A stretch of 64,000 nucleotides of DNA, taken from NCBI RefSeq assembly GCF_000814475.1, contig NZ_JSVC01000006.1, positions 62,001-126,000 of the forward strand, in the 5' to 3' direction. Below are positions 1-64,000 of this stretch, in pieces. This DNA is from Flavihumibacter solisilvae (GTDB lineage: Bacteria; Bacteroidota; Bacteroidia; Chitinophagales; Chitinophagaceae). Each line of letters begins with the position of its first letter. The first letter of the stretch is position 1. Made by a program: the position numbers and the translations under genes. Below the pieces are notes generated by a model, which did no database searches, was not told the origin of the DNA, and saw only the letters and a program-made list of their open reading frames with translations.

Positions 1-2511
1 CGGCATGAACTCGCCACAAAGCAACAGGTCAATTTTTCCATCCTTGTTGAGGTCCGCAAACTTCGCATCCGTAACCATTCCCACATTATCCATTGGCGAA
101 GTGACCGCCGTAAATTTTCCCTTCCCATCATTCTGCAGTAAATAACTGCGCGGGCTAAGCGGATAATTGCCGGGAATGACCCTGCTTCCCACGAATAAAT
201 CAAGATCGCCATCATTGTCGTAGTCGCCTGCCACAATACATGACTTACTCCCACCTGTCACAACCGGCAAATGTTCTTTTGTCAGCACCAGGTTGCCTTT
301 GCCGTCGTTAAGAAACAGTTCGTCCTGCAGCGGTGCTGATTCCGGCTCTATCACCGTATACCCACCTTTGCCCACATACAGGTCTGCAAAACCATCACCA
401 TTAGCATCAAAGAACAAAGCAGCGGAAGTAATGGCAATATTCTCGTCACCAAGGTAAGGCCCCTTCACGGGTGCAAACTTCCCGTTGGCCTGCTGCAAAT
501 ACAGCATGCAGGTTTTGCTTTTATCACCACTGATGAACATATCTTCCAACCCATCCCTGTTCACATCTCCCTTGGCGATCACTGGCCCTGCCTTCGAATA
601 CATGAACAACATCAGCAGCTGCCGCTTGAAATCATTCTCCATAAAATCCTCGTGCCTGTAGTCAAGTACCCCACTGGCCAGCTTAAACATCGCCGGCTTC
701 GCAGCGGGTACGGACTCTTTTGGCTGTCCACCCTTATATTCCACTGTGAGAACCTGGTTTACACCCGCATCATTCATCACATGTATCGTATTATCGGGCC
801 ACACGATCTTCACCGAATCCGCAGCCTTGTTTCTTCCCAGTCCGAAATGAACGGTAGTGGATACACATGACAGGTAGCCCCTGTTTGGATTCACTTCCTG
901 GTACTGCTCACCGCTCTTCGTGTACACATACACTTTTGCACCAACGCCATGAAGATTTTTGTCTTTGTATTTTAACCGGATAGCCATCCAGGGTGACTGG
1001 CTCCTTTCCCTGCTTGTATTCTTAAACACCGATGCACGGTCATTAAGATTATTTACAACAAGATCGAGGTCGCCGTCATTGTCAAGGTCCGCATAAACGG
1101 CGCCGTTGGACAAACCCTGTTTATTAATGCCCCACTCCTTTTTCACATTGGTAAAAGTAAGGTCGCCATTGTTGCGGTAGATATAACCCGACAATAAGGT
1201 CACAGGCATTGCCTTGACAAGGTCCATCAACTGCACCGGCTCGCGGTCAATTGCCTTTTTTACTTTGTAATCACCACGATATTTCAGGAAGTCCTTATTG
1301 GTATAATCACGCATGTACCCGTTTGTCACAAACAGGTCTTTGTAGCCATCATTATCAAAATCGGCGAAGAGCGGCGTCCAGCTCCAGTCGGTATTAGATA
1401 CGCCAGCAGCCTGCGCGATCTCACTGAACGTGCCATCACCATTATTCAGCTGCAGCATGTTCCGCATATACTGGTTGTGAAGATCCTGCGACACCATCAG
1501 TTCAAATGACTCGTAGTTCTCCTGCAGCTGCAGCAGTTTCTGCCGCCTGTTGTCTTCTGGCAGCATATCAAGCGTGTACACATCGGGCAATCCGTCATTG
1601 TTGAAATCCGCGATATCAACTCCCATCGAAAACTGCGACATATGGCGGAAACAGTTTTTCGCATCTTCTGTAAAAGTACCGTCACGATTATTCACATACA
1701 TACAATCCGGTTCGTTGTAATCGTTAGTAACATAAATGTCCTGCCAGCCATCTTTGTTGATGTCGGTGATCGCGAGGCCAAGACCGAAAGTGAGTGGGTA
1801 TTGACGGATGCCGGCTTTTTGTGAGACATCAACAAAATGGCCGTCCCGGTTCTCCATCAGTTTATTACCCGCCAGCTCGTCTGTTTCATTCCTGAATTTA
1901 GCGAGTTCAAGATTGTCAATCTTTTTGGTGCTGTGGTTAAGCTGGAACATATCCAGGTCGCCATCATTATCATAATCGAAGAAGGCGGCCTGTGTACTAT
2001 AGCTCACAATATCGAGGCCGTAAGACTTTGCGCTTTCCACGAACTTCAGGTTGCCCTGGTTAACGAACAACTCGTTTTTCCGTTGCTCATCGGTGCCATT
2101 TCCCGAATAACAGATATAGATGTCCAGTAAACCGTCGCCATTCACGTCCGCCATGGTAACGCCGGTCTTCCAGCCATCTTTTCTGCCCGCAAGTCCTGGT
2201 GAAGCGTCTTTGGTAATATCCCTGAACCTGAGATTCCCCAGGTTCAGGTATAATTTATTAGGTCCCATGTTGGCGGTGAAGAAGAGATCGTCGAGGCCGT
2301 CGTTGTTGATATCGCCAACTGCGACTCCACCGCCGTTGTAGAAGTATTCGTAAGAAAGAACATTCAGCTTTTCCGTTTCATCGATCTCATTGCGGAACTC
2401 TATCCCGGTGCCTTTCGACGGCAATAACTGGAACAGGGTTTCCTGCGCATTAGCACCCAGGGCGGAAAAACAGGAAAGCACGGATAATAATAGCGTTGTT
2501 CTTGTTTTCAT
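1..2511 (-). CDS. VCBS/FG-GAP repeat protein with ASPIC/UnbV domain (partial, 3' end outside window)
   Basis: The frame is open from an ATG at 2511 to the left edge (837 codons, no stop), so the C-terminus is missing. The N-terminus is a signal peptide ending near ALGANAQ, so the protein is exported. It then shows many FG-GAP/VCBS calcium-binding repeats of the form D-x-N-x-D-G-x-x-D-L (for example VGDINNDGLDDLF and ADVNGDGLLDIYI), which build a beta-propeller. Around two thirds along is an ASPIC/UnbV motif (NRGYLS, then HFGLG and IVWPDN). Further FG-GAP repeats follow up to the edge. It lies 12 bp after the SusD gene and is surely the third gene of a SusC-SusD-VCBS operon, an arrangement common in Bacteroidota. 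The likely role is surface or periplasmic ligand binding next to the SusCD importer; the ligand is unknown. Confidence 0.9.
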   Translation of the reverse strand, partial: MKTRTTLLLSVLSCFSALGANAQETLFQLLPSKGTGIEFRNEIDETEKLNVLSYEYFYNGGGVAVGDINNDGLDDLFFTANMGPNKLYLNLGNLRFRDITKDASPGLAGRKDGWKTGVTMADVNGDGLLDIYICYSGNGTDEQRKNELFVNQGNLKFVESAKSYGLDIVSYSTQAAFFDYDNDGDLDMFQLNHSTKKIDNLELAKFRNETDELAGNKLMENRDGHFVDVSQKAGIRQYPLTFGLGLAITDINKDGWQDIYVTNDYNEPDCMYVNNRDGTFTEDAKNCFRHMSQFSMGVDIADFNNDGLPDVYTLDMLPEDNRRQKLLQLQENYESFELMVSQDLHNQYMRNMLQLNNGDGTFSEIAQAAGVSNTDWSWTPLFADFDNDGYKDLFVTNGYMRDYTNKDFLKYRGDYKVKKAIDREPVQLMDLVKAMPVTLLSGYIYRNNGDLTFTNVKKEWGINKQGLSNGAVYADLDNDGDLDLVVNNLNDRASVFKNTSRERSQSPWMAIRLKYKDKNLHGVGAKVYVYTKSGEQYQEVNPNRGYLSCVSTTVHFGLGRNKAADSVKIVWPDNTIHVMNDAGVNQVLTVEYKGGQPKESVPAAKPAMFKLASGVLDYRHEDFMENDFKRQLLMLFMYSKAGPVIAKGDVNRDGLEDMFISGDKSKTCMLYLQQANGKFAPVKGPYLGDENIAITSAALFFDANGDGFADLYVGKGGYTVIEPESAPLQDELFLNDGKGNLVLTKEHLPVVTGGSKSCIVAGDYDNDGDLDLFVGSRVIPGNYPLSPRSYLLQNDGKGKFTAVTSPMDNVGMVTDAKFADLNKDGKIDLLLCGEFMP

Positions 2512-2523
2512 ATTCCATCAAGC

Positions 2524-4122
2524 TTACTGATCCCACCATACCCTGGAGGACCATTTGTCGCCCCCCTGCAGGTTGGCAACACCCATGGCATAACCGGCAG
2601 GATTACTCGTTGCTTCGCCGACAGGATAAGGCTGCCTTCTCGGGATATTTCCCCCGCCAAAATTACCGGGGTAATTCACTGGCGTGAGTTCGGGATAACC
2701 GGAACGTTTCCAGTTGATCCAGGCTTCGCCGAAATTCCACAGGATGCCCGTTGTAGCCCAATACTGGGTATTGATCTGTTCAAGAGCATTGCCGGCATCG
2801 AGCGGGTGGCTTGATGCGTATGCATCTGCCGTTGCATCGGAAACCGCTCCAGCCTTAAAGGCATTGAGCGCCAATATTCCTCCTCTTACACCATTGGCAT
2901 AATGTGTGGCGGCATCCGCACCTACATTCCAAGCCCTTGTAGCTGCTTCAGCGAGCAACAATTCGCTTTCCGCATAAGTGATCGCAAAAGCTGGCTGATC
3001 CCTGCTGGAATAAACTGCAATGCTCGGGCGTGAATATTTACCGATCGGCGTTGCATCGGCCCCCGTTCCTGTTCCACCGGGATAACCGGGAGAATTGGCG
3101 ATATTGAACGCAGATCCGGTATTCAGGTCATACCCGTTTGGTTGTCCAAGCTGTGCAGCGGGTGTACTGTTTCCAGCCAGGGCCTGGTTGTTATTGTTGG
3201 CAAGGCCAGGCTGGGGCACTTCGGCGACCACACTCAGGCGAGGATCATTTTCTGTCTTCAGGTAATCGATCAGGGTTTCACTCCAGCGCACCTGGTAAAA
3301 GTCTATGGTCACGAGCCATGCAGCAACATTCCCGTTACCATAGCCATTAGCGTTGTCTGACTTAATGTATACATCTTCCCCTGCGGCAAGTGTGCCACCG
3401 GCATATGCTTTTTCTGCCCATTGCTGTGCAGTTGCTGCATCCACTTTAACCAGCCGCATCGCGAGCCTGAGCATCAGGGAATATCCGAAGCGTTTCCATT
3501 TTGCCACATCGCCACCGAGTGAAGAAACGTCAGCTGTCGGACTTGCCTTTGACGGATCTATACTACTCAACGCAGCATCCAGGTCGTTGAGCATAGCGGT
3601 ATAAATATCCTGCTGTTTGTCGTACTTCGGCAGGGTGTTTCCGTCCCTCGCCTGCAATGATTCAGTGTACGGGGCATCTCCGTATACATCCGTGATATAC
3701 TGGTAGTTCAACACTTTCATGATGGTCGCAGCTGCATTTATATTCACGAAATCCGGGTCATTGGCTTTGTTGATCAGGATCTCATTTGCAAGTGCGGCTG
3801 ACCGGTAGGCATTGTTCCAGCTGCTTTGCACATACGAGTTCGTATTGCTCGATTCTACATACTTATCGGAATTGGTATAATAGTCGCCAGTTACTGTTGC
3901 CATCGAAAGGATCTGCGCCCAGCCACTCTGGAACAGGATAGGACCGGAATAACCGGTAATAGCCACTTCATAGTTCCGCTGGCTGTTAGACAGGAAATAA
4001 TTCGCATCGAAATTTTCCGGCACGTATTGCGTCGGGTCGGTATTGATCTCATCGAAATCCTTGGTGCATGACGTGGATAGTACCATAAGGCCTAACCCAG
4101 CATATAGAAAGTACTTTTTCAT
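2524..4122 (-). CDS. SusD/RagB-like nutrient-binding outer-membrane lipoprotein
   Basis: This 532-residue protein starts with a lipoprotein signal peptide; the lipobox LSTSC puts the lipidated cysteine at residue 19. The early segment KDFDEINTDPTQY and the late segment with EALINWKRSG-type sequence (EAWINWKRSGYPELTP) are typical of the SusD-like group annotated as SusD/RagB nutrient-binding lipoprotein. The fold is TPR-like, and the protein closes over the SusC barrel to capture ligand at the cell surface. The gene lies 24 bp after SusC and 12 bp before the VCBS protein, all on one strand. The ligand cannot be read from sequence. The pair is divergent from the phosphonate locus, so a shared substrate class is possible but unproven. 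Confidence 0.92.
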   Translation of the reverse strand: MKKYFLYAGLGLMVLSTSCTKDFDEINTDPTQYVPENFDANYFLSNSQRNYEVAITGYSGPILFQSGWAQILSMATVTGDYYTNSDKYVESSNTNSYVQSSWNNAYRSAALANEILINKANDPDFVNINAAATIMKVLNYQYITDVYGDAPYTESLQARDGNTLPKYDKQQDIYTAMLNDLDAALSSIDPSKASPTADVSSLGGDVAKWKRFGYSLMLRLAMRLVKVDAATAQQWAEKAYAGGTLAAGEDVYIKSDNANGYGNGNVAAWLVTIDFYQVRWSETLIDYLKTENDPRLSVVAEVPQPGLANNNNQALAGNSTPAAQLGQPNGYDLNTGSAFNIANSPGYPGGTGTGADATPIGKYSRPSIAVYSSRDQPAFAITYAESELLLAEAATRAWNVGADAATHYANGVRGGILALNAFKAGAVSDATADAYASSHPLDAGNALEQINTQYWATTGILWNFGEAWINWKRSGYPELTPVNYPGNFGGGNIPRRQPYPVGEATSNPAGYAMGVANLQGGDKWSSRVWWDQ

Positions 4123-4146
4123 ACATTTTATTTTTTGGTTCAGACC

Positions 4147-7100
4147 TTATTTGTTGAATTTGAAGTTTAGGTTAATACCATAGGATCTTGTGGAAGGCAA
4201 ACTGGTTCCCTCGATACCGGCATAGCGGATATTGGAAGCGAAATTGGCTTCGGGGTCAATATTGTCGCTATGCTTCAGGAGAACGGCCAGGTTTCGTGCC
4301 ACCAGGGTCACCTGGATCGCACTGAAGATCTTCAGTGACGACACGAGGTTCGACGGAAGCGAATAACCAAGTGTCACCTGGCGCAACTTGATATAATCAC
4401 CATCAAGCACAGTTACTGATGTTACGTTGTTTGCCAACGCAGTGTAATAATCCTGTGCACTGGCAGCCTTGGTATTTGGTGTACCGTCGGAAAGTACTCC
4501 CTTGATCACACCATCACGACCTTCGAGCGTTGCCTGGTCCAGTCCTCTTCTCAGTCCATAATACTTCGTGGCAGAAAGGATCTTGTTGCCATAGTTATAA
4601 TCGATCAGGAAAGAGAAGTTGAAATTCTTGTACGTGAGTTCGTTATTCCATCCGCCATAAGTGGTCGGCAGCACGCTACCCATCGGGATCAGTAAACCAC
4701 GTTGCGGCAAGCCTGCTGCATCCACGATCATTTCCCCTTTTTCTGTTTTCGCATAATCATAAGCGAGGATCTGCGGGCCGGGATATCCTTCCACGAATGC
4801 CGTAATTGCATTTCCGAGTGTTGCCCGGTTCTGACCGAGGTTCTGGTTGTTTCCGGCAGGATCAGTATGAAGGATCTTATTATTTACATATGTAAAGTTG
4901 AAGGTGGATACCCAACTAAAGTCCTTAGACTTAAACGGTGTTCCGATTACCTGCACTTCAACACCGTTATTTCTTGTTGAACCGGTTCCAACCTTACCGG
5001 TGTTGGCACCTGTAGATGGACTGTAAGTAGCCGGCATGATCTCATTCTTGGTTTCCTTGGTGTACAAAGCAACATCAAGGTTCAAACGGCTGTTGAAGAA
5101 CCGTAGGTCTAATCCAACCTCATATTCTGTCGTTACGAAAGGCTTGAGGAACAGGTTTGGAAGATCAGTACTGAATGATCCGACCGGAACTCCACCGAGC
5201 GGACTACCAAGAGAGTAATACAACGCGGTCTGGTAGGCTTCATTCAACTCGCCACTGGTTTGTGCAAATGACATTCTCAACTTCCCGAAATTCATCTTAT
5301 CGAGGCTCAGGAGGTCACTGAAGATGAAGCCTGCTGAAACGGACGGCGTAAAGATGGTGTTGTTGTCTGTCGGAAGCGTGGAGTAGGCATCATAACGGCC
5401 AGTGGTGGAAAGGGTCAGGAATTTCTTATAAGAAAAATCAATTGTATAGTAGGCCGACTGCACTTCTGTTTTCCAGAAGTCGTAATTGTCGTTCGGGTTA
5501 GTACGTGGATTCCTGGTATTGCTGAGCGTGTACTGGTAGGGCACAATGAAATTTGAACCGGCCACAGCTACTTTCTCATACTGGTTCTTCCTGATGTTTC
5601 CGCCTATTGCCGCATCCAGTGAAATATCGTCTGTGAGGTTGTGGTTCACACCGATCAGTCCGTCCCAGTTCAGTTCGAACAATTGGGTGGAAGCCTGGTC
5701 CTGCAGGTTACCATGCTGGTCCTGGGTATATGCGGTACCCCAAGGCTCAACCTTTTTCAGCCTGTCGTTGGTGATGTCATAACCCACGCGGGCCTGGGCA
5801 TAAAGCCAGTCCGTAAAATTATATCTCACCGCGCCGGAAGTTATCCATCTCTTACGTGCCAGGTTGTTCACGTACTGGTTCACTACGAACCAGGGATTGG
5901 AAACATAAATATCGTCGCTGAATACAGTTTCGAAACCTGTAGTAGGATTATATCCCGGTTCAAAGATCCTGTTGTTTACATTGGTGGCCAGGAAAGTGAA
6001 ATTGTTGGGATTCATCGGGCCATCGCTCAATTGTGGCCTGGCTGTGGATTTTTCATCAATATAGTTCACAACCACATTTGCAGTAAGACGCTTGGTGATC
6101 TTCTGTTCCACGTTCAGGTTTGCTGTCACGCGATCGAGACCGCTGTTCCTGAGGATGGATTTGTTTTCCAGGTCAGAAACCGAGAAGCGGAAAGATCCAT
6201 TTTCCCCGCCGCCGAGAACAGCTATCGTATTGGTCAAAGTTGTACCGGTCCGGTAGAAATCCTTGATATTATCCTTCACTGCAGAATAAGGATATGTTTT
6301 ACCATCGAACTGGATCACCTGCGCGCCGTCCAGTCTTTCACCCCAGCTGAAACGGTTTGAGTTCAGGGCTTCAGTCGCAGTACCTGGTCTAACGCCCTGG
6401 GTACCCTGTCCATATTCATACTGCCAGTCAGTAAAGTCAATCGCCTCGTCCGCCATAAAATTCAGGTTATACTCTACGCCGAATGCGTTCCGTTTCCCGG
6501 TTTTAGTCGTGATGAGGATCACACCGTTGGTAGCCCTCGCGCCATATAGTGCGGAGGCCGATTGTCCTTTCAGCACCGTCATGGTTTCGATATCATCCGG
6601 GTTCAGGTTACCAAGGCCATCGCCATTATCCGATCCACCCCACTCGCCGGAAGCGCCACGCTGGGTATTGTCCATCGGCACACCATTAATTACTATCAGC
6701 GGTGAACCACCACTGTTCATGCTGGGCATACCGCGCAGCAGCAGTTTTGAAGTTCCGCCCGGACCACTGTTGGTACCGGTCACTTTCAACCCGGCTACCC
6801 GGCCGGAGAGCGAGTTACCGACATTCACTTCGCGGGCTTTGTTAAGCTCGTCGCCATCAACAGTAGTAACCGCATAGCCCAGCTTCCGCTGGTTCTTAGT
6901 GATTCCGAGAGCCGTTACCACCACCTCACCCAGTTGCTGGGTGTTTAACATCAGCCTGATGGAAATATCGTTTTCGGATTCCCCAACCTGCACCTCTTTC
7001 ATGGTGTATTGGGCGGAAGTGACTTGTAACACGATGCTCCCGGTAGGAACAGTAAGAGTAAACCGCCCGTTGTCATTGGTGGCGGTACCTCCCGGCCTTC

Positions 7101-7236
7101 CTTTTACTTTAACTGTGGCGGCAATGATCGCTGCGCCGGTTGAATCTTCAACTACGACACCGGAGAGTTGCCGCGTCTGTGCTGTTGCAGAGATCCCTGC
7201 AAGTAGGAATAGCAGGAATAGTAGATTGCGTAACAT
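4147..7236 (-). CDS. SusC/RagA TonB-linked outer-membrane protein
   Basis: The 1029-residue product has a signal peptide (to about residue 19, ending ISATAQ), a carboxypeptidase-like beta-sandwich domain (about 22-100), a TonB-dependent plug (about 115-240, with VVTALGITKNQRKLGY and LKGQSASALYGARATNG) and a C-terminal barrel ending in FKFNK, with an aromatic residue near the end as usual. There is no N-terminal STN signalling domain, so it is unlikely to talk to an anti-sigma factor. It is the TonB-powered channel partner of the SusD gene 24 bp downstream. The promoter must lie in 7237-7651, shared with the divergent MFS gene. An ATG at 7236 directly before the signal peptide fixes the start. 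Confidence 0.95.
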   Translation of the reverse strand: MLRNLLFLLFLLAGISATAQTRQLSGVVVEDSTGAAIIAATVKVKGRPGGTATNDNGRFTLTVPTGSIVLQVTSAQYTMKEVQVGESENDISIRLMLNTQQLGEVVVTALGITKNQRKLGYAVTTVDGDELNKAREVNVGNSLSGRVAGLKVTGTNSGPGGTSKLLLRGMPSMNSGGSPLIVINGVPMDNTQRGASGEWGGSDNGDGLGNLNPDDIETMTVLKGQSASALYGARATNGVILITTKTGKRNAFGVEYNLNFMADEAIDFTDWQYEYGQGTQGVRPGTATEALNSNRFSWGERLDGAQVIQFDGKTYPYSAVKDNIKDFYRTGTTLTNTIAVLGGGENGSFRFSVSDLENKSILRNSGLDRVTANLNVEQKITKRLTANVVVNYIDEKSTARPQLSDGPMNPNNFTFLATNVNNRIFEPGYNPTTGFETVFSDDIYVSNPWFVVNQYVNNLARKRWITSGAVRYNFTDWLYAQARVGYDITNDRLKKVEPWGTAYTQDQHGNLQDQASTQLFELNWDGLIGVNHNLTDDISLDAAIGGNIRKNQYEKVAVAGSNFIVPYQYTLSNTRNPRTNPNDNYDFWKTEVQSAYYTIDFSYKKFLTLSTTGRYDAYSTLPTDNNTIFTPSVSAGFIFSDLLSLDKMNFGKLRMSFAQTSGELNEAYQTALYYSLGSPLGGVPVGSFSTDLPNLFLKPFVTTEYEVGLDLRFFNSRLNLDVALYTKETKNEIMPATYSPSTGANTGKVGTGSTRNNGVEVQVIGTPFKSKDFSWVSTFNFTYVNNKILHTDPAGNNQNLGQNRATLGNAITAFVEGYPGPQILAYDYAKTEKGEMIVDAAGLPQRGLLIPMGSVLPTTYGGWNNELTYKNFNFSFLIDYNYGNKILSATKYYGLRRGLDQATLEGRDGVIKGVLSDGTPNTKAASAQDYYTALANNVTSVTVLDGDYIKLRQVTLGYSLPSNLVSSLKIFSAIQVTLVARNLAVLLKHSDNIDPEANFASNIRYAGIEGTSLPSTRSYGINLNFKFNK

Positions 7237-7438
7237 AAGCAGCCCGTTTTGCAGTTTATATATGTGATAGATTCAGTCGCGTCTGCCGTGGGAAAGAAGA
7301 CTATTGCAGTAGCGTGGTATGAGGACCGTTCTTGATTCCGGGCAGATCAGTTTCCCGATTCAAGGGGTAGGGGTCAGAATTGGTATGTTAATTTAACCAA
7401 CTTTCCACACATTTAATTTGCCTGCGGGAAATTTATTT

Positions 7439-7450
7439 GCAAATCGTTGT
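7439..7450. promoter_or_regulatory. Operator-like box GCAA-N4-TTGT
   Basis: GCAAATCGTTGT has half-sites GCAA and TTGT with a 4-bp centre that includes CG. It resembles the other such boxes in the window at 7547, 19887, 19909, 26085 and 46907. It lies about 200 bp upstream of the SusC start. It is the weakest of the set because the CG is one base off centre. Confidence 0.25.
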
Positions 7451-7546
7451 CTACTAGGGTGATTGGTGAGAATTGCAGGCAGAGTGGTGCGGATTATAAG
7501 AGCCAGGTGTAAACGAGTGGCATAACCGAATCAGTGGCCATACCTT

Positions 7547-7560
7547 GCACAATCGTTTGC
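7547..7560. promoter_or_regulatory. LacI-family-operator-like box
   Basis: GCACAATCGTTTGC reads GCAAACGATTGTGC on the other strand. Its 12-base core GCAAACGATTGT is identical to the box at 26085-26096. The layout GCAAnCGnTTGY is that of LacI/GalR-family operators, whose textbook PurR form is GCAAACGTTTGC. It lies about 90 bp before the MFS start. No LacI-family gene is present in the window. Confidence 0.4.
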
Positions 7561-7610
7561 ATGAAATCGGTTCCGGACTTTGCCAGTTTAGACAGTATAC
7601 CTAATTTACA

Positions 7611-7629
7611 TATACTAAACTTTGTTTAC
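7611..7629 (+). promoter_or_regulatory. Shared 19-bp element upstream of the MFS/phnW arm
   Basis: TATACTAAACTTTGTTTAC matches 18 of 19 bases with 19869-19887, which is in the control region of the minus-strand phosphonate operon. A degenerate mirror GTTTAG...TATAC occurs just upstream at 7586-7600. It sits 22 bp before the MFS start codon, where a repressor or activator could act. It is the best candidate for a binding site of the XRE-cupin regulator at 19964-20542. Confidence 0.5.
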
Positions 7630-7651
7630 TATTAGTAATTAAGGTATACCC

Positions 7652-8953
7652 ATGCTGGAAGGAATATTCAACCGATCGAAAGTCTTTTTTTCCGCCTGGT
7701 GCATGCTGGCAGCATTCGGCACCTACTTCTGTATGTACGTATACCGGAAGCCCTTCACAGCGGGTACTTATGCCGGGTTAAGCCTCTGGGGACTTCATTT
7801 CAAAAGCGTCCTGATAATCGCACAGGTGCTGGGATATATGCTGTCGAAGTTCATCGGCATTAAAGTGATCTCGGAACTGCAGCCGGGTCAACGGCAAAAA
7901 CTGATCATCGGCCTTATTTTATTTGCGGAACTGTCATTGGTATTCCTCGGACTGGTTCCTTATCCGTACAACTTTGTTTTTCTCTTCCTGAACGGATTGC
8001 CGCTTGGCATGGTCTGGGGAATTATTTTCAGCTACCTCGAAGGCAGGCGTTTTACCGAAATGCTGGCAATGGGACTCAGCATAAGCCTGATCGTAAGCTC
8101 CGGCATCCTGAAAACGACTTATTTCAATCTCCACGACTGGCTACCGGCTATCTCCGAATTCTGGATGCCCGCCTTCATAGGCCTGTGCTTTTTTCCCCTG
8201 TTCCTGCTTTTCGTCTGGATGCTCTCGGTTATTCCCGCGCCGACTGAAACGGATGTGTTGTTAAGGTCGGAGCGCTTGCCAATGACGCGGACTGAAAAAA
8301 GATCTGCCCTGAACGAATTTGGTTTTGGTCTTTCCTGCCTGGTGATCATTTACAGCCTGCTTGTTACGTTGCGCGATGTGCGTGATAACTTTTCCGTGGA
8401 AATCTGGCAGGAGACCGGCGAAAAATGGGACAATACCGTCTTTTCTAAAACAGAACTTATCACGGGAATTATAGTGCTGGTCGCCGTAGCCTGCCTGTCA
8501 CTTATCCGGAACAATATCAAGGGCTTCTGGGCAACGCAATGGCTCATTGCGCTGGGCGTCCTGATTACCGGCACCAGTACCCTGCTCTTTCAACTCCAGG
8601 TGTTTCCTGCCTACTGGTGGATCCTCTTGCTGGGAATGGGATTGTTCCTGGCATACATCCCCATCCAGGTAGCACTTTTTGAAAGAATGATCGCCATGTT
8701 CAAAATGAAATCCAACGCCGGATTCTTCATCTATATCTGCGATGCCGTCGGCTACCTCGGCAGCGTCGCACTCCTGTTGTATAAAGAAATCTGTATGCCT
8801 GATCTGGGGTGGACAAAAATGCTGATGCGTTACAGCTATGTGCTTACTGTGGCATGCCTTTTCTTCCTCATCCTCTCAGCCTTTTTCTTTAACAGGAAGG
8901 CCGGGGTGAAGGGACCCATTTCCGGCAAACTCGAAAACATTCAATCAACCTAA
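7652..8953 (+). CDS. MFS-type inner-membrane permease (DUF5690-like), candidate phosphonate transporter
   Basis: The 433-residue protein has about twelve hydrophobic helices across its length and no signal peptide. The first helix carries a CMYVYRKPF segment that recalls organophosphate-antiporter (GlpT/UhpT) members of the major facilitator superfamily. I recognise it as the Bacteroidota family catalogued as DUF5690, from memory. The stop lies 10 bp before phnW and both genes read in the same direction, so they form a two-gene operon. The context points to uptake of 2-aminoethylphosphonate or a related phosphonate across the inner membrane. That is useful because no phnCDE- or phnSTUV-type ABC importer is present. 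Substrate and direction of transport are inference. Confidence 0.75.
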   Translation: MLEGIFNRSKVFFSAWCMLAAFGTYFCMYVYRKPFTAGTYAGLSLWGLHFKSVLIIAQVLGYMLSKFIGIKVISELQPGQRQKLIIGLILFAELSLVFLGLVPYPYNFVFLFLNGLPLGMVWGIIFSYLEGRRFTEMLAMGLSISLIVSSGILKTTYFNLHDWLPAISEFWMPAFIGLCFFPLFLLFVWMLSVIPAPTETDVLLRSERLPMTRTEKRSALNEFGFGLSCLVIIYSLLVTLRDVRDNFSVEIWQETGEKWDNTVFSKTELITGIIVLVAVACLSLIRNNIKGFWATQWLIALGVLITGTSTLLFQLQVFPAYWWILLLGMGLFLAYIPIQVALFERMIAMFKMKSNAGFFIYICDAVGYLGSVALLLYKEICMPDLGWTKMLMRYSYVLTVACLFFLILSAFFFNRKAGVKGPISGKLENIQST

Positions 8954-8963
8954 ATACATACTT

Positions 8964-10082
8964 ATGGAGCGGAAAGAATTATTATTCACTCCCGGGCCAC
9001 TCACTACTTCGAAAACAGTTAAGGAAGCAATGCTGAAGGACATGGGCTCGCGTGACTATACTTTTATGAATGCAGTGAAAGAGATCCGCAATGAATTACT
9101 GCAGCTGGCACATGTATCTAAAGAGTCCGGGTATGAATGCGTGATCATGCAGGGATCTGGCACTTTCGGGGTTGAAAGTGTGATCAGCAGCATCATCGGG
9201 AATAACGATAGCTTACTCATCCTTGTTAATGGTGCGTATGGGGAACGGATTGTGAAGATGGCAGACATCCATAAGATCCGGACAGTTGTCGCACGCGTGC
9301 CTGAAAACGAGATAATAACGCCGGAAATGACTGAACAGCTTCTTCAGCAGCATCCTGGAATCACCCACGTCGCCTGCATTCACAGTGAAACAACTACCGG
9401 GCTCTTTAACCCGGTCGCTGAGATCGGAAGGGTGTGCAAATCCCAAGCGAAAGTATTTATTGTCGATGCCATGAGCAGCTTCGGCGGCGTGGAAATGGAT
9501 ATGCAGGCGATGCAAATAGATTTCCTGGTATCCTCTTCAAACAAGTGCATTGAAGGTATTCCCGGGTTCGCATTTGCCTTATGCAGGAGAATGGAACTTG
9601 AGAAGGCAAAGGGACAGGCAAGAAGCCTGAGCCTGGATCTCTACGATCAGTGGGCTGCACTGGAAGCGAGTGGCCAGTTCCGTTTTACGCCACCAACACT
9701 CAGCATTATGGCATTCCGCCAGGCATTAAGGGAACTCGCAACCGAAGGTGGAATTAGAGCGAGGGAAGAAAGATACCGGACGAACAAATTGCTCCTCGAC
9801 TCTGGCATGGCAAGGCTGGGGTTCAGGCAATACCTCGAACCTGGAATCCAGGGCCATATCATCACTTCATTCCTGTATCCAGACACACCCCATTTCAGTT
9901 TCGACCGCTTCTACAAAAAACTCAATGAACGTGGATTCGTGATCTACCCGGGCAAGCTGGGAAAAACCGATGCCTTTCGTATTGGCAATATCGGCCAGAT
10001 CTTCCCGCAGGACGTGAAAGCACTGATCGAAGCTGTTGCCGAAGTTATGCAGGAAGAACAAGCTCCGGTGGCTGAAGCCTGA
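8964..10082 (+). CDS. phnW: 2-aminoethylphosphonate:pyruvate transaminase
   Basis: This class V (fold type I) PLP aminotransferase has 372 residues, close to the usual PhnW length. It transfers the amino group of 2-aminoethylphosphonate to pyruvate, giving phosphonoacetaldehyde and alanine in the cytosol. The start LFTPGPLTTS is typical of the family. The Schiff-base lysine is K194 in SSSNKCIEG and the ring-nitrogen aspartate is D168 in FIVDAMSSFGG. GSGTFGVES binds the cofactor phosphate. It is co-transcribed with the MFS permease. It converges on the minus-strand phosphonate operon with only 3 bp between stop codons. Serine-pyruvate or alanine-glyoxylate transaminases are distant relatives, but the neighbours phnY and phnA make PhnW the firm call. 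Confidence 0.95.
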   Translation: MERKELLFTPGPLTTSKTVKEAMLKDMGSRDYTFMNAVKEIRNELLQLAHVSKESGYECVIMQGSGTFGVESVISSIIGNNDSLLILVNGAYGERIVKMADIHKIRTVVARVPENEIITPEMTEQLLQQHPGITHVACIHSETTTGLFNPVAEIGRVCKSQAKVFIVDAMSSFGGVEMDMQAMQIDFLVSSSNKCIEGIPGFAFALCRRMELEKAKGQARSLSLDLYDQWAALEASGQFRFTPPTLSIMAFRQALRELATEGGIRAREERYRTNKLLLDSGMARLGFRQYLEPGIQGHIITSFLYPDTPHFSFDRFYKKLNERGFVIYPGKLGKTDAFRIGNIGQIFPQDVKALIEAVAEVMQEEQAPVAEA

Positions 10083-10085
10083 TCA

Positions 10086-11246
10086 TCATGCGCAGGTAAA
10101 GATCTTTTCGATGTTTGCCTGCGCATATCCTGCTGCACAGGTCATTCCCTTTCCACCAATCGCCACCCGGATAAAGATCCTGTCCTCAATATCGTGTTCC
10201 AGGACTTCCTTTTTATTGTGCACCGCGTAAAACCCCGCCCAGGATTCCTTTACCTGGCCAAGGTCAATGTCGGCTATGCGTGTTGCTTCCCTGCGGATCA
10301 GTTCATTGATCTGCTGGTTGATGCAGTATCCCAGGTTTTCTTCCTCTCCGATACGCGCGTATTCATGTGAATCACCTACTATCACCGTTCCATCTGTCGC
10401 TTTCTTGAACAGGATATGGATGCCCCACTTCGCCAGTTCCCGGAGGTGGTCCGGCGTAGTGATTGAACTGTATGACGGGCACTCCGCAAATGATTCATAC
10501 CTGCGGATGCTTAGCCCGGTTGCTATATTCCCTTCCATTAGCAGGTCGGGAAATGGCAACGATCTCAACATCTGCAACTTTACCAGCGACAGGTCCTCCT
10601 GCGCAAACAACGATGGAAATAAGATCCTGAATTCGTGCCCGCTCGCAATTACCGCTTTTTCTGCCCGGAACTTTTCCCCGCCTGCTACAGTTACTGATAC
10701 GCCATCGCCTTCCACAACGCAATCAATTGCTGGCGTGGCAGGCCGGTAAGTAACATGGGCATACTTCAACACGGTATACTGGTGTAAGCGATGAATGAAC
10801 TGATCAGGTTCCAGGCTTATTTCCTGCGGAAAGAACAATCCCTCCCGGCAATAGGACGACCGGATCGCAGGAACCTTTTCCTGTACCTGTTGGCGACTCA
10901 GCAGCTGGGCTACATAACCGATCTGATCGTAGTGCTCTTTTAATTCATGCAGTAACTGCTGCTCGTCATCGTCGGAAGCGATGTACAGGCTTCCGTTGTT
11001 CCGCACAGAAATATCATATTCCTGTTGAATCTCCTTGTACAGCGCAGTGGAATACCGGCCATATTCGAACCAACGGCCTGCCATGCCCGACACGATCGCC
11101 ATCCCGAAGTTGCGGACGCTCGCATTCACAGGACGATGGTCTTTTTCCAGCAGCAAAACCTTCTTCCCTATGGCAGCAGCATGCCAGGCATGTAAAGTGC
11201 CCAGCACACCAGCTCCCACTACAATAAGGTCAAATTGACGATTCAT
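10086..11246 (-). CDS. FAD-dependent amine oxidoreductase of the phosphonate-associated family
   Basis: The 386-residue DAO-superfamily protein begins with a Rossmann dinucleotide-binding site (LIVVGAGVLG, residues 8-17) followed by the acidic strand end LLLLEKDH. A C-terminal GGKGMTCAAG segment completes FAD binding. It matches the group known as TIGR03364, FAD oxidoreductases found beside phosphonate catabolism genes. The likely reaction is oxidative deamination of AEP or an N-alkylated AEP to phosphonoacetaldehyde, giving a second entry beside PhnW. The start codon overlaps the upstream stop in a TAATG junction (1 base), so translation is coupled. It is the last gene of the minus arm. Family assignment is from memory; substrate is inferred. 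Confidence 0.82.
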   Translation of the reverse strand: MNRQFDLIVVGAGVLGTLHAWHAAAIGKKVLLLEKDHRPVNASVRNFGMAIVSGMAGRWFEYGRYSTALYKEIQQEYDISVRNNGSLYIASDDDEQQLLHELKEHYDQIGYVAQLLSRQQVQEKVPAIRSSYCREGLFFPQEISLEPDQFIHRLHQYTVLKYAHVTYRPATPAIDCVVEGDGVSVTVAGGEKFRAEKAVIASGHEFRILFPSLFAQEDLSLVKLQMLRSLPFPDLLMEGNIATGLSIRRYESFAECPSYSSITTPDHLRELAKWGIHILFKKATDGTVIVGDSHEYARIGEEENLGYCINQQINELIRREATRIADIDLGQVKESWAGFYAVHNKKEVLEHDIEDRIFIRVAIGGKGMTCAAGYAQANIEKIFTCA

Positions 11247-12328
11247 TATGGCAATACTGTTTTTACCGGTTCGCCCACAGGATGTTTTGCACTAAAGGCA
11301 AAACCAAGCAGGCGGGAAATAGTCTGGGCAAACTGCTCCTGGTAGATCTGGCCGGCTGTTGTTACTTCACCCAGTGGTTTTGTATCCGGGCCAATCACCA
11401 TCAGGTATGTTTCATCGGAATGCGGTGCACTGGTACCATGATCGGTCCAGAGGTTTCCTTCTCCCCTTCCATGGTCGGTGCAAATGATCAACGTGGTCTG
11501 GTTCCGGTAAAATTTATCCCGCTGCAGGGCAGTCCACAAGTCATGGATCATTTTGTCTGTTTTATGTGCTGCGTCCAGGTACTGGTTGTACTTCCCCGAA
11601 TGCGCATAGCCGTCAAGGTCTCCAAGATCCATATAAAATAAGCGCGGGTACTTTGAGAATATGTAAGCCTTTGACATGGCATAAGTACTTACATCAAGCC
11701 TTTCCCCCTCACCAAAAACATCCGGCACCATATGCTGGAAAGCATTCGCTTCCTGCTGGCTTTCAGTTAAACCGGGACCTTTCATATCCTCGCCCCAGAT
11801 GTTCACCGTTATTCCATTCCGGTTGCGGTTCATGATCCAGGCAACAACATCCCAGGAAGCAAATGCTGCAGTCTTCCCTTCAAACCCCTTCTGCCTGTTG
11901 ATGAACTCCATCACGTTCTCATTGGGATTGTCGATCTTATCGTTCGAATTCATTGCCGGGTCGAAATAACCGGTCCAGGTCTCACTGCGACCGGGATACG
12001 AGAACCAGTAAGTGTTTTTTACATTCACTTTATTACCCAACTCACGGTTACCGTATAGCTGTCCCTTTGTCGCAATTGTGCTCCACACAAATGGCATCAG
12101 CTTCTGCCTGCGCTGCTTCGCGGTTTCAGCCCAGTATTTCTTCACGGTCCACGCCGAATCTTTTGTATATTTTTTATTGAACAGGATGGTCGAATCCGCT
12201 CCCTGGAAAAGTTCGCGCCAGCGGTAACCGTCCAGTGAAATCAAAATAACATTTTTCGTTTTTCCCTGTGCAAACAGGTCGCCGGCAAGGAAAATCAGGA
12301 TACATAGATAAATCAACCTTGTTTTCAT
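11246..12328 (-). CDS. Exported alkaline-phosphatase-superfamily hydrolase
   Basis: The frame is open back to 12397, but the ATG at 12328 begins a clear signal peptide (MKTRLIYLCILIFLAG, cleavage near LFAQ) and avoids overlap with phnY, so the product is about 360 residues and periplasmic. Metal-site motifs of the alkaline phosphatase/phosphodiesterase superfamily are visible: VILISLDGYRW (D33), YPGRSETWTG (possible Ser/Thr nucleophile near 115), LGDLDGYAH, and ICTDHGRGEG followed by TDHGTSAPHS. Proteins of this type are annotated as phosphatase, phosphodiesterase or phosphoglyceromutase-like. Inside this operon it may release AEP or phosphate from phosphonate esters before uptake; that is inference. 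It lies 29 bp after phnY and overlaps the FAD enzyme start by one base. Confidence 0.82.
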   Translation of the reverse strand: MKTRLIYLCILIFLAGDLFAQGKTKNVILISLDGYRWRELFQGADSTILFNKKYTKDSAWTVKKYWAETAKQRRQKLMPFVWSTIATKGQLYGNRELGNKVNVKNTYWFSYPGRSETWTGYFDPAMNSNDKIDNPNENVMEFINRQKGFEGKTAAFASWDVVAWIMNRNRNGITVNIWGEDMKGPGLTESQQEANAFQHMVPDVFGEGERLDVSTYAMSKAYIFSKYPRLFYMDLGDLDGYAHSGKYNQYLDAAHKTDKMIHDLWTALQRDKFYRNQTTLIICTDHGRGEGNLWTDHGTSAPHSDETYLMVIGPDTKPLGEVTTAGQIYQEQFAQTISRLLGFAFSAKHPVGEPVKTVLP

Positions 12329-12357
12329 TAATTGTTGTTTTCGGTTATTGCTTAATG

Positions 12358-13809
12358 TTACCATGGCAGGGAAAATGTTTTCACATACGTAAAACACTTC
12401 ATCGCTTCAATTACCCCTTCCTTAATGCCCAACCCTGAATCCTTGATGCCACCGAATGGTGAGCTTTCAATGCGGTACCCCGGCACTTCGTTGATGTTCA
12501 CGGTGCCAACTTTTAAATCTTTGATAAAGCGAAGCGCGTAATCCATATTGTTCGTGACAATACCGGCAGAGAGTCCGTATGCCGTGGAATTACTCAATAT
12601 TATTGCATCATCTATGTCCCGGAACTTCATCACCGGGGCAAGTGGACCGAATGATTCCTGCACCACCATTTGTGAATGACGGGGCACATTTACAATTACA
12701 GTGGGCTGAAGCAGTGCGCCCATGCGTTGCCCGCCAAGCAATATCTCTGCACCCTGCTCCACTGCTTTCTGCACAACAGATTCAAGGTAAATGGCAGCCG
12801 GTTCATCTATCACGGTTCCAACCTTTGTATCCGGGTCGGCCGGGTCACCGCAGGGATATTTCTTTGCGGTCTCCACCAGCTTTTCAACAAAGGCATCGTG
12901 TATGCGTTCGTGCACGAGTATACGCTTTACCGCGGTGCATCGCTGGCCGCTGTTCCGGAATGACCCTTCTGCAGCAAGGAATGCTGCCTTATCGAGGTCC
13001 GCATCTTCCATAATGATCAATGGATCATTGCCTCCCAGTTCCAGGATCACTTTTTTATACCCGGCAATAGCAGCGATCTGTTTGCCTACTGCCACACTGC
13101 CCGTGAAGGAAACGATATCCACCCGCACATCCTTTACCAATGGTTCCGCGATCTCTTTCGTAGCACCCAGCAACACGCTTAACATATAAGGCGGCAGGCC
13201 CGCCTCATATAATAATTCTGCGAGTTTTATGGCAGTCAGTGGTGTCTTTTCAGACGGCTTCAGGATAACCGGTGTACCCACTGCGATGGCAGGCGCTATC
13301 TTGTGCACCACCTGGTTGAGCGGATGATTGAATGGCGTGATACATACTGCCAGTGAAAGCGGTTCGCGCGTGGTAAAGATCTTACGCGCCTTTCCTGACG
13401 GCGAAATATCACAGGAAAACACTTGCCCATCGTCTTTCAGGCTTTCAATCGCAGCGAACATCAGTACGTCGTGCGCACGTCCTGTTTCGTAGTATGCTTC
13501 GCGGATTGCCAGCCCGCTTTCGGCACTGATCACCCGGGCGAATTCTTCTTTTCGTTCCACCAGCAATTGCCGCGCTTTTTCGAGGATGCTGTAACGTTCG
13601 TAACGCGTTAATTTAACCCCGCCTTTCAACGCAATGTCAATTGCCTCACTGGCATGAACCGCTTCGCACAGCTGAACGGTTCCCACGAGCCGGTTGTCGT
13701 AAGGCGAGCGAACTTTCAGCAGCTTATCTGAGCTCACAGGATTTCCGCCAACGTAACAGTTGAGGTTCATTACACTGGTCCCTATTTCTGTTATTGCAAC
13801 TTTTTCCAT
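12358..13809 (-). CDS. phnY: Phosphonoacetaldehyde dehydrogenase
   Basis: The 483-residue aldehyde dehydrogenase has the catalytic cysteine at C291 (NSGQRCTAVKR) and the general base E257 (VILELGG). NAD-binding elements are ITPFNHPL, LKPSEKTP and SFTGSVAVG. R290 next to the nucleophile fits the phosphonate-binding arginine known in PhnY enzymes. It oxidises phosphonoacetaldehyde to phosphonoacetate with NAD+. It lies 9 bp after phnA and 29 bp before the exported phosphatase-like gene, on one transcript. Taken alone it could be another ALDH, but pairing with phnA and phnW makes the call strong. Confidence 0.93.
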   Translation of the reverse strand: MEKVAITEIGTSVMNLNCYVGGNPVSSDKLLKVRSPYDNRLVGTVQLCEAVHASEAIDIALKGGVKLTRYERYSILEKARQLLVERKEEFARVISAESGLAIREAYYETGRAHDVLMFAAIESLKDDGQVFSCDISPSGKARKIFTTREPLSLAVCITPFNHPLNQVVHKIAPAIAVGTPVILKPSEKTPLTAIKLAELLYEAGLPPYMLSVLLGATKEIAEPLVKDVRVDIVSFTGSVAVGKQIAAIAGYKKVILELGGNDPLIIMEDADLDKAAFLAAEGSFRNSGQRCTAVKRILVHERIHDAFVEKLVETAKKYPCGDPADPDTKVGTVIDEPAAIYLESVVQKAVEQGAEILLGGQRMGALLQPTVIVNVPRHSQMVVQESFGPLAPVMKFRDIDDAIILSNSTAYGLSAGIVTNNMDYALRFIKDLKVGTVNINEVPGYRIESSPFGGIKDSGLGIKEGVIEAMKCFTYVKTFSLPW

Positions 13810-13818
13810 GGTAACTTT

Positions 13819-15066
13819 TTAAGGATTCGTTCCATTCACCGTGAAATCGAAAATGTCAAAATTCCTCGGGTCGCCTGCGGCTTTCATTTTATACTGCGCG
13901 TTCAGTGGATGCGAGATCAACATCGGCACCATTTCTTCGTAACGACCACCATGCGAACGCAGGGATCCATCGAGTGCAGAAAGATCATGATACTCCGGTC
14001 TTCGCCCTACCACCACATCACGACCCGACAACACAACCAGGTCGCCTATACGGTCCGCCGGTTGTTCAAGCACCCGCACGGCCGTTGCCTTGTCATACAC
14101 TTCGGTTATGCCCGGCTGAACGGCCAGCCAGTTCTTAATTTCATCTGTCCGCGAAGGATCGCTGAGATGCACTACCACGTATGAGCCAAGCGCACCATGG
14201 TGTTTCACATAGGGATCGGTAATGGGACAGATCACGCGGAATCCATTGGTGCCGAAATGCGATTCGAGTATGTCTTCCACGAACAATACATTCGGACTGC
14301 CATCCGCTTTCACTTTGGCATTCATGCCATGGTCTGCAGTTGCGCCTACCACGGCCCCCAGTTCAAGCAGCCTCCCAATCTCCCGGTCCATCGCTTCATA
14401 GAAGGCAAGCGACTCTTCCTTTTCGGGTGAATACGTGTGCTGCATATAGTCGGTGAGCGACAGGTATAGCAAATCAGCCAGCCCCTGCTCAACAAATGCC
14501 ACTCCTGCCCGCAACACGAAGAGGCTGGCATCAGCGCTGTAGATCGCGGGCGTGGGAAAACCAACAATTGCTTCCACATTTTCAATCCCATGTGTATCCT
14601 GTCGTGCCTGGTTTGCTTTTTCCGCAGAGATCGCAATCCCCTTCATGTTGTGTGACAGGATATCCCTGAGTTTCTCCTTTGCTGTTACTACCGCCACTTT
14701 CCTGCCGGCATTGGCCGCTGCAGCAAGCAGGGTCTCAGCCCGCAGGTAGGATGCCGAATTCATCATCACTTCCTCCCTGTTCAACGTATCGTAAAAGAAA
14801 TTCCCGCTGATGCCATGTACCGCCGGCGAAACACCGGTCACGATCGAAGCATTGTTCACATTGGTAAAACTCGGGAGTGCCCCGCGCACCATTCCCCTAA
14901 AGCCATTCCTGACCATCTGCTTCAGGTTTGGCATCCTGTCGAACAACATGGTTGTATCGAGGTATTCGTCGGCCGAACCGTCCATGCAGATTACCACTAT
15001 GGGACTGGCAGCCGGCGAATACGTCTTCCCGTTCGCCTCAAATTTCACTGTTGAAATAGTACTCAT
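13819..15066 (-). CDS. phnA: Phosphonoacetate hydrolase
   Basis: The 415-residue alkaline-phosphatase-superfamily metalloenzyme splits the C-P bond of phosphonoacetate to acetate and phosphate. With the ATG at 15066 (a TTG lies one codon before it) the residues fall where the family has them: D29 (VVICMDGS), nucleophile T68 (LPSFTNVNN), D206 and H210 (LTDYMQHT), D245 and H246 (ATADHGMN) and H372 (RSHGGRYEE), forming a two-zinc site. It has no signal peptide and so is cytosolic, unlike its superfamily relative three frames downstream. It sits 20 bp after SusD and 9 bp before phnY. This is the phosphate-releasing step of the locus. Confidence 0.94.
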   Translation of the reverse strand: MSTISTVKFEANGKTYSPAASPIVVICMDGSADEYLDTTMLFDRMPNLKQMVRNGFRGMVRGALPSFTNVNNASIVTGVSPAVHGISGNFFYDTLNREEVMMNSASYLRAETLLAAAANAGRKVAVVTAKEKLRDILSHNMKGIAISAEKANQARQDTHGIENVEAIVGFPTPAIYSADASLFVLRAGVAFVEQGLADLLYLSLTDYMQHTYSPEKEESLAFYEAMDREIGRLLELGAVVGATADHGMNAKVKADGSPNVLFVEDILESHFGTNGFRVICPITDPYVKHHGALGSYVVVHLSDPSRTDEIKNWLAVQPGITEVYDKATAVRVLEQPADRIGDLVVLSGRDVVVGRRPEYHDLSALDGSLRSHGGRYEEMVPMLISHPLNAQYKMKAAGDPRNFDIFDFTVNGTNP

Positions 15067-15089
15067 CAATTAGTGTATTGTATTCAAAT

Positions 15090-16598
15090 TTATCTGATCA
15101 TCCACATTTCATCATTCCGCGTATCCGATCCTGCAAACTGGCGCTGTACCGCATCTTTCACGTTTGCATTATTGTTGGTATACTCAGATTGCGGGTAAGA
15201 AAAACGTACAGGGATTGTAGCACCGTTCTCATTGGCAGGCCCGATATCAAATCCCGGTACTCCTGTACGGCGCCAGTTGAAATAGGACTGCCAACCGGAG
15301 TTCTGGAAAAAGGCCACATATTTCTGGGTCAGCAACTGGTTAAGCCCGTCTGCATTATCGCCTTTATATACAATCCCCGGCTGGGCAAGGAAATCAGTGA
15401 TTGCCTGTTGTGCTACGCCATAGAATTTCATGTTCTGGTTAATTCCGTTCGTATAATGCGTTGAAGCATCGCCGGCAGTCCAACCACGGTTGATACCTTC
15501 CGCTAAATTGAACGCAGTCTCGCTGGCACCCAATTGAATGGCAGGTACACCATTGGCATCCTTCAGCCAGAAATCGCGGTTTATGGTTGCATATAGGCCG
15601 AGGTTGGTCTGGGTCTGGATCTCGCTCTGGATCGCGCCGGTATTCGCACCTCTGAATCGCGCGAACGCATTTGCCGGGTCCTCGGCAATGCCGGGGGCAG
15701 GACTGGCAATTTTAAAGATCCGCGGATCCTGGTTGAGCGTCATCAGGTCTACCCAGGTTGCTCCCAGCACATTCCTGTTCACATAAAATTTGGAATCGTC
15801 GGGCCAGATGGGATTGTTGTTAGTTTTATCCGTCGTGTTGTACACCATCTGCATGTTGTCGCTGTTGTCGGTGATCAGCGGGTATTTATCCGGGTTACTG
15901 GCAATCGAATTAAACCGTGCTTTCAGGCCCAGGTCCGCATCGCCTTCTTTTTTACTCAGGCTTATGAGGATGCGTAATGACAAGGAGTTAACTGCCTTAC
16001 GCCATTTCCGTACATCACCATTGTAGAAGATGTCGCCCTGCACTGTGGTAGCCGGATTTTCATTGATGACACTTTCCAATTCTGTATTGGCATCTTCCAG
16101 CCACTGCAGGCATTGCAGGAATACCGATTTCTGATCATCATATTTCGGGAAATAAACCCCCTCCGGTGCCTTCATCGCTTCAGTCAGCGGCAGATCTCCC
16201 ATCTGCTCAGTCATGCGGCTATACAACCAGGCGCGGGCAAAATTCCCGATCGCCTTGTAACTCCGCGTTACTGTATTCGTACCGAGTTTATCAGCCTCAA
16301 TATCGAGCCGCTCCACATTGCGAAGCGTGCCGTAATACATGGAACCCGCGCCCCAGGTATAGGCCTGGTTGCCATAGTAATCGAAGTTCAATACCATGTA
16401 CTGCGCCATGCGGTGCGCATAAGCGTAATCGGACCAGGGGTTGTCGTACATATCGTATTCGATACCGGTAAGCAACAGTTTCGGCGATGCCTGGTCTGAC
16501 GCGTTGGGATTTCGTTGCAGGTCCTCGATTTTCCTGCAGCCTGTAATCATGAACATGATCAGCACTGCTGCCATTATCCAATTAGTATAGCGGTTCAT
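15090..16598 (-). CDS. SusD/RagB-like nutrient-binding outer-membrane lipoprotein of the phosphonate operon
   Basis: This 502-residue protein has a lipoprotein signal ending ITGC (C21), then the SusD start RKIEDLQRNPNASDQASP, and a late YFNWRRTGVPGF segment typical of the family. It belongs to the same SusD-like subgroup as the protein at 2524-4122 but is clearly diverged. It is 18 bp after SusC and 20 bp before phnA, so outer-membrane capture and C-P bond catabolism are in one operon. It presumably binds a phosphonate-bearing ligand at the surface, such as a phosphonoglycan, phosphonolipid head group or exopolymer; this is inferred from context only. Confidence 0.93.
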   Translation of the reverse strand: MNRYTNWIMAAVLIMFMITGCRKIEDLQRNPNASDQASPKLLLTGIEYDMYDNPWSDYAYAHRMAQYMVLNFDYYGNQAYTWGAGSMYYGTLRNVERLDIEADKLGTNTVTRSYKAIGNFARAWLYSRMTEQMGDLPLTEAMKAPEGVYFPKYDDQKSVFLQCLQWLEDANTELESVINENPATTVQGDIFYNGDVRKWRKAVNSLSLRILISLSKKEGDADLGLKARFNSIASNPDKYPLITDNSDNMQMVYNTTDKTNNNPIWPDDSKFYVNRNVLGATWVDLMTLNQDPRIFKIASPAPGIAEDPANAFARFRGANTGAIQSEIQTQTNLGLYATINRDFWLKDANGVPAIQLGASETAFNLAEGINRGWTAGDASTHYTNGINQNMKFYGVAQQAITDFLAQPGIVYKGDNADGLNQLLTQKYVAFFQNSGWQSYFNWRRTGVPGFDIGPANENGATIPVRFSYPQSEYTNNNANVKDAVQRQFAGSDTRNDEMWMIR

Positions 16599-16616
16599 TT
16601 TGTGCAGTTTTCTTTG

Positions 16617-19600
16617 TTAGAATGTAAGGTTGAGGTTCACGCCGAAGCTTTTGATCGACGGTGTTTCCAGGTCGGTACCACCACCAGTCCATTGGTCAAG
16701 ATCCATATTTCGTGCGCGCGGATCACTCGCCTGGTACCAGAGATTCCGGCCAACAAGCGATACTGATGCTGCGTTCAGGAATTTCTGTTTCCCCAATAGC
16801 TTGCTAGGCATGTTGTAAGAAATGATCAGCTCGCGTAACTTGATATAACTCTTGTCTACAACGTTGGCAATATCACTTCCCCAGTAGCCTTTTGCAAATG
16901 ACTCCCACTTGATGTGTGCGGTGTTTTCCTGGAACTTGCGATTGTCGGATACAACGTTCCCGTCACCATCCACTACCAGTGAACCACTGGTTACGTTTAC
17001 ACCATTGCCGACATAAGTACCGTTATAACCTGGTGTGCTGCGGTTATCCCAGTCAGCCCGGCGGTATTCATTCGCTGAAAGCGGGTGCGCTCCGGCCTGC
17101 CACTGTTTCTGGCTGAGGTAGTTCACCAGCTTTCCACCATAACGGCCATCGAAGAGAAAGCCCAGACTGAAGTTCTTATACCGGAATGTGTTCTGAAGAC
17201 TGGCTATCCATTTCTCGTTGGTATAACCCTGGAAAGTAGAATAACTGTTTAGCAATGGCCGGCCATTTCCTGCATTATACACGACCTGGCCATCCGGTGA
17301 TTTCTGGAAATCACGCAGAAAGAGTTTGTCTACCCGCTCCCCAATCTTCACCCGGTTGTAAGATGATAAGGTATCATACACATCTTCGAGGTAACGGTTC
17401 TGGGTTGACCAGTTGGCGACAATGTCCCAGCCAAAATTCTTTTTGCGTACAGGCGATGCTGTCAGTACCAGTTCCACCCCGGTCCGCTTATAGGTCAGTC
17501 CATTCCGCTGCAGGGAAGTTGCACCACTGCTCGACGATAGTGGCAGGTAAAAGATTCCCGGTCCTTCAATATTGCGGAAATAAGCCAGGTCAATTCCCAA
17601 CCTGTTGTTCAGGAAACGGAGGTCGGCACCGAACTCAAGCGTTTTGGTGAACTCCGGCGAAATATTCGGGTCGTACAGGGTACCGCTGTAATAGAGCGAC
17701 GGGTTACCACTCCACCTGGTTCCGGTTGCATAAGTTGGAGCAAGTGAGTAATAGGAACTATAGCCCGGAGAAGGTGGCAATCCATCACCACCTACCTTGG
17801 CATATGATGCCCTCAGTTTGGCAAAGGAAATGAATGACGGCAACTTCACCATTTCCGACAGCAGGGCACTCAGTGAAACTGATGGATAGAAGAAATCGTT
17901 GTTTTGTTCCGGTAATGTAGAGGCCTGGTCAACCCGGCCGGTCAGGCTCAGGAAGATCATTTTCTTGTAGTCGAAATCGGTGTATGCATACAAGCTTTGA
18001 CGCTGGTAGGCCGATTTGAAGGTTTCGGTCGAAGGCGGATCAATACTGTTCTGCACGTTCCATAACTGCGGTACAAGCAGGCCGTTGTTGGTGTGACTGT
18101 ACAGGTAATTGGTTTTCCTCGTCAACAGGTTTGCGCCTGCAGAACCTTTGAAAGAAAAGTCGCGGCTAAAGTTTTTGGTATAAGTTGCCAATACGTCCGT
18201 ATTGTTCTCCCAGAAATGATCGAAATATTCGTTGTAACCACCTTTCTGGAAATAATTCCCATCACCGTTATACTGTGAAGTTGAAATAGGGTAACGATTC
18301 TGCCGGTTAAGATAGTTTGTACTCACGTTGGTGCGGAGGTGGATGTCGAGTTCATCCGTGATATTGTATTTCAGTTTCGCATAACCGTAGATGTCATCCT
18401 TGTAGTAACTCCGCAGTTGTTCATAGGCGATGAAGTATGGATTTGAATACTGGTAGTATTCCACGTTCTTCTGCTGGGTGCCTTCTTTACCGGGCTGCCA
18501 GTAATCTTTCAGCTCACGCACGTCGTAGTTGGCAGCACCCCAGATCATCATAGCATAAACAGGACTACTCGGCTGGTAGGCCAGCACGGGGTAATTCGGC
18601 GTGTATTGTTTATTGTAGTTGATATTGGCTTCGAGGCGAAGTTTCCTCGTGATGTTCAGTCCACCTGAAAAATTCATATTGGTGGAATTCAACTTGGTAT
18701 TGGGTACCTGTCCCCGCTGGTATAACTGGGTCATGGAAAAGCGGATATCTCCCCTGTCGTTATTTGCAGCAATGGCAATATTGTTGGACGACAATAATCC
18801 ATTCTGCAGGAAGTTGTGCAGGTTATTCTTTCCACTGGCGATCCAGGGAAGGGGAACCAGTTCGCCGGTAGCGGGATCAACCTTGCTGTTCCACTGGTTA
18901 ATAAGCTGACCTTCGAACCTTGGGCCCCACACATCATAATCGGCATCATTGGTACCACTGCCTTTCCCGTCAACGAACTCATACTGGAAGTTGGAACCAG
19001 GACCATATTCAGCCTGCAATCCAGGTTCCGCATTGAAGCCCGTCTGCAATTGTGTGCTTGAATTGAACTCCATGCTGTAGCCGCGCTTATTCTTCGATCC
19101 GCGTTTGGTAGTGATCTGGATGGCGCCATTGATCCCGTCCGATCCGTATAAGGCGGCAGCGGTTGGACCTTTCAATACCGAAAAACTCTCAATGTCGTCT
19201 GCGCTGAGGTTCCAGGAATCGGAGCTGATGCGCACCCCGTCAACCACAATAATGGTTCCCCTGCCCCGAAGGGAAATCCCGGGGTCCCCGAATAGATTCG
19301 AGGAAGCCGCAATACGGAGACCTGCAACCTTACCGGTCAGCGAGTTAATGACATTGGGCTCCCGGGCTTTCACCAGTTCCTCTCCTTTCACTTCCTGCAC
19401 CGAGTAGCCGATCCGTTTCTTTTCTTTTTTGATTCCAAGCGCTGTAACCACTACTTCATCAAATGCATCCCTGCCGGGCTGAAGCTGGATGCCGACCATG
19501 GACTGGTCCGTAATAGTGGTTTCCTGTATCGTAAATCCGACATAACTGAAGACAAGGGTTGAGCCGGGCTTTGCATTTATGGTAAAGCGGCCGTTGAGAT

Positions 19601-19775
19601 CGGTGCTGGTGCCGTTCTTCGTTCCCTTTACCATCACCGTTACACCAGAAAGAGGTTTGTTGCTGGCATCCGTAACGGTGCCATTTACCGTTGACTGTGC
19701 AAGCGCAGCCAGGGACAGTACCAGCGACAATGCCGCAAGCAGGGCGGATCGTGAAAGTTGGTGAATTCGTTTCAT
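16617..19775 (-). CDS. SusC/RagA TonB-linked outer-membrane protein of the phosphonate operon
   Basis: The 1052-residue protein has a signal peptide (ending LSLAALAQS), a carboxypeptidase-like domain (about 30-105), a TonB-dependent plug (about 115-230, with VVTALGIKKEKKRIGYS and LKGPTAAALYGSDGING) and a barrel ending SFGVNLNLTF with terminal Phe. There is no STN domain. It is the first structural gene after the XRE-cupin regulator, separated by a 188-bp control region rich in repeats. With the SusD 18 bp downstream it should import something too large or scarce for porins, which is unusual for a phosphonate operon because AEP itself is small. Confidence 0.95.
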   Translation of the reverse strand: MKRIHQLSRSALLAALSLVLSLAALAQSTVNGTVTDASNKPLSGVTVMVKGTKNGTSTDLNGRFTINAKPGSTLVFSYVGFTIQETTITDQSMVGIQLQPGRDAFDEVVVTALGIKKEKKRIGYSVQEVKGEELVKAREPNVINSLTGKVAGLRIAASSNLFGDPGISLRGRGTIIVVDGVRISSDSWNLSADDIESFSVLKGPTAAALYGSDGINGAIQITTKRGSKNKRGYSMEFNSSTQLQTGFNAEPGLQAEYGPGSNFQYEFVDGKGSGTNDADYDVWGPRFEGQLINQWNSKVDPATGELVPLPWIASGKNNLHNFLQNGLLSSNNIAIAANNDRGDIRFSMTQLYQRGQVPNTKLNSTNMNFSGGLNITRKLRLEANINYNKQYTPNYPVLAYQPSSPVYAMMIWGAANYDVRELKDYWQPGKEGTQQKNVEYYQYSNPYFIAYEQLRSYYKDDIYGYAKLKYNITDELDIHLRTNVSTNYLNRQNRYPISTSQYNGDGNYFQKGGYNEYFDHFWENNTDVLATYTKNFSRDFSFKGSAGANLLTRKTNYLYSHTNNGLLVPQLWNVQNSIDPPSTETFKSAYQRQSLYAYTDFDYKKMIFLSLTGRVDQASTLPEQNNDFFYPSVSLSALLSEMVKLPSFISFAKLRASYAKVGGDGLPPSPGYSSYYSLAPTYATGTRWSGNPSLYYSGTLYDPNISPEFTKTLEFGADLRFLNNRLGIDLAYFRNIEGPGIFYLPLSSSSGATSLQRNGLTYKRTGVELVLTASPVRKKNFGWDIVANWSTQNRYLEDVYDTLSSYNRVKIGERVDKLFLRDFQKSPDGQVVYNAGNGRPLLNSYSTFQGYTNEKWIASLQNTFRYKNFSLGFLFDGRYGGKLVNYLSQKQWQAGAHPLSANEYRRADWDNRSTPGYNGTYVGNGVNVTSGSLVVDGDGNVVSDNRKFQENTAHIKWESFAKGYWGSDIANVVDKSYIKLRELIISYNMPSKLLGKQKFLNAASVSLVGRNLWYQASDPRARNMDLDQWTGGGTDLETPSIKSFGVNLNLTF

Positions 19776-19806
19776 GAGCAGTAGAGTTTTTTAGCGTGGT
19801 TGACGA

Positions 19807-19922
19807 ATAGTAATACTATCGGTTTGTTTAGTATAAATATACATGTGAACAGTTCACAAATGTTCACTTATACTAAACTTTTTTTACGCAATCGGTTGCG
19901 GATTACGGTGCAATCGGTTGCA
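19807..19922. promoter_or_regulatory. Dense operator cassette upstream of the phosphonate SusC operon
   Basis: Within the 188 bp between regulator and SusC I see, in order: an odd-centred palindrome ATAGTAATACTAT (19807-19819); an 11-bp inverted repeat GTTTAGTATAA (19826-19836) and TTATACTAAAC (19868-19878); between its arms a 15-bp palindrome TGTGAACAGTTCACA (19844-19858) with a third half-site GTTCAC at 19862-19867; the 19-bp element at 19869-19887 shared with 7611-7629; and two LacI-like boxes CGCAATCGGTTGCG (19887-19900) and TGCAATCGGTTGCA (19909-19922), 22 bp apart. This suggests at least two regulators. Which protein binds which box is not shown by sequence. Confidence 0.6.
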
Positions 19923-19963
19923 AAAAATAGTAATGCTAAACACTAATGCATCATGAAAGGATC

Positions 19964-20542
19964 TTACCGGGCGATAAAGAAGTACACCACCAACATCATG
20001 GCATCGGTATTGCCGGCATTGGCGAGTTTATGGGGAAGCCGGCTGTCGAAGAAGAGTGATTCCCCTTCATTGAAGAGGATCTTTTCATCCTCAATGGTAT
20101 ATTCCACTTTCCCCCTGATCATGTAGTTGTATTCGAATGATTCAGAGGTGATCATTTTATTCCTTTTGGCCCCCTTTTTCAATTCAAGGATGACGAAGTC
20201 AACCGGGCCACCCTGCACATTGCGGGTGAAGGCCCGGTGATACTGGAAACCTTTCGCTTCCTTTTCGAAAGTCTGGTAGTCCTTTGGCGTCTTGATGATG
20301 ATCTTCTGCTCGGATTTCCTGTTGGGGGTTATGTCCTTAAAGAACTCATTGAGGTCGAGGTTCAGCGAAAGAACAATGTTCATCAATACAGGCAGGGAGG
20401 GGACGGTACGATTGTTCTCGATCTGCGAGATCAGGCCCTTGCTCACATTTGCCCTGTCTGCGAGTTCCTGTACCGTAATGTTCTTCTGCTTCCGTATTTC
20501 CTTGATCTTATAGCTGATCTGGATGAGCATATCCTCCTGCAT
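19964..20542 (-). CDS. XRE-family transcriptional regulator with C-terminal cupin domain
   Basis: The 192-residue protein has an N-terminal lambda-repressor-type helix-turn-helix (about residues 10-65, VQELADRANVSKGLISQIEN) and a C-terminal cupin_2 sensor barrel (about 105-190, with YNYMIRGKVEYTIED and SRLPHKLANAGN). Such proteins usually control a neighbouring catabolic or uptake operon in response to a small ligand bound in the cupin. It reads toward the phosphonate operon, with the operator cassette directly after it. The ATG at 20542 is used; a second ATG at 20530 follows an AGGAGG that is too close to serve it. Role as regulator of both phosphonate arms is inferred from position and the shared element. 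Confidence 0.88.
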   Translation of the reverse strand: MQEDMLIQISYKIKEIRKQKNITVQELADRANVSKGLISQIENNRTVPSLPVLMNIVLSLNLDLNEFFKDITPNRKSEQKIIIKTPKDYQTFEKEAKGFQYHRAFTRNVQGGPVDFVILELKKGAKRNKMITSESFEYNYMIRGKVEYTIEDEKILFNEGESLFFDSRLPHKLANAGNTDAMMLVVYFFIAR

Positions 20543-20750
20543 GTGGCCGCCGGTTTTTGTTGTCGGGAATTAATGAATGGGTCAAAGTAAATTAATTGTT
20601 CTGAAAAGCGGAGTACGAAGTTGGGCCGGCCGACGTATTTGTTTAGGCTTTCAAAAAATAGGCAGAGGTGTTCAGGTTTGCAACCCCTTAAATTACCCAT
20701 GCAAAGTGTGGGTAGTTAGTAAGCAGGCGCCGTGGTTGACATTTTCAGGA

Positions 20751-20802
20751 TTTGCACCGTTCGTTAAGTTTTTAGCGCGATTAACTTAACGAACGTTGCA
20801 AA
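20751..20802. repeat. Long inverted repeat just after rtcB
   Basis: The arms are 20 bp each (20751-20770 and 20783-20802) with one mismatch and a 12-base loop. The inner 13 bp, CGTTCGTTAAGTT against AACTTAACGAACG, are perfect. It begins 5 bp past the rtcB stop codon. It would form a stable hairpin at the end of the AAA-rtcB message, but there is no T-run on the minus strand, so it is not a classical intrinsic terminator. It may be an mRNA 3' end stabiliser, a bidirectional stop or an operator. Confidence 0.6.
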
Positions 20803-20806
20803 GAAT

Positions 20807-21982
20807 TTAGATGCCGTCCATCCTGACGATCTTAGGTGTAAACCGGCCGACCACATCAACGAGCGACTCCTGCGATTGCATCACTTTGTCTATATCCTTA
20901 TACGCAAAAGGAGATTCATCCAGTCCACCACCTAGTAATGTTATACCGAACTTTTCCAATTCATCGCGAAAGGCTTGTTCGCTGATTGATTGCAATGCAG
21001 CCGTACGACTCATTTTACGTCCCGCTCCATGCGAAGCGGAACTGATCGAAGCTGGTTCGCCTTTCCCTTTAACGATAAAGCCATCGGCCGTCATGGAACC
21101 GGGAATGATTCCCAATACATCCTTACCGGCAGGCGTTGCGCCTTTCCGGTGAACGATCACCTCCTGCCCTTCCCAGGTTTCTTTCCAGGCAAAATTGTGG
21201 TGGTTCTGCACGCGTTTCAAAGGCCGCTGACCTAACTCACGGGAGATCTTATCGTGGATTACCTCGTGACACGCTGCTGCATAATCCCCGGCAAGATTCA
21301 TTGCCAACCAGTATTCCATACCTTCTTCCTCATCGAGCGACAGCCATGCAAGGCTCTTCACTTCGCCGGGCAACCTGCGTTTGCTGATGGCCAGTTTCGT
21401 GTAATGATTGGCGATATGGGAACCGAGTGAACGCGACCCGCTATGTGTCAGCAATCCCAGGTATTTGCCTGTCGGCAATCCCAGCACCACATCCTGCTCC
21501 CTGATAGCAACTTCTCCAAACTCCGCAAAATGATTGCCGGAGCCGGAAGTGCCAAGTTGTTTCCAGGCGCGACCATGGAGTCTGCGCAGAATCGGCAGCC
21601 GGAAAAACAGTTCCTGCTCCATCACTTCATGATCTGCAGATCGCACGAACTGTCCGCTGCTTCCAAACAACGTTGACTCTTCTAAAACCGAGGCAAAATA
21701 TGTCGTCTTTTTCTGCAGGTCGGAGGTCTCTATATTGAATACACTGAGGCACATCCTGCAGCCTATATCCACGCCTACGCCATAAGGTATAACTGCATTT
21801 CCGGTAGCCAGTACACCACCTATCGGCAGGCCATAACCGCTGTGTGCGTCGGGCATAAGAGCGCCTGCGATGGTCACCGGCAGTTTGGCAGCCTGGTGCA
21901 TCTGGTGCATGGCAGTTTCTTCGATCTCATCCTGCCCGAACACGCTGAAGCGGATCCCTCTCTGTGTTTTTGATTTTTCCAT
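20807..21982 (-). CDS. rtcB: RtcB-family RNA ligase
   Basis: The 391-residue protein belongs to the short bacterial RtcB type. RtcB joins RNA ends bearing 2',3'-cyclic or 3'-phosphate to 5'-OH ends, using GTP and Mn2+. Metal and guanylate motifs are present: MPDAHSGYGLPIGGV, GVGVDIGCRMC, GSGNHFAEFGE, LTHSGSRSLGSHIANHY, HNFAWKE, HRKGATPA, and SHGAGRKMSR with the histidine that receives GMP. It lies 11 bp after an AAA ATPase gene and they form an operon. The likely job is RNA repair after endonuclease damage; the partner ATPase may gate or load it. No PrfH, RtcA, RtcR or archease gene is beside it. Confidence 0.93.
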   Translation of the reverse strand: MEKSKTQRGIRFSVFGQDEIEETAMHQMHQAAKLPVTIAGALMPDAHSGYGLPIGGVLATGNAVIPYGVGVDIGCRMCLSVFNIETSDLQKKTTYFASVLEESTLFGSSGQFVRSADHEVMEQELFFRLPILRRLHGRAWKQLGTSGSGNHFAEFGEVAIREQDVVLGLPTGKYLGLLTHSGSRSLGSHIANHYTKLAISKRRLPGEVKSLAWLSLDEEEGMEYWLAMNLAGDYAAACHEVIHDKISRELGQRPLKRVQNHHNFAWKETWEGQEVIVHRKGATPAGKDVLGIIPGSMTADGFIVKGKGEPASISSASHGAGRKMSRTAALQSISEQAFRDELEKFGITLLGGGLDESPFAYKDIDKVMQSQESLVDVVGRFTPKIVRMDGI

Positions 21983-21993
21983 TTTTAGATTTT

Positions 21994-23070
21994 TTACTCC
22001 ACCAGAACAGACTGCTGCCTGAACCCGATAGCGTTTGTTTGTTTAATTGTAGTTGCCGGGGGCTCGGGGTTAGCGATCTCCGCTACAGTCATGGGAGCCG
22101 TTATAACTTTCCTGAACCCCAGGTGATCGCTCAACCGCTGCGCTTTGGGCACCGGCAGTTTGCCGAATTCGTACCTGGCAATCAGTCGGCCCTTTCGCAG
22201 CAATGCATGATCAACCTGCGCGAGTGCATTGTTGAAAGTGCACACGAGCTGTACATTGAGAAAGTCTGCCAGTAACCCGTCAGAAATATTCAACAGGTTC
22301 GAAACGGAAGAACCGCTGTTTTGTCTCCGATCCATGATGATGTTTTCCGCATCCTCAACGATCAAAACGGTATTCGGGTTATCGATCAGCAGATCAATAA
22401 ATTCAGGGTTCATCAGGTTTCCGGCAACAGTGGGCGAAAGGAATAGCACACGTTTTTTTATCCGTCCAATGAGGTAACGGATGTAGCTCGTCTTACCTGT
22501 CCCGGGCAATCCGTGTAATAGCACTACTCCTTTATCATTCTTCTTGCGAAGCCTCGATTGAATTACCTCATCCGCCGGCTTAAAGTCGTCGGCATAAAAC
22601 AGGCCCAGGTCAAGCGATGTCCTTTTGATTTCCATTGCCTTCAGTTCAAACCCGGAGCCTGACTGAACAATCAGGTTAATCTCCAGTGGCTGTCGACGCT
22701 GCTTAGCTTTAAATGGCAATATAGTTTTGATGATCTCTTCAAGTAATTCCTGTTGTTGCCCATTGTGGAGTATTTCACAATAATCGCTGTCAAGCTCAAT
22801 TGAAAGCTGGTTATTGAACAGGATGATCGTTTTGCTGAACTCGAATCTCTTCTTCGGACGCCTGTACCAACATGATCTATGTACCGCTGTGATGCTGCCT
22901 GCTAATTTCGCTGTGATCGCCCCGAACACTTTTTCTCCGTCGACGAAATTGATAAAGTGGATGCTTGGCAACTGGTTAAAAGTATGCAGGTAAAGCATTT
23001 TTGAATCCAGGTAATCACTGTCAAACAGGCTGTTTGCATTGATCACTTTCTGGCTGAATAAATTGTCCAT
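21994..23070 (-). CDS. AAA-family ATPase partnered with RtcB
   Basis: An in-frame GTG at 23094 exists, but the ATG at 23070 with its A-rich leader is the likelier start, giving 358 residues. The N-terminal half has no motif I recognise. The AAA core has Walker A HGLPGTGKTSY (about 186-196), Walker B VLIVEDAE (about 234-242), a sensor-1 region LVCTFNNA and an arginine-rich LLRKGRLIARYEF, resembling BCS1/CDC48-type AAA proteins. It is co-transcribed with rtcB (11-bp gap). Remodelling of RNA-protein substrates for ligation is a reasonable but unproven role. A minus-strand terminator stands only about 30 bp before the start codon, so expression may depend on readthrough or a short promoter there. 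Confidence 0.85.
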   Translation of the reverse strand: MDNLFSQKVINANSLFDSDYLDSKMLYLHTFNQLPSIHFINFVDGEKVFGAITAKLAGSITAVHRSCWYRRPKKRFEFSKTIILFNNQLSIELDSDYCEILHNGQQQELLEEIIKTILPFKAKQRRQPLEINLIVQSGSGFELKAMEIKRTSLDLGLFYADDFKPADEVIQSRLRKKNDKGVVLLHGLPGTGKTSYIRYLIGRIKKRVLFLSPTVAGNLMNPEFIDLLIDNPNTVLIVEDAENIIMDRRQNSGSSVSNLLNISDGLLADFLNVQLVCTFNNALAQVDHALLRKGRLIARYEFGKLPVPKAQRLSDHLGFRKVITAPMTVAEIANPEPPATTIKQTNAIGFRQQSVLVE

Positions 23071-23099
23071 TGTTTTGTTTTTCTTGTTGCGCACAAAAA

Positions 23100-23124
23100 A
23101 ACCCGGTCGATACTCGACCGGGTT
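23100..23124 (-). terminator. Intrinsic terminator or attenuator directly before the AAA gene
   Basis: A perfect 11-bp stem AACCCGGTCGA / TCGACCGGGTT with a 3-base loop is followed on the minus strand by seven T residues. It ends only about 30 bp before the ATG at 23070, an odd place for the terminator of an upstream gene that already has one at 23233. Confidence 0.75.
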
Positions 23125-23232
23125 ATGCAGGCATGGAATACGATCCTATGCCCGTATACCTACAGGTCGAAGTTGGCGATAGCTATTTGCATTTTGCTTT
23201 TTTGTGCCTTGCATAATGTGTCTTGAAATCAA

Positions 23233-23259
23233 AAAGCCCCGCTTTTCGGGCGGGGCTTT
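23233..23259 (-). terminator. Intrinsic terminator after the sortilin-like gene
   Basis: A 10-bp GC-rich stem AAAGCCCCGC / GCGGGGCTTT with a 7-base loop is followed on the minus strand by TTTTTGATTT. It lies about 165 bp past the stop of the gene at 23423-26029. Confidence 0.75.
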
Positions 23260-23422
23260 CGTAACTAAATTTACTTTCTGAATTATTTATAACATAGCGC
23301 CGCCCGACAATCGGAGTTAATATGGTTTGTACAGTAGCGCATGTTGTTTATGTTTATTTGTTATGAGAACGCAAAGATGTAAATCTTTTTTTGATAATGC
23401 AAAGTGATCTGGAAAATTATTT

Positions 23423-26029
23423 TCAAAACTCACTTTCCGCTTCGCCTTCTCTTTCTTCTTCCCTCTCCCGCTCTCTTTCTCTTTCCCGCTCTCTTTCCTC
23501 GTCTTTTTCAAGTTTCTTTTCCCGCAGGTTCCAGGGATAATTATTTTTCACCTCAATTACGTCCTTCATCTCAAAACTATCCTTCCGGCCCTGGCTATCG
23601 GTAATGGTCAGACGTACAGAGTACTTACCTGGCTTTGCTGTTTCATAATCAATAATGGGATTTTCATCTGTTGAAGTTCCCTGCACTGAGCCCGGAAGTT
23701 CCCAATACCACTTAGCACCCTTCCCCCTGATCGCAGAATGGTCATATAAATAAACTTTCCGTTCGTCGCTTTCACCCTGGGGTAAACTTGTTTTGTTCAG
23801 GGCAAAGCTGGCTCTTGGCAGAAAGTCTTCTGCCATTGAATGCTCCCAGATACCGCGATAAGTCCCAATCCTGATTTTGGATTGATCATAATCCAGGCTG
23901 ACGAAGTTTACCGGCGTATAAGGCAGGTCGTGACCCAGTTGCTGCCAGCGTCCCGTTTTATCACTCCGGTAAAAAACACCGGGATCAGCACCCAGGTAAA
24001 TGCCATTTTGCGTGCCCCGCTGAAATGCCGCTGTGAGCAATTCGTTTTTGGGCAGTTCATTGGAATGAAAATCGGTCCAACTCAATCCTCCATCAATGGA
24101 TTCCAATACTTTTCTTTCATTCTGAAATCCACCGATAACCAGGAAAAGGTGTCGTGAATTCCTGTCGTCTATTGCAATGTCGTTAAATCCAAACTTCATA
24201 GCGACTGTGTCCTTTGGTGTAATATCTGCCCAGGTTTTACCGCCATCTTCTGATGCATAACACTTTGAAGGCTTATTACAGATCGCATAAAGGGTATTCG
24301 GATTGCTAATGCTCACCCTTACCCGTTTTCCATAAGCTTTCTTTGGGAACTCCAGCAGGGTGTCCACTGTTTTACCATTATCCCTGGTTGCAACAACACG
24401 GCATGTATCATATCTCCAGTGTGATTTATCCTCATCGATCGCGAAAAAGCTATATACTTCATTCGGGTGAAACTCCATGTTACGGTTCGGAATGTAACCG
24501 AAATTAATTTTCGATTTAACTGCACTCGCTTCATCACGCAGAAATGACGGACGCTTAATGATATAATGGTCGTAGGGGGTACCATAAAGGTAGCGGTCAT
24601 CGAAGGGATTAAGGCTGGCAGTCATTGCATCACCACCACCGTAGTGATACCAGTTCTTCCCGTAGATTTTCTCGTCATAGATCATTGTACCGCTGTGGTC
24701 AACCCCGATCGCCATCACCCCTGATTTGAAGGAAGTGCTGAAACCCCAGAGATCCTGGCCACTATAACCTTCCATTCTTTGTTGCCGGCGGTCAAGCAGG
24801 TTCACATAATTTAATCCGCCATCGTTCACAAGCCAGACATCATTGCCCCGGATCTTTACGGCCTGTATGTCCCCGTGAATCGCATATGAACCACGCAGCC
24901 GCAGGAACTCCCAGCTGGAACCTTTGTCCTTACTGAACACCGCTCCGGAGGCTGCCATCGCAAGAAGATTGGGATCGCGGTCTGAGGCAGCAAGTGCCGT
25001 AGCCCATCCAACCTGTTGAAAGGATGCCTGCCAGAAGGATTTATCGGCATAATCGAAGTCGTATTTCTCCTTGTCAGCGTCATCGCTGTACATATGAAAG
25101 ACGGAAAAGTGTTCGTCGATATAACGATAATTATTGTGCTGGGTAACGGAACTGAAGGATTTTCCCGCATCGCTGCTGACAAGGAATGCACCAACCATCT
25201 GGCGTTTCTCATTTAACCTGCCCTGTGGAACAAATTTGGCGTCACCAAAAATCAGCACATATAACTTATCAGGATCAGCCGGGGAAACCGTAGCGGTGAT
25301 ATCACTGAGCCTGACCAGCTTCGAAGGATCCGGTAATCCGGCAGTAACCTTTGCGAAATGTAATCCGCCATCGTCAGAACGCAGGATAACAAATGAATTG
25401 GGCGATTTTTTATATGCACCTCCCGCATATACGATCCGCTTATTTACGGGATGCCATTCAATGAACTGGGTCATGAAATCCGGCTGTACAGCCGACCAGG
25501 TTTTGCCCCCGTCGCCGGTACGGAAAAGTGTATCGCCGACTGAGGAAATCAGCGTATTGGATTCGGCAGGGGAAAGTGATAACAGGGTGCGGTCATCGTC
25601 CAGTTTCTGACGGTCAGCACAAGGTAATTTCGATAAAATATTTAGAGAAGTGAATGACCAGTGTTCCCCGCCATCGGAAGATCGGATTATCCCGGTAGTA
25701 GTGGCAGCATAGGCGATTTTCGGATCAGCGGTTGAAAACTGCAGCTTCTTGACGTTCTCTACAGGAAGCGAAGCGCTGCTGTTGATCCATGTTTTTCCCT
25801 TGTCCTTTGATAACCAGATTCCGCTGCTCATACCTCCCATCAGGAGGCGGCTATCACTATTGGGAGCTACATCAATCGTACGGAACACGCCAAGTCCCGG
25901 AGCCGAAACTTCCCCCGTTTGCCGGTGGATACTGAATGGCCCCAATGGTTTCCAGCCATTCCCGTTCTTTTGGGCAAAGGCAACCAGGACCATAACCTGC
26001 ATGATAAGAACCAGAAACAAATTTTTCAT
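23423..26029 (-). CDS. Secreted sortilin/VPS10-type BNR-repeat beta-propeller protein with PKD-like end
   Basis: The 868-residue protein starts with a signal peptide (MKNLFLVLIMQVMVLVAFAQ). The body carries many Asp-box/BNR repeats of the form S-x-D-G-G-x-x-W, for example SSDGGEHWSF, TGDGGKTWSA, SEDGGKTWAD and SIDGGLSWTD, as in sortilin-type and sialidase/xyloglucanase-like propellers. A PKD-like beta domain follows near residues 760-835 (GKYSVRLTITDSQGRKDSFE). The last 30 residues are almost only Glu and Arg, encoded by a polypurine tract with an 18-bp tandem duplication. There is no type IX secretion C-terminal domain. The substrate or ligand is unknown. A LacI-like box lies about 56 bp before the start. 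Confidence 0.85.
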   Translation of the reverse strand: MKNLFLVLIMQVMVLVAFAQKNGNGWKPLGPFSIHRQTGEVSAPGLGVFRTIDVAPNSDSRLLMGGMSSGIWLSKDKGKTWINSSASLPVENVKKLQFSTADPKIAYAATTTGIIRSSDGGEHWSFTSLNILSKLPCADRQKLDDDRTLLSLSPAESNTLISSVGDTLFRTGDGGKTWSAVQPDFMTQFIEWHPVNKRIVYAGGAYKKSPNSFVILRSDDGGLHFAKVTAGLPDPSKLVRLSDITATVSPADPDKLYVLIFGDAKFVPQGRLNEKRQMVGAFLVSSDAGKSFSSVTQHNNYRYIDEHFSVFHMYSDDADKEKYDFDYADKSFWQASFQQVGWATALAASDRDPNLLAMAASGAVFSKDKGSSWEFLRLRGSYAIHGDIQAVKIRGNDVWLVNDGGLNYVNLLDRRQQRMEGYSGQDLWGFSTSFKSGVMAIGVDHSGTMIYDEKIYGKNWYHYGGGDAMTASLNPFDDRYLYGTPYDHYIIKRPSFLRDEASAVKSKINFGYIPNRNMEFHPNEVYSFFAIDEDKSHWRYDTCRVVATRDNGKTVDTLLEFPKKAYGKRVRVSISNPNTLYAICNKPSKCYASEDGGKTWADITPKDTVAMKFGFNDIAIDDRNSRHLFLVIGGFQNERKVLESIDGGLSWTDFHSNELPKNELLTAAFQRGTQNGIYLGADPGVFYRSDKTGRWQQLGHDLPYTPVNFVSLDYDQSKIRIGTYRGIWEHSMAEDFLPRASFALNKTSLPQGESDERKVYLYDHSAIRGKGAKWYWELPGSVQGTSTDENPIIDYETAKPGKYSVRLTITDSQGRKDSFEMKDVIEVKNNYPWNLREKKLEKDEEREREREREREREEEREGEAESEF
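23462..23497. repeat. 18-bp tandem duplication in a polypurine tract
   Basis: Two adjacent 18-base units (23462-23479 and 23480-23497) match at 16 of 18 positions, inside a longer pyrimidine-rich run on the plus strand. They encode the Arg/Glu tail of the sortilin-like protein. Because 18 is a multiple of three, gain or loss of a unit changes tail length without a frameshift. Confidence 0.7.
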
Positions 26030-26084
26030 TCCTGTCGTATAATTTTAACGGACAATTTATTCGATCTGAAACAGGACCGAACAC

Positions 26085-26096
26085 GCAAACGATTGT
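26085..26096. promoter_or_regulatory. LacI-family-operator-like box upstream of the sortilin-like gene
   Basis: GCAAACGATTGT is identical over 12 bases to the minus-strand reading of 7549-7560. It is about 56 bp upstream of the minus-strand start at 26029, a position suited to promoter control. Confidence 0.4.
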
Positions 26097-26130
26097 TGAA
26101 CGTTATGACGGGAAAGAAAACTACAAAAAC

Positions 26131-26162
26131 ACAAACGCCCCGCGGGGTATCGGGACGTTTGT
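26131..26162 (-). terminator. Intrinsic terminator after the DoxX-like gene
   Basis: The 12-bp arms ACAAACGCCCCG and CGGGACGTTTGT have one mismatch and an 8-base loop, and on the minus strand are followed by GTTTTTGTAGTTTTC. The hairpin starts 22 bp after the stop at 26184. Confidence 0.75.
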
Positions 26163-26183
26163 ACTACGGCACAAAATCAGTTT

Positions 26184-26612
26184 TCATGCTACGGCATGTG
26201 CAGGAGCTTTTTCATCCGCAAATACAACCGAAAGTTTTGCAAGCGCAAATGCACCGATCGCCATTACCAGGTCCCTGACTGCCACATCAAAATTGCGACC
26301 ACTCAGCAGCAGCGTGAGAGCAATAAGGATCAGCCATACCATTACGACCCAGGCGCCGATCTTCGGCCGCGCCAGTACCAGCAGGCCTGCGACAATTTCA
26401 ATGATACCTACTATTGACATAAAAGAGGCTGCATTGAACGGCAACAGGTTAGCTACCGGACCACCGAGATATTCTTTCCAGTCAGTAAGCAGGTTGGTGA
26501 ATTTGTCCAGGCCTGCCACAATGGGAACAATTCCATACGTATATTTTAAAACCTGCTGAACCTGGTGACTACTTTGAACTAAATTTTTCATAGCGTTTGT
26601 TTTACTAAACAT
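26184..26612 (-). CDS. DoxX-like integral membrane protein
   Basis: This small protein of 135-142 residues has four hydrophobic helices (about residues 27-45, 62-82, 85-108, 113-130), the size and layout of DoxX/DUF417-type membrane proteins. Motifs include GIVPIVAGLDKF and IVGIIEIVAGLLVLARP. Two ATG starts are possible, 26612 and 26591 (MKNLVQSS); the second removes a short polar lead. It is transcribed divergently from an ECF sigma factor, with an inverted repeat between them, so the pair is probably co-regulated. Function is unknown; some DoxX relatives act in redox stress. Confidence 0.75.
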   Translation of the reverse strand: MFSKTNAMKNLVQSSHQVQQVLKYTYGIVPIVAGLDKFTNLLTDWKEYLGGPVANLLPFNAASFMSIVGIIEIVAGLLVLARPKIGAWVVMVWLILIALTLLLSGRNFDVAVRDLVMAIGAFALAKLSVVFADEKAPAHAVA

Positions 26613-26634
26613 TGGAGTAAAGCCAGCTACAAAA

Positions 26635-26670
26635 GGTTACAAAATAATTTTTTGGACATTTTTTGTAACC
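26635..26670. promoter_or_regulatory. Inverted repeat between divergent DoxX-like and sigma genes
   Basis: Perfect 10-bp arms GGTTACAAAA (26635-26644) and TTTTGTAACC (26661-26670) are separated by 16 bases in an AT-rich 101-bp divergent region. The arms could be an operator, or two oppositely facing promoter elements recognised by the same sigma factor. Confidence 0.5.
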
Positions 26671-26713
26671 TTAACGGTCATCGATACTCTAATTGATTAG
26701 CAGCCATTTAATA

Positions 26714-27373
26714 ATGAATCAAAGCGAAACAACCGGCGCCACGCACATTTCAGATACTGAAGTGATCACCAGGATTTTACATGGGGAGAAAAATCTCTAT
26801 GCAGTAATCGTACGCCGTTATAACCAGCGGCTGTACCGGGTAGGCATGTCGATACTTAATGACGACGCAGAAGTGGAAGATTCAATGCAGGTGGCATATA
26901 TCCGTGCGTATGAAAACCTTGAGAAATTCGCATTCAGGTCGGGTTTTTCGACCTGGATCACCAGGATCCTCATCAATGAATGCCTGCTACGCCTAAAAAA
27001 GAAAGGAAAGACCATTATGATGAACGACGACAATATGGAATATGAACTGCAACACTGGCACGCAGGCGATACACATACGCCCGTTACCAGGGTTCTCCAG
27101 TCTGAACTGAAAGCCATATTGGAAGACGCCATCAGCAGGCTCCCCGAAATCTACAGGACTGTATTCGTCATGCGGGAAATCGAAGACATGAATGTGGCAG
27201 AAACCCAGGAATGCCTTGAAATCACCGAAGCGAATGTGAAAGTGCGCCTGAACCGCGCCAAAGCCATGCTTAGGGATTCCCTTGCCGGCTATTACCAGAA
27301 AGAAGAGATCCTGCATTTCCATCTTTCCCGTTGCGACAGGATGGTCCAGGCTGTTATGCGCCAGATAGGATAG
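26714..27373 (+). CDS. ECF-type RNA polymerase sigma factor
   Basis: The 219-residue protein (ATG at 26714; a TTG at 26693 is less likely) shows sigma-70 region 2 (about 25-95, with NDDAEVEDSMQVAYIRAYEN and FSTWITRILINECLLRLKK) and region 4 (about 135-190, with LPEIYRTVFVMREIEDMNVAE). It would direct RNA polymerase to a small set of promoters. No anti-sigma gene is adjacent. It reads away from the DoxX-like gene and is followed after 44 bp by a ChbG/YdjC-type gene in the same direction. Confidence 0.88.
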   Translation: MNQSETTGATHISDTEVITRILHGEKNLYAVIVRRYNQRLYRVGMSILNDDAEVEDSMQVAYIRAYENLEKFAFRSGFSTWITRILINECLLRLKKKGKTIMMNDDNMEYELQHWHAGDTHTPVTRVLQSELKAILEDAISRLPEIYRTVFVMREIEDMNVAETQECLEITEANVKVRLNRAKAMLRDSLAGYYQKEEILHFHLSRCDRMVQAVMRQIG

Positions 27374-27417
27374 GCATCCATGTTATACGCAATCTGAAAA
27401 AGCGTTATATTAACGCT

Positions 27418-28347
27418 ATGAGATTGCCATCTGCTCTTTTCGTTCTCGCCATGACCGCTGCCTGCAGCGCTTTTAGTCAACCCGCTTCCCTTCCCGAAAG
27501 ACTCGGTTACCCGAAGGGCACCAAACTACTTATCGTTCATGCTGATGACCTTGGTGTGGCCCATTCCGAGAATAAAGCAAGTACGGCTGCTTTCGACAGG
27601 GGAATGGTCAATTCTGCCAGCATCATGGTACCCACACCATGGTTCGCCGAAATTGCCAGCTATGCGCGCGCAAATCCAAATGCTGACCTAGGACTGCATC
27701 TTACCCTCACCAGCGAGTGGAAATATTACAAATGGGGACCGGTTAGCGGCCGCCAGAAAGGATTGCAGAACGCACAGGGCTACATGTTCGAAAGCGTCGA
27801 TTCCGTATATATGTCGGCAAGCCTGGCCGAAGTGGAGACTGAACTCCGTGGACAGATCAGCAAGGCGCAAAATGCCGGTATCGACATCACACACCTCGAT
27901 TCGCATATGGGCACTTTATTCGGCAGGCCCGACTATCTCAAATTAATGATCACCCTCGGCCGTGAACTCAAAGTGCCGGTGATGCTGTTCAAAAATGGCC
28001 CCGGCTCCGTGTCCTTCCACAAACTGGAATCATTCCTGGCCAGCAATGACATTGTCGCCGATACCGTGGTAACTGCAAACCCCGACAATTTCAGGAAAGG
28101 GATGGCTGAATATTACAGCAGCGTATTGAATGGGCTAAAACCCGGACTAACGGTACTGCTCATCCACACTGCCTATGACGACGAAGAAATGCAGGCAATA
28201 ACGGTTGATCACCCGGACTGGGGCGCTACATGGCGCCAGGCCGATTATAATTTCTTTACGAGCGACCGCTGCAAAAGCATTCTCCAGCAACAAAAAATCC
28301 AGCTCGTTACCTGGCGCGAGATCCGGGATAAACTTAGCAGGAAATAA
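27418..28347 (+). CDS. Exported ChbG/YdjC-type carbohydrate deacetylase
   Basis: The ATG at 27418 starts a signal peptide (MRLPSALFVLAMTAACSAFSQ), giving 309 residues; the frame is open further upstream but that overlaps the sigma gene. The YdjC/ChbG (HpnK-like) fold is shown by HADDLGVAHSEN with the metal-binding Asp pair, DLGLHLTLTSEW, and DITHLDSHMGTLF with the metal-binding His. Members remove acetyl groups from amino-sugar oligosaccharides; some cut other amides. Export to the periplasm is less usual for the group. The stop codon abuts the stop of the convergent DUF2490 gene with no gap. Confidence 0.85.
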   Translation: MRLPSALFVLAMTAACSAFSQPASLPERLGYPKGTKLLIVHADDLGVAHSENKASTAAFDRGMVNSASIMVPTPWFAEIASYARANPNADLGLHLTLTSEWKYYKWGPVSGRQKGLQNAQGYMFESVDSVYMSASLAEVETELRGQISKAQNAGIDITHLDSHMGTLFGRPDYLKLMITLGRELKVPVMLFKNGPGSVSFHKLESFLASNDIVADTVVTANPDNFRKGMAEYYSSVLNGLKPGLTVLLIHTAYDDEEMQAITVDHPDWGATWRQADYNFFTSDRCKSILQQQKIQLVTWREIRDKLSRK

Positions 28348-29007
28348 TCACTCAACACCTTTGCGTTTCAGCTGGAAGAAACCCATGATAAAGAAAATAT
28401 CCATCCCCCTCGTTCCTTTTTCCGCCTGGCGCACATAAGAAATATCAATATTGAACCGCTGAAAAAGGTCACACGCAAACCCTGCTGCAACGCGGTTCCT
28501 TACCCATGAACCCGTATTGAACAAATAGAACACCTCATCATACACGTATAGCCTGGGATGCTGAGGCAATTTGGCGAAGGAGTATCCAACACGCAGCCTG
28601 TTCCGATAAAAATGAATATTATCCGTGTGTTGGCGGAAACGATTCCAAACCATATTCCGGTCATCGATCAGGAAATTCTTCAACGGCACATTGATGATCA
28701 CTGAATTCATCAGTGTATGCTCATGCAACCTTGTACCGTTGGAAGGAGCACTGCGCAAATAAAGGTAAGCCGGGTTCAGTGTAATATATTTTCCCGCCCT
28801 GATGTACGATTGAAGCCAAATTGCATTCGTGGTTTGTGGTGTGGCAACACCGACCTGGGCCGTAAACCGGAGTGATGGAGAATGTTTGTAGGAGACACCG
28901 GGAAGGTACCACGCAAAAGTGGGTCTTGATTCGCGCTGGGCGAATCCAATTGTTATCAGCGCGGGGCAAATAACAGCCAGTATGATGATGTGTTTCATCA
29001 TATCCAT
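28348..29007 (-). CDS. DUF2490 outer-membrane-type protein
   Basis: The roughly 220-residue protein has a signal peptide (MKHIIILAVICPALITIGFAQ), then alternating hydrophobic strands with WLQSYIRAGKYITLNPAYLYL and YRNRLRVGYSF, ending in FFIMGFFQL. This matches DUF2490, a small predicted outer-membrane beta-barrel family of Bacteroidota. Several starts are possible: TTG 29013, ATG 29007, 29001 or 28998. Function is unknown. It converges exactly on the deacetylase gene. Confidence 0.78.
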   Translation of the reverse strand: MDMMKHIIILAVICPALITIGFAQRESRPTFAWYLPGVSYKHSPSLRFTAQVGVATPQTTNAIWLQSYIRAGKYITLNPAYLYLRSAPSNGTRLHEHTLMNSVIINVPLKNFLIDDRNMVWNRFRQHTDNIHFYRNRLRVGYSFAKLPQHPRLYVYDEVFYLFNTGSWVRNRVAAGFACDLFQRFNIDISYVRQAEKGTRGMDIFFIMGFFQLKRKGVE

Positions 29008-29109
29008 TGACAAATGTGCATTATAAGCTGACTGGCGGTTTGACCTAAGGGTTCAAACTTTTTGCCTGACGCGACAGTGAAGGCCTTCTTGTGTAGCGCG
29101 AGGGTCCGA

Positions 29110-30129
29110 CTACAACAAAATCCCCTCCCTCGGTTTAATAGGCTGCGGCAGGTCTTTTTCACCGATCATCTGGAGTATATCAATTTCGCTATTCCTGATC
29201 AGCGATAACATGGGAACATCATTATGGAGGCCTTCAAACGGGTTTTCTGAATAGTCGCCGACTATTTCCATCGCCACATAGATCCAGCCGACGATCACAC
29301 CCACCGGTATGGCAAGCCAGATAAATCCATCTTTCAGATCCCTGAAAACACCTACTAACCCGAATGGCAGCAGAAAAATAAAAATGCATACAAAAGCAAA
29401 ACCGAAACTTGCGTATTTCCTGGGGAAAGGAAACCGCTTAATCCGGTCTGCCCTGCCCTGCCCGTCATGAAAGCTATTGATGATTTCCTGTAAAGCTATC
29501 TGATGAAAGCTGTTTATCGCGTTGACCTGGCAAAGCTGTTGCACATCTCTTGTCTGCATGTCTAAAAGCTGCGTCGCTTTATTGTTGACATGCTGCAACT
29601 TGCGTTCTTCTGATACTGAAAGATATTTCCGCTCCTTAAGTTCATTCAGCTCAGGCCGGAAATAGCCCATATTCCTTTCCCGCCTTTTCCGGTTGAAATG
29701 CCCAATCGGGCCACCGAGACCGACATGCTCCCACGGTGTCGGTTCCATCAATTGCTCACGGACCTGGTATAGCCAGGCGATATTACGGTAGATGACCTGT
29801 TTCCTGAGATCGTCAAGTGCTTCGGCCCCGGGTTCATCTGACCGGAAATTCTTCACCATGCTGGCAAACTTCCTGCTGTCATTCACCATGGCTCCCCAGA
29901 TCTTTCTCGCCTCCCAAAGCCTGTCGTATGACTGGTTATTTTTGAAGCCAGCATAAAACGCGACGGCGGTACCAATCACCGTGAGCGGCATCCATGGGAT
30001 TATGATAAACTGCCAGCTCGTAACATAATAGACTCCGGTCACTAATGACATCCAGGCAATAAGCCAGTACAGGTGATGCCCGGTGAACTCGAAAATTCCT
30101 TTAAGAGAAAGATATTTCCTAACGATCAT
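29110..30129 (-). CDS. Bestrophin-family anion channel
   Basis: The 339-residue protein fits bestrophin (UPF0187/YneE) throughout: IVRKYLSLKGIFEFTGHHL at the start, membrane helices near 20-65, the conserved NNQSYDRLWEARKIWGAMVNDSR segment, and a later helix pair near 230-290. The end contains PFEGLHNDVPM, close to the family's conserved proline/aspartate turn. Bacterial bestrophins form pentameric ion channels in the inner membrane. It is last of a four-gene minus-strand run (hydrolase, DJ-1-like, ABM, bestrophin), 11 bp after the ABM gene. Confidence 0.92.
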   Translation of the reverse strand: MIVRKYLSLKGIFEFTGHHLYWLIAWMSLVTGVYYVTSWQFIIIPWMPLTVIGTAVAFYAGFKNNQSYDRLWEARKIWGAMVNDSRKFASMVKNFRSDEPGAEALDDLRKQVIYRNIAWLYQVREQLMEPTPWEHVGLGGPIGHFNRKRRERNMGYFRPELNELKERKYLSVSEERKLQHVNNKATQLLDMQTRDVQQLCQVNAINSFHQIALQEIINSFHDGQGRADRIKRFPFPRKYASFGFAFVCIFIFLLPFGLVGVFRDLKDGFIWLAIPVGVIVGWIYVAMEIVGDYSENPFEGLHNDVPMLSLIRNSEIDILQMIGEKDLPQPIKPREGILL

Positions 30130-30140
30130 AAGATCTTGAC

Positions 30141-30446
30141 TTACTGGTCCAGGATGGATGTCGCAACGAACACTTCGCGCGTTTCCAGCAAAGGTACTAT
30201 TGAGCTTATAACGATCTCCTGGAAATAATCCGAGTCCCGGTGTTCCCTGGCCGCGGCTTCGTCTGCATATCCTTCGTATAACAGGATCGTATTAGGATCA
30301 CTGTTACTTTGGTGAAGTTTGTAAACCAGGTTTCCTTTTTCTTCCCGGCTGCGGCGGGCAGCTTCTTCAAGCAGTGACAACACTTTTTCCAGGCTACCCT
30401 GCTTCACCTGCCATTTTGCGAATACATAAACAGGTATTGTAGTCAT
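30141..30446 (-). CDS. Antibiotic biosynthesis monooxygenase (ABM/YgiN-like) domain protein
   Basis: The 101-residue protein starts at the ATG 30446 (TTIPVYVFAKWQVKQG); an upstream start at 30473 adds only a poor leader. One ferredoxin-like ABM domain is visible, with YVFAKWQVKQGSLEKVL and LYEGYADEAAAREHRDSDYF. Relatives include quinol monooxygenase YgiN and small dimeric heme-free oxygenases. It follows a DJ-1/PfpI gene and precedes bestrophin. A role in quinone or reactive electrophile turnover is possible. Confidence 0.82.
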   Translation of the reverse strand: MTTIPVYVFAKWQVKQGSLEKVLSLLEEAARRSREEKGNLVYKLHQSNSDPNTILLYEGYADEAAAREHRDSDYFQEIVISSIVPLLETREVFVATSILDQ

Positions 30447-30503
30447 AAAGATTATTTTAAGGATTATGACCACTTAATGAAGTGGCCATAATCGCAGGAA
30501 GGA

Positions 30504-31208
30504 TCAGTTTGCCGCAGCAGCTTCTGCTTTCGCTTTAGCTGGTTCCAGGATGGCAATTACTTTTTCAGCTACCCCTTTAGCCGATGCCGGGTTCTGACCG
30601 GTTACCAGGCGCCCGTCCGCAATACTGTTGGCTGACCAAGGTGCTGCTACATGGTAAATGGCCCCCTGGCCAGTAAGCGCAGTCTGCAGGTCAAATGGCA
30701 CATCCTTCCTTGCATAATTATCCTCCTCCGCTGTACTGAAGGAAGTAATGTTTTTCCCGTTCACCAGGTAAGAACCATCGCTCAACTTTACATTCAGCAG
30801 GGAAACAGGTCCATGACAAACGGCACTGACAACCGCGCCGCGTTCCCAGGTTTCCTTAATCACTTTTTTCAGCAATGGCGCTTCGGGCATATCTACCATC
30901 GGCGCCAGTCCGCCAGGCACAAACACCGCATCGTATTTACTCACATCAACGTCGGAGAGCTTAACTGCTTTCTGCATGGCAGCCCAACCATTACCTGTCA
31001 GGAATTTGAGATTATCAGGATCATCCGCGAGGTTCAATGCATCCAGGTAAGGCGTATCACCTGATAAGGTAGCAAAATCGACCTGGTAGCCAGCCCTGTC
31101 GAATTCGGCATAAGGATGCGCCACTTCCGACAGGAATGTTCCTGTTCTCCTGTTGTGGGGTCCAATGGTATTGGCATTTGAAGCGATAATCAGGATCTTC
31201 TTTTTCAT
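30504..31208 (-). CDS. DJ-1/PfpI-family protein (Hsp31-like), cytosolic
   Basis: The 234-residue type 1 glutamine-amidotransferase-like protein has the nucleophile elbow SAVCHGP (C131, H132) and a candidate partner E28 in TGTFLSEVAHPY. YDAVFVPGGLAPM is typical. Length and motifs fit the Hsp31/YajL-like glyoxalase III or chaperone group. There is no signal peptide. It lies 10 bp after an alpha/beta hydrolase and 57 bp before the ABM gene. A role in detoxifying reactive carbonyls such as methylglyoxal is likely from the family, not shown here. Confidence 0.88.
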   Translation of the reverse strand: MKKKILIIASNANTIGPHNRRTGTFLSEVAHPYAEFDRAGYQVDFATLSGDTPYLDALNLADDPDNLKFLTGNGWAAMQKAVKLSDVDVSKYDAVFVPGGLAPMVDMPEAPLLKKVIKETWERGAVVSAVCHGPVSLLNVKLSDGSYLVNGKNITSFSTAEEDNYARKDVPFDLQTALTGQGAIYHVAAPWSANSIADGRLVTGQNPASAKGVAEKVIAILEPAKAKAEAAAAN

Positions 31209-31218
31209 GATTTCTATT

Positions 31219-32061
31219 TTAAGTGATGGAGTGCGTGTTTAACCAGTTTACAATATCCCCTGTTACTATCCCATTGCATTTGTCATTCAGTAAATCGTGA
31301 TAATGACCCTCATAGGTTTTCAGTTGACGGTCAACGGATGACACATGTTCCACCAGGTATTTGCTTCCCGACAAACGGGTAACCTTGTCTGCGGTACCAT
31401 GCATTACCAGCAGCGGAAGGGTGATCCCGGGCATTTCGCTTTCCAGGTATTCTACCGCCAGCAATAACTGCTGCATTGTCTTTACGGGTTGTTTCTCACC
31501 CGCCAGTAACGGGTCGGCATTCATCATGGCCACAATGGATGGATCCCGAGAAAAAGATTCATTATCCAGTTTTACCAGCCGGCTATGGGGAATGAAATGT
31601 GCAAGGACTTTCATTGTGGCCAGCGCAAAAGCGGGTACTGGTACCTGTAAGGCAATACTTTCCAGGATGAGTCCCTTCAGCTTCTCCTGGTGATGCACGG
31701 CATATACTGCAGCAAACACCCCGCCCGCACTATGTCCCAGCAGGAAAACAGGCAATGCCGGGTAGGCAGACCGCGCAATGTTCAATAACTTGTCGATATC
31801 CGAAATGAGATCACGGTAATCGCGGACATAGAACCGTTCACCCTCCGATTGGCCGCGGCCGCAGAGGTCCATCGCATACACGTCAAAACCGTTTCCATTG
31901 AGTTGCCCTGCAAAGCGGTGATAATAGCCGCTGTGGGAATTCAGTCCATGTACCACCAGCACTATCCCCCTGGATTGATTCACCTTCCAGCTACGGTAAA
32001 AAATATACTGACCTTTATTATCCTGGAACGTTGAACCGGAATGGATTTCACTTACTGACAT
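31219..32061 (-). CDS. Alpha/beta hydrolase (monoacylglycerol-lipase-like)
   Basis: The 280-residue serine hydrolase has an oxyanion-hole motif VVHGLNSHSGYY, nucleophile elbow GHSAGG (S111), acid in VMHGTADKVT and histidine in YEGHYHDLLND. MDLCGRGQSEGER is typical of lysophospholipase/monoglyceride-lipase relatives. No signal peptide is seen. It is the first gene of the four-gene minus-strand set ending with bestrophin; the promoter lies in 32062-32287, which also holds a CTCCGAAA motif found again before the histidine kinase gene. Confidence 0.88.
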   Translation of the reverse strand: MSVSEIHSGSTFQDNKGQYIFYRSWKVNQSRGIVLVVHGLNSHSGYYHRFAGQLNGNGFDVYAMDLCGRGQSEGERFYVRDYRDLISDIDKLLNIARSAYPALPVFLLGHSAGGVFAAVYAVHHQEKLKGLILESIALQVPVPAFALATMKVLAHFIPHSRLVKLDNESFSRDPSIVAMMNADPLLAGEKQPVKTMQQLLLAVEYLESEMPGITLPLLVMHGTADKVTRLSGSKYLVEHVSSVDRQLKTYEGHYHDLLNDKCNGIVTGDIVNWLNTHSIT

Positions 32062-32223
32062 GGTAAACTGGATTTAAGGAACAGGTAATAAACCCTGGAA
32101 CCGAATAACATGCCATTGATCAAAATAAATGATCACTGTGAATCTGCAGTTCCACAATGACCTGTAAGTGAATTCGCTGGACTTTAGATTTAAGGAATGT
32201 AAAGAAGAAGAAGCGGCAAAGCC

Positions 32224-32242
32224 ACTCCGAAATTATTGGAGT
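32224..32242. promoter_or_regulatory. Imperfect palindrome with CTCCGAAA motif
   Basis: ACTCC (32224-32228) and GGAGT (32238-32242) are inverted, enclosing GAAATTATT. The reading CTCCGAAATTATTGGA resembles CTCCGAAAAATTCGGA read on the minus strand at 36645-36660. It sits about 165 bp upstream of the hydrolase operon and could bind the response regulator. I found no clear -24/-12 sigma-54 promoter. Confidence 0.3.
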
Positions 32243-32287
32243 TAAGAATGATCAACTACGAAAACTATGGAGCCTAAAACCAGTCCC

Positions 32288-34168
32288 CTATGAATTAGTA
32301 AAGTCCTGCCTCCTGATATCGAGCTTCGCCATTTTGGACTCGAGTGTCGTGGGTTTCATGTTCAGTAATTCCGCAGCACCATCCACCCCGCGGATCCGGC
32401 CCTTTGTTTTCCGGAGAATTGAGATGATATATTCCCGCTCTGTTTCCCGCTGTACCTGTTTTACATCTGCCATGGTATTGACAGTGACTTTGGGCGTGGG
32501 TTCGCCCGCCCTCGCAGCGAACCTTTGGCGGAGAACCAGGTCAGATTTCCCATTGTTCAGTACCACGGCCTGCTCCATGATGTTCTCGAGTTCCCGGATA
32601 TTTCCCGGCCAGTCATATGACACCAGTTCTTCCATCATGGATGAACCTATGGCAGCAACTGGCTTGTTGAACTGGTTAGCATACTTTTCTGCGAAATAAG
32701 TTGCCAGCGCCTGGATATCGGTTCTCCGTTCCCGTAAAGCCGGAAGCGTGATGGGAAATACATTGAGCCGGTAATACAGGTCAAGCCGGAATCTTCCCTC
32801 GCCAACTTCCTTCTCTAGGTTGCGGTTTGTTGCTGCCACGATACGGACATCCACCTTAACGGGTGAGCTGCCACCCACAGGCTCAATCTCTTTTTCCTGC
32901 AGTACCCGTAATAACTTCACCTGCATGTCCAAAGGCAACTCGCCAATTTCATCGAGGAAAATTGTTCCGCCGTTCGCCTGTTCAAACTTCCCTTTCCTTT
33001 TTTCAGTAGCTCCTGTGAATGCCCCCTTCTCATGACCGAATAATTCAGATTCCACAAGCGTGGCGGGAATAGCCGCACAGTTCAGCTTTACGAATGCAGC
33101 ATTTTTCCTGGGCGACAAGCTGTGAATAGCCTGGGCGACTTTCTCTTTCCCCGTGCCACTTTCGCCCAGGATTAAAACTGAAGTATTAAATGGCGCTACC
33201 TGAGCGGCAAGATCAAGGGAAGACAACAGGAGATGATGATTACCGATAATGCCCTTGAAGTCCGGGTGAGCGGCTGCGTGGTGATGTTCCCTCGCCTGCC
33301 CGGCTGACAATGACTGGCGGCCTGTCATGCTTCCGGCCAGGTCCGTCAACCCATTTTTCAACCGGCCCAGCAGGTCTATCTGGTCGTTCTGGTACATGTC
33401 GCGCTGGCGACTATAAAATGCATAATGAACCGATTGCCCGTTGTCCAGGGTAACAGGCACTACCAGGTATGATTGCAGGTTGAAAGAATCAAACAGCACG
33501 GACCTTAAACCCTCATCAGTCATCGAAGCAAAAGCAGCCTCTTTTATCCCGGTAATGGTCATCAATTCTTTTTTCCCGATAAACTGGTATTCATCGAACC
33601 CGATACGCAAATACCCTATATCATTGAATGAAGTATTGCTTAGCGGCCTGAGCCCGAATGTCAGCAGGTCAAACGGGAGATTCGCCTGGATCGCCCTGGC
33701 TAATTTCAGTAACTTCTGTTCACCGGAAATGCTTTCAATGGCTGTTTCAGCCAACACCCGGCGGAGGGATTCTTCCTGCCGCAACTTTGATTCAAGGCTG
33801 TGCTGGTGACGGTAACGGGCAATATCAAGGGTAAGCAACAAATCCTTTTCCCTGAACGGCTTCACAAGAAACCCATATGGCTCTGTCACCTTTGCCTCTT
33901 CGAGGATCTTTTGATTTGAATTGGCAGATAAATAAACGAATGGAATATCACCTGATTTAAGCTTTTTTGCCAGGTCAATGCCGGTAGCTTTTCCCTTCAG
34001 CCGGATATCGATCAGCACAATTCCAGGTTTATTTGCCCGCAGTTCCGCTTCTGCTTCTTCAACAGAGGCAGCGATCCCCGTTACCTTGTAGCCAGCCTTT
34101 TCCAATACCAGTCTTAAATCATTGGCTACGATAAACTCATCCTCAACAATCAGCACGCTCTTATTCAT
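32288..34168 (-). CDS. Sigma-54-type response regulator (receiver, AAA+, Fis-like HTH)
   Basis: The 626-residue protein has an N-terminal receiver with phospho-acceptor D54 (VLIDIRLKG) and K103 (FLVKPF), a middle region of about 130-300 that looks like a degenerate GAF-type sensor, an AAA+ core with Walker A GESGTGKE (335-342), the sigma-54-contacting loop GAFTGA (382-387) and Walker B GGTIFLDEIGE (about 400-410), and a C-terminal helix-turn-helix (about 585-620). It should activate sigma-54 promoters when phosphorylated. Its ATG overlaps the stop of the histidine kinase by 4 bases, so the two are coupled. Targets are probably the flanking ABM/DJ-1 operons. Confidence 0.92.
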   Translation of the reverse strand: MNKSVLIVEDEFIVANDLRLVLEKAGYKVTGIAASVEEAEAELRANKPGIVLIDIRLKGKATGIDLAKKLKSGDIPFVYLSANSNQKILEEAKVTEPYGFLVKPFREKDLLLTLDIARYRHQHSLESKLRQEESLRRVLAETAIESISGEQKLLKLARAIQANLPFDLLTFGLRPLSNTSFNDIGYLRIGFDEYQFIGKKELMTITGIKEAAFASMTDEGLRSVLFDSFNLQSYLVVPVTLDNGQSVHYAFYSRQRDMYQNDQIDLLGRLKNGLTDLAGSMTGRQSLSAGQAREHHHAAAHPDFKGIIGNHHLLLSSLDLAAQVAPFNTSVLILGESGTGKEKVAQAIHSLSPRKNAAFVKLNCAAIPATLVESELFGHEKGAFTGATEKRKGKFEQANGGTIFLDEIGELPLDMQVKLLRVLQEKEIEPVGGSSPVKVDVRIVAATNRNLEKEVGEGRFRLDLYYRLNVFPITLPALRERRTDIQALATYFAEKYANQFNKPVAAIGSSMMEELVSYDWPGNIRELENIMEQAVVLNNGKSDLVLRQRFAARAGEPTPKVTVNTMADVKQVQRETEREYIISILRKTKGRIRGVDGAAELLNMKPTTLESKMAKLDIRRQDFTNS

Positions 34169-36591
34169 ACTAGCTGGTTTTGTAATGAAGTAAACCTGAC
34201 GATTATGTGCAGGCCTTCATTGCTTTCGATAGTCAGGGTTCCATCCAGTTGTTTTGCGAGTCCGCGCATCAGGTCGACCCCCAGCGAATTCCGTCCCACC
34301 ACATCTGTTCCTTCCGGCAGCCCAACCCCGTCATCCGAAATTTTCAGCAGAAGGAAGCCTGCCCCGTCATAGCCCAGGCTGATCCGCACCCTTCCCCGCC
34401 TGCCGCCGGGAAACGCATACTTGATCGTGTTCACAATACTCTCGTTAATGATCAGCCCTAAAGGAATTGCCTGCGATACATCAAGTTCCAGCATTTCAAT
34501 TTCCTGTTCAAAAATTATCCTGTTGCCGGTATCAAAGCTGTCACGCACATAATCCACCAGTTCATTCACATAGCCGGGCATTACGATTGTGGAAATATTA
34601 TCAGACTGGTAGAGTTTCTGGTGTATCAGTGCCATGGCATGCATGCGGCGCTGGCTGTCGCGGATAGCAGTAAGCGCAGCATCATTTTCGATGTATGCCG
34701 ATTGCGAATTCAACAGGCTCATTACGATCTGCAGGTTGTTCTTAACACGATGGTGAACTTCTTTCAATAACCATTCCTTATCGGCCAGCAGGCCCTGCAG
34801 TTGTTTGTTCTTGCTGGTAATGATCTTATTACTCCTTTGTTTCAACCGGTTTTGGCGGTACAACAAGCCTGCAATGACCAATACTGCGGCGATTCCGGCA
34901 AAGGTTAAATTCTTTACGAGCCTTTGCTGCCTGGCCTGCTTACTCAAAGCAGCGATCTGGCCTTCTTTTTCGTGGGTTTCATAGACCACCTGCAACTCAT
35001 CCGCCTGTCTCAGTTTCGTGACTTCAAAACTTGAATCGAGCAGCAACATGTACTTTTTGTAATGGGCCAATCCTGACTCATTATCACCCAGCAGGGAATC
35101 GATTGTAAGCAATGACTTGTAAACTTCCAGGTCGATCCAAAGTGTGCGCATCCCGATTGAAGGGTTAATGAAATGACTCTCCAGGTTCTCCCTTGCTTTT
35201 TGATATTGACCCTGTTTAATAAATAGTTCTGCATACTGTATGTTGACCGCTGATCTCCTGAATGGCCCCCGTACGGTTTCAGCCAAAGTTTCCAGGGAAT
35301 CCATTCTCCGGATATGCATTTCGGCCAGTTCAAGCTTGTCAAGACCCAGGTAGCAGTTTGAAAGCACAAGATGGTAGAAGAACTGGTCTGTAAATGTTGT
35401 TGGCGGCATTACCTTTTTCGAAACATCGAGCGTGAAATCAAGCGCTTCTGCTGCTCTGCCCTGCCGGACCATCTGGTTGACAAGGTCCAGGAGCATATTA
35501 TACACTGCAGGACTACGGTCAATCACGAATCTCCTGACTGATTTCTGTGCAGTTTCAAGACTTTCCTCTTTCCTCCCCTCGGCATTCTGCAGGCCTGCCA
35601 GAGTGCTATAAAAATATCCCCACGCCAGGCTGTCGCGGGTGTTTTCTGACACTTTGATCGCTTGCAGGGTGTAACGTAATGGTTCGCCGAATTTGCCCTG
35701 GAAAGTAGTAATGGCGGCAAGTGCAATAGTAACATAGTGGGTATAAGGGTACCGGATATCTTCAGCCTGCGCGAGTGCTTTTAAAATGGATTGATATGCG
35801 GCTGGCAGCTGACCGGTTACAAGCTGGACATAGGCTAGATCAGTCAGGATATTGATCTCGCCTTCTATTTCACCGATGCTGTTAAACAGGCTGGCCGCCT
35901 GTTGCATGTCAGTGAGCTTTCTTTCCAGGGTTGCCGGCATCGGCTGCGTATATATGCCCCGGTAAGCCAATGCCCTTGCTTCCATTCCCTTGTCGCGTGC
36001 CATCCGGCACTGGACAAGCAACTGCTCATAAAGGGAATCACCCCTTTTTTCATTCACCTGGATATAGATCTTTCCCAACAGGCAAAGTGCTATCCTGCCA
36101 AGCCTTTCCTGCTTCAATGATTTACTTTCCGTTATCGCTTTCGTCAGAAAATATTCTGCACTGTCGCGGTACAGGTAGTAACTGTGTGGCTGGAATGCAT
36201 AATACGATCCCAGCAGGATCAACAGTTGCAGGCGTTTCCTGCCAGTTGCCGTGGAAAGCTGTTGAATTCCCTTTGCCGGATCCTCCTGGTCTATCCATCG
36301 CGTTTGCTCCGGTAATTCCTTTTTATCCAGGCCTTCGCCAAGTATGGAAATCCTGCTCAATCCAAGTGAGCGGCTCGCGACATACAGGCAACTGTCAATG
36401 TCGGCCTGGACATCATTTGACACATTAAGGAAAGTAGAACTCAACAATAAATTGAGCCTTTGCCATGACTCCTTGTCCTTTGCCGGGTGATTGTAAGAAT
36501 AAACCGGCACAGCCCCGGGTGTGGCGGGTTGCGTGTACCCAAAAACAGGTGCAACAAATGCCAAAAGCATCCCCAGAACAAACCTGGCCAT
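34165..36591 (-). CDS. Sensor histidine kinase with TPR region and HisKA_2 domain
   Basis: The 808-residue protein has a signal peptide (to about residue 22, GYTQP), a long periplasmic helical region of TPR type (about 100-560), one membrane helix (FAGIAAVLVIAGLLY, about 575-590), a coiled link, a HisKA_2 phospho-acceptor segment EVHHRVKNNLQIV (H613/H614) and a HATPase_c domain (N box LIINESIVNTIKYAF, G box SDDGVGLPEG). It feeds the response regulator overlapping its 3' end by 4 bases. The sensed signal is unknown; the exported ABM/DJ-1 operon diverges from it. Confidence 0.92.
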   Translation of the reverse strand: MARFVLGMLLAFVAPVFGYTQPATPGAVPVYSYNHPAKDKESWQRLNLLLSSTFLNVSNDVQADIDSCLYVASRSLGLSRISILGEGLDKKELPEQTRWIDQEDPAKGIQQLSTATGRKRLQLLILLGSYYAFQPHSYYLYRDSAEYFLTKAITESKSLKQERLGRIALCLLGKIYIQVNEKRGDSLYEQLLVQCRMARDKGMEARALAYRGIYTQPMPATLERKLTDMQQAASLFNSIGEIEGEINILTDLAYVQLVTGQLPAAYQSILKALAQAEDIRYPYTHYVTIALAAITTFQGKFGEPLRYTLQAIKVSENTRDSLAWGYFYSTLAGLQNAEGRKEESLETAQKSVRRFVIDRSPAVYNMLLDLVNQMVRQGRAAEALDFTLDVSKKVMPPTTFTDQFFYHLVLSNCYLGLDKLELAEMHIRRMDSLETLAETVRGPFRRSAVNIQYAELFIKQGQYQKARENLESHFINPSIGMRTLWIDLEVYKSLLTIDSLLGDNESGLAHYKKYMLLLDSSFEVTKLRQADELQVVYETHEKEGQIAALSKQARQQRLVKNLTFAGIAAVLVIAGLLYRQNRLKQRSNKIITSKNKQLQGLLADKEWLLKEVHHRVKNNLQIVMSLLNSQSAYIENDAALTAIRDSQRRMHAMALIHQKLYQSDNISTIVMPGYVNELVDYVRDSFDTGNRIIFEQEIEMLELDVSQAIPLGLIINESIVNTIKYAFPGGRRGRVRISLGYDGAGFLLLKISDDGVGLPEGTDVVGRNSLGVDLMRGLAKQLDGTLTIESNEGLHIIVRFTSLQNQLV

Positions 36592-36644
36592 TGCGTTACT
36601 TTAGGTGAGAGAACTTTTTAAGTGCAGCCGAAATTAAGTTATAA

Positions 36645-36659
36645 TCCGAATTTTTCGGA
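36645..36659. promoter_or_regulatory. Inverted repeat TCCGAA-TTT-TTCGGA
   Basis: A perfect 6-bp inverted repeat with a 3-base centre lies in the 196-bp region between the histidine kinase (minus) and the exported ABM gene (plus). A related half-site CCGAAATTA occurs at 36628-36636 and again at 32227-32235. It may be an autoregulatory site of the two-component system. Confidence 0.35.
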
Positions 36660-36787
36660 GGCTATGTCCTCGCTGATTTTTATCGCCATCCGGGTCTTCA
36701 TAACGCAAACTATCTGATTGTCAGAATACTACCTGGCCCTGTTGTCTTTCGCTGCACGAATGGCATGCTAATAGGTACATCGGATGT

Positions 36788-37507
36788 ATGAAACTGTCAA
36801 TCATATTTTTTGCGTTTACCAGTCTGAATGTACTCCAGGATAGCACTTCGGAACCAGGCCAGTTCGCGGCCCGGTTGATCCGTTATGACGTACAACCGGC
36901 ATCCCTGGCTGCATTCCGCACCGCAGTAAGGAACTATGTCATTCATTCCCTGCAGTCGGAAGCGAACGTATTGTCGGAAGCATATTATGAGCAGGAAGAC
37001 AGTACCGTGTTATGGCTCATAGAAAGGTGGAGCAACAGGGAAGAAATGATCAAAGCCGGTAAAAGCCCGGGATTCAAAGCCATCGAATCCCTGTCGCGCC
37101 AATCGCTGAAACAACAGGCTAAAACGATCTATATAAAAGACCTGGAACCACTTACCAGGCAGCAATGGCGAACTGCACCGAAAAAGGAAGACCGACCGCT
37201 GACCATTATGTTGTTTGTGGATGCGAAGGCCGGCACGGAGAATACTTTCAAAACAGTTTACCACACAGCCATGCCGCAGTTTCGCAGCGAACCAGGCGTC
37301 ATCAATTACCAGCTCTCGCAACTGCTGGACGACAGCACGCAATTCGTTACGTATGAAAAATTCCGGGATGAGGCCGCATTTCAATATCACCTCAATTTCC
37401 AACCGATCCAGCCTGTGATCGATTACCTGAATACCAGCATCAAAAAGCAGCCATTCCAGGCAAACCTTCACAGGCTGATCGAATTTGCTCCACTTTCCAT
37501 CCAGTAA
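36788..37507 (+). CDS. Exported protein with tandem ABM-like domains
   Basis: The 239-residue protein has a short hydrophobic start (MKLSIIFFAFTSLNVLQ) suggesting export. Two ferredoxin-like ABM domains follow, roughly 25-115 (FAARLIRYDVQPASLAAFR, then VLWLIERWSNREEM) and 135-230 (PLTIMLFVDAKAGTENTFK, then TQFVTYEKFRDEAAFQYH). ABM domains act as small oxygenases or quinol-binding proteins. It precedes an exported DJ-1/PfpI gene by 27 bp, mirroring the cytosolic ABM/DJ-1 pair at 30141-31208. Function is inferred from domain type only. Confidence 0.78.
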   Translation: MKLSIIFFAFTSLNVLQDSTSEPGQFAARLIRYDVQPASLAAFRTAVRNYVIHSLQSEANVLSEAYYEQEDSTVLWLIERWSNREEMIKAGKSPGFKAIESLSRQSLKQQAKTIYIKDLEPLTRQQWRTAPKKEDRPLTIMLFVDAKAGTENTFKTVYHTAMPQFRSEPGVINYQLSQLLDDSTQFVTYEKFRDEAAFQYHLNFQPIQPVIDYLNTSIKKQPFQANLHRLIEFAPLSIQ

Positions 37508-37534
37508 TAATTATCAATATCAAAAACTAAAAAA

Positions 37535-38347
37535 ATGAAACCGACTTATTGCATCGTGCTGACCCTGCTGGCCACCCCCGCAACAATGGATGCATCTGCG
37601 CAAACAAAAGCGGCATATGAACCGGCAAAATCATATGAACTGGAAATAGTGAACCAGTTGACTACTTCTACAGCTGTTGTCAATATGCCCGTATCGCAAC
37701 TGCTGAATGCCCCCGGCAACGAGGCGCTCAAGGCATTTTTCTTTACACCTGTCAAGGAAAAAACATTGCAGGGAAAAAAGATCGCGGTAATAGCAGCAGA
37801 TGGTTTTGAAGAAATTGAACTGACCGGGCCGGTCTGGTATTTCAGGCAACTGGGCGCCCAGGTCGAAGTCGTTGCGCCTAAGTTCAATCCTGCCCCGGCG
37901 CGATATGGACTGAGCTATCCCGAGATGTCAAAAACCCATATCATGGCTATACAGTACCTGCAACCTGTAGGATGGCTAAAATTCGATCGCACTGCCGACC
38001 AGGTAAAAGTGAGCGACTATGACGCGGTCTTTATTCCCGGTGGCGCCTGGAACCCGGATAACCTTCGCCACGACAAAGACGTGATCAAATTCATCCAGGA
38101 ATTCAACAAATCAGGTAAACTGATAGCTGCCATCTGTCATGCGCCGGTTGTACTGGCATCTGCCGATATCCTCAAAGGAAGGAACCTGACCGGGTTCTGG
38201 AATATCCAGGTCGACCTTAAAAATGCCGGCGGAAAAGTAACCGACGAACCCGTGGTTGTAGATGGCAACCTCATAACCAGCAGGCACCCCATTGATGTAG
38301 CAGATTTCTCGAGAGCCGTAGAAAGCTGGCTGGTCAAGGCTAAGTGA
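37535..38347 (+). CDS. Exported DJ-1/PfpI-family protein
   Basis: The 270-residue protein has a signal peptide (to about ASAQ, residue 23), a linker with NMPVSQLLNAPGNEALK, and a PfpI domain with DGFEEIELTGPV (E92/E93), YDAVFIPGGAW and the nucleophile elbow AAICHAPVVLA (C201, H202). DJ-1/PfpI proteins are usually cytosolic, so export is notable. It is preceded by an A-rich leader. It forms a two-gene unit with the exported ABM gene and converges on the arylsulfotransferase gene with 10 bp between stops. Confidence 0.88.
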   Translation: MKPTYCIVLTLLATPATMDASAQTKAAYEPAKSYELEIVNQLTTSTAVVNMPVSQLLNAPGNEALKAFFFTPVKEKTLQGKKIAVIAADGFEEIELTGPVWYFRQLGAQVEVVAPKFNPAPARYGLSYPEMSKTHIMAIQYLQPVGWLKFDRTADQVKVSDYDAVFIPGGAWNPDNLRHDKDVIKFIQEFNKSGKLIAAICHAPVVLASADILKGRNLTGFWNIQVDLKNAGGKVTDEPVVVDGNLITSRHPIDVADFSRAVESWLVKAK

Positions 38348-38357
38348 GTTCGGCCGG

Positions 38358-39806
38358 TTAATTGCGGAACATAGGCAGGCTGTCAATAAATTCCGCCCGG
38401 TAAGGAACAAACCCAGTCCTTATACGCCACAGGATTTCCCCAGACCTGTCTGTCAGTGCCACGGAGTTTGCCTGCGAGCTGCAAACCAGGAGGCTCGAAC
38501 TGTCCACCCAATAAGCGCTGCCCATTCTTTCACTATATAGATGCAATGGCAGTTCAATGTTTTCTGCCAGGCTGGCTTCGTGGCGATCTTCATCAAGAGA
38601 ATATGCCAGTACCCGCGAGCGTTTTTTATTGGTCCCGTTCTCAAATAGCAGCAGCTTGTTATCCGCGGACCGGTGCACGGCATGGGACTCAGAAAAAGTC
38701 GCAGAACCCGGCCCGGAAAACTCCCCATGCTTTGAAAAACTGAAATCGCCGCCGCGACCCAGTTTCCAGATGAGCTCACCGTTACTGGCATTGATCTTCC
38801 ATACCTGGCCCGACAGGTAAAAAGACATCAAATAATTTCCATCGCGGTCAATGCTTAAACTATTGGCATGCAGCCAGTCGGACTTGTCCTTTAAAATGCG
38901 GGGATCGCTCTTTGGATCTATTACATCAAATACCGACCAGCTCCAGACCTTGTTGCCGTGCCGGTCTAACACAAGGATCCCGTCACCCGTTACCGTATCC
39001 GCTTTTGACCCGCCCACGCTGCTGAGGTCAACAACTTTTTTTTCCAGTGTCAGTGTGACCAGCTGGTTGGCGGCGTTGTAGAAGATTTCATGATGAATGG
39101 TTTTATCCAATCCCTTGTCGCCTTTTTTCAAATGAAATAGTGTATCCCCTGCCAGCGAAACTTCCAGTATCTCATCACCATAACTCGTAGGGTAAGACAA
39201 AGGGGCCAGGATCGACAAAAGCGTGGACCTCGCGGTGAAATGCGCTACTTTAAACCCGGCATCTCTTACTGTATGGTACCAGATAATATTTCCTTTTACA
39301 TCAGCAATATACATTTGCCCAGGCAGCTCACGGCGGGCAACCAGCGTAAACCCTTGCTGGTATTTTACAGGCAATGATTGCTTCCGCTCCGCAGGCATCA
39401 ATATTTCTGATAAACCGGCAGGCAATTCCTGGTTGATAAAACTTTCCACCTGGCCCATGCTTTGACAACCGCGCTTCTCCACCACGACCTGGTATTCATA
39501 TGCAGTGCCGGGTTTCAGGTAAAGCATCGTTTGTACATGCTGTCTACTGTTCTTTGAAACTTGTGTCGTAAGGACCCTGTCTTTGTTTTGCTTTTCCCAA
39601 TAGCGCACAAAGAGGTCCACGCTGTCACGGGTAACAATCTTCAATTTCCGCACCAGGATATTCCCGGCAGGTCCAACCTCGCTAATAGAAATCACCTGGT
39701 TTATGCAACCTGAAGTGCAGCCCGAAAGGAAAAGGCCCATGAATAAAACAGGTACTGCAAGCCGGGCCTGCAGTACCTGGGAAAGAAAAAACTTTATTAT
39801 TTCCAT
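38358..39806 (-). CDS. Arylsulfotransferase (ASST)-type lipoprotein
   Basis: The 482-residue protein has a lipoprotein signal with LSGC (C30), an N-terminal beta-sandwich-like region, and a six-bladed propeller of the ASST/arylsulfate sulfotransferase type. Family features seen are GNIIWYHTV, TIHHEIFYNAANQLVTL with paired His, DWLHANSLSIDRDGNYLMSF, and FSESHAVHRSADNKLLLFEN. These enzymes move sulfate from aryl sulfates to phenols without PAPS. Its start overlaps the SusD stop by 10 bases, so it belongs to the ECF/FecR-controlled SusCD operon, suggesting uptake or handling of sulfated aromatics. Substrate is not shown. Confidence 0.85.
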   Translation of the reverse strand: MEIIKFFLSQVLQARLAVPVLFMGLFLSGCTSGCINQVISISEVGPAGNILVRKLKIVTRDSVDLFVRYWEKQNKDRVLTTQVSKNSRQHVQTMLYLKPGTAYEYQVVVEKRGCQSMGQVESFINQELPAGLSEILMPAERKQSLPVKYQQGFTLVARRELPGQMYIADVKGNIIWYHTVRDAGFKVAHFTARSTLLSILAPLSYPTSYGDEILEVSLAGDTLFHLKKGDKGLDKTIHHEIFYNAANQLVTLTLEKKVVDLSSVGGSKADTVTGDGILVLDRHGNKVWSWSVFDVIDPKSDPRILKDKSDWLHANSLSIDRDGNYLMSFYLSGQVWKINASNGELIWKLGRGGDFSFSKHGEFSGPGSATFSESHAVHRSADNKLLLFENGTNKKRSRVLAYSLDEDRHEASLAENIELPLHLYSERMGSAYWVDSSSLLVCSSQANSVALTDRSGEILWRIRTGFVPYRAEFIDSLPMFRN

Positions 39807-41422
39807 AATGGATGTTGCGTCATCTTATTGTTTGTCTGCAATTCAGCTGCAGGGATCGGAAACACGAAATGCTTTTCCTCAATGTTGGCAGCTCCCTGTT
39901 TTATGACCGACAACATATACGTTTTCAATTCGCCGGCGGACGGATACCATCGCTTCAGGTCATTCCACCTGTTTTGCTCAAAATAAAATTCAAGCAATTT
40001 CTGGTGCCTGATCTCATTCATTATATCAGGTAAATCACCCTGTGTTTTTAATGATAAACCTGCCCTGGCCCTTATCCTGTTAACACTTGCAAGCGCCTCA
40101 TTTAAATGATTGTTCTGAGCAGCTGCTTCTGCATGCAGCAACAATACTTCCGCAAACCGCATCACCTCCACGTTAGCCTCAGATGGCGTAGCAGCCCAGT
40201 AATTGTCCGCTCCGCCTGCATTCCGCCATGCACTCGTAAACTTTTTATTTAAGAATTTGCCTTCGGGGAAATTTTTGTAGGCGCTTTCAAACCTGTCAAT
40301 ACTGGTTGCGGCAGCGTTCCATAAATCATCAAATGATTTATTGTCGTACCAGGTAACATTGGTTTCGCCAAAATCTGAGTACTTCCACATCAGGGTAGCA
40401 TACATTCGCTTATCAAACTTTGTATCTGAACCGGCGGGACGCAGTTCTTTCTTGAACTCTTTTAACAGGAAATCGGAAGGTATATACTTGAACCACCCGC
40501 CACTGGCCGGACTGCCAGTCAGCTGCGGACGATAGTTGTACATCCCTGCACCGCCACCTTCTTCTCCCCAGGGATTGTACTGACTGCCATATGGTCCATA
40601 TACCCATTCCAAAACAGACTCCGTGTTGAACTCATTCTTATCGGTAAAATTATCTTCGAAATTACTTACCAGATCATAACTGTAAGGTGCCGTGAGGAGC
40701 TGCGCCAACGTAGCTTCTGCAGTGCTGTAGTCTCTTATATACAGGTAAGCTTTACCGAGGAACGCAAGGGCAGCACCTTTGGTCACGCGGCCCCGGTCAT
40801 CTCCCGTACGCGTAACCGGTAGATCAATTGCAGACTCTGTGAAATCCCTGATTGCCTGCTGGTATACTTCCCCCACAGGTGAACTGGCAACAAAGGCATC
40901 CTCCGAAGTTTGTGCTACCGTTATTTTGAGCGGAACATCCCCGAAGTTGGATGCCAGCATAAAAAAACACAGTCCACGCAGAAATTTCGCTTCCGCTATA
41001 TATCCTTTGGTTAAGGTAAGATCCAGGTTTGCTTTTGCGGCATTTTCAATCACCAGGTTTGCCCGGTAAATACAGCGGTACAGGCTCTGGAATACATTCT
41101 GGATATCCCCGTTCTTTTCATCATTGATGAAAGACGCAACCTGCCAGGTGGCGGGTTCACCTCCGGGTATAGTCAGTACGTCATCACCAAGTGCATTGAT
41201 ATCCTGGTAACCGCGGAACGCGCCCCAGTAACCGCTTAAGGGTACGCGGAGCGGACTGTACACCGAGGCGATTGCGGACTTCACATCATCTTCCGTTTTC
41301 CAGAATTTTTCTTCGGTCAGCTGATTGGGGTTAGTGGTTTCCAAAAAACTCTTTTTACACCCTGCAACTATTGCAGCAAGCACTGCAAAGGCAATAAGCC
41401 ATATTTTTAAAATCTTGTTCAT
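39797..41422 (-). CDS. RagB/SusD-family nutrient-uptake lipoprotein
   Basis: The 541-residue SusD has a lipobox IVAGC (C22), the start KKSFLETTNPNQLTEEKFWKT typical of classical RagB/SusD proteins, TPR-like helices with QSLYRCIYRANLVIENA and FLRGLCFFMLASNFGDVPL, and a C-terminal LLEFYFEQNRWNDLKRW segment. It is the partner of the STN-containing SusC, 29 bp upstream. It is of a different SusD subgroup from the two other SusD proteins in the window. Confidence 0.95.
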   Translation of the reverse strand: MNKILKIWLIAFAVLAAIVAGCKKSFLETTNPNQLTEEKFWKTEDDVKSAIASVYSPLRVPLSGYWGAFRGYQDINALGDDVLTIPGGEPATWQVASFINDEKNGDIQNVFQSLYRCIYRANLVIENAAKANLDLTLTKGYIAEAKFLRGLCFFMLASNFGDVPLKITVAQTSEDAFVASSPVGEVYQQAIRDFTESAIDLPVTRTGDDRGRVTKGAALAFLGKAYLYIRDYSTAEATLAQLLTAPYSYDLVSNFEDNFTDKNEFNTESVLEWVYGPYGSQYNPWGEEGGGAGMYNYRPQLTGSPASGGWFKYIPSDFLLKEFKKELRPAGSDTKFDKRMYATLMWKYSDFGETNVTWYDNKSFDDLWNAAATSIDRFESAYKNFPEGKFLNKKFTSAWRNAGGADNYWAATPSEANVEVMRFAEVLLLHAEAAAQNNHLNEALASVNRIRARAGLSLKTQGDLPDIMNEIRHQKLLEFYFEQNRWNDLKRWYPSAGELKTYMLSVIKQGAANIEEKHFVFPIPAAELQTNNKMTQHPLWK

Positions 41423-41451
41423 GAGTTGAGATTGAATGTTTTGCCAGATGG

Positions 41452-44400
41452 TTAAAAGGAAACAGTTAATCCTGCTAAAATTGATCTTTGGATCGGGAAC
41501 GCGCCATAGTCAAATCCCCTGTTAAGCGGGTTGCCGCCATTACCCATATCAGGATTATAACCACTGTAATCTGTAACCGTAAATAAATTCTCGCCGGAAA
41601 CATAAACCCGGATCCGATCCATCCCCAATTTGTCCTTAACAAATGCAGCAGGCAACTGGTAGCCAAGCTCCAGGCGTTTCAAGCGATAGTATGATCCGCT
41701 TTCCAGCCACCTGTCACTGTTACTCCTTGCATTCAGGTTTGGATCCGACAAAATGAACCTTGGAAAGTTGGAATTGCTTTTCCCGGATGACCAGGCATTG
41801 AGGGTCGCTGATGAAAAGTTGGTGTACTCGTTCATCTTTTCCATCCATCGGCGTGGTTCGTTGTAGATCTTATTTCCAAAGACACCCTGGAATAAAATGT
41901 TTATATCAAAATTCTTCCAGGATGCATTGCCACTTAATCCTGTTTCGAAAGTCGGAATGGGAGAACCCACGTATTGCTGGTCGTTGTTATCGATCATTCC
42001 GTCTTTATTAAAATCAATAAACTTCAGGTCACCGGGAGCTGCATTTGGCTGGATCTTCTGGCCATTTGGCCCAACGTATGCATCCACTTCGTCTGCTGAT
42101 TTAAAAGTTCCTGCAGTTTTGATCAGGAAGAAACTTCCCAGCGGAGAACCGACTATCCCTCTCTGCAAGTCCCCGAACTGTTGTTTACCGCTTCCGATGG
42201 TTACCGCAACCATGTTGTTTTTAATGGCTGTCATATTCCACCCGATGTTGTAGGTCCAGTCCTTCGTCTTGTTGCCATAGCTGATGCTCAGCTCGATCCC
42301 CTTGTTTTCAATATCACCGGCATTTACAGCTGGCGCTGCATTGATCCCGGTACTTAATGGGATGGGCACGTTCAGCAGTACGCCGTTTGATTTTTTAGTA
42401 AACCAGTCGAATACGATGTTCAGTTTATTATTGAAGAGGTTTGCATCAAAACCAATGTTGGTTGTATTCGATTTTTCCCAGCTGAGGTCTTTCGGCGATT
42501 GTGCGCCGCTGGGAATACTGCCTATGATCTGTCCTGCCGCTGTCAGGAAGTTATAGTTCGTTGCCATCAAAGCCTGCGTTGCATATAAAGCGATACGGTC
42601 ATTTCCAAGCGAACCGACGCCGCCGCGGATCTTAAGGAAGTCAATTACCCCTGACAGCGACGAATTCGTGAAGAACGCTTCGTTGCTCAGGTTCCAGGCC
42701 GCAGACAATCCATAAAACAATCCTTTATTGTGAGCAGGATCGAAGATGGAAGATGCGTCCTGGCGCAATGACCCATAGATAGAATAGCGATCGTCAAACG
42801 CATAGGTAATTCTTCCGAACTGGGAAGTCCTGGTACTTGATTGTGTATAACCAGAAGGCTTGTCCCAGGATGTGGCAGCGGAGAGGCCGTATAAACCCAG
42901 TGCAGGATAATACCCAGTGGCGCCAACTGAATTCGAAGTGTCGCGCTGCGCAGAATATCCTATCATCGCAGAGAACTGGTGCTTTTTGATCGTCTTCTCG
43001 TAAGCCAGGATGTTTTCCACCAGCCACTGGCTGTAAATGGAAGAAGATACATTTCCAATAGGGTTGTTAATGGTCGTGCTCCCGTCGGCATATGGTGCGA
43101 GGTAATTATTTCCATAACCGCGATCATTCGAGTAACCGACATTGAGTTTATATTTCAACTGGTCTATCAGTCTTATCTCGGCAAATGCATCCACAATAAT
43201 GCCGGCATTATTGTTATAATTCCTTGTGGCATCCAGTACGGCTACAATGTTTGAGAGGTTCTTCAATTCGGGTGGACGCATGCCGTAACCGCCTTTGGGA
43301 TTGGAAGGGTCATACACCGGAACAGTAGGCGAAGCAACCAAAGACGTGATGATGGTGCTGTGCGTCTGGTCGGCACTTGCGCCATAATACATCCTGCCGC
43401 CTGTTCTATTGTAAATAAAGGTTTCCCCGATCCTTACCCGTCCCTTCTCATATACAGACTTTATCCTGAAGTTGGCAGTTGTATTGTCGGAATGGATAAC
43501 GGCGCCCTCCTGCTTTAAATAACTGCCGGAAAGACTGTACAAAAATGTTTCAGAGCCGCCTGTCAATTCAAAATTGGCTTTGTAACTGGGTGCGTTCTGG
43601 TAGATCTCATCCTGCCAGTTGGTATTTACGCCGTTGTAAGCCGGCATGGCGCCCCCGTTATCATTAAACATTTTTGTGAGCTGTTCCCCGCTCAGCACCG
43701 ACATTCTCTTAGGGATACTGTTGTTTCCATACACCGCGTTAAACCGGATCCTTGGAGTCGTATTTCTCCGGCCCATTTTCGTGGTAACCATAATTACCCC
43801 ACCCGCAGCTCTTGAACCGTAAATATTCGCAGCGGACGCGTCTTTCAGGATGTCGATACTCTGGATATCGGAAGGATTCAATCCATCCAGGCTACCAAAA
43901 GGAATCCCGTCAATAACAACCAGCGGGTTGTTGTTGCCAAGTGTACTGGATCCCCTGATCGTTACTGACAACCCTGAGCCGGGAGCTCCTCCGTTGGATT
44001 CCACCGATACACCCGCTACACGACCTTGCAGGGCGGAACTGAGATTGTTGGAAACGTCGGCACTCAACTCTTTTACTTTTACAGAAGCCACAGCGCCTGA
44101 AACTTCTTTTCTCTTTTGCGATCCGTATCCAATGGCCACCACTTCCTTTTCGACTGACTCAGCCAATTTTAAACTCAGTTTCAGTGCACCGGATTTTGAA
44201 ACCTTTACTTCTGTTGTTTCGTAACCGATATAGGAAATAATGAGCGTACCGCCTGTTTCCGGCAATTCAAGCGAAAAATTCCCGCTGGCATCCGTACTGG
44301 TGCCCACGTCGGATCCCTTCAGCCTTACGGAAGCTCCTTCCAGGGGCTTGCCCGATTCATCCGTTAAAGTGCCTTTTACGGCTATGGGTGGCGGTGTTTC

Positions 44401-44763
44401 CAACCCGGGCCGCTCCTCTTTTTTGACATCCGCCGGGGTTACGACAATCGTGTTTTTTGATACGGTAAACCCGACTGGCAGGTTTTTAAAGCAGATCTTT
44501 AATACATCTTCAACAGGGAGGTTGCTGACCTTGATATCGATTTTGCCCGCCTGTTTTAACATGGCGTCCTTATAAAAGAACTTATACCCGGTTTGCCTGT
44601 GGATCTCTTTGAAGATCTTTTTAAGTGACGCGTCCTTTTCAGAAAGGGTCACCAGCTGGCCAAAGCCATCGGCGCTCACCTGCAGGCAGAAGGCGAGTAA
44701 GAATATGGCAGTCAGTTTCATAATCAGCAGCGCCTGCCTGGTGGGCAGAACATTTAAATTCAT
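41452..44763 (-). CDS. SusC/RagA TonB-linked receptor with STN signalling domain
   Basis: With the ATG at 44763 the product has about 1103 residues; an ATG at 44790 adds nine. It has a signal peptide (about 15-35), an STN (secretin/TonB N-terminal) domain (about 40-110, LSEKDASLKKIFKEIHRQTG), a carboxypeptidase-like domain (about 130-210), plug (about 215-330) and barrel ending ILAGLTVSF with terminal Phe. The STN domain contacts an inner-membrane anti-sigma factor, here the FecR at 44924-46105, so this receptor both imports and signals. The gene is separated from fecR by 160 bp containing a hairpin. Confidence 0.95.
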   Translation of the reverse strand: MNLNVLPTRQALLIMKLTAIFLLAFCLQVSADGFGQLVTLSEKDASLKKIFKEIHRQTGYKFFYKDAMLKQAGKIDIKVSNLPVEDVLKICFKNLPVGFTVSKNTIVVTPADVKKEERPGLETPPPIAVKGTLTDESGKPLEGASVRLKGSDVGTSTDASGNFSLELPETGGTLIISYIGYETTEVKVSKSGALKLSLKLAESVEKEVVAIGYGSQKRKEVSGAVASVKVKELSADVSNNLSSALQGRVAGVSVESNGGAPGSGLSVTIRGSSTLGNNNPLVVIDGIPFGSLDGLNPSDIQSIDILKDASAANIYGSRAAGGVIMVTTKMGRRNTTPRIRFNAVYGNNSIPKRMSVLSGEQLTKMFNDNGGAMPAYNGVNTNWQDEIYQNAPSYKANFELTGGSETFLYSLSGSYLKQEGAVIHSDNTTANFRIKSVYEKGRVRIGETFIYNRTGGRMYYGASADQTHSTIITSLVASPTVPVYDPSNPKGGYGMRPPELKNLSNIVAVLDATRNYNNNAGIIVDAFAEIRLIDQLKYKLNVGYSNDRGYGNNYLAPYADGSTTINNPIGNVSSSIYSQWLVENILAYEKTIKKHQFSAMIGYSAQRDTSNSVGATGYYPALGLYGLSAATSWDKPSGYTQSSTRTSQFGRITYAFDDRYSIYGSLRQDASSIFDPAHNKGLFYGLSAAWNLSNEAFFTNSSLSGVIDFLKIRGGVGSLGNDRIALYATQALMATNYNFLTAAGQIIGSIPSGAQSPKDLSWEKSNTTNIGFDANLFNNKLNIVFDWFTKKSNGVLLNVPIPLSTGINAAPAVNAGDIENKGIELSISYGNKTKDWTYNIGWNMTAIKNNMVAVTIGSGKQQFGDLQRGIVGSPLGSFFLIKTAGTFKSADEVDAYVGPNGQKIQPNAAPGDLKFIDFNKDGMIDNNDQQYVGSPIPTFETGLSGNASWKNFDINILFQGVFGNKIYNEPRRWMEKMNEYTNFSSATLNAWSSGKSNSNFPRFILSDPNLNARSNSDRWLESGSYYRLKRLELGYQLPAAFVKDKLGMDRIRVYVSGENLFTVTDYSGYNPDMGNGGNPLNRGFDYGAFPIQRSILAGLTVSF

Positions 44764-44854
44764 AATTTTGGTTTGATTTGGGTTAAACAATAAGCAGTCC
44801 TTACAGATTTGTTTTTATCCCGATTATGATCGGGAGGGATAACCCAAACTTCTT

Positions 44855-44881
44855 GCCGTCCTGTCTCGCACACAGGGCGGC
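44855..44881. terminator. Hairpin between fecR and susC
   Basis: The 10-bp stem GCCGTCCTGT / ACAGGGCGGC (one wobble pair) has a 7-base loop. A smaller hairpin TCCCGAT/ATCGGGA lies at 44818-44835. Neither has a T-run on the minus strand, so they may slow rather than stop transcription from the sigma/FecR operon into susC. Confidence 0.35.
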
Positions 44882-44923
44882 TTTCTGTTCAGGCCACCTG
44901 AATTTTCCTTTGGTTTTCCTTTA

Positions 44924-46105
44924 TTACATAACGATGATTTTTTTTCCTTCAATCCTGAATTTTACACCGGCCAGCTCAATTAGCTTCAACACTTCCGATA
45001 CATTGTCATTACGGCTTACAATACCCGAAAAATGTTCCTCACTTATCTTTCCTTCATAGGTAACTTCAACATCATACCATCTCGAGATCTGCAGCATAAT
45101 GCTTTGAATGGAAAGGCTATTGAAATTGAAGAGCCCATTCTTCCAGGCCATTATTTCATCCGTATCCGGATTCTCATTTATCCCGATCTTCCCTTCCTTA
45201 TTCAACTGCGCCTGCTGCCCGGGAGAAAGCATTGCTGATGCTGCACCACCGGCCACTTTCACTTTGCCTTCCAACAGTGTTACATCTATTGTTCCCTGGT
45301 CACTATAAGCGTTTATATTGAAGTGGGTTCCCAATACTTCGGTGGTTACCCCATTAGTGGTTACTATAAACTTTTTAGCCACATCCTTCGCCACTTCGAA
45401 ATATGCTTCCCCGGTGATCTCCACTTTTCTTTCCTTACTTACAAATGCTGTGGGAAATGTAATGGAGGATCCTGCATTCATTACGACTGCAGTGCCATCT
45501 GCCAGCCGGAGGTTGACGATCTTACTTCCCCTTGGCACCGTGAGTGTATTGTATTGCACAGTCCCCATGCCGGCAACATTATTATAAGCAAGCTGGTCAT
45601 CAGCCATCTTCACCACCTGGGCATTGCCCTGCGAAGCAAGTTGGCCAATTGCCATGCTATCGAGAATGACCTGCTGCCCATTGGCAAGTGTAAGCACGGC
45701 ATTGACTGACCCAGGGGCTGAAACATCCTGTTTCACCGGCCCGATAGTTGGGGTGCTGGCCAGTTCTTTCGGGGAAGGAGACAGCAATAGCCAGGTGGTT
45801 GATCCTGCAATCACCAGGATCACGGCAGCTGCGGCAATGCGCCACCATTTCCGGCCAGGCAGGGTCACGAGCTTTGCAGGTTGCGAGTCTTTCGCATGTA
45901 AAATTGCCTGGAGCATCAGCCCTGCTTTATCGGCCGGCAAAGTTTGTCCGGGTTCAAATTGCTGCCAGGATTCTTCAACCAGCCCGGCGAATTCCCGCTC
46001 ATCTTTGGACTGCTCTATCCAATGCATCAGTTCGTCCTTTTCTGCAGGAGTAATCGTTCCCTGGAAAAAGCGGTTCAACAGTTCCTGTATATTTTGTTCA
46101 GGCAT
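44924..46105 (-). CDS. FecR-family anti-sigma regulator
   Basis: The 393-residue protein has an N-terminal cytosolic anti-sigma region, one membrane helix (WWRIAAAAVILVIAGSTTWLL, about 88-108), a FecR domain (about 175-270, VPRGSKIVNLRLADGTAVVMNAGS and GEAYFEVAKD) and a C-terminal DUF4974 domain (about 320-393, FNFNSLSIQSIMLQISRWYDV) that meets the STN domain of SusC. It relays ligand binding at the receptor to the ECF sigma factor encoded 108 bp upstream. Confidence 0.94.
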   Translation of the reverse strand: MPEQNIQELLNRFFQGTITPAEKDELMHWIEQSKDEREFAGLVEESWQQFEPGQTLPADKAGLMLQAILHAKDSQPAKLVTLPGRKWWRIAAAAVILVIAGSTTWLLLSPSPKELASTPTIGPVKQDVSAPGSVNAVLTLANGQQVILDSMAIGQLASQGNAQVVKMADDQLAYNNVAGMGTVQYNTLTVPRGSKIVNLRLADGTAVVMNAGSSITFPTAFVSKERKVEITGEAYFEVAKDVAKKFIVTTNGVTTEVLGTHFNINAYSDQGTIDVTLLEGKVKVAGGAASAMLSPGQQAQLNKEGKIGINENPDTDEIMAWKNGLFNFNSLSIQSIMLQISRWYDVEVTYEGKISEEHFSGIVSRNDNVSEVLKLIELAGVKFRIEGKKIIVM

Positions 46106-46213
46106 TCCGTATTAATTAATAGGATAATTAGCGCTACCAGTGCCATGTTTTGGGCAAACGCCAATCAATAGACGAACGGGAAGGAAGCACCCCCCAGTCA
46201 AAACCCGTATTTT

Positions 46214-46825
46214 TTAAAAAAAACATTCAGCCGCAACGGCTGCATTCGCCAGGATGGCCAGGTAAAGCGCGCCGGGAGCATGATGGGAAAGCTGCTTGCG
46301 GATGCTCTTCAGCGCAAGTGTCATGTGATTCTGTACTGTGGAAACTGTAATATTAAGCTGCCGGGCTATTTCTTCCTGCCGCAAGCCCTGCTCACGGCTA
46401 AGGGTATACACCAGTCTTTGCTGCCTGGGCAATTGGTCCACTACCGCCTTTACTTTTTCGAGCACCTGCTTTTGCAGCAGTACCTCATCCGCCTGCTTGC
46501 CCGAATCAATTGCACTCCTGCCCAACTCTGATAAAATTGTCGCTTCCATGGCCATACGCCGCAGTCCGCTGATGGCATAGTTGCGTGTCATGGAGTAAAG
46601 GTATGCGCCGAAATTTTCAACATCGTTCAGCTTTTCCCGGTGTGTCCATAATTTAAGAAAGACTTCCTGTGTTACGTCCTGCGCGGATTCCGGCGAACTG
46701 GTTATCCGCAGGATAAAGAAATAGAGTTTATCCTTCCACAAATAAAAAAGGTCGCTGAAGGCCGCTTCATCACCTGAAGCAACCTGCCTGAGCAGTTCTT
46801 TTTCACAAGCAGCAGCATTCCTCAT
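46214..46825 (-). CDS. ECF RNA polymerase sigma-70 factor (cell-surface-signalling type)
   Basis: The 203-residue protein has sigma region 2 (about 15-85, DLFYLWKDKLYFFILR and DVTQEVFLKLWTHREKL) and region 4 (about 120-175, QLPRQQRLVYTLSREQGLRQEEIARQLN). The C-terminal tail ending AAVAAECFF is hydrophobic, as often in this Bacteroidota clade. It is partner to the FecR downstream and should drive the susC-susD-arylsulfotransferase genes. A LacI-like box lies about 82-93 bp upstream. Confidence 0.94.
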   Translation of the reverse strand: MRNAAACEKELLRQVASGDEAAFSDLFYLWKDKLYFFILRITSSPESAQDVTQEVFLKLWTHREKLNDVENFGAYLYSMTRNYAISGLRRMAMEATILSELGRSAIDSGKQADEVLLQKQVLEKVKAVVDQLPRQQRLVYTLSREQGLRQEEIARQLNITVSTVQNHMTLALKSIRKQLSHHAPGALYLAILANAAVAAECFF

Positions 46826-46906
46826 TGGTTCCTTATCGTTTCTTTAGATGGCTATCAATCCGTCCAACTAAAGTAAACTCTTCAAGGCCAAAAAAAAAGG
46901 CGGTAC

Positions 46907-46918
46907 ACAATCGATTGC
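46907..46918. promoter_or_regulatory. LacI-like box upstream of the ECF sigma gene
   Basis: ACAATCGATTGC contains the perfect palindrome CAATCGATTG and fits the RCAA-N4-TTGY layout seen at 7547, 19887, 19909 and 26085. It is in the 117-bp gap between the ABC permease stop and the sigma start. Confidence 0.35.
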
Positions 46919-46942
46919 GTTGATATTACCCTGCTGAAGCTG

Positions 46943-49390
46943 TCATTCTGTCCTCAGGCTTTTCACCGGGTTGGCGATGGCCGCTTTTACTACCTGCAAA
47001 CAGATTGTTGACATGGCAATGAAAACTGCCGCCAGCGCAGACAAAACAAAAACCCACCATTTAATGTCTACCCGGTAAGCAAAATCTTCGAGCCATTTAT
47101 GCATGAAGAACCAGGCAAGTGGAATCGCTATAACGGCTGCGACAAGTACCAGCTTTAAAAAATCTTTCGAAAGCATAACCACGATGCCGGTAACACTTGC
47201 GCCCAATACTTTGCGGACGCCGATCTCTTTTACCCGTTGCTCCGCAGCATAAATGGTCAGTCCCAATAATCCTAATGCCGCAATGAAAATGGCGAGGAGT
47301 GCCACCACAAGAAATATGATCTGCCTGATTTTATCTTCACGGTACAGCAGGTCCCACTGCTTATCGAGGAAATGATATTCGAAAAGGTGACGCTGGTCTA
47401 CACTGTGCAGGATCTCATCCATTTTTTTGATCGTGGCTTCAATATCGCCGCCCGCAAGCTTCACGGTGAAATAGTCGATCACGTGAACAGGATTTTTCCG
47501 GAAGCCCAGCACCATCGGCGCAAGCGGCTCATGCAGTGACTGGAAATTAAAATCTTTCACTATGCCTGCAACAGTTGCAGTGAATGGCTTATCCAGCATG
47601 GAACGATTGTCACCGCCAAACCTGACGGATGGGATTGTTATCGCCTGCCCCAGGGCTTCGGTTATACCAAGTTCCCTTGCAGCACTTTCATTAATTAATA
47701 CGGCAGCTGAATCTGCATTGCCCGATGCGTGAAAGTTCCTGCCATTCAATAACCTGATATTATAGGTTGAAAGAAACTGCTCATCCACGCCAAAGAAATA
47801 CATATCCTTCCCCTCATTTGGATTACTGTTGTTATTATTAACCTTTACAGAAGGAATAGTCTTCCATTCGCCTGGCACCCGCGATGTCACAGCAACAGAC
47901 CTTACCTGTGCAAGTTTTGCAAATTCATTCTTTATTGTTTCAGCACCCAGCCGTACATCGCCACTATTGATATCGATGACCACCAGTTTATCTTTATCAA
48001 AACCCATGTCCTTATTATTTACATACCGCATCTGCTCGTAAATAATAATTGTCGCGGCAATCAAAACAATGGAAATCATAAACTGGAATACAACCAGCGA
48101 CCGGCGCAATGAAATATTCCCCCGTCCCACCTGGATCTTTCCTTTTAACAACGACAAGGGATTAAGTCCCGACTGGAATAAAGCAGGATAAAGTCCCGCC
48201 AGGAATGTAACAATCGCTGTGACCAGGAAAATCCCCGTCCAGATCCGGTAATCGGTATTTGCGCTAATGCTGAGTTCCTTTTCCGTAAATGAATTAAAGG
48301 CCGGCAATAAAGCATTTACCAGCACAAGCGAAAGAACAACGGAAAGAATGGTTACCAGCAATGCCTCTGCAAGAAAATGTTTTAAAAGCTCTACCCTTGA
48401 TGCACCTGAAACTTTGCGGATGGCGATTTCCTTTCCCCTGTTCGTAAACCTCGCCGTTGAAAGGTTCATGTAGTTGATGCAGGCAATAAAAATGATAAAA
48501 CAGGCTACCACAAGAAACACATAGATATAAGAGAGATTCCCCTTTTTGCCGGAATCACCTTCAATATCACCAGAATAAAAATGGATGTCTTTCAATGCCT
48601 GCAATTCAACGTGGCTTTTAGTACCTGCATCAGCTTTATGATTTGCAGTAATAAGGTTATCCAGCTTGTTATTTAATGCCGTGATATCAGTTTTATCCTT
48701 CAACTGGAAGAAGGTAGCAAAAGCACCGGATGACCAGTCAGTCTCAAGAAACTTCCTCGCTTCATCATTTGTCTGCAGGGAAGCTTCTGACACGAGCACA
48801 TTAATGGAAATGCTTGAGTTTGGAGGAAAGTCTTTTAATACTGCCGTTACCTTATAGGGAACATTATCCCAGAACAACAGGACCTTTCCCACTGCGTTTG
48901 AAGTGCCAAAATACTTTTTCGCTGATTCCTCGGTAATGATCACCGAATTGGGTTCGGTTAAGGCTTTGTTCCTGTCGCCGTATAACAAAGGGAAACTAAA
49001 GACACTCATAAAACCGTTACTGCCTGCTGTAAAATCTTCATAGAAAACATTCTCCTTATTCTCAGCCGATGCCACATTGGTACGTCCGTAAACAGAGATC
49101 CGTGCAACATCCTTTATTTCTGGCATATCGGCCGTTGCCCTTGCGGAAACCTGGAAGCCGGTGCCGGACCGCTTTGTAGTTTTTCCCTCCGCAGATGTTT
49201 TGCTTTCTACTACGCGGTATATGCTATCACTATTCTTATGGAACCGGTCAAATGTATGCTCATCAAAAACGAACAATGCAATCAGCAGGAAGCTGGTTAG
49301 GCCGATGGTTAAACCGATTATATTGATGAAGGAAAAAGTCTTATGCTTCCATAAGTTACGGACAGCAGTTTTGAAGTAATTAATAAACAT
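46943..49390 (-). CDS. MacB/FtsX-type ABC transporter permease
   Basis: The 815-residue protein has the Bacteroidota double arrangement: an N-terminal helix (FSFINIIGLTIGLTSFLLIALFV, about 20-42), a MacB periplasmic core domain, a three-helix FtsX block (about 285-400), a second core domain, and a final FtsX block (about 680-810). The motif AIRKVSGASRVELLKHFLAEA repeats near the end as GVRKVLGASVTGIVVML. No ATPase gene is next to it, so it must work with one encoded elsewhere. These permeases often export peptides or act in mechanotransmission. It lies 136 bp after the 1167-residue unknown protein. Confidence 0.92.
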   Translation of the reverse strand: MFINYFKTAVRNLWKHKTFSFINIIGLTIGLTSFLLIALFVFDEHTFDRFHKNSDSIYRVVESKTSAEGKTTKRSGTGFQVSARATADMPEIKDVARISVYGRTNVASAENKENVFYEDFTAGSNGFMSVFSFPLLYGDRNKALTEPNSVIITEESAKKYFGTSNAVGKVLLFWDNVPYKVTAVLKDFPPNSSISINVLVSEASLQTNDEARKFLETDWSSGAFATFFQLKDKTDITALNNKLDNLITANHKADAGTKSHVELQALKDIHFYSGDIEGDSGKKGNLSYIYVFLVVACFIIFIACINYMNLSTARFTNRGKEIAIRKVSGASRVELLKHFLAEALLVTILSVVLSLVLVNALLPAFNSFTEKELSISANTDYRIWTGIFLVTAIVTFLAGLYPALFQSGLNPLSLLKGKIQVGRGNISLRRSLVVFQFMISIVLIAATIIIYEQMRYVNNKDMGFDKDKLVVIDINSGDVRLGAETIKNEFAKLAQVRSVAVTSRVPGEWKTIPSVKVNNNNSNPNEGKDMYFFGVDEQFLSTYNIRLLNGRNFHASGNADSAAVLINESAARELGITEALGQAITIPSVRFGGDNRSMLDKPFTATVAGIVKDFNFQSLHEPLAPMVLGFRKNPVHVIDYFTVKLAGGDIEATIKKMDEILHSVDQRHLFEYHFLDKQWDLLYREDKIRQIIFLVVALLAIFIAALGLLGLTIYAAEQRVKEIGVRKVLGASVTGIVVMLSKDFLKLVLVAAVIAIPLAWFFMHKWLEDFAYRVDIKWWVFVLSALAAVFIAMSTICLQVVKAAIANPVKSLRTE

Positions 49391-49523
49391 AGGAGAGTCT
49401 CTTGCCTACTCAGCATGCAAAAACATGCCACTTATTAGATTACTGATTTTCAACTCATTATATGGGCAAACCGGCCTAAACTGTCCGCTTTTGTTACAAC
49501 AGGGTGACTCAATCCGCTACAGT

Positions 49524-49540
49524 GTGTCAACAGTTGACAC
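49524..49540. repeat. 17-bp palindrome overlapping a stop codon
   Basis: GTGTCAACAGTTGACAC has 8-bp perfect arms about a single central base. It covers the last codons and stop of the minus-strand gene ending at 49527. It could be a weak terminator stem or chance in the C-terminal Cys-Val-Asn-Cys codons. Confidence 0.35.
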
Positions 49541-52500
49541 AACACACTTCCGGCACCGGCTCCAACTGCGAGGTGCGGTAGATCCGCGTATATCCGAGAT
49601 CACCACCGAGTGGATCGGAGTCAGGTTCCGTATTGGGCAGCAGTTCGATCACCATACAACTGAGCGGGGCGTTCTTATCGATCCCGTATTGACCGAGACT
49701 ATCAATGATCTCATTATTGATCCAGTCCGCAATACCCACATGCTGCAGGTACATGAAGTCATTGTGACCGATTCCCATCCGCTTCCGACTTAATAAAATA
49801 TTGCGATGATCCTTATTATCTACTGTTTTCACCTGCGCGTACAGTAATGCCCAGGCTTCGGTCGCAAATCCTGTGGTCAGTTCTTTTCCTTCCAGCACAG
49901 CCCGCGCATACGGGGCGGTTACTGAAACACCCTGGTCATTCCGCGACACGGAACAAACAAGCGAAGGGGCAGGATGCTGCACACCACTTAATCTTATTGT
50001 CCTGCCGAACCTCCCCTGTGCAGTTGACCAGGTGTCTTTATGTCCCACGCAAATTTCATAAGTGAAGAACCCAAATAACTCGGGCGCGTCTCCTGTCATG
50101 CCCGTCGGTAGTGGTAACAGGAAATGCCTTGGATTCTCCCTGTCGGGGTGCGCACAGGGGATCATCTGCTGCATGGCATTCAGTCCCGCGCGATCATCGG
50201 AATGACCGGGAGTGATCACCCTGATCAACTCGGGGTCTATATAGGCGCTCGTCTCCCCTATCTCACCCACATCCACACCCGAATTCACCAGCAGGGGATC
50301 GGGCGCATAAGCTTTTACATACACAAAGTAATTGTCAACCGGGTCGCGCACCGGTTCCTCGAATTCAAGCCAGAGCATTTTCTGTCTTGTCCGGCTCCAG
50401 GCGTAACCGTCATGGTCACGCGTATAATGGGATAAGGCAATACCTGCAGACAGTACCTTAGGCAACTGTGCCGGTATTACTGCAACAGGCAAATGGATCT
50501 CCAGTTCGGGCTTTTCTGGCGGTGCAATTACCGGGTTATGCAGCAGGTTTGGTTCTATCTCATACTTCAGCCTCAGCGGCCTTGGGAAATCATCATTCTT
50601 CGGTTTGGGGTCTACCGCATCTATGAAGACCAATGTAGTCTTACCCCTATCAGCTTCCTGTAAGGCAACACTGCTGGCTGTTCTCAACAAATCGATAGTG
50701 CCGGTCTCCACACCATTCCGCTTTATTGTGAAGCTTTTGTCGTGAAGGGCATTCCACGACCAGTCGCGATTCAGTTCCAGGCTCACGACAACGATCCATT
50801 GTTTGACCAGGTCTGCCTGCGATGAGAAACTGATACTGCCGTTTTCGGGCGATAACAGGTGATTCACTTCCCTGCAACAACCAAACACTACCCGCTGCCC
50901 GGGTTTTCCAAACAAGGTTAATCCATTTGTTTCGAGGTCAATCGCAGCTGCAAGCCTCGACATCATTTTTTCATCCGGTTGCAGCATAATACCCTTCAAA
51001 TGCTTTCCGGGGTTGCCCGCATCCATTGTAAAGAGACCCGACTCGTCATTGCTATCGGCACGTGTAAAGAGTTCAGTTGGTCTTCCATACCGCGCTTCCT
51101 CGCTGCCGAAATATTCCGCAAGCGGATCTTCCTTGCACACAGGCGTCACCGTTATCCGGATATCACGGGCTGTCGGCAGAATGAGGTTACCGGTCGCCGG
51201 GGTAGCAGGCAGATCACCCAAGGTGGCCGGATCATTAAACTTGATCACCCGCGCATCTACAAATGAAAGCCCGAGGTTGATTGGCTCCGTGAGCACTGAA
51301 GGAAAATCCCGCGTCGTCGTATAAAGCGGGTAGAAGGTCTGTGCGCCCAACCCTTTCACCGCAACTTCGATCCGCAATGTCACCACATCAGGATCCGGAT
51401 ACCCGGGCTCGCGTTTGTCCTTCTTCGCGACCGGAAGATCCGCTTCAAGCAGGTCAAGCGCATTATCCAACCCGGTAAACAGCAAAGCAGGATAACCCAG
51501 CAGCGGCCGGTAGATCTTGTAAGTATTCTGTAACGGGTGCACTTTCACCCCAGCTGGTGGAAGGTATCGCCTGAACCTGCATGCAGCATGCTGCGATGGG
51601 ATCGAATGCAGCGGGTTGTCTTTTTCTGTCGGGCCGCCACCGGTCATATCAGCCATCCTCACCCGAAACCTGTAGGTCTTTCCGTAAAGTAATTCCACCT
51701 GGTCGAGCCCAACAGGATTCACGGGGCGTGGTGTTGCCGAGCCCATGCCGTATAACTTCATTGCCCGATCTTCTTTCAAAACAACAGAAGTGCCGTCCCA
51801 CTGCGAAAAATAGGCGGGCAACCAGAAAATCCCTTCCTTGTATCCATCCAGTTGCGTGGGTGCAACCTCCACTCCGAATTCGCCACTGAACTGGCCGAGG
51901 TCCACACCAGCAATGCTCAATTCACCTGCCACTTTGTTCAATGAATGCCATTTGGCAGCGGGATCATCCGCATCCTTCACATCAATACGGTAATTCAGCA
52001 CGCCGACCGGCGCATCAACGATCGGTTCAGCAGAAGCACCGGAATGATCGGGCCTTCGCAGTAAGCGGTTAAGCCATTCGAGCAGCTGCTCGTCTTCCCA
52101 ACCGATCCTGATGCCGAAATCTGATACGGGCGGCAAGCCGTCCTGGTCTGCCTCCAGTACGGGGTTCGACTTCTGCGGCTGCATGCAATGCACAATGTTG
52201 GTGAACCCGTCATCGAAATCCGCAGCCTCCTTAAACAGCACATCAAAATTTCCTGCCTGCACATCATCAGTCACAAAAAACTGGATTGGTGCAAACAGGG
52301 TGCGCTCCACCGAAAGTTTTGGCAGTCGCGCCGCATACTTTTTGATCAGCACTTTATCAGCAGCGGCGTTCCCAAAATAATCGCTGCCGGTAGCGAGATC
52401 GAGATAGATCCAACCACCGTTTTTAAAATAGTCTGCCTGCGGCAGGGGAACCGTGGTTTTGTACAGCATGCCGAGGCGCTTGCACAATTCCGGTTGCCGC

Positions 52501-53030
52501 AGCAGCATGGCATACACTTTCCCCCAGCTGAGGTCATCGTTATTGAAATCCTTCGTGCCGGGGGGACTCTCCTTCTTCATGGCACAGAGGTATTCATCAT
52601 CAACCACCCCGAACCGTGGTGAACGCGGATGCGTAAAATCAAATGCGTTGCGATAACTCTTAGGCAGGTACTTCCTGATAAACGTGCTGTTCTTCGGTAA
52701 GGGCTTCAGCTCATTGGCGGCGATGGTGATATTGAAATTGTCCTTCAGTGCCTGGAAAACCGGCTCGGGGTCATCGGGAAAATCAGTCAGCAGGTCAACC
52801 GAATCCACAACCGTCGATGGTGAAGGCAACAGTTCGAGTGAAGGGATCAGCTTTGCCGCGAATTTCAGTTTGGCCTTTGCAAAAGCCGCAACCGGCGTTC
52901 CGGGGATCAACTCAGTGGTAAAGGGAATCAGCGGATCCTCCCTTGGAACGAAGAGTATATGAAGGGAAATAGAATTCCCGGTGAACTTCTGTGGGAAGCA
53001 AAGGATACTTGCCTTGGTGCCTGAAAGCAT
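49527..53030 (-). CDS. Large protein of unknown function (1167 residues)
   Basis: I do not recognise this protein. It has no signal peptide or membrane segment and looks like a multi-domain soluble beta-rich protein. It includes ESPPGTKDFNNDDLSWGKVY, a central region with LLYGKTYRFRVRMADMTGGG that resembles a fibronectin-like strand, and a late region DPVDNYFVYVKAYAPDPLL. Cysteine clusters are FGCCREVN near the middle and a C-terminal EVCCVNC directly before the stop. The start is an ATG at 53030, 16 bp after the 1623-residue gene, so the two are co-transcribed. Codon use is like the neighbours and the frame is intact. Function is unknown. Confidence 0.85.
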   Translation of the reverse strand: MLSGTKASILCFPQKFTGNSISLHILFVPREDPLIPFTTELIPGTPVAAFAKAKLKFAAKLIPSLELLPSPSTVVDSVDLLTDFPDDPEPVFQALKDNFNITIAANELKPLPKNSTFIRKYLPKSYRNAFDFTHPRSPRFGVVDDEYLCAMKKESPPGTKDFNNDDLSWGKVYAMLLRQPELCKRLGMLYKTTVPLPQADYFKNGGWIYLDLATGSDYFGNAAADKVLIKKYAARLPKLSVERTLFAPIQFFVTDDVQAGNFDVLFKEAADFDDGFTNIVHCMQPQKSNPVLEADQDGLPPVSDFGIRIGWEDEQLLEWLNRLLRRPDHSGASAEPIVDAPVGVLNYRIDVKDADDPAAKWHSLNKVAGELSIAGVDLGQFSGEFGVEVAPTQLDGYKEGIFWLPAYFSQWDGTSVVLKEDRAMKLYGMGSATPRPVNPVGLDQVELLYGKTYRFRVRMADMTGGGPTEKDNPLHSIPSQHAACRFRRYLPPAGVKVHPLQNTYKIYRPLLGYPALLFTGLDNALDLLEADLPVAKKDKREPGYPDPDVVTLRIEVAVKGLGAQTFYPLYTTTRDFPSVLTEPINLGLSFVDARVIKFNDPATLGDLPATPATGNLILPTARDIRITVTPVCKEDPLAEYFGSEEARYGRPTELFTRADSNDESGLFTMDAGNPGKHLKGIMLQPDEKMMSRLAAAIDLETNGLTLFGKPGQRVVFGCCREVNHLLSPENGSISFSSQADLVKQWIVVVSLELNRDWSWNALHDKSFTIKRNGVETGTIDLLRTASSVALQEADRGKTTLVFIDAVDPKPKNDDFPRPLRLKYEIEPNLLHNPVIAPPEKPELEIHLPVAVIPAQLPKVLSAGIALSHYTRDHDGYAWSRTRQKMLWLEFEEPVRDPVDNYFVYVKAYAPDPLLVNSGVDVGEIGETSAYIDPELIRVITPGHSDDRAGLNAMQQMIPCAHPDRENPRHFLLPLPTGMTGDAPELFGFFTYEICVGHKDTWSTAQGRFGRTIRLSGVQHPAPSLVCSVSRNDQGVSVTAPYARAVLEGKELTTGFATEAWALLYAQVKTVDNKDHRNILLSRKRMGIGHNDFMYLQHVGIADWINNEIIDSLGQYGIDKNAPLSCMVIELLPNTEPDSDPLGGDLGYTRIYRTSQLEPVPEVCCVNC

Positions 53031-53046
53031 AACCAGATTTTTAAGT

Positions 53047-56000
53047 TTACATAATCCTGATCAGTTCCTGCCAGGTGTAGGATTGTTCAAAATTGAGTAC
53101 ATACGCGGCCGTTAGTTCTACTGTAACGGTAAGGTCGAACTGGGCCAGGGTTTCCTTGGTCGTTTTCAATGGGTCATCGAGCATGTCGGCGATCCGCAGC
53201 GGTGCTTTTCCTTCCACTGTTGCGGCGCCACCGAGGGTTGCCACGGTAAAACGCAACTCCTGCGAGATGACGGCGTAGAAGACCTTCTTATCCGAATCGT
53301 ATTCCGTGCCGATGGTGCGTGACCCTTCTGCTTCAACCAGTTCGGAGATCTTGATCTTTCCCTGGAAGCCCATGGCTACCTTAAAGGAAATGGCTTTCGC
53401 TTTGTCATCAACGAAGTCGATACTGCATTCCACCACACCGATCGCATAACATGCAGCAACTTCGAGGAATGAGGTGGCCATTACGCCCATATCTGCTGCG
53501 ATCTTGAGATTGAAGCCGCCCTTACTTGCCCCGTGTTCCGTTTTTTCAAAGATCATGAAGCCTATCTTCCCTTTGAACCATGCCAGTTCAGGAAGCGGTC
53601 CACCTGCCAGCTCTTCCCAGGCCGGTAGTTTACTGCCATCACTTTTCTGGAATTCATCCCACTTCTTCGGAAACTCCACTCCTTTCATCGGGCCTACCTG
53701 CACTTTGCCGTAATGGAAGGGGAACATCTTATAGGTATAGAAAGTAATGGACACACTAAGTCCTGTCTTCCATTTCCGTTCAGCACTATTGAGGAAGTTG
53801 TAGTTGGAAAATTCAGTCTCCGCTTCACCCAGGTCCGTTTTGCCAAAGAACTGGAGCATGTCCTGGATGGAGCCTAAGAATCCACCATACTCAGATACCG
53901 TTTTGTCGATCTTTGGGGCATCGGTACCGGAAGCATAGAAGTTCATGTGAAACAACTTTACGCGCTTCTGCCCCTGCACATCATACACGAGCTTGTAGGC
54001 TTTCATTCCCGTCTCCCATTTCTTTGCACTATTGGGATCGATAACAATGCTGATCTCCGAAGTTTTGCCTTTATCGAAATACTCCACATAACTGGTCAGG
54101 TTGGCATCAGTGCGCAGCATACGCGGCGTGGTACTCACATTCACTTCGCCGGGAGAAGTCAACTGCAGCTGACCTGGACCGTGAATTTTCAGGCTGCCGT
54201 TTCCTGCCCCGACGGGAAAGGTTTTATTGAGGTCGGGAAAAATATTCTGTGTGCCCGCCAATGCATAGAAGTCTGCAAACAATGGCTGTTGCGTGGAAAT
54301 AAAATCCGTTCCCACCTGGATCACCGGCCGCAGGAAAAGTGTACGGTGCGAACTGCTGCCATGTACCAGCCCGATCGAATTTTTCGGATCGTCTGATGGT
54401 TCCCGCAATTCGTAAATATTGGAAGCATTCATGCTCATCAGCGGCACGCCACTGTTGCTGCCAAGGCCGGAAATCTGGTTGTCTTTTTGCGCTACGGTTG
54501 TCCAGGCCCCATCGTTCGGCAACACAAACGTACCGCGGGCCGCATTCGCAAATACGGTTGATCCATACATCTTATTCGTGTCAACCCTTGTCACCCGCAG
54601 CTCTTGTTGTGAGCCTGCGATATTGATCACACAATCGACTGGCCCGCCAATGGAACCCTCCTTCGTGAGCAGGTACGACAGCTGGCTTGCTGATAATGGC
54701 TTTCCCCTTGGCGCAAGCTGCACAAATCCTTTTTGTCCTTTGCTGGGTACATAACCATTCACTTTGCCGCGGGCAACATTTTCAACCTGGATGTTGGCAT
54801 CGAAGATCACTTCCTGCAGGCTTGCAGTTTCGTCGCCTGCTTCAAGTGGAGGCACCTGCACCACCCGCAACGTGTCCCTGATATTCGTGATCTGGTAGAA
54901 AGCTTTAACAGGCCCAAGATGGAAAAGATATGGATTCGCTACTGCAACGCCCTTAAGCTTATAGGAGAAATCAAATAATCCGGGTCCTTCCGCCACCCAG
55001 CCGCTGTCGTGACGGGTGACTGTGCTGTTTGCTTTCCGCTGGATAGTGATGGTCCTTACCACGCTGGCGCCACAGCAATAGAGGATGCTTTTGATCTGCA
55101 CCACTTCATGGGCTGTGCGACCAATCATTACGTCAAACCTTGCCTGGCTGGTCGCAGCGATCTGCGCATCGGAGTTCAGCCAGTTGCTGAAAGCGGATGC
55201 ACCATAACCGGAGATGTCGATCCTGCAAAGCGGTACGCGCTTATCGGGGCTCGATGGACCAAATTCGTTATTGAATACGGTATCGACCACGAAGCCCAAT
55301 ACACTCAGTCCAAGTGCATTCCTGCTTTCGTCCACAAGGTTCCTCGTCTGGATGGTCACGCCATCGAACCCAAGAGATTCGTTATTCGCCGCTGCCGTGG
55401 TCAGTGCCACCAGGCTCACTTGTGTGGCACCAGCCAATGCAGGCTGTTTGAAATGCGGCTGGTTATTATGGATCGCAGCTTTGTGCTGCTGCAGCTGAAG
55501 CACTGATTTCATTCCAAAGGGAAGGTTCACCCACGCGGCCATGGCAGGCACATTCGCAGCATTCACGTCGTTGAAATCAGCAAGGATGTTCGCGATGGCT
55601 GCCTGCGCGGTCACGGGCAACAGTTTGAATGAGGGCACCTGCGACAACAGGGCAGGGTCACCGGTATCGAGCGAAGAGGCTGGGGAGGGGAATGGACTGG
55701 GTAGAACATCAGGGTTCTGGACAGTCGATATTGCTTCCCATTGCACCGGCGGCAGGGTGAAGACATGCAGGTTGTTGGCGCCCGCGACAAGTTCAATGCC
55801 TTCAAATTCCAGTTTACTTTCGGGTCCTACACCAACCCCGAACTGATCAATATTCCCTGATACATCCAGCAGGAAAAAAGAAGGGAACTGAGCCCCACCA
55901 GATGAATGGGAAAATGTCCTTTTCATCCACTCTTCCCGACTCGCGTCTTCATCAATAAGTTTGCCCGCACTGATCTCCTGTTCCGTCACCTTGCCATTTT

Positions 56001-57918
56001 CATCCGGCACCTGCATCACGTAGGAGATGCTGTGTTGAGAACTCTTGTTTTTTAGCCGTTCATAGATCCCCTGCCGGTTGGAGTCTGTTTTGTTGAATAA
56101 TTTATTTCCCTGTGGCAGCAGCTGGAACTGCAATTGCGGGTCAGCGATGTCGGTCCAGTTGACCGAAGCCAGCAGGCTTGTCTGCAAGTAATCATGGGCG
56201 TATAAATGTTCCTGCCGGCCGGGAATGATCTCAAGGTTTGACACGTATGGATCCGGGAAAATAGGAAGCAGGCTATACAGGCCGGACTGGAAACGACATG
56301 CTCCTTTGTCAACCGAATCGCCATCGGTAACATGGCCGGTCAGCGTAAAAGCATCACAGGGCGTAACCTTCGCAAATGCATTGGAGAGCGCAAAAGAAAG
56401 CGGGGCCAGTTCATCGAACAGCTGTTGCTGCAGCAGTTTCTTCAGCTGCTGGTTCGCATAACAGGCAATGTAAGTATCCTGTTTGTACTGGAGCAGGTAA
56501 TAGCGCGCATCGGTATAATTCGCTTTCAGTCGTTTGCCGTCGGATGTGACAGGCTTGTCAAAACTTCCCGCAAGGTTCACCGTTGTAAGGATTGATTCCG
56601 TTTCATCCAATGCCGAACAGGTATATATGAGGCTGGCAGACTTTTGCAACTGCACCACCACCCCCGAACGTTTGGGGGCACCATCTTCCCACCAGAGGTT
56701 GTAACGCTGGAAGACATTGGCTGCTTTTGCTTCGAAAGCGTACAAAGCAATTTTCGCGGGCTCAGCGATCCAGAAGGTTTCGCCGAGCTGGATGCTGTCG
56801 CCCCCGGGCTTCATGAAATCAGCTGCGAGGTCACCGGCTGCATGCAGCAGGAAAGCGCCGTTGCCTGCTGCTTCACCAAGTTTGTTGTGGTCTTCAAAAG
56901 TTAGCGGCAGCGACCAGGCCGACAGGTCAACTGCCGCCCTGCCCTTCGTGCGGAAAAGCGTTGACCTGACCTGGTTAATATTCAATTGTGTCGATGCACT
57001 TTGTAAGGGAAAAGCAATGCGTTGCAATTTGATGAGGTAAAGCGGTGCTACCGGCAGCCAGGTAAACTGGTAATTGTTATCATAAAGATCAAGACTTGAA
57101 TTGCCCACCTGTGTAAAGGAGCCGTTGTTGAAAGAAAAGCGGATGACCAGGCTTGCCGGCAGGTTTGCTTTTGCCGCTGCGGCGTCCTTACCCGCTTCTA
57201 TAGGCGCGTTGGCAATTGGTGCGGCCGGGGCGAGTTCAAGGCTCAATTCGCAGCTGGCAGTATCCTCCAGCACGAGATTATTATCCGTGATGGTTATGTT
57301 ACTGTCGAATGAAAACTGGCCCGAAGATATTTTCAGTCCTACGTAAGCGTTGGCCGGTGCCAGGCTCGTAAGATAGGAAGCCCTGATCCAAACAGAGCCA
57401 GGTCCCAGGTTAATATTATGGATGGCGCCGGCTGGAAGGAAGTCGGTATACTCGAATTTCAGGAAAGGCAGCACATCGCTTTTGAATGCAGCGAACTGCA
57501 GCAGTTTTGGTGCGAAGAAATCGAACCAACTGGGCATTCCCGTGTCATCGATAAAGGGTCCCAGGGTATAGGCCGGTGCGCGACCCTGCAACCATTCCGG
57601 TTTGTGGTTGTCGCCCAGTACCTGTGCGGAAAGCAGGCTGCGTCGGACGACGCGTGTACCCGTTCCCGGGGCATGTTCCGCCAGCAGGTTTGAATCTATG
57701 AGTCCTGCAAGTTCTTTTTCCAGTGCTGCCGGAACCGTTGGTTCGACTACGCTTTGCACTTCGGCCTGTTCAGTAAATGTGGTGTCGGGATCCTCTTTAA
57801 CCAGCCAGGAAGCGAGAGCGGAGCGGAGTGTCTTAAGTGCATTTGTATCGCGGTGATCGTATGGCGACAGGTTTGCCGTTAACGATGCAAGACTGTTGAC
57901 AAGTTTGCGTTTGTCCAT
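53047..57918 (-). CDS. Very large protein of unknown function (1623 residues)
   Basis: I do not recognise this protein. It starts at an ATG (57918) with MDKRKLVNSLASLTANL, has no signal peptide and no clear membrane helix, and is rich in beta-type segments and in Asn, Gln and Ala. Segments that could aid a search are YTLGPFIDDTGMPSWFDFF (near 145), FPDPYVSNLEIIPGRQEHLY (near 570) and FHYGKVQVGPMKGVEFPKKW (near 1400). The C-terminal part (about 1460-1600) has long amphipathic strands with VTVELTAAYVLNFEQSYTW at the end. Size without export signal suggests a cytosolic assembly, or export by a leaderless route. It is the first gene of a two-gene unit with the 1167-residue protein. Confidence 0.85.
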   Translation of the reverse strand: MDKRKLVNSLASLTANLSPYDHRDTNALKTLRSALASWLVKEDPDTTFTEQAEVQSVVEPTVPAALEKELAGLIDSNLLAEHAPGTGTRVVRRSLLSAQVLGDNHKPEWLQGRAPAYTLGPFIDDTGMPSWFDFFAPKLLQFAAFKSDVLPFLKFEYTDFLPAGAIHNINLGPGSVWIRASYLTSLAPANAYVGLKISSGQFSFDSNITITDNNLVLEDTASCELSLELAPAAPIANAPIEAGKDAAAAKANLPASLVIRFSFNNGSFTQVGNSSLDLYDNNYQFTWLPVAPLYLIKLQRIAFPLQSASTQLNINQVRSTLFRTKGRAAVDLSAWSLPLTFEDHNKLGEAAGNGAFLLHAAGDLAADFMKPGGDSIQLGETFWIAEPAKIALYAFEAKAANVFQRYNLWWEDGAPKRSGVVVQLQKSASLIYTCSALDETESILTTVNLAGSFDKPVTSDGKRLKANYTDARYYLLQYKQDTYIACYANQQLKKLLQQQLFDELAPLSFALSNAFAKVTPCDAFTLTGHVTDGDSVDKGACRFQSGLYSLLPIFPDPYVSNLEIIPGRQEHLYAHDYLQTSLLASVNWTDIADPQLQFQLLPQGNKLFNKTDSNRQGIYERLKNKSSQHSISYVMQVPDENGKVTEQEISAGKLIDEDASREEWMKRTFSHSSGGAQFPSFFLLDVSGNIDQFGVGVGPESKLEFEGIELVAGANNLHVFTLPPVQWEAISTVQNPDVLPSPFPSPASSLDTGDPALLSQVPSFKLLPVTAQAAIANILADFNDVNAANVPAMAAWVNLPFGMKSVLQLQQHKAAIHNNQPHFKQPALAGATQVSLVALTTAAANNESLGFDGVTIQTRNLVDESRNALGLSVLGFVVDTVFNNEFGPSSPDKRVPLCRIDISGYGASAFSNWLNSDAQIAATSQARFDVMIGRTAHEVVQIKSILYCCGASVVRTITIQRKANSTVTRHDSGWVAEGPGLFDFSYKLKGVAVANPYLFHLGPVKAFYQITNIRDTLRVVQVPPLEAGDETASLQEVIFDANIQVENVARGKVNGYVPSKGQKGFVQLAPRGKPLSASQLSYLLTKEGSIGGPVDCVINIAGSQQELRVTRVDTNKMYGSTVFANAARGTFVLPNDGAWTTVAQKDNQISGLGSNSGVPLMSMNASNIYELREPSDDPKNSIGLVHGSSSHRTLFLRPVIQVGTDFISTQQPLFADFYALAGTQNIFPDLNKTFPVGAGNGSLKIHGPGQLQLTSPGEVNVSTTPRMLRTDANLTSYVEYFDKGKTSEISIVIDPNSAKKWETGMKAYKLVYDVQGQKRVKLFHMNFYASGTDAPKIDKTVSEYGGFLGSIQDMLQFFGKTDLGEAETEFSNYNFLNSAERKWKTGLSVSITFYTYKMFPFHYGKVQVGPMKGVEFPKKWDEFQKSDGSKLPAWEELAGGPLPELAWFKGKIGFMIFEKTEHGASKGGFNLKIAADMGVMATSFLEVAACYAIGVVECSIDFVDDKAKAISFKVAMGFQGKIKISELVEAEGSRTIGTEYDSDKKVFYAVISQELRFTVATLGGAATVEGKAPLRIADMLDDPLKTTKETLAQFDLTVTVELTAAYVLNFEQSYTWQELIRIM

Positions 57919-57993
57919 AGTGCAACGATTTAGAAATGCGATAAATAAACCTGTAGAACCTTAAAGAGAGGGTAGCGAAGGATTATACTGAAT

Positions 57994-59169
57994 TTAAGAA
58001 AAAGAATCGAGATGCGGGGGAGTGCCAGGCCTGGATGGAATCGCTTTGCCATGGGCTTGATAATAAGTTACTAAAAGCAGGATCATTAAGAGTATAACTG
58101 GCAAGCTTATGGCCTGGGGCAACCATGGTGTTGCAATCAGGAACAGCAATCCGGCTACTAAGTGCGCTTTAAATAACCATTTGAATTCTCCCCTGTTTCT
58201 CAGGACTGCGTACGCTAACAAAAAATTAGAAGGGAAAGCCCATACCAGGTTATAGTTCCATTTGTAAATATCCCTGCCGATACCTAACCAAAACCAAACT
58301 ATCACTACACCAATAATTCCAGCCGTAAGCATCAGGGAAACAGAAATCACTCTTTGCACTTTCTGCCACTTTTCAAAGGGAATGAAAGTCAATACCAATG
58401 AAACAAAAAGCAACCCTGAAAATAATGATCCCGGGGTTAATGGAAATGTTGATTGTGCATCCCGTTTAAATAAAACAGTCTCTTTCACTACTGAAGATTG
58501 TTTTCCCAGTTCTGACTGTAGTAGTGCTGGCAAAAACAGCGAGCTTCTGCGGGAGAGCGGTTTATCAATTTCACTCCCAAGGATGAGATTGATGCCGAGG
58601 TCCAGCCACTTTCTATCGTTTGAGATCAAATGTGCGTGTAATAGTTTCCTGGTGGTAAGTTCATTGGAAAGCGAATCCTGCTTACCGGAACTTCCAAGAT
58701 AGTCCCAGATCAAATCCAGTACTTTAGTTGTACAGTTGTTTTTGAAAAACTCGTACCTGTAATACCTGCTCCTGTCGGTATTCGCTAACTCAAGTTTCCG
58801 GACAATTACATCTTCCTCCTCGGGAGTCAACATCAGTTCCTGTTCAATGACATCCCGGTTTTCTTCCTGATAAGTAGCAATAAAACTGTTGAAATCTTCA
58901 AGGGAGAGAAAATACAATAGCTTGCCAGATAGAAATTCAGTCACAAAATTCCGCGACTCAAAATCGAAGGTGCCGAAATTATAGACGACATCCTTCTTAT
59001 TTACGCTGTCAGTAACCCTGATTGCGGTGTGCCCGAACACAGCGTAAAGATCATCACCAACGCCACAGGTTAAAATGCTGATCCTGTATTGCCCGCCCGT
59101 TCTACCGAATGCAGCTGCTGAACAAAATCCCAAAACCAGAAACAGCGCTATCCTGAATATTCCCGCCAT
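57994..59169 (-). CDS. DUF4105 domain membrane protein
   Basis: The 391-residue protein has a signal peptide (to about FGRTGG), a periplasmic DUF4105 domain (about 25-190) with GVGDDLYAVFGHTAIRV, YNFGTFDF and FFKNNCTTKVLDLIWDYLG, whose His and Cys resemble a papain-like (NlpC/P60-type) pair, then five or so membrane helices (about 235-380). This layout matches DUF4105 proteins of Bacteroidota, thought to be membrane-tethered hydrolases. It lies 33 bp after an esterase gene and 75 bp before the large-protein operon, all on the minus strand. Confidence 0.88.
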   Translation of the reverse strand: MAGIFRIALFLVLGFCSAAAFGRTGGQYRISILTCGVGDDLYAVFGHTAIRVTDSVNKKDVVYNFGTFDFESRNFVTEFLSGKLLYFLSLEDFNSFIATYQEENRDVIEQELMLTPEEEDVIVRKLELANTDRSRYYRYEFFKNNCTTKVLDLIWDYLGSSGKQDSLSNELTTRKLLHAHLISNDRKWLDLGINLILGSEIDKPLSRRSSLFLPALLQSELGKQSSVVKETVLFKRDAQSTFPLTPGSLFSGLLFVSLVLTFIPFEKWQKVQRVISVSLMLTAGIIGVVIVWFWLGIGRDIYKWNYNLVWAFPSNFLLAYAVLRNRGEFKWLFKAHLVAGLLFLIATPWLPQAISLPVILLMILLLVTYYQAHGKAIPSRPGTPPHLDSFS

Positions 59170-59202
59170 GGCGGTAAAATAGGCAATTTCAAAGGATTAA
59201 AT

Positions 59203-60180
59203 TCACACCAGCAGCTTTTTCCGGTAACGTCTCAATACAAATTCTGAAATCCACAACTGGATGGAGTCCTGTTGCAGGCGGCTCGCATTTTTAAAGTTAT
59301 GGTCTACATTATCCAGCAGGTGCATTTCATTGGAAATAGCCAGTGCATCCAATTTTCGTTTGAGGATCACTGATTGTTGCACCGGCACAATCTGGTCCTT
59401 GTTGCCATGCAGGATCAGGACAGGAATTTTCTTTTGTCCCACGAAATTAATTGGCGAGAACCTGCTCAGCAATTCACCTACCCTTACGCTGTCTTTCAGC
59501 GGATCAAACCCAATCACATATTTCTTAATACTGAAATCACTACCTATAATTCCCAAAACCTTTCCAATTGACGCGTCTATTCTTTCTGCAGCGCGTCCAT
59601 GATAGAGATCTGTCAGGTCATTCGGACCATACACATCAATAACGTAATTGAATTCCGTCTTCCGGTATTTCGCAGGTTGCAGGATCGTATCCGGGAATGC
59701 GATCATCATGGCAATATGCGCGCCGGCAGACTCACCCAACAGCCCGAGATTAGTGGTGTCCAGTCCACGTACAGCTGCATTTTTCTTTGTCCATTCAATT
59801 GCTTCATACACATCCAGGATACACTCCGGGAATACCGTTTTATTATTCCCTGCGACAGAATAATTGGGCGCAATGATGGTATACCCTCTTTCCCGCAATG
59901 TATTTATCGCACCATGGATCCGGTTAAAGTTGATAGCCGCTTTAGTGCCTCCGACCCATGCCCCGCCATGGATATAAAAAAGCACAGGAGAAGCTTCAAA
60001 CACTTTTCTCGTTGGAAAATACAGGTCCAGCTCCAGGTTGTTTTTGTACCGGATGCCGTATTCAATTGTTCCCACAGTGACCGGGGCTTTGGTTCGAAAC
60101 AGCGAGGTTCCAATGACTACCAACAATACCAGCAGCAACACGAGGAAACCAATAACGGAATATTTGAGAATACGTCTCAT
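59203..60180 (-). CDS. Membrane-anchored alpha/beta hydrolase (esterase, BD-FAE type)
   Basis: The 325-residue protein has one N-terminal helix (VIGFLVLLLVLLVVIGTSL) that anchors or exports it. The hydrolase has oxyanion-hole HGGAWVGG (about 71-78), nucleophile elbow GESAGAH (S151), acid in ILHGNKDQIVP and His in NVDHNFKN. It fits the hormone-sensitive-lipase/BD-FAE esterase group. The likely substrate is an ester in the periplasm. It is 33 bp before the DUF4105 gene. Confidence 0.9.
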   Translation of the reverse strand: MRRILKYSVIGFLVLLLVLLVVIGTSLFRTKAPVTVGTIEYGIRYKNNLELDLYFPTRKVFEASPVLFYIHGGAWVGGTKAAINFNRIHGAINTLRERGYTIIAPNYSVAGNNKTVFPECILDVYEAIEWTKKNAAVRGLDTTNLGLLGESAGAHIAMMIAFPDTILQPAKYRKTEFNYVIDVYGPNDLTDLYHGRAAERIDASIGKVLGIIGSDFSIKKYVIGFDPLKDSVRVGELLSRFSPINFVGQKKIPVLILHGNKDQIVPVQQSVILKRKLDALAISNEMHLLDNVDHNFKNASRLQQDSIQLWISEFVLRRYRKKLLV

Positions 60181-60671
60181 TTGATAAAGTTCTGAGTAAG
60201 CACTAAACCAGAATCAGCATAATCGGGGAACTATTAGGAGAAAACGCGTTAACGTACTGATCAATGCCTGTGCATAGACCGGGTATGTCCAGCTTTAAAA
60301 GTGATACCAGCTGCCAGAATTGCCGTAGGCAAAGCCATTTACTTCCTGCTGATCTGTCAACAATGCCGGGGAATATCTCGTAGATAAGACCCAGCCAGCT
60401 AAGATCCGCCGGGCCTGGGTTCCTGCGAGGCAGATCCCCGTGAATCGCAATTGATGAGTAAGTCATTTTGATTTGGTTTTTGGTGATGTTATCGTTAAAA
60501 CCAAGGTCATGCCGGGTTCCCAGCTGATTAATTTGCAACACTTTAATTTTTGCAGGATAAATAAAATGCTGCTATATCAAGATATTTTGAAAAAAGTGAG
60601 GGTGTTGTTGATTCAATTTGTTCCGTAAACTCCAGTCATTTATCTTCCCGCTTTAAATAGCCCTAACCCTA
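60181..60671. other. Divergent region of about 490 bp with one doubtful small ORF
   Basis: It separates the minus-strand esterase gene from the plus-strand gene at 60672. The part 60203-60466 may code a small protein (separate entry). The rest (60467-60671) is AT-rich, holds a short CCCTAACCCTAA repeat directly before the ATG at 60672, and shows no hairpin or operator that I trust. Confidence 0.4.
60203..60466 (-). CDS. Possible small hypothetical protein (87 residues)
   Basis: An ATG at 60466 follows an A-rich leader (AACCAAATCAAAATG) of the kind used in this group. The product is not recognised; it has no signal peptide and reads MTYSSIAIHGDLPRRN, then a hydrophobic middle and an end of PIMLILV. 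A longer form from a GTG at 60541 is possible. It ends 22 bp before the esterase start. It may be spurious. Confidence 0.3.
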   Translation of the reverse strand: MTYSSIAIHGDLPRRNPGPADLSWLGLIYEIFPGIVDRSAGSKWLCLRQFWQLVSLLKLDIPGLCTGIDQYVNAFSPNSSPIMLILV

Positions 60672-61655
60672 ATGAAAAAATTCCTTGCAATCGCTATTGG
60701 TTTAGCGTTATGTTTATGGGGAGTCGTTGCTTTCCTCGCCTTTATTTCCATATACGCCGACGACAACTCTATTTCGTTTTCAGAATTTGCAATGATGGTA
60801 ATAATATTATCGATAATACCAGCAACCTTAGGCTATTTTCTATTAAAGAGCGAAGCTGCAGGCAATTTTATTAAGACATTATTTCCGCCAAAAAAGAATC
60901 ACAAAGAAAAGTTTGCGGAGCTACGCAAGTATTTTAATGACTCAAGTCCATCAGTACCTGCCGGCAATACTGTATCAGTTCCTAATGAGGATGCCCCGGT
61001 GGAAGAGAAACTTCCGTCGCTAGATGGACTGCCATTATACAACTGCTTTTTTATTACCTACCTGGATGCGTCTTTTAATGTAAGCCGGCGCCGGATTAAT
61101 GTTTGTGATATAAAACCAGCCGGCTATGGCGATTTCTACCTGGAGAGCTACTGTTATGAGCGGCGGGACACACGCACTTTCCTTCTTTCCAGGATCCAGG
61201 AAGTTGTAGAGCTGGAAACGGGTGAAATACTCGCAGATAAAGCAGGTTATTTCCGGGACCGCTACCATAAAAAACATTACAGTCCCTTGCAGGAACTACT
61301 TGGCACCCACAAGAGCGAAATTCTTGCAGCTATTTATATAGCGAAGTCTGACGGTGATTTAAAAAAGGAGGAACTGGAAGTGTTGGCGGACTATTTATCG
61401 GAGTTAACGATCAAAAAGTTCGATAAAAAACAATTGATAACAGATCTCAAAAAATTAAGCTGCCATGCGCAGGAGTTCAAAAATAATATTCACCTGATCC
61501 ATGAGCAGAGAAGTGAGGATCAGAAAAAGCGTTTCCTGGCCTGCATAAATGAGATCATCCTGGCTGACAGGAGAGCAGATGCCATAGAACTCGCAGGCCT
61601 GCATACCATTAAAAAGATCTTCCAGGTCGAGTACGAAATCAGGAAAGTAGCATAA
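60672..61655 (+). CDS. Membrane protein with WYL-like and TerB-like regions
   Basis: The 327-residue protein has two N-terminal membrane helices (about 4-28 and 38-60), a flexible stretch (about 75-115), a region with NVSRRRINVCDIKPAGYGDFY and TRTFLLSRIQEVVELETGE (about 130-195) that resembles a WYL ligand-binding fold, and a C-terminal helical part (about 215-325) with EILAAIYIAKSDGDLKKEE like TerB/DnaJ-associated domains. It precedes a second unknown gene by 19 bp on the same strand. WYL and TerB domains occur in stress and defence regulators, but here they are weak matches. Confidence 0.65.
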   Translation: MKKFLAIAIGLALCLWGVVAFLAFISIYADDNSISFSEFAMMVIILSIIPATLGYFLLKSEAAGNFIKTLFPPKKNHKEKFAELRKYFNDSSPSVPAGNTVSVPNEDAPVEEKLPSLDGLPLYNCFFITYLDASFNVSRRRINVCDIKPAGYGDFYLESYCYERRDTRTFLLSRIQEVVELETGEILADKAGYFRDRYHKKHYSPLQELLGTHKSEILAAIYIAKSDGDLKKEELEVLADYLSELTIKKFDKKQLITDLKKLSCHAQEFKNNIHLIHEQRSEDQKKRFLACINEIILADRRADAIELAGLHTIKKIFQVEYEIRKVA

Positions 61656-61674
61656 CCGAAGTATACGCCAGGCA

Positions 61675-62481
61675 ATGATTTTAAAGAATTACGTTATCCG
61701 CGGTACTAACCCTGCGACAGGTAACTCCAACAAAAAAACTATCCGTGCATTTACAGATGAAGACGCCAGGGACAGCGCCTTCGAGGTAGGTCTCGTCGAT
61801 CCCATAGAAATTTTGGAGTCAAGCCACGATCTTCCGTCAGAAAGGCAAATTGATTATGCCACAGACTTAGGCATCAATTTCCCCCCTGATATACCAAGGG
61901 CGGCATTGTCTGACATGATTACCCGCGCCGTTGAAAAAGACAGGGGAGCTGATATCTCACTTATCAGGTATGCAGAAAGTCTCGAAATAGAATGTTCAGA
62001 ATATATAAGTGAAAAACACCTGGCTACCACGATTGTAGATTGTACGCCGGCTGAAGAAATAATAGCATTCTTCCTATATAGCCTGTATTGTTCACTAAAG
62101 GAAATAACCATCGTATCGCCTGAAAACTTTCAGGACTATAAATTGTTTGAAACTTTTTCAAAAGAGGTAAGTATTGATTTAAAGTTTATAGCATCATTTA
62201 AAAAGGCAATATCCTATTCTGACGATGACCGATTCAGGGTTTTATTCAATAGCACTTTCCAACAACAGTTTTTTGACAGCAGGGCACATGCGTTTGAAAC
62301 GATGAAGAGGTTTTTGAATGACAAATTCAATCTCAAGCGGCCTCAAAAAAACCCCTCAAAACCCAGCCAGGCGAAATCCTACGGAGCAAAACGTAAAACT
62401 AACGTCAGCACTGGAGGATGTCTTTCTCAGGTAGTGCTACTTATAGTGATCATCGCTATCCTAATTTGTTTTGCTAAGTGA
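61675..62481 (+). CDS. Tail-anchored protein of unknown function
   Basis: The 268-residue protein starts with MILKNYVIRGTNPATGNSNK, a compact alpha/beta stretch, then LPSERQIDYATDLGINFPPD (about 54-73) and IPRAALSDMITRAVE, a motif recalling small SAP-like helices in nucleic-acid-linked proteins. The C-terminus is a single membrane helix (QVVLLIVIIAILICF) preceded by a basic stretch, so it is tail-anchored. It lies 19 bp after the WYL/TerB-like gene and overlaps the convergent gene at its 3' end by 21 bp. Function is unknown. Confidence 0.65.
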   Translation: MILKNYVIRGTNPATGNSNKKTIRAFTDEDARDSAFEVGLVDPIEILESSHDLPSERQIDYATDLGINFPPDIPRAALSDMITRAVEKDRGADISLIRYAESLEIECSEYISEKHLATTIVDCTPAEEIIAFFLYSLYCSLKEITIVSPENFQDYKLFETFSKEVSIDLKFIASFKKAISYSDDDRFRVLFNSTFQQQFFDSRAHAFETMKRFLNDKFNLKRPQKNPSKPSQAKSYGAKRKTNVSTGGCLSQVVLLIVIIAILICFAK

Positions 62482-64000
62482 ATAATACAACTTGTATTCG
62501 CCGTCTTTTGAAACCAGGGGTGCTTTGAATTTATAGGTGCTGTTCTGATCAACGATGACTTTTGCTTCGGACATGTCTTCATCTTCGATGAGGCCCCGGG
62601 TAATTCCACCGGTACTAAAGATCTCCTCGAGGAAGTTCTTGATTTCCCGGGCCGATCGGCTGTACTCGTTCAGGATCCTGCCCATTTGCGTATTCATGTG
62701 ATCATTCTCCCAGCCACGGGCATGGATGCGGAAATGATCTCCCTTCATCACATATACGCCCATTGCTGGCAGACTGCTGGTGATGTTCGTATTGTCCTCT
62801 GCATCCCCAAGTCCATAGTTCAGCACATTGGCGTTGTCAGTAGTGAATTCATTCAGCATGACCCAGTTGTTGCCGATGTTGGCATAAAAGACACAGTCGC
62901 CGCTTGAGCCCACATCTTCATTGTCGATGATCTCAATGCTGTTCAGGCGCACTTCAAAATGCAGTGGCTTCTGTGCGGCAACAATCCCTTTTGTTTCAGC
63001 ATGGTCCCAGTAGAAAATAATCGACTGTGCAATCTTCTCCGTATTGGGCAAGCCGATAGATTTCCAGGGATAGGTCACCCTCGCAGTTTTACCATCAGGA
63101 AGCAATTCGATCTGCGGATCGCGCGAATAGGAATTGCCCGGCTGCCTGATGATCCGCCATTTCAATGCCGCGTTGGCATGAGGTTTGGCAAACATGGCGC
63201 TCACATGGAATACATAATCTTTCCGGTCCATCTCCACCACCTGCGCGAATGGCATAAGGCCTTTTGTATTCCATTGGGTGCTGCCGTCAGCCGAGGCAAA
63301 AACGTCAACCCTTTGTCCATAGAACTGGTCCAATGGCTTATTATTCACCTTGATCTCATTTCCATAAAAACTAAAGGATACAGGCAGGTGTCGCTTGGTT
63401 GCGACGAAATGCGGCGGGTGGATCTCCGTGTGCGGATCACCGTGACCCCGCTCCCAGATCCACATGCCTTCAATAAATACACTGTCACCGGGTGAGGGCC
63501 AGTTCCAGATAATGTCCTTGCGGGTATGACCTTCGGAGAAGAACCCGAAGCTGTTACCCTTTGTATTGAATGGCTTCGCGGGATTGTATTCATATTCTTC
63601 CTGTCCCAGCCCCGTTTCCCATTCCACTTCAATATTCTTCTGGTGGTCGGGTTTGGCAGCCGATGTAGCCAGCAGTGATTCATACCGTTTATTCGGCTTC
63701 ACCCTGAACGTCATATCATGTGTATAATGACAGGTAGGAAAATCAACAACGGCCACCTGGCATTCATCCTCTCCCACTATCCCTTCCAGGATCTCGTATG
63801 ACCGGATCGGTTTATCATAGGCTATCATTTCGCCCACGGAACGATGGGCAGGGGCAAGGATATTCACATCGAGATTATCGCCACTGACCCTCGCACCCGA
63901 AATATCGCCGCCTTTCAACTTGCCCGCCAGGAAAACCGCAAAGGAAGAACTAACGCCCGGTGCATCAATCCACAGCGGGGCAAGTCCATATCCTGCTTCT
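62461..64000 (-). CDS. Large protein of unknown function (5' part outside window)
   Basis: The frame is open from the stop at 62461 to the right edge (more than 510 residues), so the N-terminus is missing; a TTG at 63918 is not the true start. I do not recognise it. Segments useful for a search are VVDFPTCHYTHDMTFRVKPN, FIEGMWIWERGHGDPHTEIH, which has a His/Asp-rich metal-site look, and TRGLIEDEDMSEAKVIVDQN near the end. The style (soluble, beta-rich, no membrane helix in the visible part) recalls the two large proteins at 49527-57918, but I see no clear shared sequence. The 3' end overlaps the convergent tail-anchored gene by 21 bp. Confidence 0.8.
   Translation of the reverse strand, partial: EAGYGLAPLWIDAPGVSSSFAVFLAGKLKGGDISGARVSGDNLDVNILAPAHRSVGEMIAYDKPIRSYEILEGIVGEDECQVAVVDFPTCHYTHDMTFRVKPNKRYESLLATSAAKPDHQKNIEVEWETGLGQEEYEYNPAKPFNTKGNSFGFFSEGHTRKDIIWNWPSPGDSVFIEGMWIWERGHGDPHTEIHPPHFVATKRHLPVSFSFYGNEIKVNNKPLDQFYGQRVDVFASADGSTQWNTKGLMPFAQVVEMDRKDYVFHVSAMFAKPHANAALKWRIIRQPGNSYSRDPQIELLPDGKTARVTYPWKSIGLPNTEKIAQSIIFYWDHAETKGIVAAQKPLHFEVRLNSIEIIDNEDVGSSGDCVFYANIGNNWVMLNEFTTDNANVLNYGLGDAEDNTNITSSLPAMGVYVMKGDHFRIHARGWENDHMNTQMGRILNEYSRSAREIKNFLEEIFSTGGITRGLIEDEDMSEAKVIVDQNSTYKFKAPLVSKDGEYKLYYSLSKTN

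Follow-up and report, generated by a model that had tools for sequence, protein, structure and literature searches.

The window (the whole 64-kb stretch of DNA analyzed here) carries a nine-gene locus that is, overall, best explained as a phosphonate utilization locus built on the PUL plan, which probably imports AEP-type phosphonates through a SusC/SusD pair (SusCD). The comparisons suggest that such a use of natural phosphonates as a phosphorus source recurs among relatives, many of which have versions of the gene set. The passage of bound phosphonates (phosphonolipids, phosphonoglycans) through the outer membrane of Gram-negative cells has been little tested. For free phosphonates, a review presumes porins as the route (PMC10574752). 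A defined SusCD locus makes the question testable gene by gene.

Gene Content and Organization of the Locus

The features are listed in Table 1. The PhnW, PhnY and PhnA equivalogs are present together, each above its curated NCBIfam cut-off, which confirms the AEP route of the original prediction. Six genes on the same strand, susC-susD-phnA-phnY-AP2-FAD oxidase, are separated by gaps of 18, 20, 9, 29, and -1 nt and look like one operon, with the DUF5690-phnW unit convergent on it. The linkage of SusCD with the phosphonate genes, previously described as a shared operon set, thus appears tighter than proposed, and the FAD oxidase (TIGR03364) had been overlooked. This oxidase scored above the family cut-off and is linked to AEP genes (phnW, phnYA), as expected of PbfD.

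Table 1. Predicted genes and putative operators of the phosphonate locus, in window positions.
Feature	Position	Strand	Evidence
Putative operator TTTACATATACTAAACTT, upstream of DUF5690-phnW	7605-7622	+	13.4 bits, best match of 64 kb
DUF5690 (MFS-like; candidate inner-membrane phosphonate permease, OPA-like)	7652-8953	+	PF18943 524 bits
phnW, 2-aminoethylphosphonate:pyruvate transaminase	8964-10082	+	TIGR02326 480 bits (cut-off 401); NF010006 497 (cut-off 296)
FAD-dependent oxidase, TIGR03364/PbfD family	10086-11246	-	TIGR03364 331.6 bits (cut-off 285.1)
AP2, exported alkaline-phosphatase-superfamily hydrolase, start revised	11246-12328	-	PF01663 and PF00884, both narrowly above cut-off
phnY, phosphonoacetaldehyde dehydrogenase	12358-13809	-	TIGR03250 677 (cut-off 636)
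phnA, phosphonoacetate hydrolase	13819-15069	-	TIGR02335 506 (cut-off 408)
SusD-like surface lipoprotein	15090-16598	-	PF12771 254.6 bits; MITGC lipobox by eye
SusC-like TonB-dependent transporter, first gene of operon	16617-19775	-	TIGR04056 above cut-off; clade of phosphonate-locus SusC
Second putative operator, susC leader	19824-19841	-	10.2 bits, rank 7 of window
Putative operator, susC leader	19863-19880	+	11.3 bits, rank 3 of window
XRE-cupin regulator	19964-20542	-	PF01381 and PF07883

Of the nine proteins encoded by the locus, profile searches identified none as a glycoside hydrolase or a polysaccharide lyase. A phosphonate biosynthesis cluster was rejected, PEP mutase being absent from the 19 proteins scanned in and around the locus. 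The C-P lyase marker PhnJ was not found in the host genome (0/1). The same genome gave one marginal PF12974 binding-protein match on a different contig (5.8e-4; 27.1 bits with its neighbors, cut-off 27), which we consider unspecific because the identical search gave matches in 12 of 14 control genomes. Scans for sigma-70 promoters and terminators produced no signal beyond shuffle level.

SusCD at the Phosphonate Loci of Relatives

Our comparison supports SusCD as a recurrent and related part of the phosphonate locus rather than a chance neighbor. Its absence from orthologous loci had been set beforehand as refuting, and here the outcome was divided: the pair was present in 7 of the 13 other phnA loci of the same order, was not found in 6, and was missing from all five phnA loci sampled outside the order. 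Both same-genus loci (L036 of G119 and L034 of G343) are among those lacking it, with XRE-phnA-phnY-DUF5690-phnW and no SusCD alongside; the SusCD-negative loci L038 and L052 are short contig ends and count as weak negatives. A scan of genome contigs with PhnA yielded only two loci, both planctomycete, and neither has SusCD.

Among the 18 fetched loci that have both AP2 and DUF5690, 16 also had the pair, and 16 of the 18 carried a PhnX-like hydrolase in place of PhnWYA, whereas loci with the PhnX-like gene and DUF5690 but no listed AP2 nearby had SusCD in only 6 of 20. SusCD is therefore associated with AP2 (p 3e-4; both sets were chosen by AP2 presence). G333 and G375 have a SusCD-AP2-HD-DUF5690-PbfD locus without the PhnX-like gene, their phnY-phnA being located elsewhere. 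Three of the SusCD loci (L035, L040, and L045) combine the pair with DUF5690-phnW and phnYA, with no AP2, no recognized oxidase and no recognized phosphoesterase, and L039, L041, and L042 have a different oxidase, which scored under every NCBIfam cut-off examined. Relatives of the XRE-cupin regulator were found in 13 of 40 other loci compared. Since ORF picking retained the longer of overlapping frames, some short genes were hidden (the PhnX-like genes of L119 and L123 were placed separately), and absences of short genes at the compared loci are soft.

In the SusC tree, which included 16 control SusCs (7 of which had ranked first or second as matches to the window SusC), the window SusC fell inside a 23-row clade (100/99), with 20 rows from phosphonate loci. 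The best SusC match lay at a phosphonate locus in 7 of the 13 other phnA genomes. SusC keeps company with two catabolic versions (PhnWYA and PhnX-PbfD) across many genera; three SusCs of PhnX/PbfD loci and that of L044 are placed outside the clade, as is the other SusCD of the window (2524-7236), whose leader is free of the motif described below. Two of the nearest SusCs beyond the clade (L096 and L099) adjoin PF01663 phosphodiesterases.

AP2 and Other Phosphoesterases

The AP2 ORF opens at 12397, and an internal ATG at 12328 yields MKTRLIYLCILIFLAGDLFAQ, in which a signal peptide was recognized by eye. Residues D33, S110, D239, H243, D285, H286, and H297 were invariant in 22 aligned sequences, that of the window included. 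The AF2 model (pLDDT 91.8) has an AP-superfamily fold with no clear class inside the superfamily. Comparison with phosphonate monoester hydrolases gave no clear assignment to that class, either by profile (4upk, E 0.59) or by fold (4uph at rank 30, with LtaS, YejM and sulfatases higher). The closest relatives of AP2 (about 64%) are located at phnWYA-SusCD loci. The family was present in 119 of 396 genomes and adjoined DUF5690 in at least 43 of those placeable, so other uses of AP2 are probable.

GDPD stands between susD and AP2 in L082 and L084. In a second sample, PF04185 or PF01663-PA14 proteins were found in 6/6 SusCD loci, all without AP2, versus 5/14 loci without SusCD. Because exported phosphoesterases recur in this way, we favor an ester-linked cargo, and esterified phosphonate is a plausible substrate of SusCD. 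The cargo originally suggested, a phosphonate-decorated glycan, lipid or polymer, is plausible on the same ground, but the three SusCD-phnWYA loci that have no recognized phosphoesterase speak against it.

DUF5690 as a Candidate Permease

Across the 396 genomes, DUF5690 and the PhnX-like hydrolase occurred together in 111 (expected 41, p 8e-63), and all 14 PhnA genomes contained DUF5690 (p 3e-7). Within the 141 DUF5690 genomes, PhnX-like and PhnA proteins co-occurred in 2 (expected 11, p 7e-8), a near exclusion, as if they were interchangeable, and 18 had neither; over the full set of 396, where 4.1 genomes with both were expected and 2 observed, the exclusion was not significant (p 0.37). In a Foldseek search with the AF2 model of DUF5690 (pLDDT 89.7), the top 8 PDB matches were all G6PT/SLC37A4, and GlpT had rank 33. 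The first helix ends in a basic pair, R32-K33, that was invariant (31/31), and RK[PAST][FY] occurred in 30 of 31 proteins, in the same place as RKNF of the L051 MFS protein; we take such a pair to be phosphate-binding in the OPA family. No NCBIfam model matched DUF5690, profile searches gave no PDB sequence match up to E 1, and hhalign comparison with the OPA-type MFS proteins of L051 and L053 was not significant. Fold and basic pair thus agree with OPA membership, and sequence similarity does not. The co-distribution with PhnX-like and PhnA proteins and the organophosphate:phosphate antiporter-like fold suggest that DUF5690 is probably an inner-membrane permease, an OPA-like MFS protein. No mention of DUF5690 was found in the literature searched; the locus supplies hypotheses on the function of both DUF5690 and the exported AP2 family.

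A Shared Leader Motif

The operator motif was learned solely from leaders of other genomes, with the window excluded, and its window ranks 1, 3, and 7 all lie at the two main leaders of the locus. Cross-validation by locus at 12 bits recovered 18/65 core leaders versus 6/234 other leaders, although the consensus of fold 1 differed. The motif reached only 9.5 bits in the XRE leader of the window, and 4 of 12 DUF5690 leaders had at least 10 bits; in three of the four, the leader lies in the same intergenic region as that of susC. A 10-mer spotted by eye, TATACTAAAC, was sought with at most one mismatch. At phnA loci it occurred in 10 of 26 core leaders, against 1.45 expected from shuffling, and elsewhere in 2 of the 46 remaining core leaders (expectation 1.2). 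As the latter value is near expectation, the learned motif was adopted instead.

Proposed Mechanism and Alternatives

We propose that TonB-powered SusC with its SusD lid would carry AEP-type phosphonates across the outer membrane, most likely as ester-linked conjugates (lipid head groups, decorated glycan fragments). In the periplasm, exported AP2 would release (N-methyl-)AEP, which OPA-like DUF5690 would move inward. In the cytoplasm, PhnW (from AEP) and the PbfD-type FAD oxidase (from N-methyl-AEP) would form phosphonoacetaldehyde, PhnY would convert it to phosphonoacetate, and PhnA would cleave the latter to acetate and phosphate. The XRE-cupin protein may sense the substrate or an intermediate and govern both transcription units via a common GTTTA-n7-TAAAC-like site. 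Gene identities, operon layout, recurrence, the SusC clade, DUF5690 co-distribution, predicted folds and the leader motif come from sequence, and the PhnW, PhnY, PhnA, and PbfD reactions from published family biochemistry; the transport roles, cargo, AP2 substrate and role of the regulator we infer. A broader reading, which we hold tentatively and at somewhat less than even confidence, is a phosphorus counterpart of the PUL that recurs in one Bacteroidota order: SusCD would import intact phosphono-conjugates (AEP or N-methyl-AEP esterified to lipid or glycan pieces), unrelated families of exported phosphoesterases would strip them periplasmically, DUF5690 would be a new aminophosphonate permease family, and the cytoplasmic C-P-breaking modules, in which PbfD is joined by either a PhnX-like hydrolase or PhnWYA, would be exchangeable, often under one XRE-cupin regulator.

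SusCD might instead import free AEP or N-methyl-AEP, with AP2 and the other phosphoesterases serving general phosphorus scavenging. SusCD systems with small cargo exist, and L035, L040, and L045 would fit such import; yet AP2 sits within the window operon, its closest relatives stand at phnWYA-SusCD loci, SusCD and AP2 are associated (in sets selected for the presence or absence of AP2), and other phosphoesterases occur at the six SusCD loci without AP2, so that we rate free import as possible but unlikely. A PUS-type organophosphate (phosphodiester) module, in which SusCD and AP2 merely share the operon and AEP for the phosphonate genes enters via porins, seems improbable to us: the SusC accompanies phosphonate genes in both catabolic versions and in many genera, and the leader motif is common to the units of the locus, even if Flavobacterium has PusCD clusters with periplasmic phosphodiesterases (PMC8115612), the L096 and L099 SusCs lie beside PF01663 phosphodiesterases, and the fold of AP2 is of no clear class. 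SusC neighbors are common in a genome with 99 Plug-domain matches, and an ordinary glycan SusCD could have been inserted next to the phn genes by chance. This is disfavored as very improbable by the lack of glycoside hydrolases, the position of SusCD in the operon of phnA, the recurrence of related SusC at phosphonate loci, and the different clade and motif-free leader of the other SusCD in the window.

Comparison With Known Systems

The statement that ABC importers or C-P lyase serve the AEP loci known so far is wrong, and the statement that no system of this form had been described is not supported. AepP, a characterized AEP transporter, is an MFS permease that adjoins PhnWAY (PMC8316502), and among the phosphate utilization systems (PUS) of Flavobacterium, PusCD clusters co-localized with phosphonate-degrading enzymes have been reported (PMC8115612). 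A precedent therefore exists, and the locus appears to be a variant layout, whose feeding mode appears recurrent among relatives.

Like PUS, the locus clusters a SusCD-type pair with phosphoesterases (PMC8115612), and its predicted content corresponds to PUS genes: SusCD-type pair, exported phosphoesterase and P-catabolic genes, free of CAZymes. PUS clusters, which are induced upon phosphate depletion, differ among themselves (PMC8115612), whereas the layout here is recurrent, with DUF5690, a PbfD-type oxidase, XRE-cupin, and PhnWYA or a PhnX-like hydrolase. With PUL it shares SusC, SusD, an exported hydrolase, a permease and a regulator, but phosphonate catabolism takes the place of sugar catabolism and no CAZymes stand beside SusCD. 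A literature search for SusD with aminoethylphosphonate returned no paper joining both in its main text.

The hydrolytic PhnWAY pathway with AepP has the same three catabolic enzymes next to an MFS permease; unlike it, the present locus adds outer-membrane SusCD and exported AP2, its permease is DUF5690, unmatched by GlpT-type models, and its regulator is XRE-cupin rather than the LysR-type AepR (PMC8316502). AEP clusters are known to contain the FAD oxidases PbfB, PbfC and PbfD (PMC10590968). Those of the PbfD family convert N-methyl-AEP or AEP to phosphonoacetaldehyde, and the window oxidase, for which this activity is predicted, has the same TIGR03364 family annotation as PbfD1 (PMC10590968).

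Gene Content and Operon Structure

Our HMM and ORF checks of the window confirmed all genes named in the original prediction, coordinates included, and PhnW, PhnY and PhnA passed the NCBIfam equivalog cut-offs, so that the catabolic assignment is independent of motifs. What had been overlooked was a FAD oxidase, a more plausible start of the gene for AP2 (the alkaline-phosphatase-superfamily hydrolase), and the single-operon layout. The oxidase passes TIGR03364, the family used to annotate PbfD1; PbfD enzymes are reported to convert N-methyl-AEP to phosphonoacetaldehyde, with AEP as a poorer substrate (PMC10590968). Because the spacings in susC-susD-phnA-phnY-AP2-oxidase are 18, 20, 9, 29, and -1 nt, these genes probably form one operon; the convergent DUF5690-phnW pair ends 3 nt away from it. 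Overall, we regard the finding as real: operon structure, recurrence, and lineage, all read from sequence, support the link between SusCD and phosphonates.

Coordinates of the features discussed (window positions unless a locus or genome is named)
Feature	Position	Remarks
FG-GAP/ASPIC-UnbV protein	1-2511	downstream of the second SusCD pair
Second SusCD pair	2524-7236	divergent to DUF5690
Top motif site	7605-7622	upstream of DUF5690-phnW
FAD oxidase	10086-11246	
AP2 gene, likelier start	12328	yields a predicted signal peptide
HisKA_2 histidine kinase and response regulator	32291-36591	adjacent genes; regulator with sigma-54 interaction domain
Two adjacent long proteins	49530-57918	1167 and 1623 aa; no Pfam match at 1e-8
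Second DUF5690 gene of the genome (L105)	G000:C3:43671-44816	
PVC-type heme-binding protein	L034:5294-8671	large, HEAT-repeat/cytochrome-c (HMM)

phnA Loci in Relatives

Fourteen of 396 genomes of the order Chitinophagales (the host's own included) were above the PhnA cut-off, as were 8 of 395 genomes drawn from the phylum, with the own genome, G119 and G088 in both sets; the phnA neighborhoods of the 13 others of the order and five new ones of the phylum were compared. Absence of the pair from orthologous loci of relatives had been named as evidence against the prediction, and the outcome was divided. SusCD was present at seven of the 13 loci (L035, L039, L040, L041, L042, L045, and L044, the last with low similarity, 30 and 23% identity) and was not found at six (L033, L034, L036, L037, L038, and L043). 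The latter include both same-genus relatives, L034 and L036, and a weak negative, L038, where the sequence stops a few hundred bases beyond phnA. In both same-genus loci a PVC-type heme-binding protein (by similarity in L036) precedes the XRE-phnA genes.

Outside the order, SusCD was found in none of the five phnA loci (L051-L055; L052 is a 10-kb contig) and in neither of the two planctomycete loci examined (L001, L002). Instead, the phnWYA clusters of L051, L053, and L055 (three of the five) have an AP-superfamily protein of 818-836 aa, PbfA, a PbfD-like oxidase, and an MFS protein, assigned by HMM in L051 (PF01663; PbfA and TIGR03364 above cut-off; PgtP/GlpT models best for the MFS protein, below cut-off) and by similarity in the other two. 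The L051 copy of the AP-superfamily protein carries a PA14 domain and two Phosphodiest stretches.

A Wider AP2 and DUF5690 Locus Type

Relatives of AP2 occur in 119 and DUF5690, the candidate permease, in 141 of the 396 genomes. Twenty regions were hand-picked from these two lists, 18 with both genes and two (L089, L090) with AP2 alone. A SusCD pair accompanies 16 of the 18, the exceptions being L077 and L083; the most frequent order is susC, susD, AP2, Phn-HD, PhnX-like, DUF5690, PbfD, and XRE-cupin lies ahead of this set in seven of the 18. In L086, the HD protein (TIGR03276, 212 bits against a cut-off of 215) and the HAD protein (PhnX-like TIGR03351, 189 against 219) fall just below their cut-offs, and the oxidase passes (TIGR03364, 413 bits). 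PhnX-like was present in 16 of the 18 and absent from L087 and L088, whose genomes (G333, G375) hold phnY-phnA elsewhere (L043, L038); on this pattern, the window looks like a version of the wider locus with PhnWYA replacing PhnX-like.

Co-distribution was counted by genome, without adjustment for kinship. DUF5690 and PhnX-like occur together in 111 of the 396 genomes (expected 41.3, p 8e-63), and DUF5690 is found in all 14 PhnA genomes (expected 5, p 3e-7). Exclusion between PhnX-like and PhnA was not significant over the 396 genomes (2 shared, expected 4.1, p 0.37); among the 141 DUF5690 genomes it was significant (2 shared, expected 11, p 7e-8). Neither was present in 18 of those 141, and DUF5690 was missing from 5 of 116 PhnX-like genomes. 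Placed matches put PhnX-like within 10 kb of DUF5690 in at least 78 genomes and DUF5690, AP2, and PhnX-like together in at least 35. No phosphonate gene was recognized in the 20 kb examined at L105, the second DUF5690 gene of the window genome, so a different substrate is possible for some copies of DUF5690.

SusCD is commoner with AP2: it occurs in 16/18 loci, versus 6/20 (L107, L108, L116, L122, L124, L126) in a second hand-picked set with DUF5690 near PhnX-like and no listed AP2 nearby (Fisher p 3e-4). All six have other phosphoesterases, PF04185 in L107, L108, L124, and L126 and PF01663-PA14 in L116 and L122, assigned by similarity in L108 and L126 and by Pfam scan in the rest. Of the five inspected by eye for export, those of L107, L108, L116, and L124 appear to begin with a signal or lipoprotein sequence, and that of L122 is ambiguous. 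In L082 (Pfam) and L084 (clustering), susD and AP2 are separated by a GDPD-type gene. An esterified substrate would be the best single account of these recurring phosphoesterases, an idea with counter-examples: L035, L040, and L045 combine SusCD with phnWYA and show no recognized phosphoesterase. Proteins of the PF04185 or PF01663-PA14 type occur in 5 of the 14 second-set loci without SusCD (L113, L114, L115, L117, L121), one of which, L113, encodes a TonB receptor outside the SusC type as well, and several SusCD-less loci are bare pairs of DUF5690 and PhnX-like.

Flavobacterium PusCD complexes are reported from clusters that include phosphonate-degrading enzymes (PMC8115612), and AepP has been characterized and linked to PhnWAY (PMC8316502). 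In a search largely outside subscription journals and bioRxiv, no title or opening of an abstract gave a fuller description of a SusCD-phosphonate locus, and no paper mentioned DUF5690, both weak negatives.

DUF5690 and AP2 Proteins

The AF2 model of DUF5690 (31 sequences, pLDDT 89.7) matched G6PT/SLC37A4 chains at ranks 1-8 (17-20% identity) and GlpT at rank 33 (17%), with non-OPA MFS proteins at 11-15% among the best 50 rows. R32 and K33 are invariant in all 31 sequences. The first helix closes with an RKPF-like pattern, at the position occupied by RKNF in the L051 MFS protein; in GlpT and G6PT, the RK pattern there binds phosphate. Sequence profiles (NCBIfam, PDB profile search, hhalign with MFS proteins) did not reach OPA proteins from DUF5690. 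DUF5690 may thus work like an OPA permease, the likeness being at the level of the fold.

In AP2, the residues expected to form the superfamily's metal site and nucleophile (D33, S110, D239, H243, D285, H286, and H297) do not vary among 22 aligned sequences. Its model (pLDDT 91.8) matched LtaS, LtaP, YejM, sulfatases, PafA, NPP, and PMH at 10-15% identity; AP2 is thus predicted to be an exported enzyme of the AP superfamily, with matches spread over several of its classes.

SusC Lineage and the Leader Motif

The SusC tree comprised 39 proteins: 7 from phnWYA loci, 16 from PhnX/PbfD loci, and 16 others, seven of them chosen because they ranked first or second among matches to the window protein. 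A 23-row clade (support 100/99) that includes the window SusC is made up of 13 PhnX/PbfD, 7 phnWYA, and 3 other proteins, one of which (L097) sits at a contig edge; the phnWYA label is not a single group inside it (5 changes). Because three PhnX/PbfD SusCs (L078, L085, L095) and that of L044 lie outside the clade, the tree indicates that the association with phosphonates arose repeatedly or that pairs were exchanged. Two nearby SusCs outside it (L096, L099) adjoin PF01663 phosphodiesterases, which suggests an origin in organophosphate systems. With up to 56 candidates scored per genome, the best SusC match lay at a phosphonate locus in 7 of the 13 other phnA genomes (G341, G301, G359, G195, G088, G333, G375); the match at such a locus was second best in G315, and in five the best was elsewhere or unresolved. 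The SusC of the second pair in the window falls outside the phosphonate clade.

Motif learning used 62 core leaders, all from genomes other than the host's, and the runs converged near GTTTACAAATATTAAAC. The top site of the 64-kb window lies upstream of DUF5690-phnW, and the susC leader holds the sites ranked 3 and 7; the XRE leader scored 9.5 bits, and that of the second SusCD pair, without the motif, 3.6. In six-fold cross-validation split by locus, 18/65 core leaders reached 12 bits versus 6/234 others. At 10 bits or more, the counts were 15/22 for susC, 3/5 for phnA, 1/11 for XRE, 0/12 for AP2, and 4/12 for DUF5690, three of these four lying in the susC intergenic region. We infer that the XRE-cupin protein would bind this putative site.
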